Positions 1 to 64,000 of a stretch of DNA of 64,000 nucleotides are shown piece after piece (position 1 is the stretch's first letter; each line of letters opens with the position of its first letter). Made by a program: the position numbers and the translations under genes. This stretch comes from Sphingomonadaceae bacterium PASS1. Its GTDB lineage: Bacteria; Pseudomonadota; Alphaproteobacteria; Sphingomonadales; Sphingomonadaceae. Under the pieces are notes generated by a model. It was not told the origin of the DNA. It was given only the letters and a program-made list of their open reading frames with translations, and made no database searches. The DNA lies in assembly GCA_002255985.1 (NCBI GenBank), contig NKIR01000001.1, forward strand, positions 242,914 to 306,913, given 5' to 3'.

Positions 1-202
1 GTGGCGCGGAATAGGAATTTGCCACTCCCGAAACGAAATATTCGTTCGTTGTGTAGCCCAACTTTGCAACGTCATATGTTCCCGTCATCAGCGTCGGCAC
101 GCCTTCGATAGGTGCAACTTCGGGCGATTTCGCTTCGGCTGTATCGATTGTAAGCGCCGCCGCCAGCAGCACTCCGGTTATCGCACAAAGAAACTTCAAC
201 AT
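1..202 (-). CDS. Exported alpha/beta-hydrolase-domain protein, N-terminal fragment (cut by window edge)
   Basis: The ATG at 202 opens a frame that runs off the left edge. The first 24 or so residues form a lipoprotein/Sec-type signal (basic start, LLAAAL core, ending near AEA). Residues about 40-65 (VAKLGYTTNEYFVSG followed by ANSYSAP) line up with residues near 57-80 of the complete protein at 59934-61511 (MAKAGYIEEEFFLSG, ANAYDW). The two are therefore paralogues of the large secreted 'alpha/beta hydrolase domain' family (Pfam Abhydrolase_10-like, from memory). It probably acts in the periplasm or outer envelope as an esterase. Only 67 codons are visible, so the catalytic residues cannot be checked. 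Confidence 0.7.
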   Translation of the reverse strand, partial: MLKFLCAITGVLLAAALTIDTAEAKSPEVAPIEGVPTLMTGTYDVAKLGYTTNEYFVSGVANSYSAP

Positions 203-264
203 CCTGTTCGTCCCAATTTACGAAAATTCATGTCGGCGAAATCACTAATCTACATTCGATCAAA

Positions 265-1374
265 TCATTTCAGATGCTTCTGAAAGAATTTGGCGATAGC
301 CGCATAGGCATCCTGAGCCTCGGGCACATTGGCGGAATAGATATAGCAATGCCCAAGCCCCTCGCCGACAATCAGTTCTGACGCAACGTCTGCCTTGAGG
401 AGTTGGTTATGCGTATAAATAGCCGGGCTCATGTCCGATGCGCGCGTGCCAGTGATCACCAACGTTGGTGGAAATTTCGCGAGCACATCAAGATGCCCGG
501 CAGGTGAAACCATCGGATCATTGGCCTCTACGCCCTCAAAATAGGACATCATCGTTTTCATCAACCCCGATGGTGGCTTAGTCGATCCCGCAGGTGGCGG
601 CGGCGGGAATGCGCCGTCCACATAGCCCGCGATATAGCTTGAATCGCCTGTGGCGAAACGCGCCGCTCCAGAGCCAAAAATTCCAATCGCCGCCGGTTGC
701 GGCAGGCCTTGTTTGGGCAACCAAGCGGCCACCTGAGCTGACAAAGCGCCACCTGCAGAACAGCCATAAATCCCGATCTGCGAGGATTTGTAAGTTTTGA
801 GCAGTTCCCGATACACTGCGGCGACATCCTCAGTCGCGGCGGGGAATTTTGCCTCAGGCCCCTGGCGATAATTTACACTGATAACTTTGTATTTTCCAAC
901 AGAGGCAATCGGCAGCGATTCAAGGATCGCGCAAGCATCGGCACAGACCGAAAAACCGCCGCCATGAAGATTGATCAGAACCCGATTGGGCTGGGTTTTT
1001 TCGCCTTTGGGAGTGATGACACGGGTTGGCACTCCGGCAATTTTCTGTTCGACAATATCGGCCGGATATCGCTCATGCATCATCTTTACGGACGGGGCTA
1101 AAACCATCTCCATGCCCATCCGCATGGTTGCGATGTCGAGATTATCCGGCATCGAGAAAGATGGCATGCCGGCGCGGGCGCGAAGCGAGTCAGCGGCTTC
1201 CTTGCTCATAAAGCTCGAAGGCGGCAAATCGAACGCGGGCACATGCACTGTGCCGTCCTTTTCAAAAGTCGGACGGGGGCTTGGCGTGTCTTGCGCCGAT
1301 ACAGGCATTTGTATTACGCTGATGGCGGCCAATTCGAAAAGACCCAGCGTTAGCATTGCTTTGGAAATCTTCAT
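265..1374 (-). CDS. Secreted HSL-family (family IV) esterase/lipase
   Basis: This is a 369-residue alpha/beta hydrolase of the hormone-sensitive-lipase type. The oxyanion motif HGGG is near residue 136, the nucleophile elbow GCSAGG near 205 (the usual GDSAGG with Asp changed to Cys), an acid in the ITGTRASDMS segment, and the catalytic His in GLGHCY near 342. An N-terminal signal peptide ends at about SAQ, so the enzyme is exported. I chose the ATG at 1374 over the upstream one at 1416 because GGAGG lies 7 bases before it and the signal peptide starts cleanly. It probably hydrolyses an acyl ester of the cluster substrate. It lies behind the partial hydrolase at 1-202 on the same strand and is divergent from matB. 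Confidence 0.85.
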   Translation of the reverse strand: MKISKAMLTLGLFELAAISVIQMPVSAQDTPSPRPTFEKDGTVHVPAFDLPPSSFMSKEAADSLRARAGMPSFSMPDNLDIATMRMGMEMVLAPSVKMMHERYPADIVEQKIAGVPTRVITPKGEKTQPNRVLINLHGGGFSVCADACAILESLPIASVGKYKVISVNYRQGPEAKFPAATEDVAAVYRELLKTYKSSQIGIYGCSAGGALSAQVAAWLPKQGLPQPAAIGIFGSGAARFATGDSSYIAGYVDGAFPPPPPAGSTKPPSGLMKTMMSYFEGVEANDPMVSPAGHLDVLAKFPPTLVITGTRASDMSPAIYTHNQLLKADVASELIVGEGLGHCYIYSANVPEAQDAYAAIAKFFQKHLK

Positions 1375-1499
1375 CTTCGTACCTCCGAAATATGTCAGCA
1401 TCCGCCGGTCATTCACGATTCTGGACAGAACAGCCCGTTAGCAATCGTGATGGTCCCCGTTGAGACATTTGAAATGCCGAGGATAACGCGATTCAACTA

Positions 1500-1507
1500 T
1501 AATGCAA
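1500..1507 (-). promoter_or_regulatory. TTGCATTA element (candidate operator)
   Basis: Read on the minus strand this is TTGCATTA, followed after three bases by TTGAATC. The same octamer occurs in gaps at 29646, 37114 and 37298, each followed within a few bases by TGA- or GGATTC-like sequence. The role as operator is inferred from recurrence alone. Confidence 0.4.
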
Positions 1508-1598
1508 TGCACACGTATCGCAGCATTATGTGTTTTCGCTGGCCGACTTTCTTACCGCTGTTACAGATCGGAGCCGGTTGCGCGCGTTTGCTGCTATA

Positions 1599-1610
1599 TT
1601 GCAATTGCAA
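1599..1610. promoter_or_regulatory. Perfect 12-bp palindrome TTGCAATTGCAA
   Basis: This is a self-complementary dodecamer about 103 bases before the matB start. It shares the TTGCA half-site with the other gap elements. It is a candidate dimeric repressor or activator site; no binding protein is encoded nearby. Confidence 0.4.
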
Positions 1611-1712
1611 ACGCGCAAATCATTCGGTAGCTCACCGTCGCTATAGTCAACCATAGCAAACTCAGCCGAGGCGCGTAAAACTCAAGTCGCCTGCAACAAT
1701 CAAGGTTCGTCC

Positions 1713-3230
1713 ATGTCCAACCTTTACACCCTTTTGCAGACGCGCTTTCCGGAGGATGGGTCGCACGCATTCGCGACCCTCCGCGATGGAACGGTAATCA
1801 GCTATGCTGGCGTTGAAGAAGCTTCTGCGCGCTATGCGAACTTACTGGTGTTGCTGGAAGTTCAGCCCGGTGACCGGGTGGCTATCCAGGCCCCAAAGAG
1901 CATCGACATGCTGATGCTCTACCTTGGATGTTTGCGTACCGGAGCAGTTTTCTTACCCTTGAACCCGGCCTACACCGCAGGCGAGCTTGATTATTTCATG
2001 CGCGATTCCCAGCCTGCTTTATTTGTGTGCGATCCGGCGCAGGAAGAATCGATCCGCGCGCTGGCGAACGCCGCTGGTGTTGGCCGGGTTGAGACGCTGG
2101 GCGATGCGGGATCGGGAACGCTCGCGGCGCTGGCAGGGAAATGTGAAGCTGATTTTGCGACTATCAACTGCGACGACGATAATCTGGCAGCAATCCTCTA
2201 CACATCCGGCACTACTGGCCGGTCAAAGGGTGCAATGTTAAGCCACGGAAATCTCGCATCGAACGCCTTTACCCTGAGAGACTATTGGCGTTTCAACAGC
2301 GATGATACGCTGCTCCACGCACTGCCGATCTTCCACACGCACGGTCTTTTCGTGGCAACCAATGTGACGCTGGCATCTGGCGCATCGATGATCTTTCATT
2401 CCGCCTTTGATGTCGAGGATGTACTAGAGGCTTTGCCGCGCGCAACGGCGATGATGGGCGTGCCCACTTTCTATATCCGCCTTCTGAAGGAGCCCCGCTT
2501 CACAGAAGAACTTGTTGCCCATATGCGCCTGTTCATTTCGGGGTCTGCGCCGCTCTCAGCGGACATTCACCGCGCGTTTTCCGAGCGTACCGGCCACTCA
2601 ATCCTTGAACGCTATGGCATGACAGAGACAAACATGAATACGTCCAATCCCTATGATGGGGACCGTATCGCCGGAACAGTTGGCCTGCCTCTACCAGGCG
2701 TCTCAATTCGCATCGCTGACCCCGAAACAGGTGTCGTTTTACCGCAAGGGGAAATCGGCGTGATCGAAATCGCCGGGCCCAACGTCTTTCAGGGCTATTG
2801 GCAAATGCCTGAGAAGACAGCAGCAGAATTCCGGGGTGATTATTTCATTTCCGGCGACCTTGGGTTGATCGATGCCAGGGGCTACGTCTCAATCGTCGGG
2901 CGCGCCAAGGATTTGATCATTTCAGGCGGCTATAATATCTATCCGGCAGAAGTGGAAAATGCTTTGGACGAACTTAGCCAGGTTCGCGAGTCAGCAGTGA
3001 TCGGCGTTCCCCACCCTGATATGGGTGAAGGCATAATAGCGGTCGTGGTCCCGGCCGTATCAGGCTTTAGCGATGGCGCCGCATTAAAGGCTGCGCTTGC
3101 CGACAGCCTGGCCCGTTTCAAACAGCCGCGCGTGATTGCCTTTGTCGAAGAACTACCCAAGAACACGATGGGAAAAGTCCAGAAAACTGTGCTGCGTGAA
3201 GAATTTGCAACGACATTCGAACCACATTGA
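1713..3230 (+). CDS. matB: Malonyl-CoA synthetase (MatB-type acyl-CoA ligase)
   Basis: This 505-residue AMP-forming ligase activates malonate (or methylmalonate) with ATP and CoA. The P-loop YTSGTTGRSKGAM lies at residues 163-175, the substrate-pocket signature HTHGLFVATNVTL in the middle, the adenylate motif RYGMTETNMNTSNPYDG near 302, the hinge region near 395, and the C-terminal catalytic lysine in NTMGKVQK at residue 488. RYGMTETNMNTSNPYDGDR is almost unchanged in characterised MatB proteins of other alphaproteobacteria, which supports a dicarboxylate rather than fatty-acid substrate. A MatC-like transporter lies one gene downstream, reinforcing the malonate assignment. A malonyl-CoA decarboxylase is not seen in the window. 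Confidence 0.88.
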   Translation: MSNLYTLLQTRFPEDGSHAFATLRDGTVISYAGVEEASARYANLLVLLEVQPGDRVAIQAPKSIDMLMLYLGCLRTGAVFLPLNPAYTAGELDYFMRDSQPALFVCDPAQEESIRALANAAGVGRVETLGDAGSGTLAALAGKCEADFATINCDDDNLAAILYTSGTTGRSKGAMLSHGNLASNAFTLRDYWRFNSDDTLLHALPIFHTHGLFVATNVTLASGASMIFHSAFDVEDVLEALPRATAMMGVPTFYIRLLKEPRFTEELVAHMRLFISGSAPLSADIHRAFSERTGHSILERYGMTETNMNTSNPYDGDRIAGTVGLPLPGVSIRIADPETGVVLPQGEIGVIEIAGPNVFQGYWQMPEKTAAEFRGDYFISGDLGLIDARGYVSIVGRAKDLIISGGYNIYPAEVENALDELSQVRESAVIGVPHPDMGEGIIAVVVPAVSGFSDGAALKAALADSLARFKQPRVIAFVEELPKNTMGKVQKTVLREEFATTFEPH

Positions 3231-3270
3231 ATGCGCCAGAATGACAATCAAAAAAGGAACAATAACAGCT

Positions 3271-4092
3271 ATGACTGATGCATCCGCCAATGTCGCAATT
3301 GTTACTGGGGCGGCCGGTGGCATGGGCGCCGCCATCGCCAAGGCCTTTGCCGATCTAGGTCAGCCATTGATCTTGTGCGATATCCACGCTGGCCCGTTAG
3401 AGGCCATCGCCAGTGCGCTTTCAGGGCAAGTACCCGTTGCTGTGGTCACAGGCGACGTGACAGACCCAGAATACCCCACGCTGATCATCGCCGCCCTTGG
3501 TGCTCGCAAAATAGGGGCGCTGGCGCATGCTGCCGGTGTGTCTCCCGCGATGGCCGATGGCAAGCGAGTGTTTGCAATCAACTTCACAGCGACCAAAACC
3601 CTTGTCGAGGCGCTGTTGCCGCACATGGCCATCGGCGGCGCAGCGATTTTGATCTCTTCCAATTCTGGCCAGATCATTGCGCGACCCTTTTTCGACAGGG
3701 CCTTGAAAAAGGTACTTCGGGGCGACTCATCACTTTTACTCAAGTTGATGTTGCGCAATTCCCGGGCGGCGTATCCGATGTCGAAACGCGCAGTTCAACT
3801 CTATGCGCCCGCCATGTCACCAGCATTCGGCAAAATGGGCGCCAGGATCGTATCGCTTTCGCCGGGCATCATCGATACCAAGATGGGTAGGCTAGAACAG
3901 AGCGTCGGTCCGGAAATGGACAAGATGATTGCGGTGACGCCACTCGCACGGATGGGCGAGCCGCATGAAATTGCCTCGGTCGTCACCTTTCTCGCATCGT
4001 CCGCGGCCAGCTATATCACAGGCACCGATATATTGGTCGATGGCGGCACCGTTGCAGGTATCGCTGCTGTCGGAGGCGTATTGAAGCTTTGA
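3271..4092 (+). CDS. Short-chain dehydrogenase/reductase (3-alpha-HSD-like)
   Basis: This 273-residue classical SDR has the nucleotide motif TGAAGGMG at residues 12-19, an AHAAG variant of NNAG, the catalytic Ser in ILISSNSG, and Tyr/Lys in YPMSK, followed by SPGIIDT. The overall layout, with a long insert between the Ser and Tyr, resembles the 3-alpha-hydroxysteroid dehydrogenase/carbonyl reductase type. In-frame ATGs exist at 3136 (inside matB) and 3241; I chose 3271 because the Rossmann strand begins directly after it and AAAAAGGA precedes it. It sits 40 bases after matB and before matC, presumably co-transcribed. The substrate is unknown; an alcohol/ketone of the cluster compound is likely. 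Confidence 0.85.
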   Translation: MTDASANVAIVTGAAGGMGAAIAKAFADLGQPLILCDIHAGPLEAIASALSGQVPVAVVTGDVTDPEYPTLIIAALGARKIGALAHAAGVSPAMADGKRVFAINFTATKTLVEALLPHMAIGGAAILISSNSGQIIARPFFDRALKKVLRGDSSLLLKLMLRNSRAAYPMSKRAVQLYAPAMSPAFGKMGARIVSLSPGIIDTKMGRLEQSVGPEMDKMIAVTPLARMGEPHEIASVVTFLASSAASYITGTDILVDGGTVAGIAAVGGVLKL

Positions 4093-4139
4093 ATTCGTGA
4101 GACGAGGGGCAAAGCCCCCGTGGTTGGGGAGAGAGTATA

Positions 4140-5387
4140 ATGTCAATTGCTGCGATTACGTTGCTGGCCTTGCTGGCGGCCATTGTCTTGTCGATGGTAT
4201 CGCGGCTGAACATTGGGCTGCTGGCAATCGGTATGGCCTGGATCATCGGCGTCTATGCGGCAGGAGGCAAACCCGATTCCGTGATGGCAGGCTTCCCCGT
4301 TGATCTCTTCCTCACGCTATCGGGGGTCTGTTTTTTGTTTGCCATTGCGGAACTGAACGGCACCTTCCCTGTGATGGCGCAGCGGGTGATGGGCGGCACA
4401 GCGCGCAGCCGCGTGGCAATCCCGCTTAGCTTTTTTGTCAGCGCGATGATTATTTCCGCAGTGGGACCGGGAGCGATTGCAAGCACTGCGCTGATCGTTC
4501 CGATTGCCGCTGCTATTGGTAGACGGGCACATATTCCGCCGATGTTGACGGCTTTGATGGTCGCGAATGGCGCCAATGCGGGCAACCTGTCACCGATCAG
4601 CGCAGTTGGCGTTATCGCAAATTCACGGATGGCAGAGGCTGGGTTGGGCGGAAATGAGATAGCCGTGATGCTGGCTAACCTAGGCGCGCATGTTCTCGTC
4701 TCGTTGATCGCATGGATATGGTTTTTGCCCAAATTGCGCGCGGCGAATGCAGTCCCGGCAATCGAGGAAAACGGAATCGGGGCTGCCGAGTTTACACGTG
4801 CCCATATGATAACCCTTGCGGTGTTGTCGGTGTGGATTGTTGGCATCGTGCTATTCAAGGCGAACCTTGCATTTTCCGCCTTTGCCGCTGGCGTGGCGCT
4901 CATCCTTTTGCGTGCTGGCGATGAAAAGGCGGCCATCGCGCGAATGCCTTGGGGCATCCTGCTGATGGTGTGCGGCGTCGCGACACTCGTTGCATTGGTT
5001 CAGGCCAATGGGGGGACAGAGTTATTCAGTGCATTGATCGCCCGCGTGGCTGGAGCGGAATCAATTTACGGCGTTATCGCTTTCGCCACGGGACTGATTT
5101 CAACCTATAGCAGCACGTCTGGTGTGGTGCTGCCAGTGTTCCTTCCGATGGTCCCAAGCCTTGCCACCGCCACAGGAGCAACCGAACCGCTTGCCATCGC
5201 GCTGTCGATCAATGTCGGCTCGTCTTTGGTCGATGTTTCGCCGCTGTCTACACTGGGCGCTCTTTGCGTTGCAGCGCTCGGCAAGGATGAAGCCGACCCG
5301 AAGCTCTATTTCAAACTGCTGGCGTGGGGAATGGCGATGACTGTCGTCGGTGCCGCGTTATGCCAGATTGGCGCGATGTTGTTCTGA
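4140..5387 (+). CDS. matC: MatC-like dicarboxylate (malonate) carrier
   Basis: This is a 415-residue, very hydrophobic inner-membrane protein with about ten to twelve helices. The N-terminal half matches the MatC N-domain pattern (SRLNIGLLAIGMAWIIG, then a GFPVDLFLTLSGVCFLF segment). NGANAGNLSPIS and, in the C-half, INVGSSLVDVSPLSTLGAL form the paired re-entrant substrate-binding hairpins expected of ion-transporter-superfamily carriers. Behind matB it most simply imports malonate or a related short dicarboxylate for activation. GGGGAGAG about 8 bases upstream is a good ribosome-binding site. The gene ends 26 bases from the converging DUF6285-like gene. Confidence 0.82.
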   Translation: MSIAAITLLALLAAIVLSMVSRLNIGLLAIGMAWIIGVYAAGGKPDSVMAGFPVDLFLTLSGVCFLFAIAELNGTFPVMAQRVMGGTARSRVAIPLSFFVSAMIISAVGPGAIASTALIVPIAAAIGRRAHIPPMLTALMVANGANAGNLSPISAVGVIANSRMAEAGLGGNEIAVMLANLGAHVLVSLIAWIWFLPKLRAANAVPAIEENGIGAAEFTRAHMITLAVLSVWIVGIVLFKANLAFSAFAAGVALILLRAGDEKAAIARMPWGILLMVCGVATLVALVQANGGTELFSALIARVAGAESIYGVIAFATGLISTYSSTSGVVLPVFLPMVPSLATATGATEPLAIALSINVGSSLVDVSPLSTLGALCVAALGKDEADPKLYFKLLAWGMAMTVVGAALCQIGAMLF

Positions 5388-5413
5388 ACCTGGGCATATA
5401 GCTCTAAATGCGC

Positions 5414-5902
5414 CTAGTCGCGCGGAGCCCGTTTCGCTTCTACCGTTTCCAGCAACTGCCATATGCGTTGATCGAGGGCCTTCGCGGCGGGACCGATGCC
5501 GTCCTCCAGAACCGCTTGCGCCGTTACCAGCAGGACACGGAGCCGATGGTTTTCGGCGTCTAGTATGCTGATTTTCAGGCCCGGATCGCGAGAGGTCGCA
5601 GCATCGTGGTATTGACCCGCGATGGACGCTGGTAGCAACGGAGCAGCCTCTCCCAAAATCGCGCGGATCGCGGCATTTTCCTCCACCCTCAGTTCGGCGG
5701 CATCGTCCACACTGTTGGCGCATATCCGCAATACCATCGCCGACAGCCGCGCCATCGGCGACACATAGGGGTCTTCAATAGCCGGAGCGATGCGATCACG
5801 CAGAAATTCTTCCAGCCCGTGCAGCGCGTTGTCGATGCTCAGGTTTCCCGGACTCAGATTTTCGGGGCTCAGGCTTTTCGGAGACATGCCTTTGTCAGTC
5901 AT
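5414..5902 (-). CDS. DUF6285-like protein of the acyl-CoA/phosphotransferase operon
   Basis: The protein has 162 residues. The C-terminal 130 are helical and resemble the small DUF6285 proteins found beside APH-type kinases and acyl-CoA dehydrogenases: a start such as ALHGLEEFLRDRIAPAIEDP, then a long helix with paired acidic/basic residues and a final LLETVEAKRAPRD. Family assignment is from memory. The start ATG at 5902 overlaps the stop of the kinase gene (ATGA), so translation is coupled. The N-terminus carries three SPxxL pentapeptides before the conserved part. No enzymatic motif is visible; a partner or stabiliser of the kinase is a reasonable guess. Confidence 0.65.
   Translation of the reverse strand: MTDKGMSPKSLSPENLSPGNLSIDNALHGLEEFLRDRIAPAIEDPYVSPMARLSAMVLRICANSVDDAAELRVEENAAIRAILGEAAPLLPASIAGQYHDAATSRDPGLKISILDAENHRLRVLLVTAQAVLEDGIGPAAKALDQRIWQLLETVEAKRAPRD
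5840..5884 (-). repeat. Three 15-base units encoding SPxxL pentapeptides
   Basis: Three consecutive 15-base units encode SPKSL, SPENL and SPGNL near the N-terminus of the DUF6285-like protein. The units are related but not identical, consistent with an older in-frame tandem expansion forming a flexible linker. Confidence 0.75.
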
Positions 5903-6915
5903 CCCATAGCCCCCCGGGTCCGCATCATTTTCAGAATCAAGTCGCGGTGGAAATGCCCGGCGCGAATGCCAGATAACGCCATTGTCATCTCGCGGTTCTT
6001 GCCCGAGGCAAAGCCCGACGCTGCTGTGGTCCAGATGACACATGCCTTTACAGCAGTAAATAGTAACCACCAATCGAGCGCGGCGCGGTCTATGGCTATG
6101 CCGCTTGCGGCTTCCCAGCGCGCAAGGCCCTCGTCCAACGGATAATGCCGGGTGATCGGCCAAAACGGATCCAGCCCCCAAGCGACATCTTCCAACGGAT
6201 CGCCGATATGGCACATCTCCCAATCGAGAATCGCGCTGATATTGCCGTCCTCAGTGAAAAGGAAATTGCCCGACCGATAATCGCCGTGAACGATTGACGC
6301 TTTTGCCGGTTCGGGCGGCGGGTTGCGGCGAAGCCACCGCATTGCGCCCCGCACCGCGGGTTCGATCAGCGCTTCATTCTCGTCCAATATCGCTTCCCAC
6401 CGATCCAGCTCCAGCGCCCAATAGCCGCTAGGGGCTGCGCCGTTGCGCAAGGATTCCAAACCGACGGCTTTGTAGTCAATCGCCGCGAGCATCCCAAGGA
6501 TCGACCAATATTGTTCGCCAATCGCCGTCCCATGCCCGTCATACGGGTCGGTCAGCACAAAAGGACTGCCGGGCTTGCCGGGACACATGTCCATGATGAA
6601 GAATGGGCGGTCGAGCCACTTGGCATCAAGCTCTAGGAAATAAACGCCGGGTATCGGTAGCCCCTGCCCCGCCAGCGCGCGATAGACGTTATATTCAAGA
6701 TCGCGCTCGGCAACGACCAGCCCGGCGGTGGCATCGCGGCGCAGGATCAGGCGGCGGTCGATGGAAATCTCGCCTTCTTTCCATGTTGCATGAAAACGGA
6801 AGGTTTCCTGACTTGAGCCACCATAGATGCGGCCCAATTCGTCTACGACTATGCCGACTGCTTCTGGCATCCTGTGCGCCAGATAGGCCGCAACCTGTGC
6901 CTCAAGGCTGCTCAT
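5899..6915 (-). CDS. Phosphotransferase-family (APH/ACAD10-like) kinase
   Basis: This 338-residue protein has the aminoglycoside-phosphotransferase/choline-kinase fold. The catalytic loop is HGDYRSGNFLF near residue 210 (Asp as base, Asn as metal ligand) and the metal-binding motif is LDWEMCHIGDPLEDVAW near 230. Proteins of this type next to acyl-CoA enzymes are thought to phosphorylate hydroxyacyl-CoA intermediates, as in mammalian ACAD10/11 4-hydroxyacid catabolism. Here that would be a hydroxylated acyl-CoA of the cluster substrate (inference). It overlaps both neighbours by four bases, placing it in the same tightly coupled operon as the beta-barrel-like protein and crotonase. Confidence 0.85.
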   Translation of the reverse strand: MSSLEAQVAAYLAHRMPEAVGIVVDELGRIYGGSSQETFRFHATWKEGEISIDRRLILRRDATAGLVVAERDLEYNVYRALAGQGLPIPGVYFLELDAKWLDRPFFIMDMCPGKPGSPFVLTDPYDGHGTAIGEQYWSILGMLAAIDYKAVGLESLRNGAAPSGYWALELDRWEAILDENEALIEPAVRGAMRWLRRNPPPEPAKASIVHGDYRSGNFLFTEDGNISAILDWEMCHIGDPLEDVAWGLDPFWPITRHYPLDEGLARWEAASGIAIDRAALDWWLLFTAVKACVIWTTAASGFASGKNREMTMALSGIRAGHFHRDLILKMMRTRGAMG

Positions 6916-8012
6916 GGCACATCGAACATGCTGGTAAAGCCCGACGGAGTATGACGACCGATGACGAGCGACTCAAAGCAACCATGGCCATTCTGAACAG
7001 TGCCATCAGGCAGGGTCAGCTTGACGGTTGAGGTGGCTTGCGCATGTTCAGTGCTCGGTCCGTGCTTCGCACCCGCATTGCTCTCAATCTCGTCATAACC
7101 CGTAGCGAGCGGACCTTTGTTGAGGCCATGTGACCATTCCGGATTCATATAGCCGATGCCTGACAGATAAAAGCGCGCATGCGGCTTGATATCGATACGA
7201 TAACTGCCACCTGTTTCATCCTGTGCTGTTACCATCGCGCTGGCCGGGAAACGAGTGCCGGGGACAAATTCCATGTCCATTTGCGCGCCATGCAAATGTT
7301 CGACCGCGCCGTCATCGCGTACCATCACCGCGCCGAGATTCCAGACCTTGCCGTCTCCGTCTTCATTGACGAAGAAATGCACAATGCGATCCTCCAGATG
7401 TGCGGGCAGCCAAGCCCACCAGACCTGAAATTCCTGTGTGACCACTGGCATTTGCGGGTCGCGCAGGCCAATGTGGCGCACGCCCCAGCTGCGGTCGCGC
7501 GTTCCAAGCGTATTGGTTTCATTCAGCGTGATCGTCTGCCCGCCCGCCTTGATCCAGCCTGACCAGCGACCCAATTGCGTCATGCGGGTGATGTCTTGCA
7601 CGATACGCGGGCCGTTACGGCGGGTATTGCGCGGCTCCTCAATCGGCGCATGACGACCTGTAATGGTGATATCTGCCGAAATACCATACTCACTATCGTC
7701 GACGATGACACGCAAGACCTTCAGCGGCTCCACCACCTCGACGCGGATCGGACCAACCTGCGTATCCATCCGCTCCATATGCAAATGCCGCGAGGTGTGG
7801 AGATTATATTGCCGGTCGCCAATCCGCACGGCAAAGCCCGCATCCATGATATTTAGATGCGGATAAACGCCTAACGCCGCTGCGAAGAACACTTTGCCGT
7901 CGGTCGTATACCCGTTGAAGAAATAGCGGTCGTAGAAATTGCGGTCGGTACCCGAAAAGGCAATCGGATCGGGTGTCTGATGGATCGGATAATCATCCGC
8001 CTTGCTCAGCAT
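6912..8012 (-). CDS. Two-domain beta-barrel-like protein of unknown function (AttH/CrtC-like)
   Basis: This is a 366-residue protein with no signal peptide and few predicted helices. It is rich in Trp, His and Tyr strands such as NLHTSRHLHMERM, LGTRDRSWGVRHIG and EFQVWWAWLPAH. This pattern fits the two-lipocalin-domain proteins (AttH / hydroxyneurosporene-synthase-like; possibly DUF7064/DUF7065) often found in sterol and terpenoid catabolic clusters; that link is from memory and tentative. RSWGVR is characteristic. I chose the ATG at 8012 over the one at 8066 because AGGAAA precedes it and the longer start overlaps the crotonase. It may bind the hydrophobic substrate or act as a hydratase. 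Confidence 0.6.
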   Translation of the reverse strand: MLSKADDYPIHQTPDPIAFSGTDRNFYDRYFFNGYTTDGKVFFAAALGVYPHLNIMDAGFAVRIGDRQYNLHTSRHLHMERMDTQVGPIRVEVVEPLKVLRVIVDDSEYGISADITITGRHAPIEEPRNTRRNGPRIVQDITRMTQLGRWSGWIKAGGQTITLNETNTLGTRDRSWGVRHIGLRDPQMPVVTQEFQVWWAWLPAHLEDRIVHFFVNEDGDGKVWNLGAVMVRDDGAVEHLHGAQMDMEFVPGTRFPASAMVTAQDETGGSYRIDIKPHARFYLSGIGYMNPEWSHGLNKGPLATGYDEIESNAGAKHGPSTEHAQATSTVKLTLPDGTVQNGHGCFESLVIGRHTPSGFTSMFDVP

Positions 8013-8028
8013 GGGTATTTCCTTTCCG

Positions 8029-8817
8029 TTAGCGTCCGGTCCAGACCGGATCACGTTTTTCCACAAAGGCGCGCGGGCCTTCCTTAAAGTCTTCGGTCTT
8101 GCGCAAGGCTATCATGCGTGCAGAAACAAAGGCTCGGCCAGCACCGTCTGGCTGGTTCCAGCATTCGCGCGCGGCGGCCAGCGTATATTGCACGGCCAGC
8201 GGCGCGTTGGCGGCAATGGTCTCGGCGAGTTCAAGCGCGGCGGCCATCGCCTGTCCGGCAGGAACAAGTCTGTTCACCAGTCCAACGCGATAGGCAAAGG
8301 CGGCATCAAAATTGTTGCCCGTCACCAGCATTTCATAGGCCAGATTGCGCGGCAGTGCATTAACCAGACGGTGAACACCTCCTGCCCCGGCCATCAAGCC
8401 GCGCTTGGTCTCCGGTAGGCCGAACTGGGCCGTCTCCGATGCGACGATCATGTCGCAAGCAAGGCACATTTCCGCGCCGCCAGCCAGAGCCATGCCTTCA
8501 ACAACGGCAATCCATGGTTTCATGCGGGCGATATAGACAAAGCCGCCAAAGCCGCCGGTTGTCGTGTCCAACTCCCGTCCCCGGCCAGCCGCCACCGCGC
8601 CCAGATCAGCGCCAGCACAAAATACGCGTGGTTCGCTGGAATTGAGCAGGACCACCCGGATTTCAGGGTCGAACTCTATCTTATTGACAATGGCATCCAT
8701 AGCAGCGGCCACTTCCGGGCTAATGGCATTACGCTTTTCGGGACGGTTGAGTGTCACCAGCGCGATATGCGGAGTCAGCAGCTCGAAAAGGACAGGTTCA
8801 GGGGCTTCATCAGACAT
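8029..8817 (-). CDS. Enoyl-CoA hydratase/isomerase (crotonase family)
   Basis: This 262-residue crotonase has the substrate motif NRPEKRNAIS near residue 25, the oxyanion segment CAGADL near 67, the second oxyanion glycine in MALAGGAEMCLACDM near 110, and LPETKRGLMAGAGGV near 140, which carries a catalytic-type glutamate. It should hydrate or isomerise an enoyl-CoA in beta-oxidation of the cluster substrate. It lies between the alcohol dehydrogenase remnant and the beta-barrel-like protein, all leftward. The C-terminus (DFKEGPRAFVEKR) is typical of the family. Confidence 0.88.
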   Translation of the reverse strand: MSDEAPEPVLFELLTPHIALVTLNRPEKRNAISPEVAAAMDAIVNKIEFDPEIRVVLLNSSEPRVFCAGADLGAVAAGRGRELDTTTGGFGGFVYIARMKPWIAVVEGMALAGGAEMCLACDMIVASETAQFGLPETKRGLMAGAGGVHRLVNALPRNLAYEMLVTGNNFDAAFAYRVGLVNRLVPAGQAMAAALELAETIAANAPLAVQYTLAAARECWNQPDGAGRAFVSARMIALRKTEDFKEGPRAFVEKRDPVWTGR

Positions 8818-8842
8818 GGAGTGCGTCTTTCAATTTATGATA

Positions 8843-9019
8843 TCAGGCGTCAAAGACAATAACGGTACGCGCCAATGCGCCGGCCAGTATATGCAAATCG
8901 GAATAGCGGACGCCAACCACCTTCAACCGGACCGGAACTTCGCGGCCAATCGGTTTGGAAATCGAGATATCCTCGATCTCCATGGCTTTGCCCACTTCAC
9001 GGAAAACCGCTGCCATCAT
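8843..9019 (-). pseudogene. Remnant of zinc-dependent alcohol dehydrogenase (internal deletion)
   Basis: A 58-codon frame encodes a start that matches medium-chain zinc alcohol dehydrogenases: AAVFREVGKAMEIEDISI, then a YSDLHILAG segment where GVCHSDLH is expected. It jumps straight to ARTVIVFDA and a stop, which resembles the C-terminus of the same family. Some 300 codons (catalytic zinc site, Rossmann domain) are missing, and the zinc-ligand Cys reads Arg and the adjacent His reads Tyr. The simplest reading is an in-frame internal deletion that left a short fused reading frame in the operon between the SDR and crotonase. GAGGG before the ATG survives, so it may still be translated. Confidence 0.7.
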
Positions 9020-9052
9020 AGAGCTGCCCTCAAGCCTTCGCTTTGCGTGTCA

Positions 9053-9832
9053 TTATTTTGCGGCAAAGCGAACGCCCGCATCAATGCGGATAGCCTGTGC
9101 ATTCATATAGCTATTACGACAGAGCTCCATTGCCAAAGAAGCATATTCCTCGACACTGCCAAACCGATTGGGAAAGACAGTCATCGCATTCAGTCGGTCT
9201 TTCATTTCCTGCGGCGCACGGTTCATCAGCGGCGTATCGAAAATGCCCGGCAGAATTGTGTTGATCCGGATGCCAAATCGCCCGAGATCGCGCGCGATCG
9301 GCAAGGTCATGCCGACGATTGCGGCTTTGCCCGCCGCATAGGCTGCCTGCCCCATCTGGCCGTCTTGTGCCGCGACCGAGCCTGTACAGACAATCGCCCC
9401 GCGTTCTCCATCAATCGGCTCCAGCGTTGCTGCGCCCGCCGCGAATCGGGTGATGGTGGCAAAGGTCCCCACTGCGTTCAACGTGAGCACCTGCGCAAAA
9501 TCGGCGGTTGGGAAAATACTGACGGCACCCGATTCGCGATCCTTGCGGATGGTCGCCTTGGCATTGCCCCCGCCAGCGCAGGAAATCAAAATGCGTTCTT
9601 GGCCATTCGTCGCGCGCGCTTTTTCAAAGGCGGCATCCAGGCTATCGTCGGATAAAACATTGGCTTCGCAGAATATTGCACCCGTTTCCGCCGCCGCCGC
9701 TTCCCCGGCTTCGGGGTTCACGTCAAGTATCGCGACTTTGGCGCCCATATCCCTTAGTGCCTTGACGCTTGCCAGACCCAGTCCGGACGCACCGCCGGTT
9801 ACAATTGCTGATGTCGAAGAATCGATTAACAT
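9053..9832 (-). CDS. SDR, 3-hydroxyacyl-CoA dehydrogenase type (HSD17B10-like)
   Basis: This 259-residue SDR has TGGASGLG at residues 12-19, the ILDVN acidic NAD-selecting end of strand 2, a SCAGGGNA variant of NNAG, a catalytic Ser in CTGSVAAQDGQMGQ, and YAAGK. The AAYAAGKAAIVGMTLPIARDL stretch and SPEDGQIGQ-like loop are characteristic of type-10 (short-chain 3-hydroxyacyl-CoA) dehydrogenases. It should oxidise the hydroxyacyl-CoA made by the neighbouring crotonase. The start at 9832 is preferred over 9916 because it precedes the first Rossmann strand and has AAGGG upstream. It is first gene of a leftward operon, divergent from the P450. Confidence 0.87.
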   Translation of the reverse strand: MLIDSSTSAIVTGGASGLGLASVKALRDMGAKVAILDVNPEAGEAAAAETGAIFCEANVLSDDSLDAAFEKARATNGQERILISCAGGGNAKATIRKDRESGAVSIFPTADFAQVLTLNAVGTFATITRFAAGAATLEPIDGERGAIVCTGSVAAQDGQMGQAAYAAGKAAIVGMTLPIARDLGRFGIRINTILPGIFDTPLMNRAPQEMKDRLNAMTVFPNRFGSVEEYASLAMELCRNSYMNAQAIRIDAGVRFAAK

Positions 9833-9918
9833 TGAAAGGCCCTTGTTGCATTTCGTTATTATCGCCTTATTGCCGAGGCTATTGTCGAGAGCAAGCGTCG
9901 TGACGCTAAGGAGCACAT

Positions 9919-11166
9919 ATGGTCAAAAATACGTTACCCGCTGAAGCCATCACCGACCCGCGCACCTTCACCGATCCGGCTGCACTGCATGGCTTGCTCG
10001 CCCGTATTCGCACGACCGATCCCCTGCCCTATATTCAGGCGGAGGATTACGCGCCATTCTGGCTCGTCAGTCGGCACGCGGACATCATGGAAATAGAGCG
10101 CAACGCCGAGCAATTCATCAATGCTCCGCGCCAGGCCATATTGCCCATATCCTATGAGTTGAAGGCCCGGGCGGCGTCAGGCGGACAGGAAACCATTTCC
10201 TATATGCGCAACCTCATCATGATGGATGGCGATGAGCATAAGTCCTATCGCAACATCACCCAGACCTATTTCACACCCAAGGGGCTGGCCGGCTTGATTG
10301 GCGATATTGAAGCACTGGCCAAGGAGTTCATTGGCCGCATGGATGGAGCGGACGGTGAGATCGATTTTGCCGATGTCGCCATGGCTTTTCCGCTGCGCGT
10401 TATCATGACGATGCTGGGCGTTCCTGCCGAAGACGAGCCGCTGATGATGCGGCTGACCCAGCAAACGCTCTCCAGTCAGGACCCAGAGTTTCAAGCCGAG
10501 GGCGGCGCGCGCAAGGCGATGCTGCAGATGTATGATTATTTCAAAAAGATCATCAATGATCTGCGCGAAACGCCCAACGAAACACTCGCAAGCGTGGTTG
10601 CAAATGCCCGCATTGACGGCGAATTGCTCGCTGACCGCGATGTGTTTGGCTATTTCAACATCATTGCCACGGCTGGTCATGATACGACCAGCTATTCGCT
10701 GACCGGCGGCATGCTGGCGTTTTTGCAAAACCCCGATCAATTGGCAAAACTGCGCGCTGACCCAGCGCTTATGCCGTTGGCAGTGGAAGAAGTGCTGCGC
10801 TGGACGGCGCCGGTTAAGCATTTCTGTCGCACTGCAGTGAGGGACTGCACCGTCGCAGGCAAGCAGATCAAAGCGGGCGATTATTTGCTGCTCAGCTTTC
10901 CATCGGGTAGTTTCGACGAGAAGGTTTACGAAGACCCGTTCACCTTCCGCATCGACCGAAAGCCCAATCGCCATTTGGCTTTTGGCACTGGACCGCATGT
11001 CTGCCTCGGCCAATATCTGGCGCGGTTCGAGCTCCAATCCTTTTTTCGCGAACTGCTTGACCGGGTCGAGCATATCGAACTGGCGGGAGAACCGCGTTTT
11101 GTTGAAGGCAGCTTTGTCGGCGGCGTGAAATATCTGCCCGTCCGATACACCATGAAACAACAGTAA
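9919..11166 (+). CDS. Cytochrome P450 (class I, soluble)
   Basis: This 415-residue P450 has the I-helix oxygen motif AGHDTTS near residue 252, the K-helix ExxR in EEVLRWTAPV near 291, and the haem ligand Cys362 in FGTGPHVCLG. There is no membrane anchor, as expected for bacterial P450s fed by ferredoxin; no ferredoxin or reductase gene is present in the window. The general look (HLAFGTGPHVCLGQYLAR) fits P450s acting on steroids, terpenes or fatty-acid chains. It leads a rightward operon with an SDR, BaiE-like proteins and a KstD-like enzyme, so it probably makes the first hydroxylation. Confidence 0.92.
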   Translation: MVKNTLPAEAITDPRTFTDPAALHGLLARIRTTDPLPYIQAEDYAPFWLVSRHADIMEIERNAEQFINAPRQAILPISYELKARAASGGQETISYMRNLIMMDGDEHKSYRNITQTYFTPKGLAGLIGDIEALAKEFIGRMDGADGEIDFADVAMAFPLRVIMTMLGVPAEDEPLMMRLTQQTLSSQDPEFQAEGGARKAMLQMYDYFKKIINDLRETPNETLASVVANARIDGELLADRDVFGYFNIIATAGHDTTSYSLTGGMLAFLQNPDQLAKLRADPALMPLAVEEVLRWTAPVKHFCRTAVRDCTVAGKQIKAGDYLLLSFPSGSFDEKVYEDPFTFRIDRKPNRHLAFGTGPHVCLGQYLARFELQSFFRELLDRVEHIELAGEPRFVEGSFVGGVKYLPVRYTMKQQ

Positions 11167-11176
11167 AGGAGCTTGA

Positions 11177-11974
11177 TTGACTATGCGCACGAACTCGGGC
11201 CGGTTGGCCGGCAAAGTCGCAATCATCACCGGGGCCAGCAAAGGCACCGGAGTCGTCATGGGCAAGCAGTTCGCCGACGCAGGTGCCAAGGTGTTGATGG
11301 TCGCTCGCAATGAAGACGCGGTGAAAGAAGCGGCAGTTGCTGCGGGCAATGGTGCGATCGGGATGCGCGCCGATGTGACCAACGAAGCCGATGTCGCGGC
11401 GATGGTGGACCGCGCGCTCGCCGAATGGGGTCAGGTCGATATTTTGCTCAACAACGCGGTCATTCCGGGCAAGGATTTGCACGTCTGGGAACAGACGCTG
11501 GAAAACTGGAACGAGGTGTTCGCCATCTGCATCACCGCGCCGATGATCGCTTCGCGCGAAGTGCTCAAACGTTCGATGCTGGAGCGCAAAACCGGCTCGA
11601 TTATCAACTTCTCGTCCACCGCAGGCTGGACTGGGATGCCGCGCAAGTCGCATTATGTCTCGTCCAAGGCCGGATTGCGCGCGCTGACCAAGGTGATCGC
11701 CACCGAAGCTGGGCCTTATGGTGTGCGCTGCAACTGCCTCGTCCCCGGCGGGATTGAGACCGATTTGTGGACCAACTGGGGCAAACGAATGTCGGCTGAG
11801 CAGGGCATCACTTTTGAAGAGTGGAAGGTGAAAGCACTGAGCGACGTTCCGTTGCGCACGATTTCACAGCCCGAAGATATTGGAAATCTCGCCTTGTTTC
11901 TTGCCAGTGATGAAAGCCGCACCATCACCGGTCAGTCGATCAATTGCGACGCCGGCAGCATCATGATCGGTTAA
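11177..11974 (+). CDS. Short-chain dehydrogenase/reductase
   Basis: This is a 265-residue classical SDR: TGASKGTG near residue 20, LLNNAVIP as the NNAG equivalent, Ser in IINFSSTAGW, and YVSSK as the Tyr/Lys motif, then LVPGGIETD. It probably oxidises the alcohol produced by the upstream P450. The TTG at 11177 is five bases from AAAGGAG and best spaced; an ATG two codons later at 11183 is the alternative. It is 10 bases behind the P450 and 12 before the first SnoaL-fold gene, so all are one transcription unit. Confidence 0.87.
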   Translation: MTMRTNSGRLAGKVAIITGASKGTGVVMGKQFADAGAKVLMVARNEDAVKEAAVAAGNGAIGMRADVTNEADVAAMVDRALAEWGQVDILLNNAVIPGKDLHVWEQTLENWNEVFAICITAPMIASREVLKRSMLERKTGSIINFSSTAGWTGMPRKSHYVSSKAGLRALTKVIATEAGPYGVRCNCLVPGGIETDLWTNWGKRMSAEQGITFEEWKVKALSDVPLRTISQPEDIGNLALFLASDESRTITGQSINCDAGSIMIG

Positions 11975-11986
11975 GGGAGAACCCGT

Positions 11987-12469
11987 GTGTCAAAAACTAT
12001 CGAACAGCGCTTATTGGAACTCGAAGATCGCGAAGCCATTCGCCAAGTCGTATCCGGCTATGGCTATGCGGTAGACGGGCTGAATGCCGAAGCCGTCGGC
12101 TCCTGCTATGTCGATGCCGGCGTCTATGCCGTTGGCGACATTGGGAAAATGGAAGGCCGCGAAACTATCGAGGCGATCACCCGCGACCCTGGCCATCTTG
12201 CTTATGTCGGCGCAGGATGCGCGCATATTGCAACCTCGCCGTATATCATTCTCGACGGTGACTACGCAGTCGCCACCTGCCACACTATGGTCAACATGCA
12301 CGGCGAGAACGGCTTTTTCATTGGCCGTTTGAGCGCATCGCGCATTGATCTGGCGCGGCAAGACGATGGCAGCTGGAAAATCACCTATCGGCAGAATTAC
12401 ATGCTGAACGGCGATCCTGCGGGCTCGAAACTGCTTGGGCGGCTGAACGAAGGGCCGGCAGCAGCCTGA
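11987..12469 (+). CDS. SnoaL/NTF2-fold protein, candidate dehydratase or isomerase (copy 1)
   Basis: This 160-residue protein opens with a helix (TIEQRLLELEDREAIRQVVSGYGYAVDGLN) typical of SnoaL_4-type NTF2 folds. It keeps a Tyr five residues before Asp (YGYAVD) and a His in AHIATSPYI. These are the places of the Tyr/Asp/His set reported for the bile-acid 7-alpha-dehydratase BaiE (Tyr30, Asp35, His83; recalled, not looked up). The start codon is GTG, behind AAGGGAGA. It is the first of three such genes in a row and more distant from the other two. The likely role is water elimination or double-bond shift on a cyclic intermediate. Confidence 0.75.
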   Translation: MSKTIEQRLLELEDREAIRQVVSGYGYAVDGLNAEAVGSCYVDAGVYAVGDIGKMEGRETIEAITRDPGHLAYVGAGCAHIATSPYIILDGDYAVATCHTMVNMHGENGFFIGRLSASRIDLARQDDGSWKITYRQNYMLNGDPAGSKLLGRLNEGPAAA

Positions 12470-12472
12470 CCG

Positions 12473-12931
12473 ATGAGCGCGCTTTCCGGTATCGCAAAGC
12501 TAATGGCAATCGACGCCATTTGCTTGCTTAAGGCAAGACGGGACCGGGCGTGCGATACCAAGGACTGGGACCTTTATGCATCGCTGCACGCGCCCGACCA
12601 TGTATCAGAAAACGGCGACTATGGCCGCTGGACCAGCACCGCCGAAATGATGCTCTATGTGCCCAAAAGCATGAGAAATCTGACAACATTGCACCAGTCG
12701 CACACACCCGACATCACCTTTGAGACCGCCACCACAGCACGCGGCATCTGGGCGATGGAGGGTATGTCGTTCTGGCAGCAGGACAGTGAAGACCATTGGT
12801 TTCAGGCCTTTGGCCATTATTTCGAAAGCTATGAAGTGCGCGGCGGCAGATGGCTATTCACCAGCCGCAAGCTCACTTATTATCATACAAGAAAATCCGA
12901 AGGCGCGATCTTTCCGCCTAAGATCGACTAA
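12473..12931 (+). CDS. SnoaL/NTF2-fold protein, BaiE-like (copy 2)
   Basis: This 152-residue protein is clearly paralogous to the next one: both share LLKxRRDRAxDTKDWxLYxSLHA and SHTPDITF. The HTPDIT element and a YEVRGGRWLFTSR end match the pattern of BaiE (HTPEIT, YEKIDGQWY). The Asp of DTK and the His of SHTP are present, but the position of the BaiE Tyr is Arg (RRDRACD). It begins three bases after the stop of copy 1. Dehydratase activity is inferred from fold and context, and the lost Tyr makes the chemistry uncertain. Confidence 0.75.
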   Translation: MSALSGIAKLMAIDAICLLKARRDRACDTKDWDLYASLHAPDHVSENGDYGRWTSTAEMMLYVPKSMRNLTTLHQSHTPDITFETATTARGIWAMEGMSFWQQDSEDHWFQAFGHYFESYEVRGGRWLFTSRKLTYYHTRKSEGAIFPPKID

Positions 12932-12955
12932 AACCCAATTTTAGGAGAATTCAAC

Positions 12956-13396
12956 ATGATAGGCATGACCGACATCGAATATCTAATGGCTGTGAACGAA
13001 ATACAGCTGTTGAAATCGCGCCGCGACCGCGCGGTAGATACCAAGGACTGGGCACTTTACCGTTCGCTACACGCCGATCATCATGTGTCGCATAATGACG
13101 GCTATGAACGGTGGGAATCGGCTGACGTGATGATTGCAAATGTCAAAGATCTGCTCAACGAAACCAAAACATCGGTGCATCATTCGCACACACCTGACAT
13201 CACCTTTCAATCAGCAACAACCGCCAAAAGCATTTGGGGTATGGAGGATTTGATCTTTGATACTGCAAGCGGTGAATTGCTCATCCACGGCTTTGGTTTC
13301 TATCATGAGACATATGAAAAAATCGACGGTAAGTGGCTGTTCAATAGCCGCCAGCTAAAGCGCACATTGGTGCGTGAAAAGCCCGAAAGCAAATAG
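12956..13396 (+). CDS. SnoaL/NTF2-fold protein, BaiE-like (copy 3)
   Basis: This 146-residue protein is the tandem duplicate of copy 2. Its HHSHTPDITF and the closing YEKIDGKWLFNSRQLKR segment are strikingly close to BaiE (GHTPEIT; YEKIDGQWY). Asp and His of the presumed catalytic set are present, while the Tyr position is Arg, as in copy 2. TTAGGAG lies just before the ATG. The two copies may form a heteromer or act on different epimers; both are inferences. It is followed by the KstD-like gene after 32 bases. Confidence 0.77.
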   Translation: MIGMTDIEYLMAVNEIQLLKSRRDRAVDTKDWALYRSLHADHHVSHNDGYERWESADVMIANVKDLLNETKTSVHHSHTPDITFQSATTAKSIWGMEDLIFDTASGELLIHGFGFYHETYEKIDGKWLFNSRQLKRTLVREKPESK

Positions 13397-13428
13397 GGCT
13401 GAGACCCGCAACTTCGAAGGATTGTCCG

Positions 13429-15099
13429 ATGAGCACATATGACGAAACATTCGACTTTGTCGTCGTCGGCAGCGGCGGAGGATCGATGTGTGCCGCGCTT
13501 GTGCTGCGACAGGCTGGCAAGTCTGTGCTGATCCTCGAAAAAACCGACCTGATCGGCGGCACAACAGCGCGCTCGGGTGGCGTCATGTGGATACCCAACA
13601 ACCGCTTCATGAAGCGCGACGGGGTCGAGGACAGCCGGGAAAAGTCGATAGCCTATATGGACTCGGTGGTTGGCGATCATAATGACACACCGGGTGCCAC
13701 GAAAGCGCGACGAGATGCCTATGTTGATAACAGCACAGAGATGGTCGATTTCCTCGTTGATCAGGGAATTAAGCTCAACCGCGTCTCTTATTGGCCGGAT
13801 TATTATGACAACCAGCCAGGTGGTTCGGAAGAAGGCCGCACGGTTGTCGCCGAACTGTTCAATGTGAATGAGCTTGGCGAATGGAAATCCAAGCTGCGTC
13901 CCAATTTCATTCCGATGATGGGAACGCTGGACGAGTTCCTCAAGCTCAGGTTCATCAAAAAGAGCTGGGAGGCCAAGAAGATTGCGGTGCGACTTGGGCT
14001 GCGGACAATTGGCGCGAAGCTGACAGGTAAGCACTACGTCACTGCAGGTGCCGCGCTTCAGGGGCGAATGTTTCAGGCGGCGTTGAAAGCCCGTGTCGAA
14101 TTTCGTATCAATTCCGCAGTCCAAGAGCTGGTTGTCGAAGACGGCAGGGTCAAAGGCGTTGTCGCAATGATAAACAGCAAGCCATATCGGGTAGCGGCGA
14201 AATTGGGCGTCCTGGTGAACGCCGGCGGTTTTGCGCACAATCAGGAAATGCGCGACAAATATATTCCGGGAACGAGCGTCAAATGGACCAATGTGACCGA
14301 AGGCGATACCGGCGAGATGATCCTGGAGATGATGCGCCACGGCGCCGCCATCGCGCAAATGGAGGAAATGGTCGGCAACCAGATGTCGATCCCGCCGGGC
14401 ATGGAAAATGATGCGGTAAAACCCGTTGTGCAAGGCGTCACTGCCGCGCCACATGCTATACTCGTGGACCAAACCGGCGTACGCTACATGAACGAAAGCG
14501 GATCTTACATGACCTATTGTCAGGGCATGCTTGAGCGCAACAAGACGGTTCCTGCCGTACCGAGCTGGGCAATCATGGATAGCCAATACATCAAGAACTA
14601 CGGTCTGATAACGCCATTTCCAAGCACAAAAAAGCCGCAAGCCTGGTATGATTCAGGTTATCTTAAAAAGGCCGATACGATTGAAGAGCTGGCAGGCATG
14701 CTAAACATTGGTCCCTCAGCGCTCCGTGCAACGGTCGATCGCTTCAACGGCTTTGTAGAAAACAACAAGGATGAGGATTTCAACCGGGGGGAGCGGGCCT
14801 ATGATCGCTGGCTGGGCGATCCCTACCACCCGAACAACGCCTCACTTGGAAGCATCAGCAAAGGCCCCTTTTATGCGGTCGAGGTCGTTCCCGGCGACGT
14901 TGGCACTTATGGCGGCGTGGTGACCGACGACAATGCCCGCGTGTTGCGCGAGGATGGAACTGCAATTGAAGGCCTCTACGCCACAGGCATTTCCACTGCA
15001 TCGGTCATGGGCCGCGCGTATGCTGGAGCCGGAGCCAGCGTCGGCCCGTCATTCGTGTGGGGCTATGTCACCGCCAAACATGTTTTGGCTTCTGCATAG
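13429..15099 (+). CDS. FAD-dependent 3-ketosteroid-delta1-dehydrogenase-like oxidoreductase
   Basis: This 556-residue flavoprotein of the fumarate-reductase/KstD superfamily has a dinucleotide motif GSGGGS at residues 14-19, the FAD-binding EKTDLIGGTTARSGGVMW segment near 40, and the C-terminal GLYATGISTASVMGRAYAGAGAS signature near 520. That signature is nearly that of 3-ketosteroid delta1-dehydrogenases. It should introduce a double bond next to a ring ketone. The neighbours (P450, SDR, BaiE-like dehydratases) make ring desaturation of a steroid or terpenoid-like substrate plausible. There is no signal peptide, so it is cytoplasmic. The electron acceptor is unknown. Confidence 0.85.
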   Translation: MSTYDETFDFVVVGSGGGSMCAALVLRQAGKSVLILEKTDLIGGTTARSGGVMWIPNNRFMKRDGVEDSREKSIAYMDSVVGDHNDTPGATKARRDAYVDNSTEMVDFLVDQGIKLNRVSYWPDYYDNQPGGSEEGRTVVAELFNVNELGEWKSKLRPNFIPMMGTLDEFLKLRFIKKSWEAKKIAVRLGLRTIGAKLTGKHYVTAGAALQGRMFQAALKARVEFRINSAVQELVVEDGRVKGVVAMINSKPYRVAAKLGVLVNAGGFAHNQEMRDKYIPGTSVKWTNVTEGDTGEMILEMMRHGAAIAQMEEMVGNQMSIPPGMENDAVKPVVQGVTAAPHAILVDQTGVRYMNESGSYMTYCQGMLERNKTVPAVPSWAIMDSQYIKNYGLITPFPSTKKPQAWYDSGYLKKADTIEELAGMLNIGPSALRATVDRFNGFVENNKDEDFNRGERAYDRWLGDPYHPNNASLGSISKGPFYAVEVVPGDVGTYGGVVTDDNARVLREDGTAIEGLYATGISTASVMGRAYAGAGASVGPSFVWGYVTAKHVLASA

Positions 15100-15109
15100 G
15101 GTGCACATC

Positions 15110-15838
15110 ATGGCACTCAACGACCGCGACCTGCGCATATCGCTATCCGATGCTCGAACGATAGATGCTACAACCAGTTACGCACGTAGCGGCATTTTGC
15201 GGATTGGCGATCTTTTTTCTGAAGCTGTAGCAGACGCGCTGCATCATCACCTTGATCGAGAAGTGGAGTGGGGACGGGTAGTCAGCCAAGGGGATAAGGC
15301 ATGGGATTTGACACCTCAAGCCATTGCCCTGCTGCAAGGCGAAAATGAAAAAGCATTTCTCTCCAAAATCCATGAATCAGCGCGCGATGGGTTCCAATTC
15401 TTGTTTGATTCGCTCATCGTATCTGACAACGCAGACGAACGCCGGGCTCGAGGGTTGCTGGTCGATAGGGTAATTGAAGCCCTTAACCATCCCGCTTCAC
15501 TTGACCTATTCCGCACGATCACAGGAGAGCCCGCAGTTCGTGTCGTCAATGGGCAGGCTACACGCTATCTGCCTGGCCATTTTCTCACCAGCCACGATGA
15601 TGACATCGCCGGCGAGGACCGCGTCGCTGCCTATGTTATCAATCTGACAAGGGGCTGGCGATCTGATTGGGGCGGAATGCTGCAATTCCACAACGCAGGC
15701 GGCGACATACCTCTTGCGCTCAAGCCCGGATTCAATACCATCCATTTGTTCCGCGTTCCGCAAACACACAGTGTGTCTTATGTCGCTCCCTTTGCTACCG
15801 TACCTCGGTATGCAATTACCGGATGGCTGCAGCGGTGA
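15110..15838 (+). CDS. 2-oxoglutarate/Fe(II) oxygenase, prolyl-4-hydroxylase-like fold
   Basis: This 242-residue protein has the iron triad HxD at His162-Asp164 (TSHDDD), the distal His220 in QTHSVSYV, and the 2-oxoglutarate-binding Arg near 232 in PRYAITGWL. Its core (YVINLTRGWRSDWGGMLQF) is typical of 2OG-Fe(II) oxygenases of the P4H-like type. It starts 10 bases after the KstD-like gene; the ATG at 15110 has AGGG upstream, and the longer frame back to 14933 lies inside the KstD gene. It may hydroxylate a small cluster metabolite or a protein. It is last in the rightward operon, facing the lipoyl gene. Confidence 0.82.
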   Translation: MALNDRDLRISLSDARTIDATTSYARSGILRIGDLFSEAVADALHHHLDREVEWGRVVSQGDKAWDLTPQAIALLQGENEKAFLSKIHESARDGFQFLFDSLIVSDNADERRARGLLVDRVIEALNHPASLDLFRTITGEPAVRVVNGQATRYLPGHFLTSHDDDIAGEDRVAAYVINLTRGWRSDWGGMLQFHNAGGDIPLALKPGFNTIHLFRVPQTHSVSYVAPFATVPRYAITGWLQR

Positions 15839-15862
15839 GTTGCTCTGCGCGACGCTTGGTTA

Positions 15863-16093
15863 TCAAGCGATTTCGCCAATAACGGTGCCGCACGGATAGG
15901 TTTCGCCATCAGCGACCGTCACGGTAATTATTCCTGTCGCCGGGGACTCAATTTCACGAGCAGTCTTGTCAGTTTCGAGGATGTAGATCACATCGCCCTC
16001 ATTGACATGGTCTCCGCTTTCGAACATCCATTCGGCGAGCGTGCCTTCGGTCATCGACATTTCAAGTTTGGGGATGGTCAGTTCGGTTGCCAT
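15863..16093 (-). CDS. Stand-alone lipoyl (biotinyl/lipoyl) domain protein
   Basis: All 76 residues form one lipoyl domain: TIPKLEMSMTEGTL at the start, the lipoyl-lysine hairpin ETDKTARE with Lys43, and GEI at the end. It is the swinging-arm carrier for the fused E1 encoded 18 bases upstream. There is no E1-binding, acyltransferase or E3-binding domain, unlike a normal E2. The E2 catalytic core and E3 must come from elsewhere, or this carrier works in a different way. Biotin attachment would expect AMKM rather than TDK, so lipoate is favoured. Confidence 0.9.
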   Translation of the reverse strand: MATELTIPKLEMSMTEGTLAEWMFESGDHVNEGDVIYILETDKTAREIESPATGIITVTVADGETYPCGTVIGEIA

Positions 16094-16111
16094 AACTATT
16101 CTCTCTCTTGA

Positions 16112-18139
16112 TCAGGATTTCATCGATGCACGCACGCGCGCGACGATGGCGTCGGTGTTGGGTACTTGGCTCATTTCAATCTCGCGTGAATAGGCGATCG
16201 GGGCATAATCGGCACCCAGACGAATGGCGGGGGCTTTCAACTGTCCCCACAGCTCTTCATTGATGGTCGAGCAGATTTCAGCGCCCAGACCGCAAAACTC
16301 AACGGCGGCATGAACGACAACCGCGCGCTTGGTCTTCTTGACGGATTCCAGAACGCGGTAATAATCAATGGGAACCAGCGATCGAAGGTCAATGACTTCG
16401 GCATTGATGCCGTCTTTGGCGAGTTCTTCGGCAGCGGCCAGACAGTTATGCAATTCCCAGCCATAGCTGATAAGCGTTACGTCGCTACCTTCGCGGCATA
16501 CTTTGGCCACGCCAAGCGGGATGCGATAATCGCCGGTCGGGACCTCGGCCTTTTGCGTGAACAGCAACATGATCGATTCGAGCACCACAACCGGATCAGG
16601 ATCGTTGACCGCCGATAACAGCATGCCCTTGGCATCAATCGGGTTCGACGGATAGAGCACCTTGATACCCGGAACATGCGTCAGCCAGGCTTCGAGGCTT
16701 TGCGAATGCTGCGCGCCAAAGCCGCCAATCGCGCCACCCACTTGCATGCGGATCGTCATCGGCGCATGCGTCGCAGACCCCGACATATAACGTTGCTTAG
16801 CGGCATGGTTGGCAATCTGGTCGAGGCAGACACCCATGAAATCGCAGAACATAATCTCGGCAATTGGGTTCATCCCCGCAATCGACGAACCGATGGCGGC
16901 GCCAATGATGGCAGATTCAGAGATTGGCGTATTGCGCACACGCAGCGGGCCATATTTGGTTTGCAATCCCTTATTTGTGCCAAACGTGCCGCCATGGGGA
17001 TCGCCGACATCTTCGCCCAGCAGGAAGACTTCCGCATTGGCCGCCATGGCAACATCCTGCGCATCAACAATAGCGCCAGCCATCGTCATCGTTTTTGTCT
17101 CACCAGTCAGTTCAGCTTCGGCTTCGCGCACTGGATAGACGCCGCGCTTAGGTACGCAAGTGTCATCGGCAAAAACGTCGACCGTGGTTTCGCTGGCAGG
17201 CGTCACCGGGCTAGCCAGAGCGCGGGCAACAGCATCATCAACTTCCCCTTTGGCGGCGGCTTCGACAGCGTTGAGTTCATCCTCGGAACTGATCCCCGCA
17301 TCGATTAGAAGTGCACGGGTTTTTTCAATCGGCGTGCGTTCCTTGGCGGCGGCAAGCGCGTCCTTGGTAGCGTTATAATTGTCACCCACGCCGGCATGTG
17401 GCCCCATACGATAGGTCAGGGCTTCGACGAACACAGGGCCATTGCCTGCGCGAACCGAGTCGATGACTTCTTTCATGCCTTTGTAAAAGGCCGCAGGATC
17501 ATTGCCGTCGAGCTGCACACCGCGGAAACCCAAAGCTTCGGCACGACCAAAAAAGTTGGGGCTCGCGGTATATTCGGGGATAGGCGTATATTCGCCCCAC
17601 TGGTTGTTTTGGCACATGAAGATCACCGGCAGTTTCCACGTCGCCGCCAGGTTCATGGCTTCGTGCACCGGGCCAATCGAGGTTGCGCCATCGCCAAAAT
17701 TCACAATCGTGACACGATCTTCACCGCGTTGCTTGGCAGAAATAGCGAGGCCGTTGGCAATCACAGGTCCAGCGCCAACGATAGCAGAAGTAACCATTGA
17801 GCCCGACGATGGATCGGAAATATGCGGGCTACCACCCTTGCCTTTATTAAGGCCGCCTTCGCGGCCCAAGGCTTCGGCAAACATGCCGTATAGATCAACA
17901 CCCTTAGCCACCTGATCGTGGATGCCGCGATACGTAGTGACCATATAATCGCGCTCGGTGGTCAGTTGCGAGACAGTGGCTGGGATGCATTCCTGCCCCG
18001 TCATCGGCCAGTAGGTAAAGGTGAATTTGCCAGAGGAGAGTCCAGCCTGAATCGCTTTGTCCACAGCACGGATTCGCGCCATCTGGCCGTAAATGGCTTT
18101 CAGCATTTCGGGCTCGATACCCAGATTTCCTTGCGCCAT
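16112..18139 (-). CDS. Fused alpha-beta E1 component of a 2-oxo-acid dehydrogenase
   Basis: This is a 675-residue protein. Residues 1 to about 320 form the E1-alpha part, with the thiamine-diphosphate motif from GDG at 149-151 to NN at 178-179. Residues about 345-675 form the E1-beta part (MAGAIVDAQDVAMAANAEVFLLGEDVG, later GFGAQHSQSLEAW and VVHAAVEFCGLGAEI). Family members decarboxylate pyruvate, acetoin or branched 2-oxo acids. The ATG at 18139 has AGGAGC upstream and starts the conserved fold; the frame continues to 18376, but that portion lies in the divergent promoter. It may handle a 2-oxo acid released late in the pathway. Confidence 0.88.
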   Translation of the reverse strand: MAQGNLGIEPEMLKAIYGQMARIRAVDKAIQAGLSSGKFTFTYWPMTGQECIPATVSQLTTERDYMVTTYRGIHDQVAKGVDLYGMFAEALGREGGLNKGKGGSPHISDPSSGSMVTSAIVGAGPVIANGLAISAKQRGEDRVTIVNFGDGATSIGPVHEAMNLAATWKLPVIFMCQNNQWGEYTPIPEYTASPNFFGRAEALGFRGVQLDGNDPAAFYKGMKEVIDSVRAGNGPVFVEALTYRMGPHAGVGDNYNATKDALAAAKERTPIEKTRALLIDAGISSEDELNAVEAAAKGEVDDAVARALASPVTPASETTVDVFADDTCVPKRGVYPVREAEAELTGETKTMTMAGAIVDAQDVAMAANAEVFLLGEDVGDPHGGTFGTNKGLQTKYGPLRVRNTPISESAIIGAAIGSSIAGMNPIAEIMFCDFMGVCLDQIANHAAKQRYMSGSATHAPMTIRMQVGGAIGGFGAQHSQSLEAWLTHVPGIKVLYPSNPIDAKGMLLSAVNDPDPVVVLESIMLLFTQKAEVPTGDYRIPLGVAKVCREGSDVTLISYGWELHNCLAAAEELAKDGINAEVIDLRSLVPIDYYRVLESVKKTKRAVVVHAAVEFCGLGAEICSTINEELWGQLKAPAIRLGADYAPIAYSREIEMSQVPNTDAIVARVRASMKS

Positions 18140-18311
18140 CGCACTCGCTCCTAAAGATTTTAAAACTGCATGTCTGACTGGCCCTACTGCATAAGAATCG
18201 CGGCGATGTCCACGATTATTGCATCTCGCCTGTGTCATTAATTGACGCAAGCGAGGTGGTATCCTATCGAAGCGTAGAAAATCGAAATTCAGCAAAGCAT
18301 AAGGGACGATC
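18140..18311. promoter_or_regulatory. Divergent promoter region with TATTGCATC and TCATTAATTGACGC elements
   Basis: This 172-base gap lies between the leftward E1 gene and the rightward thiolase-like operon. TATTGCATC lies at 18217-18225; the same 9-mer occurs on the minus strand at 58265-58273. A TGTCATTAATTGACGC element follows at 18233-18248, containing the imperfect dyad TCAtTAAtTGA. These are candidate operator half-sites. Confidence 0.45.
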
Positions 18312-19535
18312 ATGTCATATATGGAACTGTTCAAGGTCCCTGAACCAACGCCCGAATTGAGCCGCAAATCGTCCATAGTCGGCGTCGGCGAAAGCGACTT
18401 TCATGCCGACTATCAGGCAGCGCGTGCCAATACGCCGGGATATGAGGGGCATACGTCGGAAAGTCTGGCGGTTATCGCCTTTGAACGCGCGCTTGCCGAT
18501 TCCGGATTGAAGCGCGAAGACATTGACGGGCTGGGCGTCAATTATCTCTATGGCGGGCCGAGCGCTGAAGAAACCGCCGCGATGCTGGGGCTGAAGCCGA
18601 AGCATATCATGGGCCAAAGCGGCGGCATTTGTGCCGGGCCGATTCCTTTTGCCTGTAACGAAATCGCGCAGGGCAAAGCCGACACCGTCGTCCTTATCTT
18701 CTCTGCTGCAACGCGTTCGATCGGGCGCTCATTTGGCGGGCAGGGCGTTACAACCGGCGGGCCGAGTTCCTATTATTACCACCACCCATGGGGTTGGAGT
18801 TCACAGGCTGCGCATTGGGCGCTGATCTGGCAGCATTATATGGCGACCTATAATGCGACCGAGGCCGATCTCGCCTCTGTTGCGATCCAGATGCGGACCA
18901 ACGCAATGCGCAACCCCAATGCGATCATGCAAGCGCCGCTGACGGTCGAGAAATATCTGGGTTCGCGTTATGTGGTAAAGCCGCTGCATTTGTTCGACCT
19001 GTGTCTGGTCAATGATGGTGCGGTCTGCCTGATCATCCGCAAGGCCGATATGGCGCGCGACTTGCCGCATGTACCGGTCGACATCGGCGGCTGGGGCCAT
19101 GCAGCGGTCAAATCAGGCAAGCTGCACACGCTGGTTCGCGAACGGCTCCGCCCGCAGTTTCAGGAATCGGGGCGGCAGGCACTGGCAATGGCGGGAATTC
19201 CGCTGTCAGAAGTGCACCATTTCGAAGGCTATGACGCCTCGACCATCCACCTGATCAACCATATCGAGGGGCATGGTTTTGTCGAACCCGGCGCTGGCCT
19301 TGAGTTTTGCAAAAGCGGTGAGATGGATGTGAATGGATCGCTGCCAGTCAATATGGCGGGCGGCATTCTCTCGGGATCGTATATGCACGGCTGGAACCAT
19401 GTCGCCGAAATCGTCCGCCAATTGCGCCACGAAGCCGGGCCGCGTCAGGTTAAGGATGTGCACACTTCCATGTTCTCGCTGGCGCAAACCGATCAGGTCC
19501 ATCCGGTCATATTCATGCGGAGGGAAACATCATGA
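18312..19535 (+). CDS. Thiolase-like acyltransferase / lipid-transfer (SCP-x type) protein
   Basis: This 407-residue protein has the thiolase fold. The segment SGGICAGPIPFACNEIAQGKAD aligns with the active-site loop of thiolases, with Cys107 at the nucleophile position. Later HFEGYDASTIHLINH replaces the usual HDCF region, and MAGGILSGSYMHGWNH replaces GHPxGATG. Because that second catalytic motif is altered, it may be a retro-aldolase such as the Ltp2 type rather than a true thiolase. The next gene is the OB-fold partner those aldolases need (overlap of four bases). AAGGGACG precedes the ATG. Confidence 0.82.
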   Translation: MSYMELFKVPEPTPELSRKSSIVGVGESDFHADYQAARANTPGYEGHTSESLAVIAFERALADSGLKREDIDGLGVNYLYGGPSAEETAAMLGLKPKHIMGQSGGICAGPIPFACNEIAQGKADTVVLIFSAATRSIGRSFGGQGVTTGGPSSYYYHHPWGWSSQAAHWALIWQHYMATYNATEADLASVAIQMRTNAMRNPNAIMQAPLTVEKYLGSRYVVKPLHLFDLCLVNDGAVCLIIRKADMARDLPHVPVDIGGWGHAAVKSGKLHTLVRERLRPQFQESGRQALAMAGIPLSEVHHFEGYDASTIHLINHIEGHGFVEPGAGLEFCKSGEMDVNGSLPVNMAGGILSGSYMHGWNHVAEIVRQLRHEAGPRQVKDVHTSMFSLAQTDQVHPVIFMRRETS

Positions 19536-19942
19536 CGCAAACCCGACCCAACCGCACGCTTGGTCCCGGCCATGATGATTTCTGGGCAGGTTGCGCCGCA
19601 GGCGAGCTACGCATCCAGCATTGCAACGCGTGTGATAAACATAGCTGGCCAGTAGTTGGCGATTGCGAACATTGCGGCAGCACGGACCTCCGCTGGCAGG
19701 TGATGTCGGGCAAAGGCAAAGTCGTTAGCTGGTGCTGCTTTGTGCAGGATTATTATCGCGGGGTAATGTCTGTTCCATATGACACGATCATGGTCGAACT
19801 TGCCGAAGGGCCGATCTTCATTAGCAATCCGGCTGATTTCGCTTATGATGACATCACCTTTGAAATGCCCGTCGAAGTAACCTTCATAGACGCAGAGGAT
19901 GCTGCGGGCGCGTTCAAACTGCCCGTGTTTCGCAAGGCATGA
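19532..19942 (+). CDS. Zn-ribbon OB-fold protein (DUF35 type), partner of the thiolase-like enzyme
   Basis: This 136-residue protein has an N-terminal rubredoxin-like zinc ribbon, HCNACDKHSWP and CEHCGS around residues 28-50, followed by an OB-fold (GKVVSWCCFVQDYY). Proteins of this type bind acyl-CoA and form obligate complexes with thiolase-like aldolases or MaoC hydratases, as in cholesterol side-chain cleavage. Its start overlaps the thiolase stop by ATGA, and its stop overlaps the crotonase start, so the three are made together. Confidence 0.87.
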   Translation: MTQTRPNRTLGPGHDDFWAGCAAGELRIQHCNACDKHSWPVVGDCEHCGSTDLRWQVMSGKGKVVSWCCFVQDYYRGVMSVPYDTIMVELAEGPIFISNPADFAYDDITFEMPVEVTFIDAEDAAGAFKLPVFRKA

Positions 19943-20754
19943 CGGAAGCCGCTGTACTGTCCGAAGTGTCCGGCGGGATCATGACGATCACGCTGAACCG
20001 GCCTGACAAAGGCAATGCCTGGAACGGCCCCATGGCGCGCGGCTATTTCGGCCTATTGGAACAAGCGGCCCACGCAGATGACGTCCGGGTGATCCTCGTC
20101 ACCGGCGCAGGCAAAGCGTTTTGCGTGGGCGGGGATGGCGAAAAACTCGCTGTCGTGGCCCAAACCGGCGACATCAAATCCGCCGCCGAGCAACCATATT
20201 GGTTTCCGCTGTCCATTGGTAAACCGATCATCGCCGCGATCAACGGCGCCTGTTTTGGTATCGGTTTGCAGCAGGCATTGGTCAGCGACATTCGCTTTGC
20301 CAGCGAAGACGCCAAATTCTCGACCGCTTATGCACGGCGGGGGCTTGTCGCGGAAATGGGGATGAGCTGGCTGTTGCCGCGCCTGATCGGTACTGGAAAT
20401 TGTTCGGACCTGCTGCTTTCCGCCCGATTGGTGCGGGCGGAGGAAGCGCTGTCCATGGGCCTCGTCAACCGTGTTGTCCCTGCCGCTGATTTGCTCACGG
20501 AAGCGCGCGCCTATGCCGAGATGCTGGTGACGAACTGCTCGCCTTTCTCGATGCGCGCCGTCAAGCAACAAGGGTTTGCCGATTTGACCCGGCCCTTTCT
20601 CGAGAGCTTTGACTTGTCCAAAGCCATGCTCGACGAAGCCTTTGCGGCACCTGACTTCAAAGAAGGCATGGCCAGCTGGCAAGAAGGTCGTGCGCCCAAC
20701 TTCCCTGCCCTACCTGACGATCTGGCAATCATCGACATTACAGAAAACCGTTGA
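19939..20754 (+). CDS. Enoyl-CoA hydratase/isomerase (crotonase family)
   Basis: This 271-residue crotonase has NRPDKGNAWN near residue 20, the oxyanion loop FCVGGDGEKL near 60, and NGACFGIGLQQALVSDIRFAS near 103 with the second oxyanion glycine. YARRGLVAEMGMSWLLPRLIG carries a catalytic-type Glu. It likely produces the hydroxyacyl-CoA cleaved by the thiolase/OB-fold pair upstream, with which it is translationally coupled. The C-terminus (DFKEGMASWQEGRAPNF) is conventional. Confidence 0.87.
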   Translation: MTEAAVLSEVSGGIMTITLNRPDKGNAWNGPMARGYFGLLEQAAHADDVRVILVTGAGKAFCVGGDGEKLAVVAQTGDIKSAAEQPYWFPLSIGKPIIAAINGACFGIGLQQALVSDIRFASEDAKFSTAYARRGLVAEMGMSWLLPRLIGTGNCSDLLLSARLVRAEEALSMGLVNRVVPAADLLTEARAYAEMLVTNCSPFSMRAVKQQGFADLTRPFLESFDLSKAMLDEAFAAPDFKEGMASWQEGRAPNFPALPDDLAIIDITENR

Positions 20755-20765
20755 AGGGGTTCACA

Positions 20766-21260
20766 ATGAACAGACGCGAATTAATGGGAATGGCAAGCGT
20801 CGGCGTCGTCGCGGCAGCATTTATCAGTCAAAGGGTTATAATGCGGAGCAGCGCCGAAGGTGGCGGCAATTTCTCTTATAACCTGACCGACGCGCAATGG
20901 CGCGCCAAACTAAGCCCGGATAGCTACGAAGTTCTGCGCAAAGCCGGGACCGAAAAAACCTATTCGAGCCCGCTGCTTAAAGAATATCGCGCCGGAACCT
21001 TTGCCTGCGCCGGATGCGATCAGCCGTTATTTTCGTCAAAGGTCAAATATGACAGCAAAACCGGCTGGCCCAGTTTCTGGGATGTTTTGCCGAAGGCGAC
21101 GCTCAAGCGCCCCGATTTCAAAATCGGCGCGCCGCGCACCGAAATCATTTGCAGCAATTGCGGTGGGCATATTGGCCATGCCTTTACCGACGGACCAAAG
21201 CCAACCGGCCAGCGTTATTGTATGAACGGCCTCGCGCTGAAGTTTAAGCCCGCCGCATAA
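20766..21260 (+). CDS. msrB: Peptide-methionine (R)-S-oxide reductase, exported
   Basis: This 164-residue MsrB has zinc-binding CAGC and CSNC pairs, the conserved SKTGWPSFW segment, GHIGHAFTDGP, and the catalytic RYCMNG near the end. It starts with a Tat-like signal (MNRRELMGMASVGVVAAAF), so it should act in the periplasm on oxidised methionines. The ATG at 20766 has AAGGGG six bases upstream; a TTG at 20751 overlapping the crotonase stop is the less likely start. The link to the catabolic genes may be positional only. Confidence 0.92.
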   Translation: MNRRELMGMASVGVVAAAFISQRVIMRSSAEGGGNFSYNLTDAQWRAKLSPDSYEVLRKAGTEKTYSSPLLKEYRAGTFACAGCDQPLFSSKVKYDSKTGWPSFWDVLPKATLKRPDFKIGAPRTEIICSNCGGHIGHAFTDGPKPTGQRYCMNGLALKFKPAA

Positions 21261-21284
21261 TTATAGGCGAACAGGAGAAACAAG

Positions 21285-21512
21285 ATGAGAGATTTTTTCA
21301 ACGGCGTGATGCGCGGTATCAGCACTCTGATCGGCCTTTTAATGGTAGCAATGGGCGGCATCTGGATATTACAAGGCTTCAACATCGCCTTCCTCGACAG
21401 CTTCATGGCGAATGACAAGCAATGGGCGCTGTGGGGCGCGATTTTGGCACTGGTTGGCGCGGGCCAAGTCTATTGGAGCAACACGCGAATGGGTGATTAT
21501 AAGGGGAAATAG
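21285..21512 (+). CDS. Small two-helix membrane protein
   Basis: This 75-residue protein has two hydrophobic helices (about residues 9-33 and 46-64) joined by a loop with FMANDKQW. AGGAG lies upstream at the right spacing. Similar small 'WILQG' membrane proteins are common in sphingomonads. I cannot assign a function. It lies between msrB and the reductase gene, possibly one transcript. Confidence 0.7.
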   Translation: MRDFFNGVMRGISTLIGLLMVAMGGIWILQGFNIAFLDSFMANDKQWALWGAILALVGAGQVYWSNTRMGDYKGK

Positions 21513-21515
21513 GTT

Positions 21516-22547
21516 TTGAATCTAAAGAGCCGCGGCGCGAACATAGGCAATACTGACAGGCCGGTTCTGGTCGCCGGGGCCAGCGGCTTTGCCGGTAGCC
21601 ACATCACGCGGCTCTTGGTGCAACGCGGACGCAAGGTTCGTGTGATGCTTCGCCCTTCGAGCAAGATGGATGCAATCGCGGGGCTAGACATTGAGTTAGT
21701 TCATGGCGATGTCCTTGATGCTGCATCGCTTCGCGCGGCGATGCAGGGCTGTACCACGCTCTTCTACTCCGTGGTTGATCCGCGCTTTTTGTTGACCGAC
21801 CAGACGCCGATCTGGCGAAACAATGTCGAGGGGCTGGAAAATGCCATCGACGCGGCGCTGGAAACCGGTATCGAACGCTTTATCTTCACCAGCAGCATGG
21901 GCACGCTGGGGCTTAACCCCGATGGCCCGGTGACCGAAGACATCCCGTTCAATTGGAAGAACCGTGCCTCACCTTATATTCTTGCGCGGTTGGAGGCAGA
22001 GACGCGCTTTCTGGCAGCATGCCATACAAGAGACTTGCCCGGTGTGGCCTTGTGCGTGGCCAATACTTACGGACCGGACGACTATCAACCGACGCCGCAT
22101 AACGGCAATTTATGGCAGACTGCCAGCGGCAAATTGAAGGTTGCGGTCAATGTCAGCCAGCCCACGGTGGACATCCGCGATGTGGCCGAGGCTGCATTGT
22201 TGGCTGAGGCGCATGGCCACACCGGGGAGCGCTACATCATCGCCAATGAATTTGTCAGCAATCGCGATTTTTTCGCCATGGCCGCCGCACAAACCGGCCA
22301 AAAGCCGCCGAAGTTTATGCCCTATAAGCTGGCCTATGGAATCGCATGGATTGCCGAACGCGTGGCGAAGCTGATGGGACGCAAGGACATGATGCTAACA
22401 ACAGAAGCCCTCTATCTATCCAACATTTTTCGCGAAATGGACAACAGCAAGGCGCGGCGCGAACTGGGCTGGGCGCCGCGCCCGCTTGCCGCTACGGTGC
22501 ATGATGCAATCGCATGGTTTAGTGCGCGGGAGATCACTCCGCGCTAA
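21516..22547 (+). CDS. NAD(P)-dependent epimerase/reductase (extended SDR, DFR/3-beta-HSD-like)
   Basis: This 343-residue extended SDR has VAGASGFAGSH near residue 20, HGDVLD for the adenine pocket, FTSSMGTLG with the catalytic Ser, and a Tyr in SPYILARLEAE where the expected Lys of YxxxK is Arg. The family includes dihydroflavonol reductases and 3-beta-hydroxysteroid dehydrogenases, so a ring alcohol or ketone is a plausible substrate. The start is TTG with AAGGGG nine bases upstream; no in-frame ATG lies before the Rossmann motif. It converges with the phosphatase gene with a four-base overlap. Confidence 0.82.
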   Translation: MNLKSRGANIGNTDRPVLVAGASGFAGSHITRLLVQRGRKVRVMLRPSSKMDAIAGLDIELVHGDVLDAASLRAAMQGCTTLFYSVVDPRFLLTDQTPIWRNNVEGLENAIDAALETGIERFIFTSSMGTLGLNPDGPVTEDIPFNWKNRASPYILARLEAETRFLAACHTRDLPGVALCVANTYGPDDYQPTPHNGNLWQTASGKLKVAVNVSQPTVDIRDVAEAALLAEAHGHTGERYIIANEFVSNRDFFAMAAAQTGQKPPKFMPYKLAYGIAWIAERVAKLMGRKDMMLTTEALYLSNIFREMDNSKARRELGWAPRPLAATVHDAIAWFSAREITPR

Positions 22548-23401
22548 ATGAGCATCCGGCGCTTGAGTGTATCTATCTCCCCACGACCAACACCCAATTC
22601 CTTGTCGAGATAGGCCTCAATCGAGCCGTAATCGGCTTTCATCTGGGCAAAGGCAGCGTCAAGATACGCGCCTTCGACACCAACAAGCGGTTGGATCACC
22701 TCGGCAGGAAGAGCCGAAAGTTGCGGCGATATTGCGCCCTGTACCGAATCCATATTGAGCCCGGTATTGGACAACAGATAATCTTCGCGCACCGTTTCAT
22801 AAGGAACGCCAAGCGCAGTCAGAACCAACGCGGTGCCGATTCCCGTGCGATCCTTGCCTGCGGTGCAATTGAGAACAACGGCACCCTTTTCAGGTGCGAT
22901 AAGGCGCGCGAAAAGTGCGCGATATTGCGGGGCGAGTTCTTTGGGCATCATGCGATAGCCTTGGGTCATCATGGCACGCATCGAATCAGCCGTCAGCTTT
23001 GATGGGTCCCTGAACATCTGCGCGAGCGAAGCCTCATCACCGCCCAGTTGGTAATCGCGTGTCCAATAACCCATCCCTGCAATGGGTAGCCAATTGCTCT
23101 GATCGCGCTTGCGTTCGGCTGTCATCCGAAGGTCAATGATGGCGCGAACGTTCATGGTCCGAAGCCTGGCCATGCCGTCTATGTGCAAATTGCCGAGCGA
23201 GCCGGACCGATACAGCGCATTCCAACGCACCGTGCGCCCATCCGCCGTGCGATACCCACCCACATCGCGGAAATTGCGGCCGCCCTCCATCGGGATCATA
23301 CGCGGATCGGCTGTGCTGCTGCTCACTTCTTGTTCTTTTGCAGCCAGCGAACAAGTGGCGGCAAGCGCCATTGCGATACCGGCTAAGGCTAATGCTTTCA
23401 T
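22544..23401 (-). CDS. Secreted tyrosine-phosphatase-family protein (Y_phosphatase3 type)
   Basis: This 285-residue protein has a Sec signal peptide (residues 1-20), the RNFRDVGGYRTADG opening typical of bacterial tyrosine/lipid phosphatases, and the P-loop NCTAGKDRTGIG containing the Cys(x)5Arg signature near residue 180. It should remove phosphate from a protein or small molecule in the periplasm. Its ATG overlaps the stop of the preceding hydrolase, so it is the last gene of a leftward Rieske-to-phosphatase series. Confidence 0.86.
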   Translation of the reverse strand: MKALALAGIAMALAATCSLAAKEQEVSSSTADPRMIPMEGGRNFRDVGGYRTADGRTVRWNALYRSGSLGNLHIDGMARLRTMNVRAIIDLRMTAERKRDQSNWLPIAGMGYWTRDYQLGGDEASLAQMFRDPSKLTADSMRAMMTQGYRMMPKELAPQYRALFARLIAPEKGAVVLNCTAGKDRTGIGTALVLTALGVPYETVREDYLLSNTGLNMDSVQGAISPQLSALPAEVIQPLVGVEGAYLDAAFAQMKADYGSIEAYLDKELGVGRGEIDTLKRRMLI

Positions 23402-24354
23402 GTCACTATCACCCTTTCGATAAATCCGCGTATTTCTGAGTCAATTGCCGCGCCCTCTGGCCCACCGGGGAAGCCCGTGTGAGGTCCTGCTTCGGTCACA
23501 TGCAACTCCGCCGCGACGCCCGCAGCGCGCAAGGCGCGATGCATACGGACGGTGTTCGAAAGGTACAGGTCACGCGTGCCTGTGGTCAGAATCGTCGGCG
23601 GAAAATCCTTCAAGTCGCCGAACAGCGGTGAGAGATAAGGGTGCTTCAGATCATGCCCGTCAGCATAAAGCAGGTTGACCGGCATCAGGCTGCGGAGGCC
23701 GGGGTCGACGCCGTCATTAGTGTGAAAGCTGTCCCCTGACTCGGTTAGGTCAATCTCAGGCGTCCCAAGGATTAACCCAGCTGGCATCGGCAGCCCTTCA
23801 TCACGGGCGCGCAGCATTAGTGCAGCCGCGAGATTACCGCCAGCCGAACCGCCGCTTACGATAATCTGCGATGGGTCACGCTCGGCTAACAGCGCGCGAT
23901 AGGCTGCAATGCAATCGTCCAATGCAGCCGGATAGGGATGCTCTGGCGGCATCCGATAATCAACCGACCAGATCCGGCGTTTGAGGCGCGCTGCTGAACC
24001 GATGCCCATCAATTTGCACGCGTCGCCGCCGCACAGAATCAATGCGCCTCCGTGCATTTCCAGAACAACGCCGCAGTCTTCGGGGTCATGTTCTGGAGGC
24101 ACAATCTCGAATACCTTCGCGCCACCGGCATCGCGTGCTGTCACTTCCGCGACCGCATGAGCGCTGATTTGCAGGAGCAACGGCAGAACCGACGCATCCA
24201 CCGCATCGACATAAGCACGCCAACCCGCCTTATCGTCCAGCGCGGGATAGTCTGCCATAGCCGGCTGCGGTGCCAAATACATCCGCGCAACCGGACTGAG
24301 ATGGTCGGGTATTGGAAGATTGCGCGCTGGGATCACTGCAACTGGTTCGGTCAT
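23398..24354 (-). CDS. HSL-family alpha/beta hydrolase (esterase)
   Basis: This 318-residue cytoplasmic enzyme has MHGGALILCGG as oxyanion region near residue 100, the nucleophile elbow SGGSAGGNLAAA near 168, an acid in TGTRD, and a final His in EAGPHTGFPGG. It is related to the esterases at 265, 40012 and 57362 but has no export signal. The ATG at 24354 shares one base with the stop of the upstream SGNH gene (TAATG). The likely substrate is an ester of a hydrophobic alcohol. Confidence 0.86.
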   Translation of the reverse strand: MTEPVAVIPARNLPIPDHLSPVARMYLAPQPAMADYPALDDKAGWRAYVDAVDASVLPLLLQISAHAVAEVTARDAGGAKVFEIVPPEHDPEDCGVVLEMHGGALILCGGDACKLMGIGSAARLKRRIWSVDYRMPPEHPYPAALDDCIAAYRALLAERDPSQIIVSGGSAGGNLAAALMLRARDEGLPMPAGLILGTPEIDLTESGDSFHTNDGVDPGLRSLMPVNLLYADGHDLKHPYLSPLFGDLKDFPPTILTTGTRDLYLSNTVRMHRALRAAGVAAELHVTEAGPHTGFPGGPEGAAIDSEIRGFIERVIVT

Positions 24355-25223
24355 TATCGAATATCCTCTTTCAATTTTGTCATAATCTGCGCAGCAGTCG
24401 CCTTTGTACCAGCCAAAGTGGGATGGAAAGCCACACCCTGTGTCGGTGCCGATCCATTCGCCCATGGCTGGGTGGTGCAGGCATCATGGTCTTTCGAAAG
24501 CGTCGCCATATCGACCACGGTTGCCCCTGCCTCTTTCGCAGCACTGCGCGTAACGTTCGCAAGCCTTAAAGCGACTGGTCGCATCATGTCGGCTTGGGCT
24601 GCATCTATGCCTAATTGGCTACATGTGCCTGTTTCGGGCAGTATCGCGGGATAGGTCACAACAATGATCTGCGCCTTTGGTGCGCGTCCGCGGATTTTGC
24701 GTAAGGTCGAGACCAAATCTGACCGCAACGTCGCAAAATCCCCGTTATCGACCGGCTTTGCGCCTTTCCAAAATTGTCCAACCAGGAAGCCCGGAATCCC
24801 ACCTTGGCGCTGATAGGCCATTGCCGTCAGATCTCCGATATAAGCGATATCATTACCGCCAGCGGTCAATGTTATAAGGCGTGTTGCAGGACCGATTGCG
24901 TCAATTTGCGGGCCAAGAAACACCTGCCCGCCGCGCACAACATGGTGCGTCGTGGCGCCAGAGCAACTCATGTCGGTCAGCAACAGCCCTGTCATCCGCG
25001 CAATTTGTTTGGGGTAGCCATTGGCGCTCCGCTGGCAAATGAATGGACTTCCAGTTTCTCGCGCACCAAGACCGAGGCCGGCAGCGAATGAGCTTCCGAG
25101 TGCGACATAAGGCGAATTGGCGCGCGGAGCTTGTTTGCCCTGATAGTATAGGACAGCCAAAACGATAAGCAATCCAAGCAGTAACAGCAGCAGTGCAGCT
25201 TTAGTCAGACGCCAAATTCGCAA
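24354..25223 (-). CDS. Membrane-anchored SGNH/GDSL hydrolase
   Basis: This 289-residue protein has one N-terminal membrane helix (residues about 8-27), so the domain is probably periplasmic. Block I reads ALGSSFAAGLGLG (nucleophile Ser, with Ser in place of the GDS Asp, as in a known GSSFAAG subgroup). DMSCSGATTHHV gives the block II Gly, TAGGNDIAYIG gives the Asn, and FHPTLAG gives the catalytic His. It follows the Rieske gene by five bases. Confidence 0.83.
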   Translation of the reverse strand: MRIWRLTKAALLLLLLGLLIVLAVLYYQGKQAPRANSPYVALGSSFAAGLGLGARETGSPFICQRSANGYPKQIARMTGLLLTDMSCSGATTHHVVRGGQVFLGPQIDAIGPATRLITLTAGGNDIAYIGDLTAMAYQRQGGIPGFLVGQFWKGAKPVDNGDFATLRSDLVSTLRKIRGRAPKAQIIVVTYPAILPETGTCSQLGIDAAQADMMRPVALRLANVTRSAAKEAGATVVDMATLSKDHDACTTQPWANGSAPTQGVAFHPTLAGTKATAAQIMTKLKEDIR

Positions 25224-25228
25224 CCGCC

Positions 25229-26200
25229 TTACCCCTCAAACTCATAAAACTTCTGATACTGCCGCCGGTACGCCAAAATCGGCCCGTCGCCTTTCACCAG
25301 CAGTGGTTCTGTCTGAAAAATTTTAGCATTCCAGATCGGAATATCCTGATTGACCTGCTTCACCAGATCGCGGATGCGGGCGTCGGTCACACGAATGCGG
25401 CCTTCGCTTAGGCCCGGCGCATGATACATTTGCCAGCGCAGATGTGTGTGCTCAGCGTCAATCGGCGTCTGCTGCTGGTTATGGACGACATGCGTTACGT
25501 CCTTGAACTCGGTAATCGACTGGCCGGGGCCGGTCGCAGTAACGTCGATAATCCCGGTCATCGGCCCGCGCGGCGTGACCATTTCGGCGACGACTTTGTT
25601 CGACCGCACCCAACCGTCGATCTTGAAATCGCCCTCTGCCGGGCCAGTAACGCCGTGGACCGCGTTGAAATGGGCATGATCCTGACCGTTTTCGGTAATT
25701 TCCTGAACATGTATATTGATGATCCATTCATAGGTCGAATGCAGCACCCATTCACCATCTTCGGGGCAGGTCGGCATCGCCGCTACGTCCCATTTAGGCT
25801 CTGCTTTGTTCGGATGATACCAGACAAAGGCCACGCCATCCTGTTCTTTTACCGGCCATGTGGGCAGGCATTGTCGTTTCAGCCGGGGGGCTATCGTGTC
25901 AGTATAGGGAATGTTGGTCACGGCACCTTGGCCGCTGAAACTCCAATGATGGAAGGCACAGCGCAGATCATTGCCATTGACGGTACTTTCGACACCCAGA
26001 TGCGCGCCCAGATGCGGGCAGAACGGATCGACGGCGTTCAGCACGCCATCTTCGCCGCGCCACATGACGAATTCGGTGCCGAAGTAATTCATCGTCCTGA
26101 TCGCGCCAGCTGCAATCTCGTCCGACATGGCAACGCCGAACCAACCAAAGGGTATGGGAAGGCTATTATAGCCACGTTCGCGTGTGTGATTGATGTTCAT
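25229..26200 (-). CDS. Rieske non-haem iron oxygenase, KshA-like terminal component
   Basis: This 323-residue protein has the Rieske ligands CPHLGAH and CAFHHW near residues 60-83, and the mononuclear iron motif ENGQDHAHFNAVHGV near 174 (Asp and two His). Size and arrangement fit the 3-ketosteroid-9-alpha-hydroxylase (KshA) group rather than ring-hydroxylating dioxygenases. The ATG at 26200 has GGAG seven bases upstream and is preferred to the starts at 26212/26215 overlapping the neighbour's stop. No reductase partner is seen in the window. Next to paired acyl-CoA dehydrogenases, it probably hydroxylates a ring of the cluster compound. Confidence 0.88.
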   Translation of the reverse strand: MNINHTRERGYNSLPIPFGWFGVAMSDEIAAGAIRTMNYFGTEFVMWRGEDGVLNAVDPFCPHLGAHLGVESTVNGNDLRCAFHHWSFSGQGAVTNIPYTDTIAPRLKRQCLPTWPVKEQDGVAFVWYHPNKAEPKWDVAAMPTCPEDGEWVLHSTYEWIINIHVQEITENGQDHAHFNAVHGVTGPAEGDFKIDGWVRSNKVVAEMVTPRGPMTGIIDVTATGPGQSITEFKDVTHVVHNQQQTPIDAEHTHLRWQMYHAPGLSEGRIRVTDARIRDLVKQVNQDIPIWNAKIFQTEPLLVKGDGPILAYRRQYQKFYEFEG

Positions 26201-26211
26201 AATCGTCTCCA

Positions 26212-27438
26212 TCAACGTCCAGTTGGAATTTCGCGGAACGGTACAGCCTTGTCCACACGCACGTCGCCGGGCAGGCCGAGGACGCGTTCCGCAATAATAT
26301 TCTTCATAATCTCATCAGTGCCGCCGCCCAACCTCAGCGCGGGCGCCCATAGAAAACGGTGCTGGAAACCGCCGTTGAGCATCGCAATCTCGGGATCATC
26401 AATCAGGCCGAAATGATCCTGAATATCCATCGCCTGATTGGTCAATTCCTGCGTTTGCGTCGCCCAGAGCAGCTTGCCCGCCGATCCCTCTGGCCCCGGT
26501 GCTTTACCGTGCGACAAGGCAGTCAGCGTGCGGAAGCTCAAAAGCCGGATCGCTTCGGAGCCAACATAATAGTCCGCCAGCCATTCGCGGAAGGCGGGGT
26601 CTTCGAGCGTGGTGCCATCAAAGGCCGGGCTATTACGCGCCACCTCCATAATGTCGCGCCAGGTCAACCCCGTGCCCGACCCCAAGGCCGCACGTTCGTT
26701 CATCAGCGTGGAGATGACCACTTTCCAGCCATCGCCGGGATTGCCAATCATCTGGTTGGCGGGGATGCGAACATCTTCAAGGAAAACCTCATTCAGCTCG
26801 CTATCGCCCGACATCATCTTGATCGGGCGAACTTCAAGACCCGGGGTCTTCATATCCAGCCAGAATGCCGATAGCCCCTTATGCTTTGGCACATCCGCAT
26901 CGGTGCGAGCGATGACCATGCCATAATCAGATGCCTGTGCGCCGCTGTTCCAAACCTTTTGGCCGTTGAGCACCCAATGGTCACCATCGCGCACCGCCAT
27001 TGTGCGGGTGGCGGCTGAGTCGGAGCCGCTCGACGGTTCCGAAAAGAGCTGGCACCAGATTTCATCACCGCGCACGGCGGGCGCGACGCGGGCGAGCGAG
27101 GCTTCGTCGCTGCTATGCTCCATCAGCGCGGGCAGCAGCATGTGCTGCCCGGTCATGAAATACGTAAACTGCACCCCGGCGCGCGCTTCTTCTTGATTGA
27201 AGATCGCTTCCTGGATGGCCGTGCCGCCTGCCCCGCCGCGTTCTTTGGGCCAGGAGATACAGGCGTAACCCGCATCGGCTTTGGTCGCCTGCCAGACGGT
27301 GGCGATGGCCTTGTGCTTATCCTGCCAAGGGCGGCGTTCTTCGGGGGCGAGTACCGACATATCGGGCGCGTTTGCCTCGATCCACGCACGCACGGTGGCT
27401 CGATAGGCGGCTTCCTGCGGGTTATCGTCGAAATTCAT
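26212..27438 (-). CDS. Acyl-CoA dehydrogenase, subunit of a probable heteromeric pair (A)
   Basis: This 408-residue flavoprotein has FAD/substrate-binding segments GAGGTAIQEAIFNQEE, CQLFSEPSSGSD (typical CxxFSEPxxGSD), NGQKVWNSGAQ and GGGTDEIMKNIIAERVLGLP. It overlaps the second dehydrogenase gene by ATGA. Such side-by-side, dissimilar pairs form alpha2beta2 acyl-CoA dehydrogenases that act on steroid-CoA side chains, with one FAD site shared between subunits. The start at 27438 has GGAGAAA before it; an upstream start at 27495 lies inside the neighbour. Confidence 0.9.
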   Translation of the reverse strand: MNFDDNPQEAAYRATVRAWIEANAPDMSVLAPEERRPWQDKHKAIATVWQATKADAGYACISWPKERGGAGGTAIQEAIFNQEEARAGVQFTYFMTGQHMLLPALMEHSSDEASLARVAPAVRGDEIWCQLFSEPSSGSDSAATRTMAVRDGDHWVLNGQKVWNSGAQASDYGMVIARTDADVPKHKGLSAFWLDMKTPGLEVRPIKMMSGDSELNEVFLEDVRIPANQMIGNPGDGWKVVISTLMNERAALGSGTGLTWRDIMEVARNSPAFDGTTLEDPAFREWLADYYVGSEAIRLLSFRTLTALSHGKAPGPEGSAGKLLWATQTQELTNQAMDIQDHFGLIDDPEIAMLNGGFQHRFLWAPALRLGGGTDEIMKNIIAERVLGLPGDVRVDKAVPFREIPTGR

Positions 27439-28574
27439 GGCTGTTTCTCCGCATTGACGCGTGCTTCCAAACTGTCGGCAAGTCTGCGTTTCCAATCACG
27501 CGGGGCACCGATGACAAGGCCCAGATGCCGTGCGCGGCGATAAAAGAAATGGCAATCCGCCTCCCATGTCACGCCGATGCCACCATAAGTCTGGATCATT
27601 TCTTTGGCCGCCATCCAATAGGCCGCTGAGCCAGCGACGCGCGCTGCCGCTGCCGCAACCGGCAATTCAGGCGCATCGGTCGAAAGCGCCCAAGCGCCAT
27701 AATAGGCATTGGCGCGCGCGACTTCATTCTTCACGAATACATCCGCCAGCTTATGCTTGATCGCCTGATAGCTACCAATCGGGCGGCCAAAGGCATAGCG
27801 TTCCAGCGCATAATCGCGCGCCATTTCGAGGCATCGGTCCGCGCCGCCCAATTGTTCAAATGCCAGCAAGATCGCGCCGCGTTCTTGGATGCGGTGAAGT
27901 GTTTCCAGCCCCTTGCTTGCTTCGCCGAGCAGTTCGGCGGGGGCACCGTCAAAGCTGATCCGTGCGGCTCCGCGTGTGGGATCTATATTGGAGACCGCTT
28001 CGCGAGACACGCCTTCGCCAATCAGATCGACGAGATAGAGCCCAAGCCCCGTGTCTCCCCCATCGTCACCTTGCGCCAAGACAACCGCACGCCCCGCCGC
28101 CATGCCGTCCGCTACCGGTAGCTTGGTGCCAAAAACTCTCCCGCCGGAAACTTTTGCCGATATTCGCGCTTCAGTAAGCACACCTGCACCTTCGGCTACT
28201 GCCAGCGTGCCGATCAGTTCGCCGCTTGCAACCAAGGGCAGCAATTCTGATTTCTGTTGCTCGCTGCCCACCAGCATCAGCGCCTCGGCAAAGAAATAAA
28301 TGCTCGAAGCGAATGGCACGGGTGCGACCGCACGGCCTAATTCTTCTGCCAGCGCGCACAATTCGACATAGCCAAGCCCCAGCCCGCCATAAGATTCGGG
28401 GATGGTCGCTCCGCACCAGCCTTGCTCGACAATGCGGCCCCACAATGCCGTGTCATAACCATCGCCCGGATTTTCCAGCACCGCACGCGCCACCGTCAAC
28501 GGCGAAGCAGCGGTCAAAAACCGCCGCGCTTCTTCTTTCAGCGCCTTTTGGTCGTCGGTATAATCAAAATTCAC
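27435..28574 (-). CDS. Acyl-CoA dehydrogenase, subunit of a probable heteromeric pair (B)
   Basis: This 379-residue protein is shorter and more divergent than its partner: the opening FDYTDDQKALKEEARRFL is typical, the middle domain is weakly conserved (TEARISAKVSGG), and the C-domain has QTYGGIGVTWEADCHFFYRRAR. The last motif is typical of the subunit that completes the catalytic site in two-gene dehydrogenases. It is translationally coupled to subunit A and lies nine bases behind the nitronate-monooxygenase-like gene. Confidence 0.9.
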   Translation of the reverse strand: MNFDYTDDQKALKEEARRFLTAASPLTVARAVLENPGDGYDTALWGRIVEQGWCGATIPESYGGLGLGYVELCALAEELGRAVAPVPFASSIYFFAEALMLVGSEQQKSELLPLVASGELIGTLAVAEGAGVLTEARISAKVSGGRVFGTKLPVADGMAAGRAVVLAQGDDGGDTGLGLYLVDLIGEGVSREAVSNIDPTRGAARISFDGAPAELLGEASKGLETLHRIQERGAILLAFEQLGGADRCLEMARDYALERYAFGRPIGSYQAIKHKLADVFVKNEVARANAYYGAWALSTDAPELPVAAAAARVAGSAAYWMAAKEMIQTYGGIGVTWEADCHFFYRRARHLGLVIGAPRDWKRRLADSLEARVNAEKQP

Positions 28575-28583
28575 GCTATCACC

Positions 28584-29573
28584 TCAGTTTGCAATCGCAT
28601 CTTCATAGTCTCGCACAATTCGGTCAACCAGAACTGCCGTCGGTTCCACCGAGTGGGACGAACCCACACCCTGTCCACAGCCCCAAATGTCTGTCCATGT
28701 CTTGGCCGCACCGTCTTGGGCCGCCACATCAATCGCGCGCCGCGTGGTTGGCAGATTATCCGGGTCAAGCCCCGTCGCCGAAATCGAGCAACGCAGATAG
28801 TTGGCGGGCGTGCCGCTGAACGCTGGAGTATAAACTATGTCTGCCGCCGTCGCTTCGACTACTGCGGCCTTCTGCGCCGTCGAAATATGCGCTTCCTCCG
28901 TAGCCAAAAAGGCCGATCCGATATAGGCAAAATCCGCTCCCATCATCCGCGCCGCCGCGACCGCGCGGCCTGTACCAATCGCGCCAGCCAAAGCAATCGG
29001 CCCGTCGCACCAGGCGCGCAATTCCTCAACCAGCGCAAAGGGCGACTGCATCCCCGCATGGCCGCCCGCCCCGGCGGCAACCGCAATCAATCCGGTCGCG
29101 CCTTTTTCAATCGCCTTGCGCGCATGCGCTTGGTTGGTCACATCGTGCAGCGTGACCCCGCCATAGGCCTGCACCGCCTGATTCACATCTTCGCGCGCGC
29201 CCATCGAGCTAATGACCAACGGCACCTTGTGCGCCACGCACAGCGCCAAATCTTCCTCCAGGCGGGGATTGCTTTTGTGGACGATTAGGTTGACGCCAAA
29301 GGGGGCGGCAGGGGTTTCGGCATGGTCGCGATCCCACTCCGCCAACGCCGCTTCAATTTCAAACAACCAGTCATCAAACTGTGCCGATGGCCGCGCGTTC
29401 AAAGCCGGTATTGTGCCGATAATCCCGCTGGTGCATTGAGCAATCACAAGCTCGACCCCCGACGCAAGGAACATCGGTGCACCTATCACCGGCGCGCGCA
29501 ATTGGTCGCGCCAGCGCCGCAATATCGCTGCGCCTCGCGTGTCGGCTTTTGGTGATGACACTGCGTCGGTCAA
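28584..29573 (-). CDS. Nitronate-monooxygenase-family FMN protein (IpdC-like)
   Basis: This 329-residue TIM-barrel flavoprotein carries APMFLASGVELVIAQCTSG at the start, GVNLIVHKSNPR, the phosphate-binding GAGGHAG and ALAGAIGTGRAV motifs, and AYIGSAFLATEEA. The family includes nitronate monooxygenase and the IpdC-type enzyme of steroid CD-ring breakdown. The steroid-like neighbourhood favours the latter. The start is TTG with AAAGGG six bases upstream; a GTG at 29561 is the alternative. It leads the Rieske operon, divergent from the amidohydrolase. Confidence 0.82.
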   Translation of the reverse strand: MTDAVSSPKADTRGAAILRRWRDQLRAPVIGAPMFLASGVELVIAQCTSGIIGTIPALNARPSAQFDDWLFEIEAALAEWDRDHAETPAAPFGVNLIVHKSNPRLEEDLALCVAHKVPLVISSMGAREDVNQAVQAYGGVTLHDVTNQAHARKAIEKGATGLIAVAAGAGGHAGMQSPFALVEELRAWCDGPIALAGAIGTGRAVAAARMMGADFAYIGSAFLATEEAHISTAQKAAVVEATAADIVYTPAFSGTPANYLRCSISATGLDPDNLPTTRRAIDVAAQDGAAKTWTDIWGCGQGVGSSHSVEPTAVLVDRIVRDYEDAIAN

Positions 29574-29645
29574 ACTCTACCCTTTTGGCAAAAGTGCCGA
29601 CTCTCCTTGCCCGACTATGCGGCGCTTTACAATACACATCCCCTG

Positions 29646-29661
29646 TTGCATTAATTGATTC
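29646..29661 (+). promoter_or_regulatory. TTGCATTAATTGATTC element (candidate operator)
   Basis: It lies between the divergent NMO-like and amidohydrolase genes, 26 bases before the latter's start. It is close to TTGCATTAACTGGATTC at 37114-37130 and shares TTGCATTA with 37298 and 1500 (minus strand). Confidence 0.45.
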
Positions 29662-29686
29662 TGACGCTCTGATTGAAAGATTGTTT

Positions 29687-30535
29687 ATGCCCCGTCCCCG
29701 CGACATTGCCGCCATCGACACGCTTATTGGTTTTCGTGATCGCACCCATGCGCCACTTGTCGCCAGCGAGAAGGTGAAGTGGGACAAGCACCCAGCAGAA
29801 TATATGTTCAAGGATTTGCCCGGCGAGTTGGCCGACGACGTTGATCGCGACACCAGCATCGTGGAAACCCTCGCCGAGATGGACAAGCACAACATCCGTG
29901 TCGGCGTGATACACACCAATGACGACCGCACGGCGGGCGCACTCAAACTTTATCCCGACCGCTTTGTCGGCATCATGCCCACCAACCCTCATCGCGGTAT
30001 GGACGCGGTGCGCGACATCCAGAACGCGTTTAACGAATATGGCTTAAAGGGCGTATCGATGTTCCCATCAGGTCAAAACCCGCCCTGTCCGATCAACGAC
30101 AAGCATTGGTATCCGATCTATTCCAAATGCTGTGAGCTGAATATCCCAGTATTCTGCACCACCGGCGTCCCCGGCCCGCGCATCCCGCTGGCCGCGCAAA
30201 AGATCGAGCTGATCGACGAGGTCTGCTATGACTTTCCCGAACTGAAATTCGTGATGCGCCACGGCGCGGACCCTTGGGTAGACCTTGCGGTCAAGCTGCT
30301 GCTCAAATGGCCCAATTTATATTATTCGACCTCAGCCTTTGCGCCAAAATATTGGCCCAAGGAAATCATCGACTTCGCCAACACGCGCGGTGCCGAGAAG
30401 ATCATCTATGCAGGCTATTTCCCGATGGGCCTGACGCTCGACCGCATCTTCAAAGAAATGGATGACGTGCCGTTCAAGGATGAGGTGTGGCCGAAGTTCT
30501 TGCACGACAATGCGGCGAAGGTGCTGGGAATTTAG
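29687..30535 (+). CDS. Amidohydrolase-2 family metal-dependent hydrolase/decarboxylase
   Basis: This 282-residue TIM-barrel protein is of the ACMSD/amidohydro-rel type, with segments GIMPTNPHRGMDAVRDIQ, FPELKFVMRHGADPWVDLAVKL and KIIYAGYFPMGLTLDRIFKEM. The usual N-terminal HxH metal motif is not evident; the opening reads IDTLIGFRDRTHAP, so the metal site may be reduced. Relatives in sterol and aromatic pathways hydrolyse or decarboxylate ring products. The start at 29687 has GAAAGA upstream. It converges on the ThuA-like gene. Confidence 0.8.
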   Translation: MPRPRDIAAIDTLIGFRDRTHAPLVASEKVKWDKHPAEYMFKDLPGELADDVDRDTSIVETLAEMDKHNIRVGVIHTNDDRTAGALKLYPDRFVGIMPTNPHRGMDAVRDIQNAFNEYGLKGVSMFPSGQNPPCPINDKHWYPIYSKCCELNIPVFCTTGVPGPRIPLAAQKIELIDEVCYDFPELKFVMRHGADPWVDLAVKLLLKWPNLYYSTSAFAPKYWPKEIIDFANTRGAEKIIYAGYFPMGLTLDRIFKEMDDVPFKDEVWPKFLHDNAAKVLGI

Positions 30536-30552
30536 CGGACAAACGCCACTAC

Positions 30553-31449
30553 TTACTTCCCTGCATCACACTCCGGCCCCTCGATCCCCGCCACCCAGCT
30601 GATCGCGCCTGCAATCATCGCTAGATGCTTAGGCTCGGCATAAGATTCCGCACGATGCCCCAGCGCTGAATAAAAGGCGCGGCCGTTGCCGAGGCAGTGG
30701 GTCCAGACAATAGGGTGATCCTTACCCATGCGCAGGTCCTTATCGACCAGCAGCGGGATTTTCTCACGCGGGGAATAGCTCGCCTCATCCAGCGTCACGA
30801 GGATGTGGTAGCCCTTGGCGCGCGGGCTTTTGTCGAAGCTATACCATTCCTCTTCGCGCACCCATTCCGCACCAAGCCCCTTGGTCGCGGGATGCGTTTG
30901 ATCCTCGATCACCAACCGCCCTTGCTGGAACTGCGGGCTGAGCGTGTGGCCGATGAACTGCGCGCCGATCAAGTCATCGACATACCATTGCCATTTGTAG
31001 GATGGATCGCCGCCCGCGCCGTGCAGGCCCACAAAACCTCCGCCCGCTTCCATCCAGGCTTTGAAGGCGGCGCGTTGTTCAGGCGTCAACACATCGCCGC
31101 TGGTGCTGTTCCAGACGACAGCCTTGAACTTGGCGAGTTGCTCCGCATTAAAAACGGCGGCATTCTCGGTGGTGAAGCTCGCCCAACCCTTATCCTTGGC
31201 GATTTTTTCGAGCGCGGCGTTGGCGGTTGCAATCTGGTTGCTGTCACGAAAGCCGTTGGTTTTGGAGAAAATGAGAATTGCAGGCTGTTTGAGTTCAGGC
31301 AACTTTGGAGCGTCTTTGTCATAGGTGATGCCAATGTCAAAAAACATCCGCCCCGCATTGCCGGGCCCAACCGCCCACAAAGCGGCGATGGCAAGGAGCG
31401 CAAAAATCGCGAGAAAGACATAGACAGTCCGTTTCAATATGCGCGCCAT
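30553..31449 (-). CDS. ThuA-like domain protein with N-terminal membrane anchor (copy 1)
   Basis: This 298-residue protein has an N-terminal helix (residues 8-28) and a class-I glutamine-amidotransferase-like ThuA domain: PAILIFSKTNGFRD, VVWNSTSGDVLTPEQRAAF, GGGFVGLHGAGGD, WYSFDK, and PIVWTHCLGNGRAFYSALGH. It is a paralogue of the protein at 44108-44986 (same SKTNGFR, GGGFVG and GHSLWP/GHTLSP motifs). The ThuA fold is linked to 3-keto-glycoside metabolism, although its chemistry is not settled. Here it stands between lipid genes. Confidence 0.82.
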   Translation of the reverse strand: MARILKRTVYVFLAIFALLAIAALWAVGPGNAGRMFFDIGITYDKDAPKLPELKQPAILIFSKTNGFRDSNQIATANAALEKIAKDKGWASFTTENAAVFNAEQLAKFKAVVWNSTSGDVLTPEQRAAFKAWMEAGGGFVGLHGAGGDPSYKWQWYVDDLIGAQFIGHTLSPQFQQGRLVIEDQTHPATKGLGAEWVREEEWYSFDKSPRAKGYHILVTLDEASYSPREKIPLLVDKDLRMGKDHPIVWTHCLGNGRAFYSALGHRAESYAEPKHLAMIAGAISWVAGIEGPECDAGK

Positions 31450-31464
31450 TGGCTTCTCCTCAAT

Positions 31465-32658
31465 TCAGGCGCTTGCCGCCTTAACAATATTGCTCGGCAC
31501 CAACGTCGGCTGGCCGTGCAGCAGTTGGTTGGCGATGATCGCATAGTGCATTTCGGTTGCGCCCTCAGCCACGCATTTCGCCCGTGCATCGCGCATATAG
31601 CGGTTGACGCCGGTTGAGTTCATGATCCCGCTGCCGCCCCACATCTGGACGAGCTTCACACACACGTCGAAACAGGTTTCGCCGATGAACGCCTTGCAGA
31701 TATTGCCCGCTTCTGGCGCGACTGTGCCTGCTTCGAACTGGCGGACTGTATCATAGAGCAGCGCACGGCAAGCGGCGATTTTGGCGTGGGCCTCGGCTAG
31801 CCAGTAACCCAGCGGCTGCAGCTCGGACATTGGTTTTCCGTAAAGATTGCGATCCTGCACATAGGCGATGGTCTTGTCGAACAAACCCTGCGCGCAGCCG
31901 ATTGACGTGGCGACATGGGCGAGCAGATTAGCGTGGTTCGCGGCGCGATGTGAGAAGCCACCTTTCAAGAGGTCACCGAGAATATCATCCTCTTCGATTC
32001 GCACATTGTTGAAGGCGATCGATCCGGTGTTGGTCCCGCGCCAGCCCAATTTGTCCTCATGCGGCGCGATTTCAAAGCCGGCGTCATCGCGCTCGACGAT
32101 CACGCAACCATAGCCCTCAGCCCCGTCGCGCGCGCGGGTTTTGCCCATGACAAGCCACGTCATCGCGGTGCCTTGCGTACAATAGAGTTTGGAACCATCG
32201 AGCCGGAAGCCATCATTCGCACCAGAATCGGGGACGATTTTCGTCAAATGGCTGCCGATGTTCGCCGCGCCTGCTGGCTCACTTTGCGAATAGGCCATCA
32301 AGCGTTCGCCGCTCGCACTGGCGGGCAGGATGCGCCGTTTCTGCTCTTCGGTGCCGAGGATTTCGACCGCCTTTGGGCAGAGCACTATCTGCACGGTCAG
32401 CATTCCTGCGAACGCAGGACTGGCCTTGGCGAGTTCTTCGCTGACCAGACAAACCGACACCAAATCCGCGCCGGACCCGCCATAATCCTGCGACGTATAG
32501 AGTCCGTACAGGCCAAGCTCCGCCGCCTTCTTCACCAGTTCGTCGGGAGTATGCTCCTCCATGTCGATCTGGTTCGCAATCGGCTCAATTTCCTTGCGGG
32601 CAAACGCCTCAGCCATGTCGCGCAGTGCGCGCTGATCATCGGTTAGCCAATCAAGCAT
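31465..32658 (-). CDS. Acyl-CoA dehydrogenase
   Basis: This 397-residue protein has the full acyl-CoA dehydrogenase architecture: WLTDDQRALRDMAEAFARKEI at the start, MAYSQSEPAGAANIGSH (substrate/FAD loop), DGSKLYCTQGTAMTW, and a C-domain with FIGETCFDVCVKLVQMWGGSG and RDARAKCVAEGATEMHYAIIAN. The GATE segment occupies the catalytic-glutamate region. The start at 32658 is best spaced from GGAG; 32661 (an adjacent ATG) is possible. It lies 13 bases behind the dienoyl-reductase-like gene and could act on its product. Confidence 0.9.
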   Translation of the reverse strand: MLDWLTDDQRALRDMAEAFARKEIEPIANQIDMEEHTPDELVKKAAELGLYGLYTSQDYGGSGADLVSVCLVSEELAKASPAFAGMLTVQIVLCPKAVEILGTEEQKRRILPASASGERLMAYSQSEPAGAANIGSHLTKIVPDSGANDGFRLDGSKLYCTQGTAMTWLVMGKTRARDGAEGYGCVIVERDDAGFEIAPHEDKLGWRGTNTGSIAFNNVRIEEDDILGDLLKGGFSHRAANHANLLAHVATSIGCAQGLFDKTIAYVQDRNLYGKPMSELQPLGYWLAEAHAKIAACRALLYDTVRQFEAGTVAPEAGNICKAFIGETCFDVCVKLVQMWGGSGIMNSTGVNRYMRDARAKCVAEGATEMHYAIIANQLLHGQPTLVPSNIVKAASA

Positions 32659-32671
32659 CATTTCACTCCGT

Positions 32672-34693
32672 TCAGATATTACGTGCCAGATAAGCGGCTT
32701 CGTGGATGGCATTGCCATAAGAACGCGGCGTGCGCGCATCGCCGACCACTTGCAACCGGACGCCCGATTTGTTGAGCTTGCCCGAAAAGGGGTCATAGGC
32801 GACACGACCCGGCGCGATGATCAGCGCCGCACATGTAATGGTTTCGGTGCGGCCATCAGCGTGATTGACAACGACCTCGCCTTCGCGGACTTCGCTCAGT
32901 GTGACGCCCTGTTCAGTGACAAGGCCCGCCGCTGCAGCCCATATATTTACGGCAGCCATGCGCGAACCCAGATAGTTGGACGGCACTAGCACTTCTCCGG
33001 GATCGAGTAGGCGTATAATCCGGCCAGCTTGTGCAAGATCAAGGCCGAGTTCAATGCCTTCGCCCGCGCCCCAAAGAACCAGATTGCCATCAGGCAGCGG
33101 GTCAGACGGCTGGCCCAACACTCGGTCAATCGTCCGAGCAAAGCCGCTTGCAAGTGCTGCGTCCAGCCCCGGAACAGACGGTATGGCAGGCTTTGCGCCG
33201 GTTGCAACGACCACCACATCGGGCTTGTCGGCGAGAATCGCCTCAACTGTCAGTTCGGTATTCAAGCGTACCGCGATGCCCGCTTTGGTGACCATCAACC
33301 GGTGCCACTGGGGCTGATAGGCAATTTGCTCCATATTGCGCAGCGTTTTGTAATTGCCTGCCCAGTTCATCACCCCGCCGAGCTCACCGGTCGCTTCAAA
33401 GATAGTGACATCGTGGCCGCACGCATGGGCGGTAATGGCATATTCCATCCCGCCCGACCCGCCGCCCGCGATATAGACGCGCTTGGGAGCCGGGGTTTTC
33501 TGGATGCGATATTCACGGTCACGCCCAAAGGCGGCGTTCTGCGCTGAGCCTGCCATACCTTTGGCGAAGATATTGCCCGTCATCAGCGAAGCCCCGGTGC
33601 GGGTCGACTTGCGAATTTCCTCCTCGCGGCCTTCAGTGATCTTGCGCGGGAAATCGGGATCTTCGAGCGATTGGCGGCAGCTGGCGATAAAATCTGCCGC
33701 CCCTTCCCCTATCATCGCGCGCATCTGTTCGGGCGTATTGACGTTGCACGATCCCATCAGCGGCATGTCGATGCCTTTGGCGATCAAGCCAGCGCGAAGC
33801 TTCTTGACACTGGGCAAGGTGACCAAGTTCGGCACATAGAATCCGCCGCCGATATATTGTCCTGAAGAGACTTCCGGGTTGCGGCTTTTGGCGGGCAACA
33901 TCGATCCAAAAGTACAGTCAATTCCGTCAACGCCCAGCGCATGTAAGCGCGTGGCATAATTGTCGACGAAATAGTCGATGTCGGCCCCGCCCTCGTAATT
34001 TTCATCGCAAACCATGCGCGGGATCAGTGGAAAATCCTTGCCGCAAAGTTCCTGCGTGCGCTGCAAAATCTGTTCGCAGAACAGAAAATGGTCGGCATAT
34101 TCATCATCGCGGCCCTGATTTTCGAGCAACGACAAAGTAACATGTGGCAATGAGCCGTGACAGAAATGGTACGAGATATAATCGTATCCAGCCTCGCGGG
34201 CGCGGCGCCCCGCCTGAGCGAAGTCCTCGACCAGTTGCTTGTATACCTCGGTCGGCACGACGCCCGGCTGCTGGTTGCCGATCGGGTATTTGCCGCTTGG
34301 CCCCCAAGCAACAGTGCCGGGAATCCAGCCTTTGCCGGGTTCTAACGGAAACGACGCGCCAACGCCGGGGATCAGCCCGCCGTAGAAAAGCTGAATACCC
34401 GCAAGCGATTCATTGTGATGGATGACTTCGACCAATTCGCGGTGGCTGATGATATAGGTGTCATCATAAATGCCCAGCATGCGCTCGTTGATCAGCCCGT
34501 CCCAACGCACGTTGGTCGCGCCAACGCATACCGCGCCGAAACCGCCAGCTGCCAGCGACTCATAGGCGCCGACCGCCTGACGGGTGACATAGCCCTTGTC
34601 ATCCGACATGTTCATCGTTGTCGGCGCGTGGACCATGCGGTTCTTGAAGGTCAGGTTTTTGGTTTTGAATGGTTCAAGAAGGGGATCGTTCAC
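32672..34693 (-). CDS. Old-Yellow-Enzyme/2,4-dienoyl-CoA-reductase family protein lacking its 4Fe-4S cysteines
   Basis: This 673-residue protein has an FMN TIM barrel (residues 1 to about 355: FKTKNLTFKNRMVHAPTT, then HFCHGSLPHVTL) and a C-terminal FAD/NAD(P)H module beginning with YIAGGGSGGMEYA near 405. The family includes FadH and the bile-acid enzymes BaiCD/BaiH. In these, IxxCIxCNxxC(x)nC holds a 4Fe-4S cluster. Here the aligned stretch reads IRKSTRTGASL and later GSAQNAAFG: Ser363, Thr366, Ser369/Leu370 and Ser383 stand at the cysteine places. Electron transfer between modules must therefore differ, or the enzyme does other chemistry. Confidence 0.85.
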   Translation of the reverse strand: MNDPLLEPFKTKNLTFKNRMVHAPTTMNMSDDKGYVTRQAVGAYESLAAGGFGAVCVGATNVRWDGLINERMLGIYDDTYIISHRELVEVIHHNESLAGIQLFYGGLIPGVGASFPLEPGKGWIPGTVAWGPSGKYPIGNQQPGVVPTEVYKQLVEDFAQAGRRAREAGYDYISYHFCHGSLPHVTLSLLENQGRDDEYADHFLFCEQILQRTQELCGKDFPLIPRMVCDENYEGGADIDYFVDNYATRLHALGVDGIDCTFGSMLPAKSRNPEVSSGQYIGGGFYVPNLVTLPSVKKLRAGLIAKGIDMPLMGSCNVNTPEQMRAMIGEGAADFIASCRQSLEDPDFPRKITEGREEEIRKSTRTGASLMTGNIFAKGMAGSAQNAAFGRDREYRIQKTPAPKRVYIAGGGSGGMEYAITAHACGHDVTIFEATGELGGVMNWAGNYKTLRNMEQIAYQPQWHRLMVTKAGIAVRLNTELTVEAILADKPDVVVVATGAKPAIPSVPGLDAALASGFARTIDRVLGQPSDPLPDGNLVLWGAGEGIELGLDLAQAGRIIRLLDPGEVLVPSNYLGSRMAAVNIWAAAAGLVTEQGVTLSEVREGEVVVNHADGRTETITCAALIIAPGRVAYDPFSGKLNKSGVRLQVVGDARTPRSYGNAIHEAAYLARNI

Positions 34694-34712
34694 GTAAGGT
34701 TCCAGTAAAAAA

Positions 34713-35477
34713 TTAGGCGCTAGCTGCGCGGTCGATGACGATGGACGCGCCCGAGATAAAGCTGGCGCGGTCCGATGCTAGATAGAGGATGAGATCAGCG
34801 ACCTCTTCGGGACGACCGGGGCGACCTGTCGTCATCATGGTACGGAGCGCATCAGGCGAGCCGATTTTTTCCAATATCCCGTAAAATTCGCCCGCCATTG
34901 CTGTTTCGATCAATCCCGGGTGGACTGAATTGATCCGGATGTCATGCCCCGCACGCACATTTTCCAATGCCGCGCTGCGCGTGAAATGAGCGACTGCCGC
35001 TTTGCTCGCGCCATAAGACGCCATGTTGGGATTGCCTTTTAGCGAGGCGGTGGAAGAAAGGTTAATGATCGCGCCTTTGCCCTGGGGGCGCATAAAGCGA
35101 AGCGCCACTTGCATGCCAAGCAGCGTACCTTCGACGTTGATAGCAAAGGTCTTGTGATGATTGCTAAGGTCAACATCACCAACGGTATCCTTTAGCGCAA
35201 TCCCGGCGCTGTTAACAAGAATATCAAGACGTCCGAATTCGGTCTGAATCCATTCGGCGACTACATGCCATTCTGCCGCGTTGGTCACATCCAGTCCATG
35301 CGCTGCGCCGTTGACGGCCGTCGCTACTGCCTGTGCACCTTGCAAATCAAGGTCGAGCGCAACCACCTTAGCCCCGGCAGTTGCCAGTGCCACACATGCC
35401 GCCCTGCCGATGCCTGATGCAGCCCCGGTGACCACCGCAACCTGACCGTTCAGATCAATCCATCCGTTGCTCATCAT
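34713..35477 (-). CDS. Short-chain dehydrogenase/reductase
   Basis: This is a 254-residue classical SDR: TGAASGIG near residue 17, LDLDLQ at the end of strand 2 (NAD type), LVNSAGIAL, Ser in IINLSSTASLKG, YGASK, and VHPGLIETAM. It follows the thiolase directly (the TGA of the thiolase abuts ATGATG at 35477) and AAAAGG serves as ribosome-binding site. It probably supplies the ketoacyl or ring-ketone substrate for the neighbouring thiolase and reductase. Confidence 0.88.
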   Translation of the reverse strand: MMSNGWIDLNGQVAVVTGAASGIGRAACVALATAGAKVVALDLDLQGAQAVATAVNGAAHGLDVTNAAEWHVVAEWIQTEFGRLDILVNSAGIALKDTVGDVDLSNHHKTFAINVEGTLLGMQVALRFMRPQGKGAIINLSSTASLKGNPNMASYGASKAAVAHFTRSAALENVRAGHDIRINSVHPGLIETAMAGEFYGILEKIGSPDALRTMMTTGRPGRPEEVADLILYLASDRASFISGASIVIDRAASA

Positions 35478-36620
35478 TCAAGCCTTTTCAAAAATATGGA
35501 CGCCCGCCGCCGAGCCCGTGCCAAAGCCAAGAACATGGGTCATGCCGATTTTCGCGCCATCCACCTGCCGCGCGCCTGCTTCACCGCGCAATTGGTCGAT
35601 AATCTCGACCATATTGGCAACGCCGGTTGCGCCAATCGGATGTCCCTTGGATAACAGCCCGCCCGACACATTGACTGGGATACGACCACCTAGAGCCGTC
35701 GCCCCCGAATCGATAAACGCCCCGCCTTCACCATCGGCGCACAGGCCAAGATTTTCGTAATGCAGGATTTCCGCAACCGCGAAGCAATCATGCAGTTCGA
35801 CCAGATCCATATCCTCCGGCCCCATCCCCGCCATTTCATACGCCTGCGCCACGGCAAGCCGCGTCACCGAATTGGGATCGAGCATATCAGGATTGCGCGG
35901 CTCGAACGGGTCAGAGGCCAGCGCTGATCCGAGCAATCGGACCGCACGGCTCAACCCAAGCTCGCGCGCCTTCTTTTCTGAAACCAGTATGAGCGCGGCA
36001 GCACCATCGACATTGGCCGAACACATCAGCTTAGTCAGCGGATAGGCTATCATTTCACTCGCTAGCACTTCTTCCAGCGGGGTTTCTTTGCGGTAAGCCG
36101 CTTTAGGGTTCATCGTGGCGTGATGGTGGTTCTTTACTGCTACTTGCGCGAATTGCTCAATCGTCGTGCCATAGGCATTGGCATGCACCATCCCCGCTTC
36201 TGCAAAGAGCGCAGGCATCGAGACTGAGCCGAACAGCCCTTCGGGCGGCGGGCCATCAACGGGAGAACCCGCAAGCATTCCGCGCGGGTTCTTTTCCGCG
36301 CCGACTGCCAGCACTACATCATAAAGCCCGCTTTTGATTGCAACAAACGCCTCGCGCACCGCCGTCGCGCCAGAGGCACAGGCGTTTGAAACATTGATAA
36401 CAGGCACACCGGTCTGGCCGATCTGTTGGAGCATCTTTTGCCCCAGCATGGATGCCGCATTGAAGGTGGACGAGGCATAAACTACGCCAACATCCTTGAT
36501 CGACAGCCCGCAATCATCCAGCGCCATCAACGTCGCGTCGGCGGCGAGCTGGAAATAAGTGCGATCAGGATAGCGGCCAAAGGGGATCATTCCCGCACCA
36601 ACGATATACGCATCGCTCAT
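35478..36620 (-). CDS. Thiolase (SCP-x/FadA5-like acetyl-CoA acetyltransferase)
   Basis: This 380-residue thiolase has all catalytic parts: the nucleophile Cys81 in NVSNACASGAT, LHDCFAVAEI with the second-site His, and SKGHPIGATGVAN near residue 335. It should cleave 3-ketoacyl-CoA side chains with CoA. In contrast to the protein at 18312, the motifs are canonical. Its start overlaps the stop of the OB-fold gene by four bases, so the two are made as partners. Confidence 0.89.
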   Translation of the reverse strand: MSDAYIVGAGMIPFGRYPDRTYFQLAADATLMALDDCGLSIKDVGVVYASSTFNAASMLGQKMLQQIGQTGVPVINVSNACASGATAVREAFVAIKSGLYDVVLAVGAEKNPRGMLAGSPVDGPPPEGLFGSVSMPALFAEAGMVHANAYGTTIEQFAQVAVKNHHHATMNPKAAYRKETPLEEVLASEMIAYPLTKLMCSANVDGAAALILVSEKKARELGLSRAVRLLGSALASDPFEPRNPDMLDPNSVTRLAVAQAYEMAGMGPEDMDLVELHDCFAVAEILHYENLGLCADGEGGAFIDSGATALGGRIPVNVSGGLLSKGHPIGATGVANMVEIIDQLRGEAGARQVDGAKIGMTHVLGFGTGSAAGVHIFEKA

Positions 36621-37045
36621 GATGCGTCTCCTGCGACAAAATGAAAGCCGACATAGGGATGGCCATCGCCATCGACCGCTCCGCCAGCATCATCGAACAC
36701 CAGACGTACGGGCATACCCGCCTGAAGCGCCTCAAACGGAACACCCTTCAGCGTGCCCTTGAAGGACAGTCCGCCATCCAAATCAACAATCGCCGACACA
36801 AATGGAACCGCAACGCCCGGATAGCTGCGGTGCACCACTGACCAGGTATAAAGTGTCCCCGTTTCTGGCGAACGATAGGCTTCTGGGGCCACGCGGCCGG
36901 CGCAGGAGCGGCACGCGATGGTCTGCACCGGCATCACCGCCCCGCACGCGCCGCAGCGATAGCCCTCAATCCATACCGAGCCGTCTTCGCCGACACGGAC
37001 AGACTTGTTCCCCGCCTTGCGCGCAATGTTGGTTGTGCTTGTCAA
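36617..37045 (-). CDS. Zn-ribbon OB-fold protein (DUF35 type)
   Basis: This 142-residue protein has a zinc ribbon CGACGAVMP and CRSCAG (residues about 27-49), then an OB-fold (GTLYTWSVVHRSYPGVAVPFVSAIVDL). It is the usual binding partner of SCP-x-like thiolases and aldolases. The start is a TTG at 37045 behind GGAGAG; no ATG is available upstream in frame. It is first gene of the leftward operon that continues to the ThuA-like gene, facing the TonB-receptor promoter region. Confidence 0.86.
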   Translation of the reverse strand: MTSTTNIARKAGNKSVRVGEDGSVWIEGYRCGACGAVMPVQTIACRSCAGRVAPEAYRSPETGTLYTWSVVHRSYPGVAVPFVSAIVDLDGGLSFKGTLKGVPFEALQAGMPVRLVFDDAGGAVDGDGHPYVGFHFVAGDAS

Positions 37046-37113
37046 AATACTCTCCTGGGCATCGTTGGCGCAGCGAGCTCAGTGGCTGACGCTCAATCAA
37101 TGAACATGGCCTA

Positions 37114-37137
37114 TTGCATTAACTGGATTCAATGCAA
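37114..37137. promoter_or_regulatory. Perfect inverted repeat TTGCATT-N10-AATGCAA (candidate operator)
   Basis: Seven-base arms with a ten-base spacer (arm centres 17 bases apart, under two helical turns) fit a dimeric regulator. The left arm extends to TATTGCATTAA, shared with other gaps. It lies 69 bases before the OB-fold gene start. Confidence 0.55.
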
Positions 37138-37297
37138 CCGATTCTTGAGTGCTGGACGCATATACAGGCAATTAATGTAGAGCGAGAATGACACTGAACC
37201 GTGACATATGCGCAAAATTGTTGTGGAAACCGTAAGGGATTCTGCCGATAGGTTTGGTTAACGACCGCGGAATGGCAAGTTAAATGCGATTGCCTCA

Positions 37298-37305
37298 TTG
37301 CATTA
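37298..37305 (+). promoter_or_regulatory. Second TTGCATTA element in the receptor promoter region
   Basis: TTGCATTA is followed by TTGACGGG, similar to the TCATTAATTGACGC element at 18235-18248. It is 108 bases before the receptor start. TTGACG could alternatively be a -35 box. Confidence 0.35.
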
Positions 37306-37333
37306 TTGACGGGCAGTGTTATTAAAGATTCCG

Positions 37334-37381
37334 AATCCTGCGTATTACGTGAAAAATAATCCTGCGTATTACGTGAAAAAT
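37334..37381 (+). repeat. Perfect 24-base tandem duplication upstream of the TonB receptor
   Basis: Two identical 24-base units abut exactly (37334-37357 and 37358-37381). Each contains CGTATTACG, a nine-base dyad centred on T, and an AAAAAT tail. The pair ends 31 bases before the start codon, within the likely promoter or 5' leader, so it may duplicate an operator or a promoter box. Confidence 0.85.
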
Positions 37382-37412
37382 ATGGATCAGGTGCATTTAG
37401 GAGGGGATTTTA

Positions 37413-39935
37413 ATGTCTAAGAGAATAATGCGTTCGCTTTTTGCGACAACCGCACTTGCGCTCGCGCTGCCATCGATTGCTTTTGCGCAAGAAGCACCTG
37501 CAGATGAGGCGACCGCTGACGACAATGAGATCATTGTCACCGCGCGCCGCGCGGATGAGAGACTGCAGGACGTTCCGGTAAGTGTGCAGGTTGTGACGGG
37601 TGAATCGCTTCAGAAGCTTGCAATCACTTCGGCCGACGAAATCTCCAAGCTGGCACCTGGTTTAACGTTAGTAAATAATAACGCCGCCACTCAGGTTTCA
37701 CTACGTGGCGTTGCTTGGCGTCCAGGTTCGGGCACACCGGCTACGCCTATCTATTTTAACGAAGTCCCATTCGATCCCGGCAATACTATCGTGTCACTTT
37801 TTGACATAGGCCAGATCGAAGTGCTGCGCGGGCCACAGGGTACATCGCGTGGTGCGCCATCGATTTCGGGAGCCATTACACTTACCACCAAAAAGCCGAA
37901 TCTAACGGAATTTGGAGGCTTCGCTCAGGGGTTCTACGGATCAGCCGATCATTGGGACATACAAGCAGCGGTGAATGTGCCTGTAGTTAAGGATGTACTC
38001 GCAATTCGCCTCGCTACTAATATCGAGAACAGCGAAGGAAATCGGGTTCACAGTGTTAACAGCTCAATCAACCCCAAATATAAAGATCGATCCTTCCGCG
38101 CCACAGCGCTCTTCACACCGACTGATACGTTATCGGTCGAAGCAATGTACCAGCGCCGCACCACGGACAAGTTGTTCTATACGCAGGTCGTGGGAACCGG
38201 TAGCCCCGGTGCTCCGGCATCTCCGGTTGCGTTTTTTGGAGGCCTTGGTGCCATTCCGGCCAATTTCAACGGTCCGGCCCTGACGCTTGCCGACCGTGCA
38301 TCGGTTCAGGACGCGCCGAGCAAGTTCAAGGAAAAAATAGACCTGCTCACGGTCAACGCCAGTTGGGAAGTGTTCGGACAGAAGTTAACATATAATTTTG
38401 GGCGTCAGTTCAATCGCAGCCCTGCCAGCTTCACAAGCTCGGACCCACTTAACATGATTCCCGGCTTCGAATCTTACACCTCCCCAAGCAATCTGAGCCT
38501 GCCCAAATGGTCGTCGCATGAAGTCCGCTTCTCGTCGATGCCTGACCCTGATCGGCCGTTCGAATACGACATTGGTTGGTTCTCCAAACATTCAGACGGC
38601 ACAATCAATTTCGATGCGCCGACCTATCTGGCCGGAGCCTTCGGACCGCCAAACGCCCTCCCTGGGTCGGTTACTACGCCAAACCCCGCCTACGTTTTGA
38701 ACAGCTCCACAAATATTGGCATTGGCCAGGTGTTCGATTCATTTTACGGCAATCTGAAGTTCCACATCGATGAGAAAACCGAATTGAGCGGCGGCTTGGC
38801 AATCGTCCGTGACCGTGTTCCAGTGGATCTGAATATCACAACCTTTGCGGCACGGACCAGTGTTGCTCCTTACGCTGTTGTTCTGTTGAGCGTCCCGGCG
38901 CCGTTCCGCCCCTTCGTCCCGACGTGTGGGTCCATCAGCCCTGCCCTCATTACAAGCCCAACTTATGCAGGCGTATGCGATTCTCCGATCCCAGCCGGAA
39001 TTGCCAATGCGAGCCAGAGCAACAATGACAAATACTCAGCCGCGCTGTATAACTTCTCTCTGTCCCATAAGTTCACCGATGACTTGATGGTCTATGCGAC
39101 GACCGGAAGTTCGTTCCGCACCGGCCTGCCAGCGATTAATAACCCGGGCTTGCCCGTGAATTTGACATCGCCGGCTCCTGAAAAAGCGAAGTCCTACGAA
39201 CTCGGTGTCAAGTCGAGCTGGGGACGCAATCTGCGCGTCAACGCGGCGGTGTTCCAGATCGACTATGGCAATCAGCTGACGACCTTCGAAGGTGTGCGCT
39301 ATTGGAATACCGTTTCGGGCAGGGTAGCAACGACCAGCTTGGCCTTCTATCGCAATGTTGATTCGCAAGTGCGCGGGTTTGAACTGGAAGTTGCTGCCCA
39401 GCCAATCGACAATCTGTCATTGGGTGCTAATCTTGGCTACTCGAAAATCAAGTCAAAGGGCGCCCTGGTGCCGTGTAACGATCCAGCACAACCGGCTATC
39501 TCGGCAGCAAACCCGATCAACTTCTGCACGTCGCCTTCCGGTCAAGTGCTAAATCAGGATTCGCCGTGGTCGGTGACCACCAATGGTAGCTATACTGTGC
39601 CACTTGGATCGGTCGACGCATATTTGCGCTTTAACTTGAGCTACAGAGGCAAAAACCCCAATTTTGGTAACTTCGCTTCGGCGGGCGTTTCCAAGAGCAC
39701 ACCCTCTTATGCAATTCTCGATCTCTTTGCCGGCGTAGCCGGAGAAGAGGGTGTCTGGGATCTGGGCTTCTATGCCAAGAATGTGTTCGACAAGCAGGTG
39801 GAGCTCGCGCGCACCAATGTGCCGAACAATGTTTACGCCCCCTACGCTGTTGCCCCGAGCGGTTATAACACGGTGACGGCTTCGCTCCCGCGCGAGATCG
39901 GTGTAAGCCTTCGCTTCGCGTTCGGTTCGCGCTAA
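37413..39935 (+). CDS. TonB-dependent outer-membrane receptor
   Basis: This 840-residue protein has a signal peptide cleaved near AFAQ (residue 26), a TonB box NEIIVTARR near 39-47, a plug domain (DVPVSVQVVTGESLQKL, IEVLRGPQGTSRGAPSISGAITLTTKKP near 140), and a 22-strand barrel ending in LRFAFGSR. The last residue is Arg rather than the usual aromatic. Such receptors in sphingomonads take up bulky hydrophobic molecules or oligosaccharides. Its place between the two islands allows either. It has its own strong ribosome-binding site and is followed by a terminator, so it is probably monocistronic. Confidence 0.93.
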   Translation: MSKRIMRSLFATTALALALPSIAFAQEAPADEATADDNEIIVTARRADERLQDVPVSVQVVTGESLQKLAITSADEISKLAPGLTLVNNNAATQVSLRGVAWRPGSGTPATPIYFNEVPFDPGNTIVSLFDIGQIEVLRGPQGTSRGAPSISGAITLTTKKPNLTEFGGFAQGFYGSADHWDIQAAVNVPVVKDVLAIRLATNIENSEGNRVHSVNSSINPKYKDRSFRATALFTPTDTLSVEAMYQRRTTDKLFYTQVVGTGSPGAPASPVAFFGGLGAIPANFNGPALTLADRASVQDAPSKFKEKIDLLTVNASWEVFGQKLTYNFGRQFNRSPASFTSSDPLNMIPGFESYTSPSNLSLPKWSSHEVRFSSMPDPDRPFEYDIGWFSKHSDGTINFDAPTYLAGAFGPPNALPGSVTTPNPAYVLNSSTNIGIGQVFDSFYGNLKFHIDEKTELSGGLAIVRDRVPVDLNITTFAARTSVAPYAVVLLSVPAPFRPFVPTCGSISPALITSPTYAGVCDSPIPAGIANASQSNNDKYSAALYNFSLSHKFTDDLMVYATTGSSFRTGLPAINNPGLPVNLTSPAPEKAKSYELGVKSSWGRNLRVNAAVFQIDYGNQLTTFEGVRYWNTVSGRVATTSLAFYRNVDSQVRGFELEVAAQPIDNLSLGANLGYSKIKSKGALVPCNDPAQPAISAANPINFCTSPSGQVLNQDSPWSVTTNGSYTVPLGSVDAYLRFNLSYRGKNPNFGNFASAGVSKSTPSYAILDLFAGVAGEEGVWDLGFYAKNVFDKQVELARTNVPNNVYAPYAVAPSGYNTVTASLPREIGVSLRFAFGSR

Positions 39936-39952
39936 TCAGAACTGAGCTTATT

Positions 39953-39987
39953 AAAGGCGCGGGCTTCTTCGGATGCTCGCGCCTTTT
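39953..39987 (+). terminator. Rho-independent terminator of the TonB receptor gene
   Basis: Stem AAAGGCGCGGGC pairs with GCTCGCGCCTTT (one G.U pair), with a ten-base loop and a short T-run (TTTT). It starts 18 bases after the receptor stop and separates it from the following hydrolase operon. Confidence 0.85.
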
Positions 39988-40011
39988 GTGTGTCTGTAAG
40001 GGAGTATTGGG

Positions 40012-41184
40012 ATGAAACGGGTTTTGCGGTTTTTGGCCAATGCACTGCTAGGATTGTTTGGGCTTGCGACAATAGGTAGTTTCATTCCGTCCATTCCCGT
40101 TCTCGGGATCGCAGGTCCAATGCTGACGGGCATCTTTGGCCTTTGGACCATATTGTTGCCCTTGTTCGGTGCAATATGGGCATTCTGGCGTTGGCGCAGC
40201 AATCGCAAACGGAGCACATTCTTCGTTGCCACGCTCGCCTTATTTGCCGCAATCGGCATGACAGCCGTTCCAGTGCAGCAGATCAGCGTCGCCGCGGCGC
40301 ACGGCGCCAAGATTAGCGTGACGCAAGCACTTTTCTCCCATCCCCAAAACGATCCATCTTTGACGCCTGAAACAGTGATTTATGCGAAGCATGGCGCGCA
40401 AAATCTGCCGATCGACCTCTATCGTCCTAAGGCGAGGACTGATGGAAACTTGGCCCCCGTCTTCATCTATATCCACGGCGGTGGCTGGGGTGCAGAAACG
40501 CTGAAGCAACGCCAATCCGACTATCGCTGGTTTGCCGAGCGCGGCTATCTGGTGATGTCGTTTGAATATCCACTGTCGTCAGAGAAACAACCAACCTGGA
40601 ATGTTACGCACCCGCTGCTTGGCTGTGCACTTGTCTGGGCCAATGCCAATGCTGCACGCTATGGTGGCAACGCCGAACGGCTTGCCTTGTGGGGTGAATC
40701 GGCAGGCGGCAATCTTGTTCTGAATGTCTCATATATGGCTAATGCCGGAACATTGAAACCCGCCTGCCCTGGCGTATTGCCCACTATCCGCGCAACCGCC
40801 GCGCTGTATCCCGTTGTCGATCCGGCGCGGATGTATCATAATCCAGATATAATTGTCGGCCGGTTCGCGCGCATGATGACAACGCGCTACACCGGTGGCA
40901 CCCCCGATCAGTTTCCGGACCGCTATACAGCTATCGATGCGTCCAGCCACATCACCGCTAAAGCTCCGCCAACACTGTTGATCATCCCACAGTCCGATCA
41001 TCTGTTGGAACAGGCTGCCGCCGACGCCTTTGCAGCAAAGGCGCGCGCAGCCGGTGTGACGACGCGTTTGATCCATATGCCGTATGCCGAGCACAGCTTT
41101 GACATCAAAAGCGGAAGCATCGGCAATCAGATGGTCCGCCAAACGATGCTGCGATTCCTTTTCGAACAGGGGTTGAAGCCTTAG
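40012..41184 (+). CDS. Membrane-anchored alpha/beta hydrolase (HSL-like esterase)
   Basis: This 390-residue protein has three hydrophobic segments in the first 90 residues (about 8-30, 32-60, 72-88), so the hydrolase domain is tethered to the inner membrane. The domain has IYIHGGGWG near 155, LWGESAGGNL with nucleophile Ser near 229, an acid in IIPQSDHLL, and the His in EHSF near 361. It lies ahead of the arabinofuranosidase and could remove acetyl or feruloyl esters from arabinose polymers, but sequence cannot tell this from lipid esters. Confidence 0.85.
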   Translation: MKRVLRFLANALLGLFGLATIGSFIPSIPVLGIAGPMLTGIFGLWTILLPLFGAIWAFWRWRSNRKRSTFFVATLALFAAIGMTAVPVQQISVAAAHGAKISVTQALFSHPQNDPSLTPETVIYAKHGAQNLPIDLYRPKARTDGNLAPVFIYIHGGGWGAETLKQRQSDYRWFAERGYLVMSFEYPLSSEKQPTWNVTHPLLGCALVWANANAARYGGNAERLALWGESAGGNLVLNVSYMANAGTLKPACPGVLPTIRATAALYPVVDPARMYHNPDIIVGRFARMMTTRYTGGTPDQFPDRYTAIDASSHITAKAPPTLLIIPQSDHLLEQAAADAFAAKARAAGVTTRLIHMPYAEHSFDIKSGSIGNQMVRQTMLRFLFEQGLKP

Positions 41185-41198
41185 TCGGAATCATATTA

Positions 41199-41209
41199 AC
41201 TCATACAAT
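41199..41209 (-). promoter_or_regulatory. ATTGTATGAGT element (candidate sugar-operon operator)
   Basis: The minus strand reads ATTGTATGAGT, an exact match of 11 bases with 51218-51228 before the aldonate dehydratase. It lies 27 bases before the GH51 start. An operator role is inferred from this exact recurrence in front of two operons of one pathway. Confidence 0.45.
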
Positions 41210-41235
41210 AAAATCCCCATCGAAAGGCTAATAGG

Positions 41236-42945
41236 ATGCTCTTCAAATTCGCCCAGAAATCCGCACCATTGTTGCGAGCTACCGCGACAATCGCGTTGAT
41301 GGCATCGGCCCCCGCCTTGGCTCAAACCGCGTCAGCACCCGCTCCTGTGGCAGAGGTGCAGGCAGAACCCGGCCCACTGACTATAGGCGCCGATAAGCCC
41401 GGCGCAACCATCAACCGCGACATTTTCGGCCAGTTTGCAGAGCATCTGGGCACCGGTATTTACGGTGGCGTCTGGGTCGGCAAGGACAGCAAAATCCCCA
41501 ATGTGCGCGGTGTCCGAAGTGACGTCGTCGGCGCGCTCAAGGAGATCAAGGTTCCCGTGGTCCGCTGGCCGGGCGGTTGTTTTGCCGATGAATATCATTG
41601 GCGTGACGCGATTGGCCCGGCTGCCAAGCGAAAGACAACGGTCAACGCCGTCTGGGCTGGTGCAGTCGAACCAAATACATTCGGCACCCATGAATTCATG
41701 GATTTTGCCGAGCAAATCGGATCAGAAGCCTATGTCTCGGTCAACATGGGGTCCGGCAGTGTTCAAGAAGCCGCGGAGTGGTTGGAGTACATGACCGCTG
41801 TCCCGCCTGCGTCCGCCGCCAAGGAGCGCGCCGCCAATGGCCGCAAAGCGCCGTATAAGGTCAAATATCTGGGATTAGGCAATGAAATGTGGGGCTGCGG
41901 CGGCCCGAACACAGCGGACGAATATGTCACGAAGATGAAGGGCTTTGCCCATTTCGTGCACAATTATAATCCCGATCAGGCATCGCCCAAGATCGACTAT
42001 TCGCTCATCGCCAAAGACTTGATGAGCGGAAAGCCGATGGACTCGCTGCCCAGCGGCCCCAACAGTATGAAACGGATCGCCGCCGGACCTAACAGCGCCG
42101 ATCCTTCCTACACCGAAGTTATCATGAAGGCGTGGAAGACGCGAAGCCCGATTTATTGGGACATCAACGGCATTTCGCTGCACCAATATACCTGGGGTTC
42201 GATGCCGTTCAATGAGCTAGCGACCGGCTTTGGCGAAAAGGATTATGCCACCGTATTGATGCAAACCACATGGATGGAACGCTCGGTCAAGAAGCATAAG
42301 GAGATCATGGATAAATATGATCCGAAGAAACATGTTGCGCTTGTCGTCGATGAGTGGGGTGTCTGGTTAAAGCCTAAAGCGGGCACCGAGCAGATGTTCC
42401 TGCAACAGGACCAGTCCTTGCGTGATGGCATGGCTGCCGCGATGAACATCAACATCTTCGCCCGCCACGCAGACCGCGTGCGGATGACCAACATCGCGCA
42501 GATGGTGAATGTGTTGCAGGCGATGATCGTCACCGAAGGGCCAAAAATGGTCCTGACGCCAACCTATCATGTCTATAAGATGTACGTGCCATTTCAAGAT
42601 GCGACATTGCTACCGATCAGCTTCAATGCTGGGGTATATAAGTTCGACAAAATCACCCTGCCCAAGGTCGATGCGGTTGCAGCGAAGGGCAAAGACGGCA
42701 AGATTTGGCTGGCGCTGATCAATCTTGATCCCAACAACAGCACCAACGTGACCGCCAATATCCCCGGCATCACGGCGACCTCTGCAGTGGGTGAAGTGCT
42801 GACCGCCGCGAGCTTCAATGCGATCAATAATTTTGAAGCCCCCAACGCGGTTGCGCCAAAGCCCTATAATGCCAAGGCGGAGAATGGTAGTCTCGTGCTG
42901 AGCCTCGCGCCACATTCAGTAACGGTTGTCGAGTTGCGACCATAA
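41236..42945 (+). CDS. Exported GH51 alpha-L-arabinofuranosidase
   Basis: This 569-residue enzyme has a Sec signal ending near residue 30 (APALAQTA). The GH51 barrel carries the acid/base Glu217 in GLGNEMWGCGG and the nucleophile Glu373 in LVVDEWGVW; the substrate-binding RWPGGCFADEYHWRDAIGP near 110 and a C-terminal beta-sandwich complete the family pattern. It should release terminal L-arabinofuranose from side chains in the periplasm. The aldose epimerase follows by 21 bases, and the oxidative arabinose genes lie further right. Confidence 0.95.
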   Translation: MLFKFAQKSAPLLRATATIALMASAPALAQTASAPAPVAEVQAEPGPLTIGADKPGATINRDIFGQFAEHLGTGIYGGVWVGKDSKIPNVRGVRSDVVGALKEIKVPVVRWPGGCFADEYHWRDAIGPAAKRKTTVNAVWAGAVEPNTFGTHEFMDFAEQIGSEAYVSVNMGSGSVQEAAEWLEYMTAVPPASAAKERAANGRKAPYKVKYLGLGNEMWGCGGPNTADEYVTKMKGFAHFVHNYNPDQASPKIDYSLIAKDLMSGKPMDSLPSGPNSMKRIAAGPNSADPSYTEVIMKAWKTRSPIYWDINGISLHQYTWGSMPFNELATGFGEKDYATVLMQTTWMERSVKKHKEIMDKYDPKKHVALVVDEWGVWLKPKAGTEQMFLQQDQSLRDGMAAAMNINIFARHADRVRMTNIAQMVNVLQAMIVTEGPKMVLTPTYHVYKMYVPFQDATLLPISFNAGVYKFDKITLPKVDAVAAKGKDGKIWLALINLDPNNSTNVTANIPGITATSAVGEVLTAASFNAINNFEAPNAVAPKPYNAKAENGSLVLSLAPHSVTVVELRP

Positions 42946-42966
42946 GTCGCATCAGGAGAGAATGAT

Positions 42967-44106
42967 ATGAACATCCGTGCAATCAGCCTCCTCGGCGCAT
43001 CGCTTTATCTGGGCATGAGCGGGATCGCCCATGCGGCCACCGCCGAGCGCGCGCCTACTGGCACTTTACGCGACGGGACCGCCGCCGAAGTCATTGAGCT
43101 GAAGGGCAAGAACGGCGTTTCGGCGCGCATCCTGACTTACGGCGCGACGCTGCAATCGCTGATCGCGCCCGATCGCAAGGGCAAGAAAGCCGATGTCGTG
43201 CTAGGCCATGATACTGTTCAGGAATATGAGGCCAAGCAAGATTTTTTTGGCGTCACCGTGGGCCGCTTTGCCAACCGCATTGCCAAGGGCCGCTTCACGC
43301 TTGATGGCAACACCTATCAACTGCCACTGAACAATGGCGCCAACACGCTCCACGGCGGCGGGAATGGCTTTGACCGCAAGAACTGGGTCGTGCAATCCGT
43401 CACCAGCGGCGCAAACGCCTCAGTCGTGCTCACGCACACCAGCCCCGATGGCGATAGCGGCTATCCCGGCGAAGTCACCGCCACGGTGACCTATGCGTTG
43501 GATGATCAGGGCAACCTGACCATATCCTTCGCCGCCACCACGACCAAGCCGACGATCATCAACATGACCAACCATGCGCTGTTCAACATGGCAGGGCATT
43601 GCGCGGTGCAAGGGGCGATGCCGCAACGGCTGACCATGCCCGCAAGCCGCTATACGCCGGTTGACGAGGCGCTGATCCCGACGGGCGAATTGGCACCCGT
43701 CAAAGGAACGCCATTTGATTTCAGCAAAGGAAGAATTCTAGGCGATACCCTGCGCGACGGCAAAAACGAACAGCTACGCATCGGACGCGGATACGATCAT
43801 AACTGGGTGCTCGACAAGGGCCTGACCCGCCAACCTGGCCTCGCCGCCCGAGTCGAAGATCCGTCTTCGGGCCGCGTCCTCGAAGTTCTGTCGACCGAAC
43901 CCGGTCTGCAAATGTACACCGGCAATTTCATCGACGGCACGAACATCGGCAAAGACGGCTGCATCTACCGCATGGGCGACGGCTTTGTTCTGGAACCGCA
44001 GAAGTTCCCCGACGCGCCAAACCAGCCAAGCTGGGATTCAGCCCGGATCGATCCGGGCAAGCCTTACCGGCATGTGATGGTGCTGCGGTTGAGCACCATG
44101 AAATAA
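42967..44106 (+). CDS. galM: Aldose 1-epimerase, exported
   Basis: This 379-residue mutarotase-family protein has a signal peptide (GIAHAA near residue 23), the substrate loop GRFANRIAKGRF, NGANTLHGG with one catalytic His region, MTNHALFNMAGH with the second, YDHNWVLD, and the Glu in FVLEPQKFPDAPNQ near 345. It interconverts alpha and beta anomers of the sugar freed by the arabinofuranosidase, helping uptake or oxidation. It probably shares the GH51 transcript and converges on the ThuA-like gene with a one-base gap. Confidence 0.93.
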   Translation: MNIRAISLLGASLYLGMSGIAHAATAERAPTGTLRDGTAAEVIELKGKNGVSARILTYGATLQSLIAPDRKGKKADVVLGHDTVQEYEAKQDFFGVTVGRFANRIAKGRFTLDGNTYQLPLNNGANTLHGGGNGFDRKNWVVQSVTSGANASVVLTHTSPDGDSGYPGEVTATVTYALDDQGNLTISFAATTTKPTIINMTNHALFNMAGHCAVQGAMPQRLTMPASRYTPVDEALIPTGELAPVKGTPFDFSKGRILGDTLRDGKNEQLRIGRGYDHNWVLDKGLTRQPGLAARVEDPSSGRVLEVLSTEPGLQMYTGNFIDGTNIGKDGCIYRMGDGFVLEPQKFPDAPNQPSWDSARIDPGKPYRHVMVLRLSTMK

Positions 44107-44107
44107 A

Positions 44108-44986
44108 TTACTGCTGCGTGGCTGGATCGCAGGGCGTTTGCGTCATCGCCCAGTTGACCGAATTGGTGATGAACTTGCGCATCTCCGGTTCGGCAAAGGC
44201 TTCTCCGCTATGGCCAAGCGCAGAATAGAGCACCCTGCCCTTGCCCTGACAATGGCTCCAGATGATCGGATGGTCATTGCCCATTGCCAGCTTGTCCGAC
44301 CCGGGCCCGCCGCGTTCGTAAGTAGCCTCGTCGAGGGTTGCCAGCACGGCATAGCCCGTGGCGCGAACCGATTTGTCGAACGAATACCATTCGTCTGTGC
44401 GAACCCACTTTGCAGGGAGCCCTGCCATCGCCGGGTGATCGGCCTGTTCGACATGGATGTCCGCCTGCGCCAAATGCGGCCACAGGCTGTGCCCAACAAA
44501 ATGCGTGCCGATGACTTCTTTTACATACCAGCCCCAGTCTTCGTGCGAGCCGTCGCCTGCTGCATGGATCCCGACAAAGCCGCCGCCATTTTCAATATAG
44601 GCTTTGAGTGCTTCGCGCTGTTCATTGGACAGATTGTCCCCGCTGGCGTTGCTCCAGACCACTGCCTTGAACCGCGATAACAGTTCTGGTGAATGCACCG
44701 CGCCGTTTTCGGTTTCATAAACGCTCCAGCCATTTTGCTTGGCGAGGTCGCGGAACATGGCACTCGCGCCGGTGATGGCCTCGTCATGGCGGAAACCGTT
44801 GGTTTTGGAGAAAATCAGGATTGCGGGCCTTGGAAAGCTGGTCGGCACGGCTGGCGGAACGGTTTCATGCACACGGCTTGGATAGAGCGCTTTATAGGTT
44901 CGGGGTCCAATCCAGACCGCAATGCCGACGATAGCTAAGAGCAGCAAAATGCCGATCCATTTGAAAATCCGCTTAACAGTCTGCAT
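44108..44986 (-). CDS. ThuA-like domain protein with N-terminal membrane anchor (copy 2)
   Basis: This 292-residue protein has a membrane helix near residues 8-27 and a ThuA domain with PAILIFSKTNGFRHDEA, VVWSNASGDNLSNEQREAL, GGGFVGIHAAGDGSHEDWGWYV, WYSFDKSVRATG and PIIWSHCQGKGRVLYSALGHSGE. It is paralogous to 30553-31449. It is divergent from the Tat-exported subunit and GMC oxidoreductase, matching the frequent ThuA/GMC pairing in glycoside 3-oxidation. The ATG at 44986 follows GTAGGGC; an in-frame ATG at 45058 is less likely because it lacks a site and precedes the anchor. Confidence 0.83.
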   Translation of the reverse strand: MQTVKRIFKWIGILLLLAIVGIAVWIGPRTYKALYPSRVHETVPPAVPTSFPRPAILIFSKTNGFRHDEAITGASAMFRDLAKQNGWSVYETENGAVHSPELLSRFKAVVWSNASGDNLSNEQREALKAYIENGGGFVGIHAAGDGSHEDWGWYVKEVIGTHFVGHSLWPHLAQADIHVEQADHPAMAGLPAKWVRTDEWYSFDKSVRATGYAVLATLDEATYERGGPGSDKLAMGNDHPIIWSHCQGKGRVLYSALGHSGEAFAEPEMRKFITNSVNWAMTQTPCDPATQQ

Positions 44987-45100
44987 TTGCCCTACCCTCT
45001 CGCTTTGTGTCCGCTGGCCATGGCATATCGGTCCGCTGAATGGCATTTGCAATAGCATAAGTTCATTGTATAGAATTGCCGGACGTTAGGAGTGGAAGAG

Positions 45101-45658
45101 ATGTATCAGCTATTTGAACAAGGCGCGAGTCGCCGAGGCTTCATCACCAGCGCTTTACTCGCCATCGGCGTTGCCGGAGTTCCGCTTTCGGCCTGCAATG
45201 CCAAGGAGGCGAAGGGCACGAAAGTATTTTTTGGAGCGACACATTTCGCCATCCTCGATGCCGTTACTGAGACCATCATGCCGCGCACCGATACACCCGG
45301 CGCGCGCGATGCAAAGGTCGCCCAGCGGATTGATACGTTAATGACCAATTGGGCCTCTGCCAAAACGCAGGCAGATTTCACCAAGCTGCTGGATGATATC
45401 GACCTTGCGGCCAAAGGCATCGTCGCCCTGCCCCCGGCCAAGCAGCTGGAAGCATTGACCGCGTTTGACAAAGCCAATGGCAAGAACCCGGCCTATATGC
45501 GGTTCAAAAATCTGGTTTTTGCACTCTATTATCTCTCTGAACCCGGCGCGACACAGGAGCTTCGGTATGAACATACACCCGGTGCTTGGGAGCCTTCGAT
45601 TGCGGTGACGTCCGACACGCGCGGCTATGCCCATGATGTCAGCTTTGGAGGGAATTGA
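45101..45658 (+). CDS. Gluconate 2-dehydrogenase subunit-3-like protein, Tat-exported
   Basis: This 185-residue protein begins with a Tat signal (SRRGFITSALLAIGVAGVPLSAC; the Cys suggests lipidation) followed by the small-subunit domain (FFGATHFAILDAVTETIMPRTDTPGARDAKV and later FKNLVFALYYLSEPGATQELRYEHTPG). Family members are the small subunits of GMC dehydrogenases, carrying the large subunit through the Tat system. ATG 45101 is eight bases from TTAGGAG and preferred to GTG 45092. The GMC gene follows directly. Confidence 0.88.
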   Translation: MYQLFEQGASRRGFITSALLAIGVAGVPLSACNAKEAKGTKVFFGATHFAILDAVTETIMPRTDTPGARDAKVAQRIDTLMTNWASAKTQADFTKLLDDIDLAAKGIVALPPAKQLEALTAFDKANGKNPAYMRFKNLVFALYYLSEPGATQELRYEHTPGAWEPSIAVTSDTRGYAHDVSFGGN

Positions 45659-45660
45659 GC

Positions 45661-47346
45661 ATGTTTGACGCCATCGTTGTCGGTTCGGGAATCAGCGGAG
45701 GCTGGGTCGCCAAGGAACTCACCGAAAAGGGACTGAAAGTACTCGTGCTGGAGCGCGGCAGAAACATCGAGCACGGCACGGACTATAATGATGGCCTAAT
45801 GCCGTGGGAGCAGGAGAATGAGGGACGCGTGAACGAGGACGAAGTCGCGCGCGACTATGCGATCCAGAGCACCACCTATCCTTTCAGCAGCGCCAACAAG
45901 AATTTCTGGGTGAAGGACAGCGAGCATCCTTACTCAACGCCCGACGGCAAGCCCTTTGAATGGATCCGCGGCTTTCATCTTGGTGGCCGTTCGCTGATGT
46001 GGGGGCGCATGTCGCTTCGCTTGAGCGATCTGGACTTTGCTGCCAATAAAAAGGACGGGAACGGCTCAGATTGGCCGATCCGTTATGCCGATCTCGCGCC
46101 CTGGTATGATCATGTCGAGGCGTTTGCAGGCGTTTCGGGTTCGAAAGCAGGCCTGTCGCAACTGCCGGACGGGGATTTCCTGAAGCCGATGGGGATGAAC
46201 GATGTCGAGGCCGATTTCAAAAAGAAGATTGAGGCGCAATTCCCCGGGCGCACCGTCATTCCGCCGCGCGTCGCCAACCTCACCGAGGTGCGCGATCATC
46301 AGGCGGAACTGGGCCGCGCGCCTTGCCAGTTTCGAGCGCAGTGCCATAACGGGTGCAGCTTTGGCGCGTATTTCTCTAGCCTGAGCGCGACGCTGCCCGC
46401 CGCGATGAAGACCGGAAACCTGACCGTCATCACCGATGCCATCGTGCATAGCGTGATCCACGATACGAAATCCAACCGTGTCACTGGCGTCCGCGTGATC
46501 GATGCCAAGACCAAGAAGGGCAAAACCTACAACGCCAAGATGGTGTTCCTGAACGCTTCGACCATCCCGACCGCGCAGATCCTGCTTGCATCAAAGAGCG
46601 AAGCTAACCCCAATGGTCTGGCTAACAGTTCGGATATGGTTGGCCGCAATCTGATGGATCATGTCGGCGGCGCCTTCGCCTTTGGCATGTATCCGGGGTT
46701 TGAGGATCGTTATTATAGCGGGCGGCGTCCGCAAGCCAACATCATCCCGCGTTTCCGCAATGTTGACAGCCAAGAAGACTATCTGCGCGGCTATGGCATG
46801 GGCCTGATGGCCTTCCGAGCCAATTGGCAGATGACGGCCAACTTCGGCGTCGGCATTGGCGCGGCGGCGAAGGAACGGATGCGCAAGCCCGGCCCGTGGT
46901 TCATGTTCGTGGGCGGCACCGGCGAAATGCTGCCCAACCGCGAGAACCGTGTAACTTTACATGCCACCCGCAAGGACAAATGGGGCATGCCCATTCCGCA
47001 CATCGATATCAGCCACGGCGACAATGATCGCAAGATCAACACCGCTGCTCAGGCCGACGCCGAAGCGATGTTGAAGGCGGCTGGTGCCCAAATCATGGGC
47101 AAGGGCAAAGGGCCGAGCACACCCGGCAACGCGATCCACGAAATGGGCACCGCGCACATGGGCGTTGATCCCAAAACTTCCGTCCTCAACAAATATAACC
47201 AGACGCATGACATCCCCAACTTGTTCATCACCGACGGGGCAGCGATGGCATCGAGCGCGAACCAGAACCCGTCGCTGACCTATATGGCGCTGTCCGCCCG
47301 CGCGGCGCACTTTGCGGTCGAGTTTTTGAAGGCAGGAAAGCTTTAG
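45661..47346 (+). CDS. GMC-family FAD dehydrogenase, large subunit (candidate glycoside 3-dehydrogenase)
   Basis: This 561-residue flavoprotein has VVGSGISGGWVAKELTEKG at the start and the FAD/active-site part HLGGRSLMWGRMSLRLSD near 115. A FRAQCHNGCSFGAYFSS cysteine pair lies near 230, and the C-terminus has HEMGTAHMG and ANQNPSLTYMA giving the His/Asn catalytic pair. There is no own signal; export would ride on the Tat partner encoded just before. With a ThuA-like neighbour, oxidation of the sugar C3 (3-keto-glycoside) is the best guess. Gluconate or fructose oxidation is the alternative; a cytochrome c subunit is not visible nearby. GGAGGG precedes ATG 45661. Confidence 0.87.
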   Translation: MFDAIVVGSGISGGWVAKELTEKGLKVLVLERGRNIEHGTDYNDGLMPWEQENEGRVNEDEVARDYAIQSTTYPFSSANKNFWVKDSEHPYSTPDGKPFEWIRGFHLGGRSLMWGRMSLRLSDLDFAANKKDGNGSDWPIRYADLAPWYDHVEAFAGVSGSKAGLSQLPDGDFLKPMGMNDVEADFKKKIEAQFPGRTVIPPRVANLTEVRDHQAELGRAPCQFRAQCHNGCSFGAYFSSLSATLPAAMKTGNLTVITDAIVHSVIHDTKSNRVTGVRVIDAKTKKGKTYNAKMVFLNASTIPTAQILLASKSEANPNGLANSSDMVGRNLMDHVGGAFAFGMYPGFEDRYYSGRRPQANIIPRFRNVDSQEDYLRGYGMGLMAFRANWQMTANFGVGIGAAAKERMRKPGPWFMFVGGTGEMLPNRENRVTLHATRKDKWGMPIPHIDISHGDNDRKINTAAQADAEAMLKAAGAQIMGKGKGPSTPGNAIHEMGTAHMGVDPKTSVLNKYNQTHDIPNLFITDGAAMASSANQNPSLTYMALSARAAHFAVEFLKAGKL

Positions 47347-48221
47347 TGATCGGGCGTACCGCACTAATTGCGGTTGCATTGGCCGCATCGGTTGGCACTA
47401 CCGAGGCGCAACCGCTTCAATCGCCGACACAGGCGGACACCTGTGCTGTAGTCCCGGCCCAAGAAATGCAAGATTTTGCCATGCTAAACACCATCATGGT
47501 GGAGCCGAAGAAATTCAACAGTCTGGCTGACCTGTTGAAGGTGCTCCCACCCGAAGCGATGACCAAATTTGCCACCATGCAAAAGGTCGCTGCTGAACGG
47601 CAGGCGAAAGACTGGCCGTGGCTGTGCCGCTATGCTTCGGAGAACGCGGCGGTCCTAAAAAGCGGCGTGCGGCCCAAAGTGATTTTTATCGGCGATTCAA
47701 TCACCGAGAACTGGATATTGGGCGATCCCTCGCTCTTCAGCTCGACCGTTTTGGATCGCGGTATCGGCGGCCAAACGACGCCGCAAATCCTACTGCGATT
47801 CTATCAGGATGTCGTCGCCCTGCGCCCGCAAGTAGTGCATATCATGGCCGGAACCAATGATATTTCGGGTAACACGGGTGCCGTCACCGATGAAGCTATT
47901 GTCCAGAATATCCGAGCGATGATCGATATTGCCAAAGCGAACGGCATCAATGTTGTGCTGGCGAGCATCACCCCGTCAAAACAATTTATAGCGCGACCCA
48001 ACGTCGATCCTTCACCGCGCATTGCTGCGGTCAACCGGGCGCTGGTCAAACTCGCGGTGGAAAGGAAGGTCACTTATGTCGATTATTTTCCGGCGCTTGC
48101 AGATAGCAAAGGCGGTCTCGGCGATGCGCTGGGCAATGACGGGCTGCATCCAAACCGCGATGGCTATGCCGCGATGCGGCTATTGACCGATAAGGCGATT
48201 AAGAGAGCGGCGAGGAAGTAG
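47346..48221 (+). CDS. Secreted SGNH/GDSL hydrolase (acetylesterase type)
   Basis: This 291-residue protein has a signal peptide near residues 1-21. Block I is FIGDSITENW near 115, block II GIGGQTTPQ, block III GTNDISGN, and block V NDGLHPNRDGY with the Asp/His pair. The fold is that of carbohydrate acetyl-esterases, which would suit removal of acetyl groups from arabinose-bearing polymers. The start is GTG overlapping the GMC stop by one base (TAGTG). Confidence 0.88.
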   Translation: MIGRTALIAVALAASVGTTEAQPLQSPTQADTCAVVPAQEMQDFAMLNTIMVEPKKFNSLADLLKVLPPEAMTKFATMQKVAAERQAKDWPWLCRYASENAAVLKSGVRPKVIFIGDSITENWILGDPSLFSSTVLDRGIGGQTTPQILLRFYQDVVALRPQVVHIMAGTNDISGNTGAVTDEAIVQNIRAMIDIAKANGINVVLASITPSKQFIARPNVDPSPRIAAVNRALVKLAVERKVTYVDYFPALADSKGGLGDALGNDGLHPNRDGYAAMRLLTDKAIKRAARK

Positions 48222-48223
48222 CG

Positions 48224-49012
48224 TTACCGCAACGCTATCGTCGCCATAAAGCCGCCATCGACGGGCAGCACCGCTCCGTTAATATAGCTTGCCTGCGGAC
48301 TGCCCAGAAATAGCAACGCCGTCGCCTGTTCATCAGCGGAAGACCGCCGCCCGATGGGCTGCGCGACCTGATCGATCACTGCCGTCGGCGTGGCCTTTTC
48401 AATTTCAACCAGCATGGGCGTTTGGACCGCGCCGGGCAGAGTGCAATTCATGCGGATGCCTTGCCGGATCAGCGTGGCGGAATGCTTCATCGTCCAAACA
48501 ATGATCGCCTCTTTGGAAAAACGATAACCCTCGGCCACAAACGGTAGATTTGCTTCACACCATTGCTCGCCCGCCGCAAATCCGTCCACCGCAATCAGTT
48601 GCGTCAACTCCGCCAAACGCGCGGGCCAACCCATGCCGCCGGTCGACGCAACATTCACGATGGCGCTGCCCTGCCCCATCTTCGGCAACACAGTGTCAGT
48701 CAGATAGCGGGTGCCAATATAATTCACCCGCATCACATCCAACGGTGGCCCGCCATGAGGTATGCCGGCACAATTGAACAGTGCATCGAATTGTCCGGCA
48801 AAGCCTGCCACCGCCGCATCGATGCTCGCCACATCGCGCAGGTCGACTTGCGTAAACGACGCCAAATCCAGATCGCAAGGCCGCCAATCCAGCCCGTGCA
48901 CTTCGGCGCCCAGCGCCGCCAATTGCCGCGCGGTGGCATGGCCGATCCCCGAAAAGCATCCGCTGACTATCACCCGTTTGCCCGCATAGCCGAGCCAGTC
49001 ATCCTTAGTCAT
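48224..49012 (-). CDS. Short-chain dehydrogenase/reductase (3-alpha-HSD-like subgroup) in the sugar operon
   Basis: This 262-residue SDR has SGCFSGIG near residue 18, a DLR adenine-pocket Asp, LFNCAGIPHG, Ser in NVASTGGMG, a long insert, and YRFSK, then LPGAVQTPM. The length of the Ser-to-Tyr insert resembles 3-alpha-hydroxysteroid dehydrogenases. In this operon (permease, lactonase, SDR) a sugar dehydrogenase is more likely. It overlaps the lactonase by ATGA. Confidence 0.85.
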   Translation of the reverse strand: MTKDDWLGYAGKRVIVSGCFSGIGHATARQLAALGAEVHGLDWRPCDLDLASFTQVDLRDVASIDAAVAGFAGQFDALFNCAGIPHGGPPLDVMRVNYIGTRYLTDTVLPKMGQGSAIVNVASTGGMGWPARLAELTQLIAVDGFAAGEQWCEANLPFVAEGYRFSKEAIIVWTMKHSATLIRQGIRMNCTLPGAVQTPMLVEIEKATPTAVIDQVAQPIGRRSSADEQATALLFLGSPQASYINGAVLPVDGGFMATIALR

Positions 49013-49887
49013 TGTGAAACCTTTTCAACGGAAAGTTGCGCCTCGGGCAATGGCAGACCCGCGACGGGCGCGTCAAAGGCAAACAATGCCCCTGCCAGCG
49101 GTTGTGCGGCCAGCGCCGCGTCGTCCAATCCTGTCCGCGCTGTGGTGACATAAGCGGTACGCAATTCCGGCCCGCCAAAAGCGATCTTGGTCACCCGCGC
49201 GCAAGGAAAGTCGATCTGGCATAGCAAGTCCCCTTGCGGTGAGTAGCGACGCACCGCCCAACCATCCCATAAGGCAACCCACAAGCAACCTTCGCTATCG
49301 AGCACCACGCCATCGGGATAGCCTTCGGCCTCACTCAGTTGCTGAAACAGCTCGCGTGAGCAGATCGCCGGTCCTTCACCCAGCCCTAACCGCCAAATCT
49401 GCCGACTGCCCGAATCGACATGATAGAGGCACTGGCCATCCGCAGTCACCGCTGGGCCGTTGGTGACGACGGCATCCTGCCCCATCGCGTGAAGGCCGGC
49501 CTGATCGAGACAATAAAGCTGCCCCGTCGGCTGTTGCTCCTCATCATCCATCGTGCCGAACCAGATGCGGCCCTGTGCGTCCACCGTGGCATCGTTGGTG
49601 CGGTTGTGCCCCGGCATTTCGACCCGTGCGATCACGGCCCCAAGCTGATCACCTTCCAGCCTGTGCAGCGCGTTTTGTGATCCGACGATCAACCCACTGC
49701 CTGCTTGCGGAAGAATGAAGCTGGGAAGGCCACCGACGTCCAAAGTTTCACACGCGCCCGTTTCGGGCACAAAGCGATGCAGAAACCCGCGCTTGATATC
49801 GACAAACCGCAATGCGCCTTCGCGGGGCAACCAGGCTGGCCCCTCGCCCAACTCCGCCTCGACCGCCCAGACGAGCTCTGGCTTCAC
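49009..49887 (-). CDS. SMP-30/gluconolactonase-family lactonase (probable L-arabinolactonase)
   Basis: This 292-residue six-bladed propeller has the metal Glu in AELGEGPAW near residue 17, the Asn pair in NRTNDATVDAQGRIWFGTMD and VTNGPAVTADG, and the Asp in YPDGVVLDSEGCLWVALWDG near 200. It opens the aldono-1,4-lactone made by the sugar dehydrogenase at 55623. The GTG at 49887 overlaps the permease stop (GTGA) and fits the family start; the upstream GTG-free frame to 49932 lies inside the permease gene. Confidence 0.9.
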   Translation of the reverse strand: MKPELVWAVEAELGEGPAWLPREGALRFVDIKRGFLHRFVPETGACETLDVGGLPSFILPQAGSGLIVGSQNALHRLEGDQLGAVIARVEMPGHNRTNDATVDAQGRIWFGTMDDEEQQPTGQLYCLDQAGLHAMGQDAVVTNGPAVTADGQCLYHVDSGSRQIWRLGLGEGPAICSRELFQQLSEAEGYPDGVVLDSEGCLWVALWDGWAVRRYSPQGDLLCQIDFPCARVTKIAFGGPELRTAYVTTARTGLDDAALAAQPLAGALFAFDAPVAGLPLPEAQLSVEKVSQ

Positions 49888-51188
49888 TCCAAAACTTCGG
49901 GTGGCAATGCGCCCGTTGGCTTGCTGCCCCACAAAGCATACCAGAACACATAAAGCTCACAGGCCACTGTCAACCAGAAGCTGTTCTGCAGGCCATACAT
50001 ATCAGCCAGCCAGCCTTGCACCACGACCAAAGCACCACCGGCAATTGCAGTGATCAGCAAGCCAGATCCTTCTTCGGTCAGCGGCCCCAAGCCTTTGATC
50101 CCCAGTGCAAAGATCGTCGGGAACATGATCGAATGGCACAGCCCGACCAATATCAGCGCCCACATCGCAATCGGCCCGTGCAGCGATGCCGCCGCGATCA
50201 TCACCAAAAAGGCAGCAAAGGCGAAGGCCGCGAGCACCTTGTCCGCAGCAAAACGGCGCATGATAAAGGCCCCGGCAAAGCGGCCGACCATCATCCCGCC
50301 CCACATCATGGTTAGATATTTGACTGCGGCTTCATGCGTCATATTGCCGATGCTCGGCTGCGAAACGAAATTGATAAACAGGTTGGCAACACCGATTTCG
50401 GCGATCAGATAGATGAAGATCGCGGGCACGCCGAATACCAGATTGCGGTGGCTCCACAGCGAGAGATGCTTGCGCTCTTCGGCGTTGGCGCGCTGCGTAT
50501 CCGCACCCAGATCGGGCAGCTTGGCCCGCGAAATGAAGAATGCCAGCCCGATCAGCACCAACGCGACCAATATATAGGGCAATTGCGTTGCCTCTGCATC
50601 GGCCATGCGTTGCTCCAGACTGATCGCTGTGCCTTCCAATGTTGTGCCCGAAACTGTGCGGCTGAGAATTAGGTAACCACCAAAATAGGGCGCAAAAAAT
50701 GTTCCCATCGAATTGAACGCCTGCACCAAAGTCAGCCGCGATTCCGATGTCTCCGCAGGGCCTATGACGGCGACATAGGGGTTGGCCGCGACTTGCAGCA
50801 AAGCGATACCACACGCGACCACGAACAAAGCAATCAGCGTCACTTCATAGGATGGAATGCGCGCCGCCGGAACCATACCCAGCGCGCCAACGGCCATGAT
50901 GCCCAGCCCGATGATGATTGCGCGCTTGTAACCTACACGCTTTATCAGGAACGCTGACGGGATCGACGCGACGGCATAGGCGATAAACCACACCGATTCG
51001 ATCAAGGTGGTCTGCGTATAACTCAGGTCAAACACACTACGCAGATGCGGCAGCAGCGTGTTGTTGATGACGGTGATGAAGCCCCACATGAAAAACAAGG
51101 TGGCAAGCAGGGCCAGCGCCTTGCCATAAGCGGGGGTTCCTCCGCCGCCTGTCACCTTCACGCCCGAATTTCCGATAGGTCCCGCCAC
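49884..51188 (-). CDS. MFS sugar permease, FucP/FHS family
   Basis: This is an about 434-residue carrier with 12 membrane segments. [23 protein letters not shown] in helix 1, the loop [12 protein letters not shown], and [13 protein letters not shown] in helix 4 are typical of the fucose-galactose-glucose:H+ symporter group. It imports the monosaccharide (probably L-arabinose or galactose) into the cytoplasm. I prefer the GTG at 51188, behind AGAGGG at good spacing; the GTG at 51203 has a weaker site. It leads the leftward permease-lactonase-SDR operon, divergent from the dehydratase. Confidence 0.9.
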
Positions 51189-51217
51189 TTTTCGCCCTCT
51201 CACCGGTTGATCTTCAA

Positions 51218-51228
51218 ATTGTATGAGT
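51218..51228 (+). promoter_or_regulatory. ATTGTATGAGT element (candidate sugar-operon operator)
   Basis: It lies in the 54-base gap between the divergent permease and aldonate dehydratase genes and is exactly repeated (minus strand) at 41199-41209 before GH51. Here it could control both directions. Confidence 0.5.
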
Positions 51229-51242
51229 ATATCGCAACATCT

Positions 51243-53063
51243 ATGACGTCAACACCACTTCCCGCCGGAAAGCGGCTCCGTTCCGCCGCCTGGTTCGATA
51301 ACCCGGACAATATCGATATGACCGCGCTTTATCTGGAGCGCTACCTGAATTTCGGGTTGAGTCTGGAGGAATTGCGCTCTGGCCGCCCTATTATCGGCAT
51401 CGCGCAGACAGGCAGTGACCTGTCCCCCTGCAACCGCCACCATCTGGTGCTGGCAGAGCGCGTGCGTGAGGGCATTCGCGAAATGGGCGGCATCGCCATT
51501 GAATTTCCCGTTCACCCAATTCAGGAAACCGGCAAACGGCCCACGGCGGGGTTAGATCGTAATCTCGCTTATCTCGGTCTGGTCGAAATACTCCACGGCT
51601 ATCCTCTCGACGGCGTGGTGCTAACCATCGGTTGTGACAAGACGACGCCCGCTTGTCTGATGGCCGCAGCCACGGTTAACATCCCAGCGATTGCCCTCTC
51701 GGTCGGGCCGATGCTCAATGGCTGGCACGCGTCCAATAAACAGGGCGGAGAACGCACTGGCAGCGGCACGATTGTATGGAAAGCTCGCGAGATGCTCAGC
51801 CGGGGTGAGATTGACCACACCGGCTTTATCAAGTTGGTTGCCAGTTCAGCGCCCTCCACCGGCTATTGCAATACGATGGGCACTGCGACGACGATGAACA
51901 GCCTGTGCGAGGCGCTCGGCATGTCTCTGCCCGGATCGGCGGCGATCCCTGCGCCTTACCGTGATCGTCAGGAAAATGCCTATCACACTGGCAAGCGCAT
52001 TGTGGATATGGTGCATGACGATTTGAAACCGTCCAACATCATGACGCGCGACGCGTTTCTGAACGCCATCGTCGTCAACACCGCGATTGGCGGATCAACC
52101 AACGCGCCCATCCATTTACAAGCCATTGCGCGGCATATGGGCGTTGAACTCGACATCAACGATTGGCAAACTTACGGCCATAAAGTGCCGCTGCTGGTCA
52201 ATCTGATGCCCGCAGGCGAATATCTGGGTGAGGATTATTATCACGCAGGCGGCGTGCCTTCGGTGGTCAACCAGTTGATTGGCCAAGGCCTGATTCGCGA
52301 AGGTGCGATGACCGCAAACGGCAAGACCATTGGTGACAATTGCAGAGACGCAGAAATTCAGGACGAACGCGTAATCCGCCCCTTTGATCAGCCGCTCATT
52401 TCTGATGCAGGCTTCCTTGTGCTATCGGGCAATCTGTTCTCCAGTGCGGTGATGAAGACCAGCGTGATTTCGGAAGAATTCCGTGAACGATATCTGTCCA
52501 ACCCCGATGATCCCGATGCCTTTGAAGGGCCGGTGATGGTGTTTGACGGGCCGGAAGATTATCACGCGCGGATCGACGACCCAGCACTGGCCATTGATGC
52601 GAGCACCCTGCTCATCATGCGTGGCGCGGGGCCGATTGGCTATCCGGGAGCAGCCGAAGTCGTCAATATGCGCGCGCCCGCTTATTTGCTACGTGAAGGG
52701 ATTAGCAGCCTTCCGTGCATCGGCGATGGGCGGCAATCAGGAACGAGCGGCAGCCCCTCGATCCTCAATGCATCGCCCGAGGCAGCGGCGGATGGCGGGC
52801 TAGCTTTGTTGAAAAGCGGTGACAACGTGCGGATCGATTTGCGGCGAGGCACGGTCGATGTGCTGATTAGTGAGGATGAATTGGCGGCAAGACGCTCGGC
52901 ACTCACGGCGGCAGGCGGCTACGCCTACCCGATATCGCAAACACCATGGCAAGCCATCCAGCGCGGTCTTGTCGGACAGCTGGAAACCGGCGCGATCCTT
53001 GAGGGATCGGAAGAGTATCAGCACATCGCGCAAACCCGCGGGTTGCCCCGCGACAACCATTGA
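51243..53063 (+). CDS. IlvD/Edd-family aldonate dehydratase (probable L-arabonate dehydratase)
   Basis: This 606-residue iron-sulfur dehydratase has cluster/Mg ligands in [10 protein letters not shown] near residue 63, [13 protein letters not shown] near 133, and [16 protein letters not shown] near 203, and the C-terminal [14 protein letters not shown] and [14 protein letters not shown] motifs. Members act on arabonate, xylonate, fuconate or dihydroxy-acids. It removes water from the acid produced by the lactonase to give 2-keto-3-deoxy-pentonate. The ATG at 51243 starts the conserved region; the frame extends upstream only through the permease promoter. Confidence 0.92.
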
Positions 53064-53080
53064 TTTGAACGGACAAGACC

Positions 53081-54652
53081 ATGATTGACGGAAGCATACT
53101 TGTTGGCAACGCCGACCGCCGCAACGCGACAACATTCCACGGCGTGAACTCTGCGACGGGCGAGGCATTGCCGCAAGAATTTTACGAAGCCTCTGCCGCT
53201 GACGTTGCCGATGCCTGTGCGCTCGCCGCGCAAGCCGCCGAGAGTTTCGCAGGCCTATCGCCCAATGCGCGTGCCGATTTTATCGAGGCCGCTGCCGAAG
53301 CCATCCTCGCCATTGGCGACACACTCATCGAAACCGCTATGGCTGAATCCGGCCTACCCCTTATGCGGTTGGAAGGTGAGCGGATGCGAACGGTCAATCA
53401 ACTCCGCCTGTTCGCCGGTGAAGTGCGCGACGGCTCTTGGTTGGATGTCACTATAGACCCCGCATTGCCAGACCGCGCGCCACCCAGAAGTGATCTGCGC
53501 CGGATGAACCTTGCGCTTGGACCTGTCGCGGTATTTGGCGCGTCAAACTTCCCGTTGGCCTTCTCGGTCGCGGGCGGAGACACGGCGTCTGCCTTTGCCG
53601 CTGGCTGTCCTGTAGTGGTCAAAGGCCACCCCGCGCACCCTGCGACCGGCGAACTCGTCGCCCGCGCTATACGTTTGGCGGTGCAGAGCTGCGGCCTCTC
53701 CGAAGGCGTCTTCTCCTTCCTGCCCGGGCAATCAAACGATCTGGGCGGCGCACTGGTGGCCGATCCGCGCATCAAGGCGGTGGGCTTTACCGGTTCGCGT
53801 GGCGGCGGCCTTGCCTTAGTGGCAATAGCCGCAAAGCGCGCCGAACCCATCCCGGTCTATGCCGAAATGGCGAGCATCAATCCGGTGGTGCTGATGCCCG
53901 CCGCACTCGATGTCCGCGCTGAAGCTTTGGGCGCGGCGTTCGTCGGATCGCTAACGATGGGTGCCGGGCAATTTTGCACCAATCCGGGTCTGGTGATCGC
54001 GCTGGATAGTCCTGCGCTCGACCGGTTCATTAATGCCGCTTCGGAAGCCCTTTCCGTTGTCGAACCGCCGGTGATGCTGACCCCCGGCATCCATACTGCC
54101 TATCAAGCCGGCGTCGCCGCGCTCGATGCCAGTGATCTCGCCAAACGCCGCGGATCGGGCCAAGCCAGCACCGCGCCCAATCGCTGTTCAGGTGCCTTGT
54201 TTGAAACCACCGACGTCGCGTTCGTGGCGGAAAAGTCGCTGGGCCATGAAGTCTTCGGTGCCTCCGCCGTGATTGTCCGCTGCGCCAGCATGGCGGCGAT
54301 GCTGGGCGTGATCGCCAGCCTTGAAGGACAGTTGACCGCGACGCTCCAGATGGACCCCGCCGACGAGGCGCCTGCCGCGACGCTGCTCCCCTTGCTCTCT
54401 GGTAAAGTCGGGCGTGTATTAGCGAACGGCTGGCCCACAGGCGTCGAGGTTTCACACGCTATGGTGCACGGCGGGCCTTATCCTTCCACCAGCGACGGGC
54501 GGACCACCTCGGTCGGCACGCTGGCGATGACGCGTTTCTTACGTCCTGTTTGCTATCAGGACATCCCCGACCCACTGCTGCCGCCACCGGTGCAGACTTC
54601 TAATCCCTGGAAGCTGCCCCGCCGGATTGACGGTAAGCGGGAGAGTGCATGA
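53081..54652 (+). CDS. Aldehyde dehydrogenase, 2-oxoglutarate-semialdehyde (2,5-dioxovalerate) type
   Basis: This 523-residue ALDH has FGASNFPLAFSVAGGDTASAFAAGCPVVVKGHPAHP as cofactor site near residue 150, GFTGSRGGG near 230, the general-base Glu in VYAEMASINPVVL near 266, and the nucleophile Cys in GAGQFCTNPG near 302. AEMASINPV is the mark of the 2,5-dioxovalerate group. It oxidises 2-oxoglutarate semialdehyde to 2-oxoglutarate, ending the arabinose route. It is 17 bases from the dehydratase and overlaps the FAH-type gene. Confidence 0.92.
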   Translation: MIDGSILVGNADRRNATTFHGVNSATGEALPQEFYEASAADVADACALAAQAAESFAGLSPNARADFIEAAAEAILAIGDTLIETAMAESGLPLMRLEGERMRTVNQLRLFAGEVRDGSWLDVTIDPALPDRAPPRSDLRRMNLALGPVAVFGASNFPLAFSVAGGDTASAFAAGCPVVVKGHPAHPATGELVARAIRLAVQSCGLSEGVFSFLPGQSNDLGGALVADPRIKAVGFTGSRGGGLALVAIAAKRAEPIPVYAEMASINPVVLMPAALDVRAEALGAAFVGSLTMGAGQFCTNPGLVIALDSPALDRFINAASEALSVVEPPVMLTPGIHTAYQAGVAALDASDLAKRRGSGQASTAPNRCSGALFETTDVAFVAEKSLGHEVFGASAVIVRCASMAAMLGVIASLEGQLTATLQMDPADEAPAATLLPLLSGKVGRVLANGWPTGVEVSHAMVHGGPYPSTSDGRTTSVGTLAMTRFLRPVCYQDIPDPLLPPPVQTSNPWKLPRRIDGKRESA

Positions 54653-55626
54653 TGCGCTCGCTGATCCAGTTCGAACAAAATGGGGCGCGCGGCGTTGCGG
54701 CGCTTGATGCTCAGGGCCAAGCTTATCAGCTTAACGATACCGCTTCCACTTTGGCGCTGGCGCATGACGCGTTGGCGAAGGATGCATCGCTCGCCGGCCT
54801 TGCCACAGCACGGCGCGGTGATGCGCTCGATCTGGCGGGTGTTACCCTGCTCTCGCCTATCGACCATGAAGACCCCGCGCATCTGCTCGTCAGCGGTACG
54901 GGGCTGACGCACCTTGGTTCTGCCGAGGGACGCGACAAGATGCACAAGGCCGCCGCCGCAGGTGCTGCGACGGATTCGATGCGCATGTTTCTGGAAGGGG
55001 AGGCAGGTGGCAAGCCCGTGCCCGGGTCCATCGGCCAGCAACCCGAATGGTTTTACAAAGGCGATGGCTCGATCCTCGTTGCCCCCGGCACCCCGCTGCA
55101 CCGCCCCGGCTTTGCGCCGGATGGCGGGGAGGAACCGGAAATTGCGGGCATCTATATGATTGATGCGAACGAAAGGCCTGTGCGTTTGGGCTTTGCGCTC
55201 GGCAATGAATTTTCCGATCATGTCACCGAACGGCACAATTATCTGTGGCTCGCTCACAGCAAATTGCGGCAAGCCGCGCTCGGCCCCGAACTGTTGTTGG
55301 GCGAGCTGCCCGTCGATGTGCGCGGCACGAGCAAGATCATCCGCGACGGCGCGACTTTGTGGGAAAAGCCCTTTGTTTCGGGCGAGGCCAATATGTCGCA
55401 CAGCATTGCCAACCTTGAACATCATCATTTCAAATACGCGCAATTCCGCCGCGCAGACGACGTGCATGTGCATTTCTTTGGCACCGCCACCCTGTCTTTC
55501 GCCGACGGGATCGAAACGCAGGAGGGCGATGTGTTTGAAGTGTCGGCCAATGCCTTCACCCTGCCGGTCAGCAACCCGTTGGTATATGGCTCTCAAGACG
55601 GCATTGTCGCGGTGCGCTCGCTGTGA
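54649..55626 (+). CDS. FAH-family AraD1-type protein (2-keto-3-deoxy-pentonate dehydratase candidate)
   Basis: This 325-residue protein has the fumarylacetoacetate-hydrolase fold. The middle has LLSPIDHEDPAHLLVSGTGLTHLG, then GFALGNEFSDHVTERHNYLW with the metal-binding Glu/Asp set, and VHFFGTATLSFADGI near the end. It matches the 'AraD1' group found in pentose oxidation clusters. It would convert the keto-deoxy acid to 2-oxoglutarate semialdehyde, replacing the DHDPS-type AraD of Azospirillum. ATGATG at 54649/54652 offers two starts; the first overlaps the ALDH stop. Confidence 0.85.
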   Translation: MMRSLIQFEQNGARGVAALDAQGQAYQLNDTASTLALAHDALAKDASLAGLATARRGDALDLAGVTLLSPIDHEDPAHLLVSGTGLTHLGSAEGRDKMHKAAAAGAATDSMRMFLEGEAGGKPVPGSIGQQPEWFYKGDGSILVAPGTPLHRPGFAPDGGEEPEIAGIYMIDANERPVRLGFALGNEFSDHVTERHNYLWLAHSKLRQAALGPELLLGELPVDVRGTSKIIRDGATLWEKPFVSGEANMSHSIANLEHHHFKYAQFRRADDVHVHFFGTATLSFADGIETQEGDVFEVSANAFTLPVSNPLVYGSQDGIVAVRSL

Positions 55627-56549
55627 CTAAACTCAAGATCGGCCTTGTCGGCTTGGGCAAAATTGCGCGCGATGAGCATGTCCCCGCCATTGCCGTGCAT
55701 CCGGAAGCAGAACTGATCGCGGTTGCGAGCAGAAACGCCAAGGCGGAAGGCGTCGCAAACTACGCCGATCTTGAATCCATGTTGGCGAGCGAACCGGATA
55801 TAGACTCCATCGCCCTTTGTCAGCCGCCAAAGTTTCGGTTCACTGCGGCGCGCACGGCGTTGTTGGCGGGCAAGCATGTCTTTCTCGAAAAGCCCCCCGG
55901 CGCGACGCTTTCCGAGGTTGAGGCGCTCATCAGCCTTGCACAGGAACAGCGCGTCACGCTCTACGCTAGCTGGCATTCGCGCTTTGCGCCCGATGTAGGG
56001 CGCGCCAAAGCTTGGGCTGCGACACGCACTATCACACGCGTCACGATCAACTGGAAAGAAGACGTCAGGCGCTGGCATCCCGGGCAGAACTGGATATGGG
56101 AAGCGGGGGGATTTGGTGTTTTCGATCCGGGCATCAACGCGCTCTCCATCGTGACCGAGGTGCTGCCTGAACAGCTGCGTCTAATCGATGCATCGATTTA
56201 CATCCCGGCCAACCGCGCCGCGCCAATCGCGGCGGACATGGCAATGGAAACAGCCAGCGGCGCACCCGTGACGGCCGCGTTCGATTGGCGGCAGACGGGC
56301 CCGCAAATCTGGCAGATTATCTTTGAGGCAGGCGATGAGCGCTTTGACTTTTTGCAAGGCGGCGATGACGCTGCCAACACCGCAGAAGGCGAAGAGTCGG
56401 GACTTTCGTCTGAATATCGCGCAATGTATCGCCGCTTTGTCTCGCTTGTCCAAGATGGAAAAAGCGAAGTTGACCTTGCGCCTTTGCGGCTTGTGGCCGA
56501 TGCTTTCATGGTCGGACGGACAACCGCTACCGACGCATTTCACGATTGA
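55623..56549 (+). CDS. L-arabinose/D-galactose 1-dehydrogenase (GFO/IDH/MocA family)
   Basis: This 308-residue protein has the Rossmann motif GLVGLGKIARDEHVPAI at residues 7-23, the catalytic-type FLEKPPGATLSEVEALI near 85, and KEDVRRWHPGQNWIWEAGG, GVFDPGINALSIV near 150. These stretches are almost the same as in the Azospirillum L-arabinose 1-dehydrogenase as I remember it. It oxidises the sugar C1 to the lactone. The GTG start overlaps the FAH-type stop (GTGA), showing one operon. Confidence 0.92.
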   Translation: MTKLKIGLVGLGKIARDEHVPAIAVHPEAELIAVASRNAKAEGVANYADLESMLASEPDIDSIALCQPPKFRFTAARTALLAGKHVFLEKPPGATLSEVEALISLAQEQRVTLYASWHSRFAPDVGRAKAWAATRTITRVTINWKEDVRRWHPGQNWIWEAGGFGVFDPGINALSIVTEVLPEQLRLIDASIYIPANRAAPIAADMAMETASGAPVTAAFDWRQTGPQIWQIIFEAGDERFDFLQGGDDAANTAEGEESGLSSEYRAMYRRFVSLVQDGKSEVDLAPLRLVADAFMVGRTTATDAFHD

Positions 56550-56573
56550 AGCCCGCATAACAAAGGAACGACC

Positions 56574-57365
56574 ATGCACTCCCCATTCGGCCTTGAAGGC
56601 AAACGCATTCTTATCCTCGGCGGCGGGCTGGGCATTGGTGAGTCGACCGTCAGGCTGATCGCCGAGCACGGCGCGCATGTGGCCGTAGTCGACCGCGAGC
56701 TGGAGCGGGCGCAGCATGTGGCAGGCGAAATCGGCGGCGGTGCCAAGGCCTATTGCATCGACGTGCTAGATGATGAGGCGCTGGTTGCGGGAATCGCGCA
56801 AATCGAGCGCGAATTTGGGCCGCTCGATGGCATGGCGACAGTCATAGGAATGGCAGCATGGGGATCGCTGATCGAGATCGACATGGCGACATGGGATCTG
56901 GACCAGAACCGCAATCTCCGCTATTTCTTCCTAGCCGCACGCGAAGTGGCGCGTTCGATGATCGACCGCAAAGTTGCAGGAAGCATCGTTTGCGTCAGCT
57001 CGGTCAACGGCATCCGTTCCGCACCAAACCACGGCGCATATGGCGCGGCCAAGGCTGGGCTGATCAATCTGGTGCAGACGATGGCGACCGAGTGGTCCCC
57101 TTTCGGCATCCGCGTCAACGTGGTCGCCCCCGGCCCGATCATTACCCCGCGCATCCCCCATACAGGCGAAGAAGGCGAGCGCAAGATGATGGTCAATGTG
57201 CCGATGCACCGGCGCGGCACGACGGAGGATATTGCCAAGGCGATCACCTTTTTCCTGTCTGACCTGTCGCCCTATGTCACTGGGCAGACACTGGCGGTGG
57301 ATGGCGGATCGCTTGCCACCAATCCGTTTATTCCGCTGGCGGAGGGGCACATCCCATCGGCTTGA
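56574..57365 (+). CDS. Short-chain dehydrogenase/reductase, sugar operon
   Basis: This 263-residue SDR has ILGGGLGIGEST as nucleotide motif near residue 12, VVDRE at the end of strand 2, VIGMAAWG in the NNAG place (no Asn-Asn-Ala), Ser in VCVSSVNGI, YGAAK, and VAPGPIITPRI. It is 24 bases behind the arabinose dehydrogenase with AAAGGAACG upstream. It could oxidise a second sugar or a keto-deoxy acid; the substrate is unknown. Confidence 0.86.
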   Translation: MHSPFGLEGKRILILGGGLGIGESTVRLIAEHGAHVAVVDRELERAQHVAGEIGGGAKAYCIDVLDDEALVAGIAQIEREFGPLDGMATVIGMAAWGSLIEIDMATWDLDQNRNLRYFFLAAREVARSMIDRKVAGSIVCVSSVNGIRSAPNHGAYGAAKAGLINLVQTMATEWSPFGIRVNVVAPGPIITPRIPHTGEEGERKMMVNVPMHRRGTTEDIAKAITFFLSDLSPYVTGQTLAVDGGSLATNPFIPLAEGHIPSA

Positions 57366-58225
57366 CCCTGCCCCCGGAGCGCAAAGGCCATACCGCCTCC
57401 GCTGATTTGGCCGAGAAACGCACAGGATTGGCGGCGGCGGTTGCGGCGGGAGTTTGGCGCACCGATCCGGCCCCGGAGGAAGTGCAGATTGGCGGCGTGC
57501 GCTACCTGCGCTTTTCGCCGTCAGGGGCCTCACGCGGCACCTTGCTCCACATGCACGGCGGCGCGTTCCGCATCGGATGCCCCGAGCAGATCGCGCCGCT
57601 TGCGGCCAGCTTGGCACAGGCCTGCAAGGTCACCGTCATTTGCCCCGCCTACCGCCTCGCCCCTGAATACCCCTTCCCAGCCGGTTTGAACGATGGCTGG
57701 GCGGTGCTGCGTGCCTTAGCCGAAACCATGCCCCGCGCACTGATCCTGTCGGGCGATTCCGCAGGCGGAGGCCTCGCCGCCAGCCTCGCGGCAATGGCGC
57801 ATCAGGCAAGCATCCCGCTAGTTGGCTTGGCCCTGCTATCCCCCTGGCTAGACCTGTCCGTCATCGACCCTGCTTATATTACGAACGCCGCCACCGACCC
57901 GCTATTTTCCGCCGAGGCCGCGCAGGAGGCCGCTGCGCTCTATCTGCAAGGGCACATGCCAAGCGACCCGCTGGCCTCGCCGCTATTGGGAGAGCTAAGC
58001 TGCTACCCGCCCACCTATTTGAATGCCGGCATGGGCGAAGTGTTAGCGGGAGATGCGCGGCGATTGCGGGATCGGTTGGAGCAAGCAGGCGTGCCTGTCA
58101 CCTTCCACGCGGTCGACGGCATGGAGCATGTCGCTGTTACACGGGATCGGTGTTTGGTTGGAAGTGACGAGACTTTTGAACGTCTTGCGGAATTTGTCGA
58201 AAGCATCCTATTGCTGGCGGATTGA
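57362..58225 (+). CDS. HSL-family alpha/beta hydrolase (esterase)
   Basis: This 287-residue cytoplasmic hydrolase has HMHGGAFRIG near residue 65, the nucleophile elbow LSGDSAGGGLA near 130, LSPWLDLS, and the closing His in MEHVAV near 255. The start is a TTG that overlaps the SDR stop by four bases; no ATG precedes the conserved part. As last gene of the sugar operon it may deacylate an imported ester. Confidence 0.86.
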   Translation: MTLPPERKGHTASADLAEKRTGLAAAVAAGVWRTDPAPEEVQIGGVRYLRFSPSGASRGTLLHMHGGAFRIGCPEQIAPLAASLAQACKVTVICPAYRLAPEYPFPAGLNDGWAVLRALAETMPRALILSGDSAGGGLAASLAAMAHQASIPLVGLALLSPWLDLSVIDPAYITNAATDPLFSAEAAQEAAALYLQGHMPSDPLASPLLGELSCYPPTYLNAGMGEVLAGDARRLRDRLEQAGVPVTFHAVDGMEHVAVTRDRCLVGSDETFERLAEFVESILLLAD

Positions 58226-58246
58226 GGCGTCTTCGAAAAGCTCTAT

Positions 58247-58273
58247 TTGCAATGCAACGCATGAGATGCAATA
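58247..58273. promoter_or_regulatory. TTGCAATGCAA and GATGCAATA elements before the MFS gene
   Basis: TTGCAATGCAA (58247-58257, near-palindrome) is followed eight bases later by GATGCAATA, whose complement TATTGCATC is identical to 18217-18225. The pair lies 55-81 bases before the transporter start, a usual place for an operator. Confidence 0.45.
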
Positions 58274-58327
58274 GTGCGTTAACATGGCCGGATTGCACCG
58301 AGCCGAGCAAGTTGAGGAGTGGACCGC

Positions 58328-59908
58328 GTGGCAGACAGTGGCGATCAGGATATACCGTTAGTCACTAAGCCGCCCAAAATTCCGCGTTCGGCCTATTTCG
58401 CGTTAGCCGTACTCGTGCTTACCAACCTGTTTAACATGCTCGATCGTTCTATCGTTGCGATCCTTGCACAATCGATCAAAGCCGATTTGAAACTCGGCGA
58501 TGCCGAACTCGGCTTCCTGCTCGGCACGGCCTTTGCGGTTTTCTATTCGGTGGTCGGCATTGCGATGGGGCGGATATCCGATTTCGTTTCGCGCAAGAAG
58601 ATGCTGGCTATGGGTTTGGCATTATGGTCGGTGATGACGGCACTCGGCGGCGCGGCCACGGGCTTTATGTCGCTTAGCGCAGCCCGTATTGGCGTGGGCG
58701 TGGGGGAGGCTGCGGCCAATCCTTGTTCGCATTCGTTGCTCGCTGACACGTTCCCGCCGCGCAACCGCGCGTTGGCGCTCGGCACTTATTTGACGGGCAC
58801 ATTCCTTGGTACTGCGATTGCGATGGCCGTGGGTGGATTATTCGTTCAAAAATGGCCGGATTTTTGCGCAGCCGTCCCGATTACGGGTGCCTGCGATGTT
58901 GCCGGATGGCGTGCTGCTCTGGTCACCGTCGGCGTTCCCGGATTGCTTCTGGCACTGCTGGTGCTGGGGATCAAGGAACCAGGCCGGTCGATCCGGCCTT
59001 ATCACGGCAGCATGTTTCGCATGATTTTGCGCGAGGTCGCGGCGGCATTCCCGCCGTTTACGCTTTCCTCGATCCACCGCGTTGGCGGGCGTGAGGGGCT
59101 GATGAAAAATCTGCAGTTGATTGCAATCATCGCCGCAATTGCCGTTTCGCTGATTTTGCTCACTGGGGACAAAGCTCAGTGGATCGCCTGTGCCTTGGGT
59201 GCTTATTCGATTTTCACTTGGGGTCAGGTACAAAGCTATTCGGACAAACCGCTCTATAGCGTGACCTACGGCGACAAAACATTTGCCCTCGGCGTTGTGG
59301 CGACGGCCTTGGTTGCCGCGATTATTTCAGCAGTTTCGGTCTGGACGCCCACACTGGCCATGCGCACATTCGACCTTCCCGTCGCTCAGCTTGGTCTCGG
59401 CCTTGGAATAATTTTTGTCATCGGATCGATTATCGGTGTGCTTTTGGGCGGTTGGCTTACCGACAAGTGGAAGGTGAAGAACCTGTCCGCGCCGCTGCAT
59501 ATCACGTCCATCGCACTGATCTGCACAATTCCCACCATGGCATTGATTGTCTGGGCATCCAGCATCGAGGTGTTTTTGGTCGCATACTTCCTAAAAAGCG
59601 TGTTCACTTCTATGTGGGGTGGCGGCATCGCCGCGATGATCCAGGACCTTGTTCTGCCCCGAATGCGCGGTGCGGCAGCGGCGTGCTATTCCCTAGTCGC
59701 GATTGTCGTTGGGTCGGGCATCGGACCTTATACAGCGGGCAAGGTTAGCGAGATAACGGGGTCGCTTGGAACAGGCATCATGAGCATCTTAGTCCTTGCC
59801 CCCCCAGCGCTCATCCTCCTGTGGATTGCGGCCAAACGGCTAAAAATGGAAACACCCGAGCGCCGGTTGAAGTTGGCCACCGATGCCGGAGAACAGGCTG
59901 CCGCGTAA
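58328..59908 (+). CDS. MFS transporter (spinster-like/OPA-type)
   Basis: This 526-residue carrier has 12 or more membrane helices: LTNLFNMLDRSIVAILAQSI in helix 1, GRISDFVSRKKMLAMGLALWS loop, and GVGEAAANPCSHSLLADTFPPRNRALAL (typical of spinster-like carriers). The middle loop is about 80 residues and well charged. It probably moves the cluster's acid or its conjugate. I chose the GTG at 58328, eight bases from AGGAG; a GTG at 58319 overlaps that site. A TGCA-type operator pair lies upstream. Confidence 0.9.
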   Translation: MADSGDQDIPLVTKPPKIPRSAYFALAVLVLTNLFNMLDRSIVAILAQSIKADLKLGDAELGFLLGTAFAVFYSVVGIAMGRISDFVSRKKMLAMGLALWSVMTALGGAATGFMSLSAARIGVGVGEAAANPCSHSLLADTFPPRNRALALGTYLTGTFLGTAIAMAVGGLFVQKWPDFCAAVPITGACDVAGWRAALVTVGVPGLLLALLVLGIKEPGRSIRPYHGSMFRMILREVAAAFPPFTLSSIHRVGGREGLMKNLQLIAIIAAIAVSLILLTGDKAQWIACALGAYSIFTWGQVQSYSDKPLYSVTYGDKTFALGVVATALVAAIISAVSVWTPTLAMRTFDLPVAQLGLGLGIIFVIGSIIGVLLGGWLTDKWKVKNLSAPLHITSIALICTIPTMALIVWASSIEVFLVAYFLKSVFTSMWGGGIAAMIQDLVLPRMRGAAAACYSLVAIVVGSGIGPYTAGKVSEITGSLGTGIMSILVLAPPALILLWIAAKRLKMETPERRLKLATDAGEQAAA

Positions 59909-59933
59909 CATGGCACGATTGAGGGAGAGAAAA

Positions 59934-61511
59934 ATGCGGATTTCGGTTGGGCTGGCTTTGGCTGCCATCGTTTTGGCACAATCGCCACAAGTTACTTTTG
60001 CAAAGCCGCGCGTGACAGCTGAAGCGGTTGCACTGCCGACGGTTTCAGCAGCCGTTCCGGTTACCGCCACATCCCGTCCCTTCCTCGGTGCGGCGGCGAC
60101 CATGGCCAAGGCCGGATATATCGAGGAGGAATTTTTCTTGTCTGGCAGCGCCAACGCCTACGACTGGACCGGCAAAGCGCGCGGCGTCAAAGTGGTCGCT
60201 GGTCCCGGAAAATATGTAACGCGCATTCTCGTTCGCCGCCCTAGCGACCCCAAGCGCTTTGGCGGCAATGTTGAGGTGACTGTGCTCAACGCCAGCCTGA
60301 ATGTCGATCTCGGCGGTCCGACCGATTTCGCTCGCATGGCTAAGCAGGGAGATGTGTGGATTGGTATCACCACCAAGGCGGTGACCGCAAACGCGCTCAA
60401 GAAATTTGATGCTGCGCGCTATGCCCCGCTTGATTGGAGCAACCCCGCGCCTCCCGACGGGCGCTGCGCCAATCCGACAATGATCCCGCCCTATATGGCG
60501 GGCGGCAAAGAGGTGATCGAGGCAATGGCCAAGGCGGGCATCAAGAACAGCTGGCCCGAATATGAAGATGGTTTGGTCTGGGACATGCTCGGCCAATTGG
60601 GGATGTTGCTGAAGAGCGAGGCACGCGACGGCATCCTGCCAGGCTTTGCCAAGCCGCATGTGTTCATGACCGGATTTTCGCAATCTGCGATCTATATCCG
60701 CACTTTTGTGGCGGGTTTTCACGACCGGTTCCGTGACCGGGACGGCAAGCCCGTGTATGACGGATATCTGGCGATTGTCGGCCCTGCAATGATCCGCATC
60801 AATCAGTGTGCGAAAGACATCGAACTGGAAGACCGTTTTCAGAAACTGACCCCGCCCGACGTGCCGTTTATCTCAATCTCTTCCGAGGGCGAAATGTGGC
60901 AAGCGCGACATACGCGTCAACCAGATGCGTTCACGCGGCGCGGCGGGATTGTTAGCTATGAAGTAGCGGGCTCATCGCACTCGGCGGCGGACATTCCCGG
61001 TAAGCCGATGGACACGCTGATGTTCGCGCCCATCCCCGATATGATGAAAGCCGGGGCACAATTGGGAGGGGCAGCGGTAAGCCCGAACCTGATACCGTTG
61101 GGAGCAAAGCCGAATGATTTCACCTGGGCGCCTTTGGTGCGAGGTGCGTATCAAAATCTGACTTTGTGGGCACGGGCAGGCATCAAGCCGCCGCGAGCAC
61201 CGGGGATCAAGCTCGATGCAAAGCTGGAGATAGTCCGCGATGTCAATGGTAATGCAGTGGGTGGGCTACGCTCGCCCTATATCGACGTACCGGTGGCGAG
61301 CCATACCGGCTATCTGACCGCCGGGGGAATGGGCGGAGTGACGGGCGCAAAAACAGCCTTTACCGCTGAGAAGTTGAAGATACTCTACCGCGATCAGTCG
61401 GATTATGCAGCAAAGTTCGGCGCGGCCACCGACCGGTTACTGGCCGAACGCTGGATATTGCCCGAAGATGCCGATGCGATGAAGGCAGCGGCGAAATTAC
61501 CCATACCCTGA
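59934..61511 (+). CDS. Exported alpha/beta-hydrolase-domain protein (large secreted esterase family)
   Basis: This is a 525-residue protein with a Sec signal ending near residue 24 (VTFAKP). The conserved opening TMAKAGYIEEEFFLSGSANAY is shared with the left-edge fragment at 1-202. Later it has VTVLNASLNVDLGGPTDF, the nucleophile-like elbow FMTGFSQSAIYIRTF (GFSQS) near 240, an acidic ISSEGEMW, and a His in GSSHSAADIPG near 350. It should hydrolyse an ester in the periplasm. ATG 59934 follows GAGGGAG; the earlier ATG at 59883 lies in the transporter gene. Confidence 0.83.
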   Translation: MRISVGLALAAIVLAQSPQVTFAKPRVTAEAVALPTVSAAVPVTATSRPFLGAAATMAKAGYIEEEFFLSGSANAYDWTGKARGVKVVAGPGKYVTRILVRRPSDPKRFGGNVEVTVLNASLNVDLGGPTDFARMAKQGDVWIGITTKAVTANALKKFDAARYAPLDWSNPAPPDGRCANPTMIPPYMAGGKEVIEAMAKAGIKNSWPEYEDGLVWDMLGQLGMLLKSEARDGILPGFAKPHVFMTGFSQSAIYIRTFVAGFHDRFRDRDGKPVYDGYLAIVGPAMIRINQCAKDIELEDRFQKLTPPDVPFISISSEGEMWQARHTRQPDAFTRRGGIVSYEVAGSSHSAADIPGKPMDTLMFAPIPDMMKAGAQLGGAAVSPNLIPLGAKPNDFTWAPLVRGAYQNLTLWARAGIKPPRAPGIKLDAKLEIVRDVNGNAVGGLRSPYIDVPVASHTGYLTAGGMGGVTGAKTAFTAEKLKILYRDQSDYAAKFGAATDRLLAERWILPEDADAMKAAAKLPIP

Positions 61512-61523
61512 GGCAAGCCCCTA

Positions 61524-61727
61524 TCAGTGGTCTTCATCGTCATGATCGTCGGGCGGAACGCATAAAATCGTCCATGCCTCAAACAGATACGACCGCGCCT
61601 TTTTCATCGCAGCCGCGGCAGAGGGATCATGCGGCGTCAACCGGATGATCAAATCGACCAATGCCTCATTAGCATCATAGGTTTCACGCCGCAGCGCAAC
61701 GCGTAGTTCATCAGTTTCATTTATCAT
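61524..61727 (-). CDS. Small acidic protein of unknown function
   Basis: This 67-residue protein has a helical middle (RRETYDANEALVDLIIRLTPHDPSAAAAMKKARSYLF) and a short acidic/His tail (DDHDDEDH) that could bind metal. AGGAAAC lies before the ATG, and it begins nine bases after the GMC stop, so it is probably the last gene of that leftward operon. I do not recognise a family. Confidence 0.6.
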   Translation of the reverse strand: MINETDELRVALRRETYDANEALVDLIIRLTPHDPSAAAAMKKARSYLFEAWTILCVPPDDHDDEDH

Positions 61728-61736
61728 CGTGTTTCC

Positions 61737-63335
61737 TCATTGGCTCGCATCCACGCGGATCATATCTGCGGCTTTTTCACCGATCATTATCGCCGGGGCA
61801 TTTGTGTTGGCACTGGGCATGATAGGCATGATCGAGCCATCCGCCACTCGCAGACCCGAAACGCCGCGCACTCGCAAGCGCGGATCGACGACCGAGCGGT
61901 CATCGCCGCCCATCCGGCAAGTACCAACAGGGTGATAGCCTATCCCTGCCGTGCTTCGGATACGTTCTTCCCACTCAGCATCGGTTTGCGGTTTTTGCGC
62001 AGGCGCAATTCGGCCCGTCAGATGCTTGGCAAAGCTGGGGGCGTGGAGGATATCATCCACCGCTTTCAGTCCCCGGATCAACGCCGCCATATCCTCCGGA
62101 TCGCCGACCAATCGGTGGTTGATGATGGGCGCATCCATTGGGTCGGCGCTTCGCAAACGGATTTCGCCTCGGCTGCGCGGCTTGGCGACATTGGTGTAGA
62201 CGACGATACCCGGCTTGTGATGCGGTTTGCGTGAAACGGGATCATAAGCGAAAGGCCCAAATTGCAGCTTGATGTCCGGATGGGCAAGGCGAGGTTTTGA
62301 ACGTAGGAACGCCATCCCCTCAACCGGTGTGATCGACATGATGCCGCGACCGCTGAGCAGATATTGGATCAGCCCCAGCCCGATATGAATAGGGCCCATT
62401 TTTGTGTTTACCGTTGGAATATCCACGGTCACGCTGGTCTGCACACTGGCATGTTCCTGCAAATTCTTACCGACGTCTGGCGCATCCACCTTCAACTCGA
62501 TCCCCAGCGCGCTAAGCTCTGCTGCCGGACCAATGCCAGAACGCAAGAGGATCGCGGGCGAAGCCAAACTGCTAGCACTGACAATCACTTCGCGCTTAGC
62601 GGCGACGGTTCTAGACTGGCCGTCTTTCACATATTGCACGCCCGAAGCACGACCATCCTCGATCAGCACCTTGCCGACCATGGCATCGGTGATAACCGTC
62701 AGATTGGGGCGTTTCATTGCAGGCTTCAGGAAAGCTAGCGCCGCGCTGGATCGTTGCCCGTTCTTCTGCGTGACATAAGCGATGAATGCGCCGTCGATGT
62801 CGCCCGCGCAATAATCCTCTACTTTGCGGTATCCAATGTCGGCACAGGCATCGACAAACGCGTGCGAGAGCGGATGGATTTTGCGTGGCAAGGCAACCCC
62901 CATCGGCCCGTCGGTCGCGTGCGATGCACTGGCAGAGCCATCAAAGCATTCGGAGCGTTTGAAGTAGGTCTGAACGCTATCCCAACCCCATCCGGTACAG
63001 CCCAGATCCTGCTCCCAACTGTCATAATCAGCGCGTGAGCCGCGGATATACATCATGCCATTGATCGAGGAACCGCCGCCGAGCATCTTGCCAGCGAACC
63101 ACATGGATTTGCGCCCACCCAGCGAAGGGTCAGGTTCAGTCATGTACATCCAGTCGGTCTTTGGTCGCCCGAGCAACTTCGCCGAACCCGAAGGCATTGT
63201 GGCAAGAAAGCCATCGCCAGGTCCGCCTGCTTCGAGCAGCACGACCGTACAATTCGGGTCTTCGGACAGGCGGCTGGCGAGCACACAACCCGCACTGCCA
63301 CCGCCTGCGATGACATAGTCGGCTTCGATACTCAT
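61737..63335 (-). CDS. GMC-family FAD oxidoreductase (choline/alcohol dehydrogenase-like)
   Basis: This 532-residue flavoprotein has YVIAGGGSAGCVLASRLSED near residue 7, the FAD motif MLGGGSSINGMMYIRG near 85, the second GMC signature ASSLASPAILLRSGIGP near 258, and the catalytic His in GYHPVGTCRMG with Asn in SANTNAPAIMIGE near 510. There is no export signal. It would oxidise a primary or secondary alcohol with a quinone or oxygen. The ATG at 63335 overlaps the SDR stop (ATGA); upstream frame to 63398 lies in that SDR. Confidence 0.9.
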   Translation of the reverse strand: MSIEADYVIAGGGSAGCVLASRLSEDPNCTVVLLEAGGPGDGFLATMPSGSAKLLGRPKTDWMYMTEPDPSLGGRKSMWFAGKMLGGGSSINGMMYIRGSRADYDSWEQDLGCTGWGWDSVQTYFKRSECFDGSASASHATDGPMGVALPRKIHPLSHAFVDACADIGYRKVEDYCAGDIDGAFIAYVTQKNGQRSSAALAFLKPAMKRPNLTVITDAMVGKVLIEDGRASGVQYVKDGQSRTVAAKREVIVSASSLASPAILLRSGIGPAAELSALGIELKVDAPDVGKNLQEHASVQTSVTVDIPTVNTKMGPIHIGLGLIQYLLSGRGIMSITPVEGMAFLRSKPRLAHPDIKLQFGPFAYDPVSRKPHHKPGIVVYTNVAKPRSRGEIRLRSADPMDAPIINHRLVGDPEDMAALIRGLKAVDDILHAPSFAKHLTGRIAPAQKPQTDAEWEERIRSTAGIGYHPVGTCRMGGDDRSVVDPRLRVRGVSGLRVADGSIMPIMPSANTNAPAIMIGEKAADMIRVDASQ

Positions 63336-64000
63336 GCGTTCAATCCACCATTGATACTGATGATTTGTCCGGTGATTTTTGCCGCATCGGGGCCGCATAG
63401 GAACAACGCCATGGGCGCGATGTCTTTGGGTGTCGGCAGGCCAAGCCCTGCCCTGTCAAAGGCGGTTCCCGCCCGCGCGGCATGTCTCTCAAACGCTGGC
63501 GTATCGGCGACAAAGCTGGGCGAGATACAATGCACTCGCACACCTTGGCGCGCTACTTCCAGCGCAAGATTTCGGGCAAAGCTCATAATCCCGCCGAATG
63601 CTGCGCCGATGACGGACTGACGCGGTGCGGCAAATTTGCCCGCGTCTGATGCAAAACCTATGATCGTGCCGCCGCGCACCGAAAGATGTGGCAGGGCGGA
63701 ATAGCAAAGTGTCTGGAAACTGCCCAACACCAGAGCTGCATGTTCGCCAAAGTTCGCAGGGTCTGCCTTGGCAAAGGGGCCAGCAACGCGCGCAGCGCCG
63801 GTTATGCCGCAGTGAATGACGGCATCGATACGCCGCGCCTCAACGGCAACCTTTTCGACCATCGCCTCAATGGCGCCGTCAGAGCGAAAGTCTGCGGGCG
63901 CGGCGATCAATTGGGCGTCGGTGACACGTTCGCGCAAACGCTCAACGGCCTTGGCCACGCTGTCCGCGCTCGACCCATGCACCGCAACGATTGCTCCGGC
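63332..64000 (-). CDS. SDR-fold protein without the YxxxK catalytic pair (N-terminus beyond window)
   Basis: The visible 222 residues begin inside Rossmann strand 2 (AGAIVAVHGSS) and show the SDR core: a VIHCGITGAAR segment for NNAG, strand 5 with FASDAGKF (Ser kept), and ISPSFVADTP after strand 6, ending in IISINGGLNA. At 63596-63610 the helix that should read YxxxK reads Ile-Gly-Ala-Ala-Phe, so both Tyr and Lys are gone. It is probably not a normal oxidoreductase, or has a non-redox role. It is coupled to the GMC gene. Confidence 0.83.
   Translation of the reverse strand, partial: AGAIVAVHGSSADSVAKAVERLRERVTDAQLIAAPADFRSDGAIEAMVEKVAVEARRIDAVIHCGITGAARVAGPFAKADPANFGEHAALVLGSFQTLCYSALPHLSVRGGTIIGFASDAGKFAAPRQSVIGAAFGGIMSFARNLALEVARQGVRVHCISPSFVADTPAFERHAARAGTAFDRAGLGLPTPKDIAPMALFLCGPDAAKITGQIISINGGLNA

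Follow-up and report, generated by a model that had tools for sequence, protein, structure and literature searches.

Two neighbouring genes of Sphingomonadaceae bacterium PASS1 encode relatives of BaiE, the Clostridium 7alpha-dehydratase, in which Arg stands where BaiE has Tyr30, raising the question of what this branch catalyses and whether its two members act together. The rate-limiting step in making secondary bile acids is carried out by BaiE-type enzymes, and related proteins occur in bacteria that degrade steroids aerobically. A naturally occurring Tyr-to-Arg branch, accompanied by a conserved paralogue minus two more active-site residues, offers a ready experiment on the residues that elimination needs, and the pair points to an uncharacterised ring-compound pathway in alphaproteobacteria. 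Our analysis of the surrounding 64,000 nucleotides (the window, in whose coordinates all positions are given) and of related genomes suggests that the Arg-type pair is a new branch of the BaiE family.

Three SnoaL_4 genes and their nearest relatives

As the preliminary description had it, three SnoaL-fold genes follow one another on one strand, and all match Pfam SnoaL_4:

11987-12469, + strand: copy 1 (S1), SnoaL_4; GTG start, 160 aa (Pfam SnoaL_4 E 5.2e-21)
12473-12931, + strand: copy 2 (S2), BaiE-related SnoaL_4; 152 aa (Pfam SnoaL_4 E 5.7e-17)
12956-13396, + strand: copy 3 (S3), BaiE-related SnoaL_4; 146 aa (Pfam SnoaL_4 E 1.3e-18)

BaiE is the top phmmer match in the PDB for both copy 3 (E 2.6e-13) and copy 2 (E 4.6e-10). 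Both motifs that had linked them to BaiE can be read in the sequences, HTPDIT in the two copies and YEKIDGKW in copy 3 alone, and the phmmer E-values place the resemblance beyond chance. For copy 1 the best PDB match is 2rfr (E 6.2e-21), and BaiE is absent from its 10 PDB matches (E up to 10). The label of a BaiE-like triplet thus stands for copies 2 and 3 and falls for copy 1, and the set consists of one SnoaL gene of another branch and a BaiE-like pair. The Tyr/Asp/His arrangement ascribed to copy 1 is real, with Tyr25, Asp30 and the His of 'AH' kept in 9/9 rows, including one that is almost the same sequence as the window. Closest kinship with limonene-epoxide hydrolases or polyketide cyclases, which had been raised as a possibility, does not apply to copies 2 and 3, for which BaiE is nearest in the PDB.

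The structure model of copy 3 (pLDDT 95.8, pTM 0.88) leads to the same relatives. BaiE fills Foldseek ranks 1-4 (E 5.2e-13 to 1.9e-12, TMq 0.82-0.85), followed by the hexachlorocyclohexane dehydrochlorinase LinA at ranks 5-8 and a putative scytalone dehydratase at rank 9, and a profile search returns BaiE at E 2.6e-34. Identity to BaiE over the aligned segment is 36% for copy 3 and 29% for copy 2; Foldseek gives 26-28% for copy 3. The likeness to LinA extends to the fold, the Asp-His base pair and a basic residue at the Arg23 place, and the HMMER profile alignment sets Arg23 in the column of LinA-type1 Lys20, Asp28 on LinA Asp25 and His75 on LinA His73. In LinA, His73 is described as taking the proton and Asp25 as pairing with His73, with Lys20 among the substrate contacts (PMC3507683, PMC6929183), and LinA-type2 is reported as still active with Gln20 (PMC3507683). 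LinA differs in its reaction, the elimination of HCl from a chlorinated ring, and its identity to copy 3 is 19-20%.

Dehydratases of this fold are already on record in aerobic proteobacteria. Hsh2 of Sphingobium sp. Chol11 is described as an NTF2-like 7alpha-hydroxysteroid dehydratase and BaiE homologue, and so resembles the pair in fold, homology and aerobic sphingomonad origin (PMC12175502). In Caenibius tardaugens three genes carry a 7alpha-dehydratase annotation (PMC12882949), and SteC of Comamonas testosteroni TA441 is presented as a SnoaL/NTF2 dehydratase that acts on a ring hydroxyl of a steroid, BaiE-like according to its authors (PMC13101464). A SnoaL-fold dehydratase in an aerobic proteobacterium is therefore not new, and the novelty first claimed for one in an aerobic alphaproteobacterium lapses, both through Hsh2 (PMC12175502) and through the BaiE matches in 37/298 genomes of the family. 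Hsh2 and SteC were compared by description: SteC differs in its target, the hydroxyl at C12 in a fragment of the steroid (PMC13101464), and the family's aligned Tyr-type BaiE-like proteins fall outside the Arg clade. Our search of the open PMC library found no Arg-type BaiE and no paired SnoaL dehydratase.

Residues, clades and distribution of the Arg type

BaiE numbering here is the position in the aligned BaiE segment plus 12. In BaiE, Tyr30 is a member of the catalytic triad, Asp35 and His83 have catalytic roles, and Asp106 and Arg146 are important residues. Both copies share with BaiE (PDB 4l8p, 4l8o, 4leh, 4n3v) Asp35, His83, the HTPxIT strand and the YEKIDGKW-type strand, and both depart from it in having Arg for Tyr30 and Asp for Phe31. 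Copy 3, which also has the BaiE fold, carries R23 at Tyr30 and keeps Asp35 (D28), His83 (H75), Asp106 (D98) and Arg146 (R136). Copy 2 likewise carries R23 and keeps Asp35 (D28) and His83 (H74), and has Gly for Asp106 (G97) and Tyr for Arg146 (Y136), a double loss absent from the preliminary description. The statement there that both copies keep Asp and His is accurate for Asp35 and His83 and inaccurate for the second conserved Asp, which is Gly in copy 2. The Arg reported at the Tyr place is genuine, standing in the BaiE Tyr30 column of an ungapped block. An alignment slip is ruled out by that block and by Arg in 38/38 rows.

We counted residues over 76 aligned rows, comprising 13 copy-2 rows (12 distinct, one species occurring twice), 25 copy-3-type rows, 34 Tyr-type rows, three of BaiE and the locus L048. 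L004, near-identical to the window, and the spurious L075_847_1341 were left out before tree and counts. The short matches L027-L040 lie outside residue scoring (the visible piece has Tyr in L028 and L029), the N-terminal part of L024 is missing, and copy 2 of L020, overlooked in gene calling, is in the counts and outside the tree.

Every one of the 38 Arg-clade rows, among them the two copies of the window, has Arg at BaiE Tyr30 followed by Asp at Phe31; His83 is kept in 38/38 and Asp35 in 37/38, the exception being Asn in one copy-2 row (L008). The copy-2 rows are uniform (13 each) for Arg30, Asp31, His83, Gly106, His125 and Tyr146, with Asp35 in 12, and the copy-3-type rows for Arg30, Asp31, Asp35, His83, Asp106, Phe125 and Arg146 (25/25 each). 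Among Tyr-type rows, Asp106 is found in 34/34 and Arg146 in 33/34. The divergence of copies 2 and 3 from one another, as originally suggested, is thus visible in copy-specific residues (Gly106/Tyr146 against Asp106/Arg146) and in separate clades: a 75-row tree supports a copy-2 clade of 12 rows at 99/99, a copy-3-type clade of 25 rows at 96/87 and their union at 100/97, with weaker deeper forks and several long branches flagged. The simplest reading of these patterns would be that Tyr changed to Arg once, that the gene was later duplicated, and that copy 2 lost Asp106 and Arg146 after that. L048 (genome G012) is sister to the Arg clade (99/95) and has Arg30 with Val31 (RRVR), Asp106 and Arg146 kept, making it a possible intermediate toward that clade; a copy-1-like gene (36%) adjoins it on the opposite strand.

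Copy 2 is under purifying selection. Its pN/pS is 0.24-0.29 in 5/5 comparisons, against 0.12-0.22 for copy 3; pN/pS is the only measure used, dS having been saturated or undefined in several comparisons. A decaying pseudogene is ruled out by these values and by an open frame in 10 loci.

A search of genome contigs returned 37 loci, the nearest 19 of which (L004-L022) are all Arg. Copy 2 is present in 10 of these 19 stretches, directly beside copy 3 in nine and 2.4 kb away in one (L021). In the family sample of 298 genomes, the 37 with a BaiE match at E<=1e-12 include four of Arg type, the source genome among them, and the 11 matching at E<=1e-20 divide into four Arg-Asp, one Arg-Val (G012, L048) and six Tyr. 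Both copies occur in each of the four Arg-Asp genomes; in one genome, G171, they are 6 kb apart. Among 14 genomes behind copy-3 loci, eight have the Gly106 type together with copy 3, and copy 2 was not found in the other six (G303, G304, G305, G306, G307 and G311). The six are two isolates (Acidocella aquatica and Herbiconiux ginsengi) and four possibly incomplete MAGs. In G303, G305, G306 and G311 the best match was examined and has Asp106, with two further, weaker G303 matches (50% and 47%) having their residues outside the comparison; G304 and G307 are represented by the match list only, with identities up to 46%. These six genomes speak against a strict dependence of copy 3 on copy 2. Copy 2 in turn was found only alongside a copy-3 type (4/4 Arg-type genomes of the family sample, 8/8 copy-3-chosen genomes), evidence that is weak because the eight were selected for having copy 3, so that a lone copy 2 could be missed. 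G156 and G309 are apparently one genome, with identical copy 2 and the same contig number, so the 18 Arg-type genome entries stand for 17 genomes, and those with copy 2 number 12 entries but 11 genomes.

Other arrangements occur among the relatives. L013, L014, L015 and L018, titled Novosphingobium or Sphingomonadaceae MAGs, have two tandem copy-3-type genes, both with Asp106, near a relA/spoT gene (by Pfam for L013, the same cluster in the others), a pairing unlike that of the window. L009 lies on a contig filed as actinobacterial, yet it shares 71-91% identity with the window in the P450, SDR and SnoaL genes; the label is probably a binning error.

Gene neighbourhood and steroid-pathway markers

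The pair and copy 1 sit between oxidative genes:

9919..11166, + strand: cytochrome P450; best PDB match P450terp (1cpt), E 1.3e-97
11183..11974, + strand: SDR oxidoreductase; adjoins copy 1 in 9/9 sets (window plus eight loci) with copy 1 called
13429..15099, + strand: KstD-like FAD dehydrogenase; conserved at the positions of KstD1 Tyr119, Tyr318, Tyr487 and Gly491
25229..26212, - strand: KshA-like Rieske oxygenase, 10 kb downstream; PF19298 (KshA_C) match inside, ~91-92 bits; best PDB match 4qdf KshA, E 3.1e-29
26212-27438 and 27435-28574: two acyl-CoA dehydrogenase genes, next to the KshA-like gene

P450terp is of CYP108 type, and the four KstD1 residues are catalytic positions. The KstD-like protein scores 654 bits against an NCBIfam cut-off of 789. 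Both flanks first described, P450/SDR upstream and a KstD-like dehydrogenase downstream, are therefore in place. The ring-modifying setting read from them has recurring neighbours in part of the relatives and does not extend to all loci. Copy 1 is found in 7/10 both-copy loci (L004, L005, L006, L009, L010, L011, L019), beside its SDR, and in 4/10 (L005, L006, L008, L021) the gene right after copy 3 is KstD-like; conservation of the cassette is thus partial. L005 belongs to an isolate, Sphingomonas psychrolutea. No KstD-like gene was found in the stretches of L009, L010, L011, L019 and L020, and L004 ends at copy 3; a short KstD-like piece (56%) lies near the pair in L093, from the L010 genome. 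L006 has a P450 orthologue (78%) within the stretch, and in L009 one (80%) sits immediately upstream of the SDR. Some relatives carry additional genes between copies 1 and 2, namely a luciferase-like oxidoreductase (L005, L006, L009, L011) and a 188-aa protein matching neither Pfam nor NCBIfam (L006, L009, L010, L011).

The window holds several further genes. A 2OG-Fe(II) oxygenase (14933-15838, +) comes straight after the KstD-like gene, its ORF overlapping the latter and its true start unsure. Two thiolase-like genes have small neighbours (18312-19942, +; 35478-37045, -); the neighbour of the former is a ChsH2-like zinc-ribbon/OB protein, and that of the latter may be another. A 673-aa OYE-type flavoenzyme (32672-34693, -) has BaiCD as its best NCBIfam match (272 bits against a cut-off of 825), and at 1713-5387 (+) a malonyl-CoA synthase above its cut-off, with a MatC-type carrier one gene beyond it, forms a malonate set near the cassette.

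Two markers of the 9,10-seco route give different results here: the KstD type is present with its catalytic residues kept, and no match to the extradiol dioxygenase HsaC/TesB appears at E<=1e-5 in the source genome (completeness 95.9%). Across the 18 Arg-type entries, HsaC is strong in five (E<=1e-40), weak in two and without a match at 1e-10 in 11; among the 12 with copy 2 (11 genomes) it is strong in two, G302 and G308. All eight comparison genomes with close BaiE relatives, hand-picked rather than drawn at random from the 37 BaiE-matching family genomes, have HsaC at E below 1e-75. The contrast is only relative, since none of the genomes exceeds the cut-off for HsaC, some of the carriers are MAGs and the comparison genomes were hand-picked. 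KshA_C is above its cut-off in the source genome and in 12 of the 18 entries, though it scores 92 bits in the former and 197 in G306; these matches favour chemistry of a steroid-like kind, and the KshA-like gene possibly belongs to the same pathway as the KstD-like gene. With HsaC missing here and strong in only five of the 18 entries, a classical steroid substrate is unlikely.

Proposed function and competing readings

The BaiE and LinA fold ranks, together with the alignment of Arg23, Asp28 and His75 on Lys20, Asp25 and His73 of LinA, lead us to interpret copy 3 as an eliminase or isomerase that relies on an Asp-His pair and has Arg in the role of Tyr. We favour, with moderate confidence, the view that the two copies are an Arg-type branch of the BaiE/Hsh2 SnoaL-fold hydro-lyases, copy 3 acting in this way and copy 2 being a diverged paralogue, within a cassette for an alicyclic ketone. 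What the analysis shows is homology, residue patterns, clades, partial gene order, co-occurrence and purifying selection; the reaction catalysed, the part played by Arg23, the class of substrate and any joint action of the copies are inferred.

Judged by its residues, copy 3 would most likely be an elimination or double-bond-shifting enzyme. By analogy with BaiE Asp35-His83 and LinA Asp25-His73, its Asp28-His75 pair would be the general base, and Arg23, aligned with BaiE Tyr30 and LinA-type1 Lys20, could polarise a carbonyl or enolate or hold the leaving group; Arg23, Asp28 and His75 are predicted from the alignment to share one cavity. Since LinA-type2 is active with Gln20, the Arg23/Tyr30 position may not be catalytic, and dehydration itself may not survive in the Arg type because the lost Tyr30 is a BaiE triad member. 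Copy 2, with its Asp-His pair kept and Asp106 and Arg146 lost, would most likely be a diverged accessory paralogue serving alongside copy 3, and the six of 14 copy-3 genomes in which it was not found mean that joint action is not needed everywhere. Sub-functionalisation of the two copies fits the data; loss of catalysis in copy 2 fits them too. The whole cassette of P450, SDR, copy 1, copies 2 and 3 and KstD-like dehydrogenase would serve catabolism of an alicyclic ketone, probably terpenoid rather than a classical steroid.

Copies 2 and 3 could instead be two separate homo-oligomeric enzymes, each with its own chemistry and catalysing successive steps (for example dehydration, then hydration or isomerisation) rather than being partners. 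The purifying selection on copy 2, its own fixed Gly106, His125 and Tyr146 in 13/13 rows and the distances between the copies in G171 and L021 make this a tentative possibility, countered by their immediate adjacency in the other nine of ten both-copy loci and, weakly given how the genomes were chosen, by the constant company of a copy-3 type. Quite unlikely, in our judgement, is that the Arg-type proteins perform some other SnoaL-fold chemistry, such as carbon-carbon lysis of the LdpA type, epoxide opening or binding only. NaLdpA and SpLdpA do appear at copy-3 Foldseek ranks 35 and 47, and loss of Tyr30 with gain of Asp31 throughout the clade is a large active-site change; however, the nearest structures are four of BaiE, then LinA and the putative scytalone dehydratase, all named as eliminases, and Asp35 and His83 are retained almost without exception.

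We consider it very improbable that the pair simply serve bile-salt degradation as steroid 7alpha-dehydratases of the usual Hsh2 type. They belong to the same superfamily, Hsh2 is described from the same bacterial family (PMC12175502), and the KstD-like and KshA-like genes of the window, with the KshA_C matches in most Arg-type entries, agree with such a role. Yet Tyr30 is replaced, the family's Tyr-type proteins found with the BaiE query fall elsewhere in the tree (its deep forks being weak), and the HsaC match is lacking here and strong in a minority of Arg-type entries, as against all of the hand-picked genomes with BaiE relatives.

A more elaborate form of partnership is a hetero-oligomer of copies 2 and 3, in which the degenerate BaiE paralogue would complete or gate the Arg-type site, giving a SnoaL hydro-lyase that is split and sub-functionalised and whose substrate is an isoprenoid ring other than a steroid; we rate this as unlikely. 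Modelled as one chain, the two copies give pLDDT 83.4 and pTM 0.67 from a shallow alignment of 10 rows, two of them spanning the copy-3 half, a result that does not distinguish heteromer from homomer. With Arg30 and Tyr146, copy 2 has swapped the Tyr and Arg that BaiE carries at these two positions of the active site.
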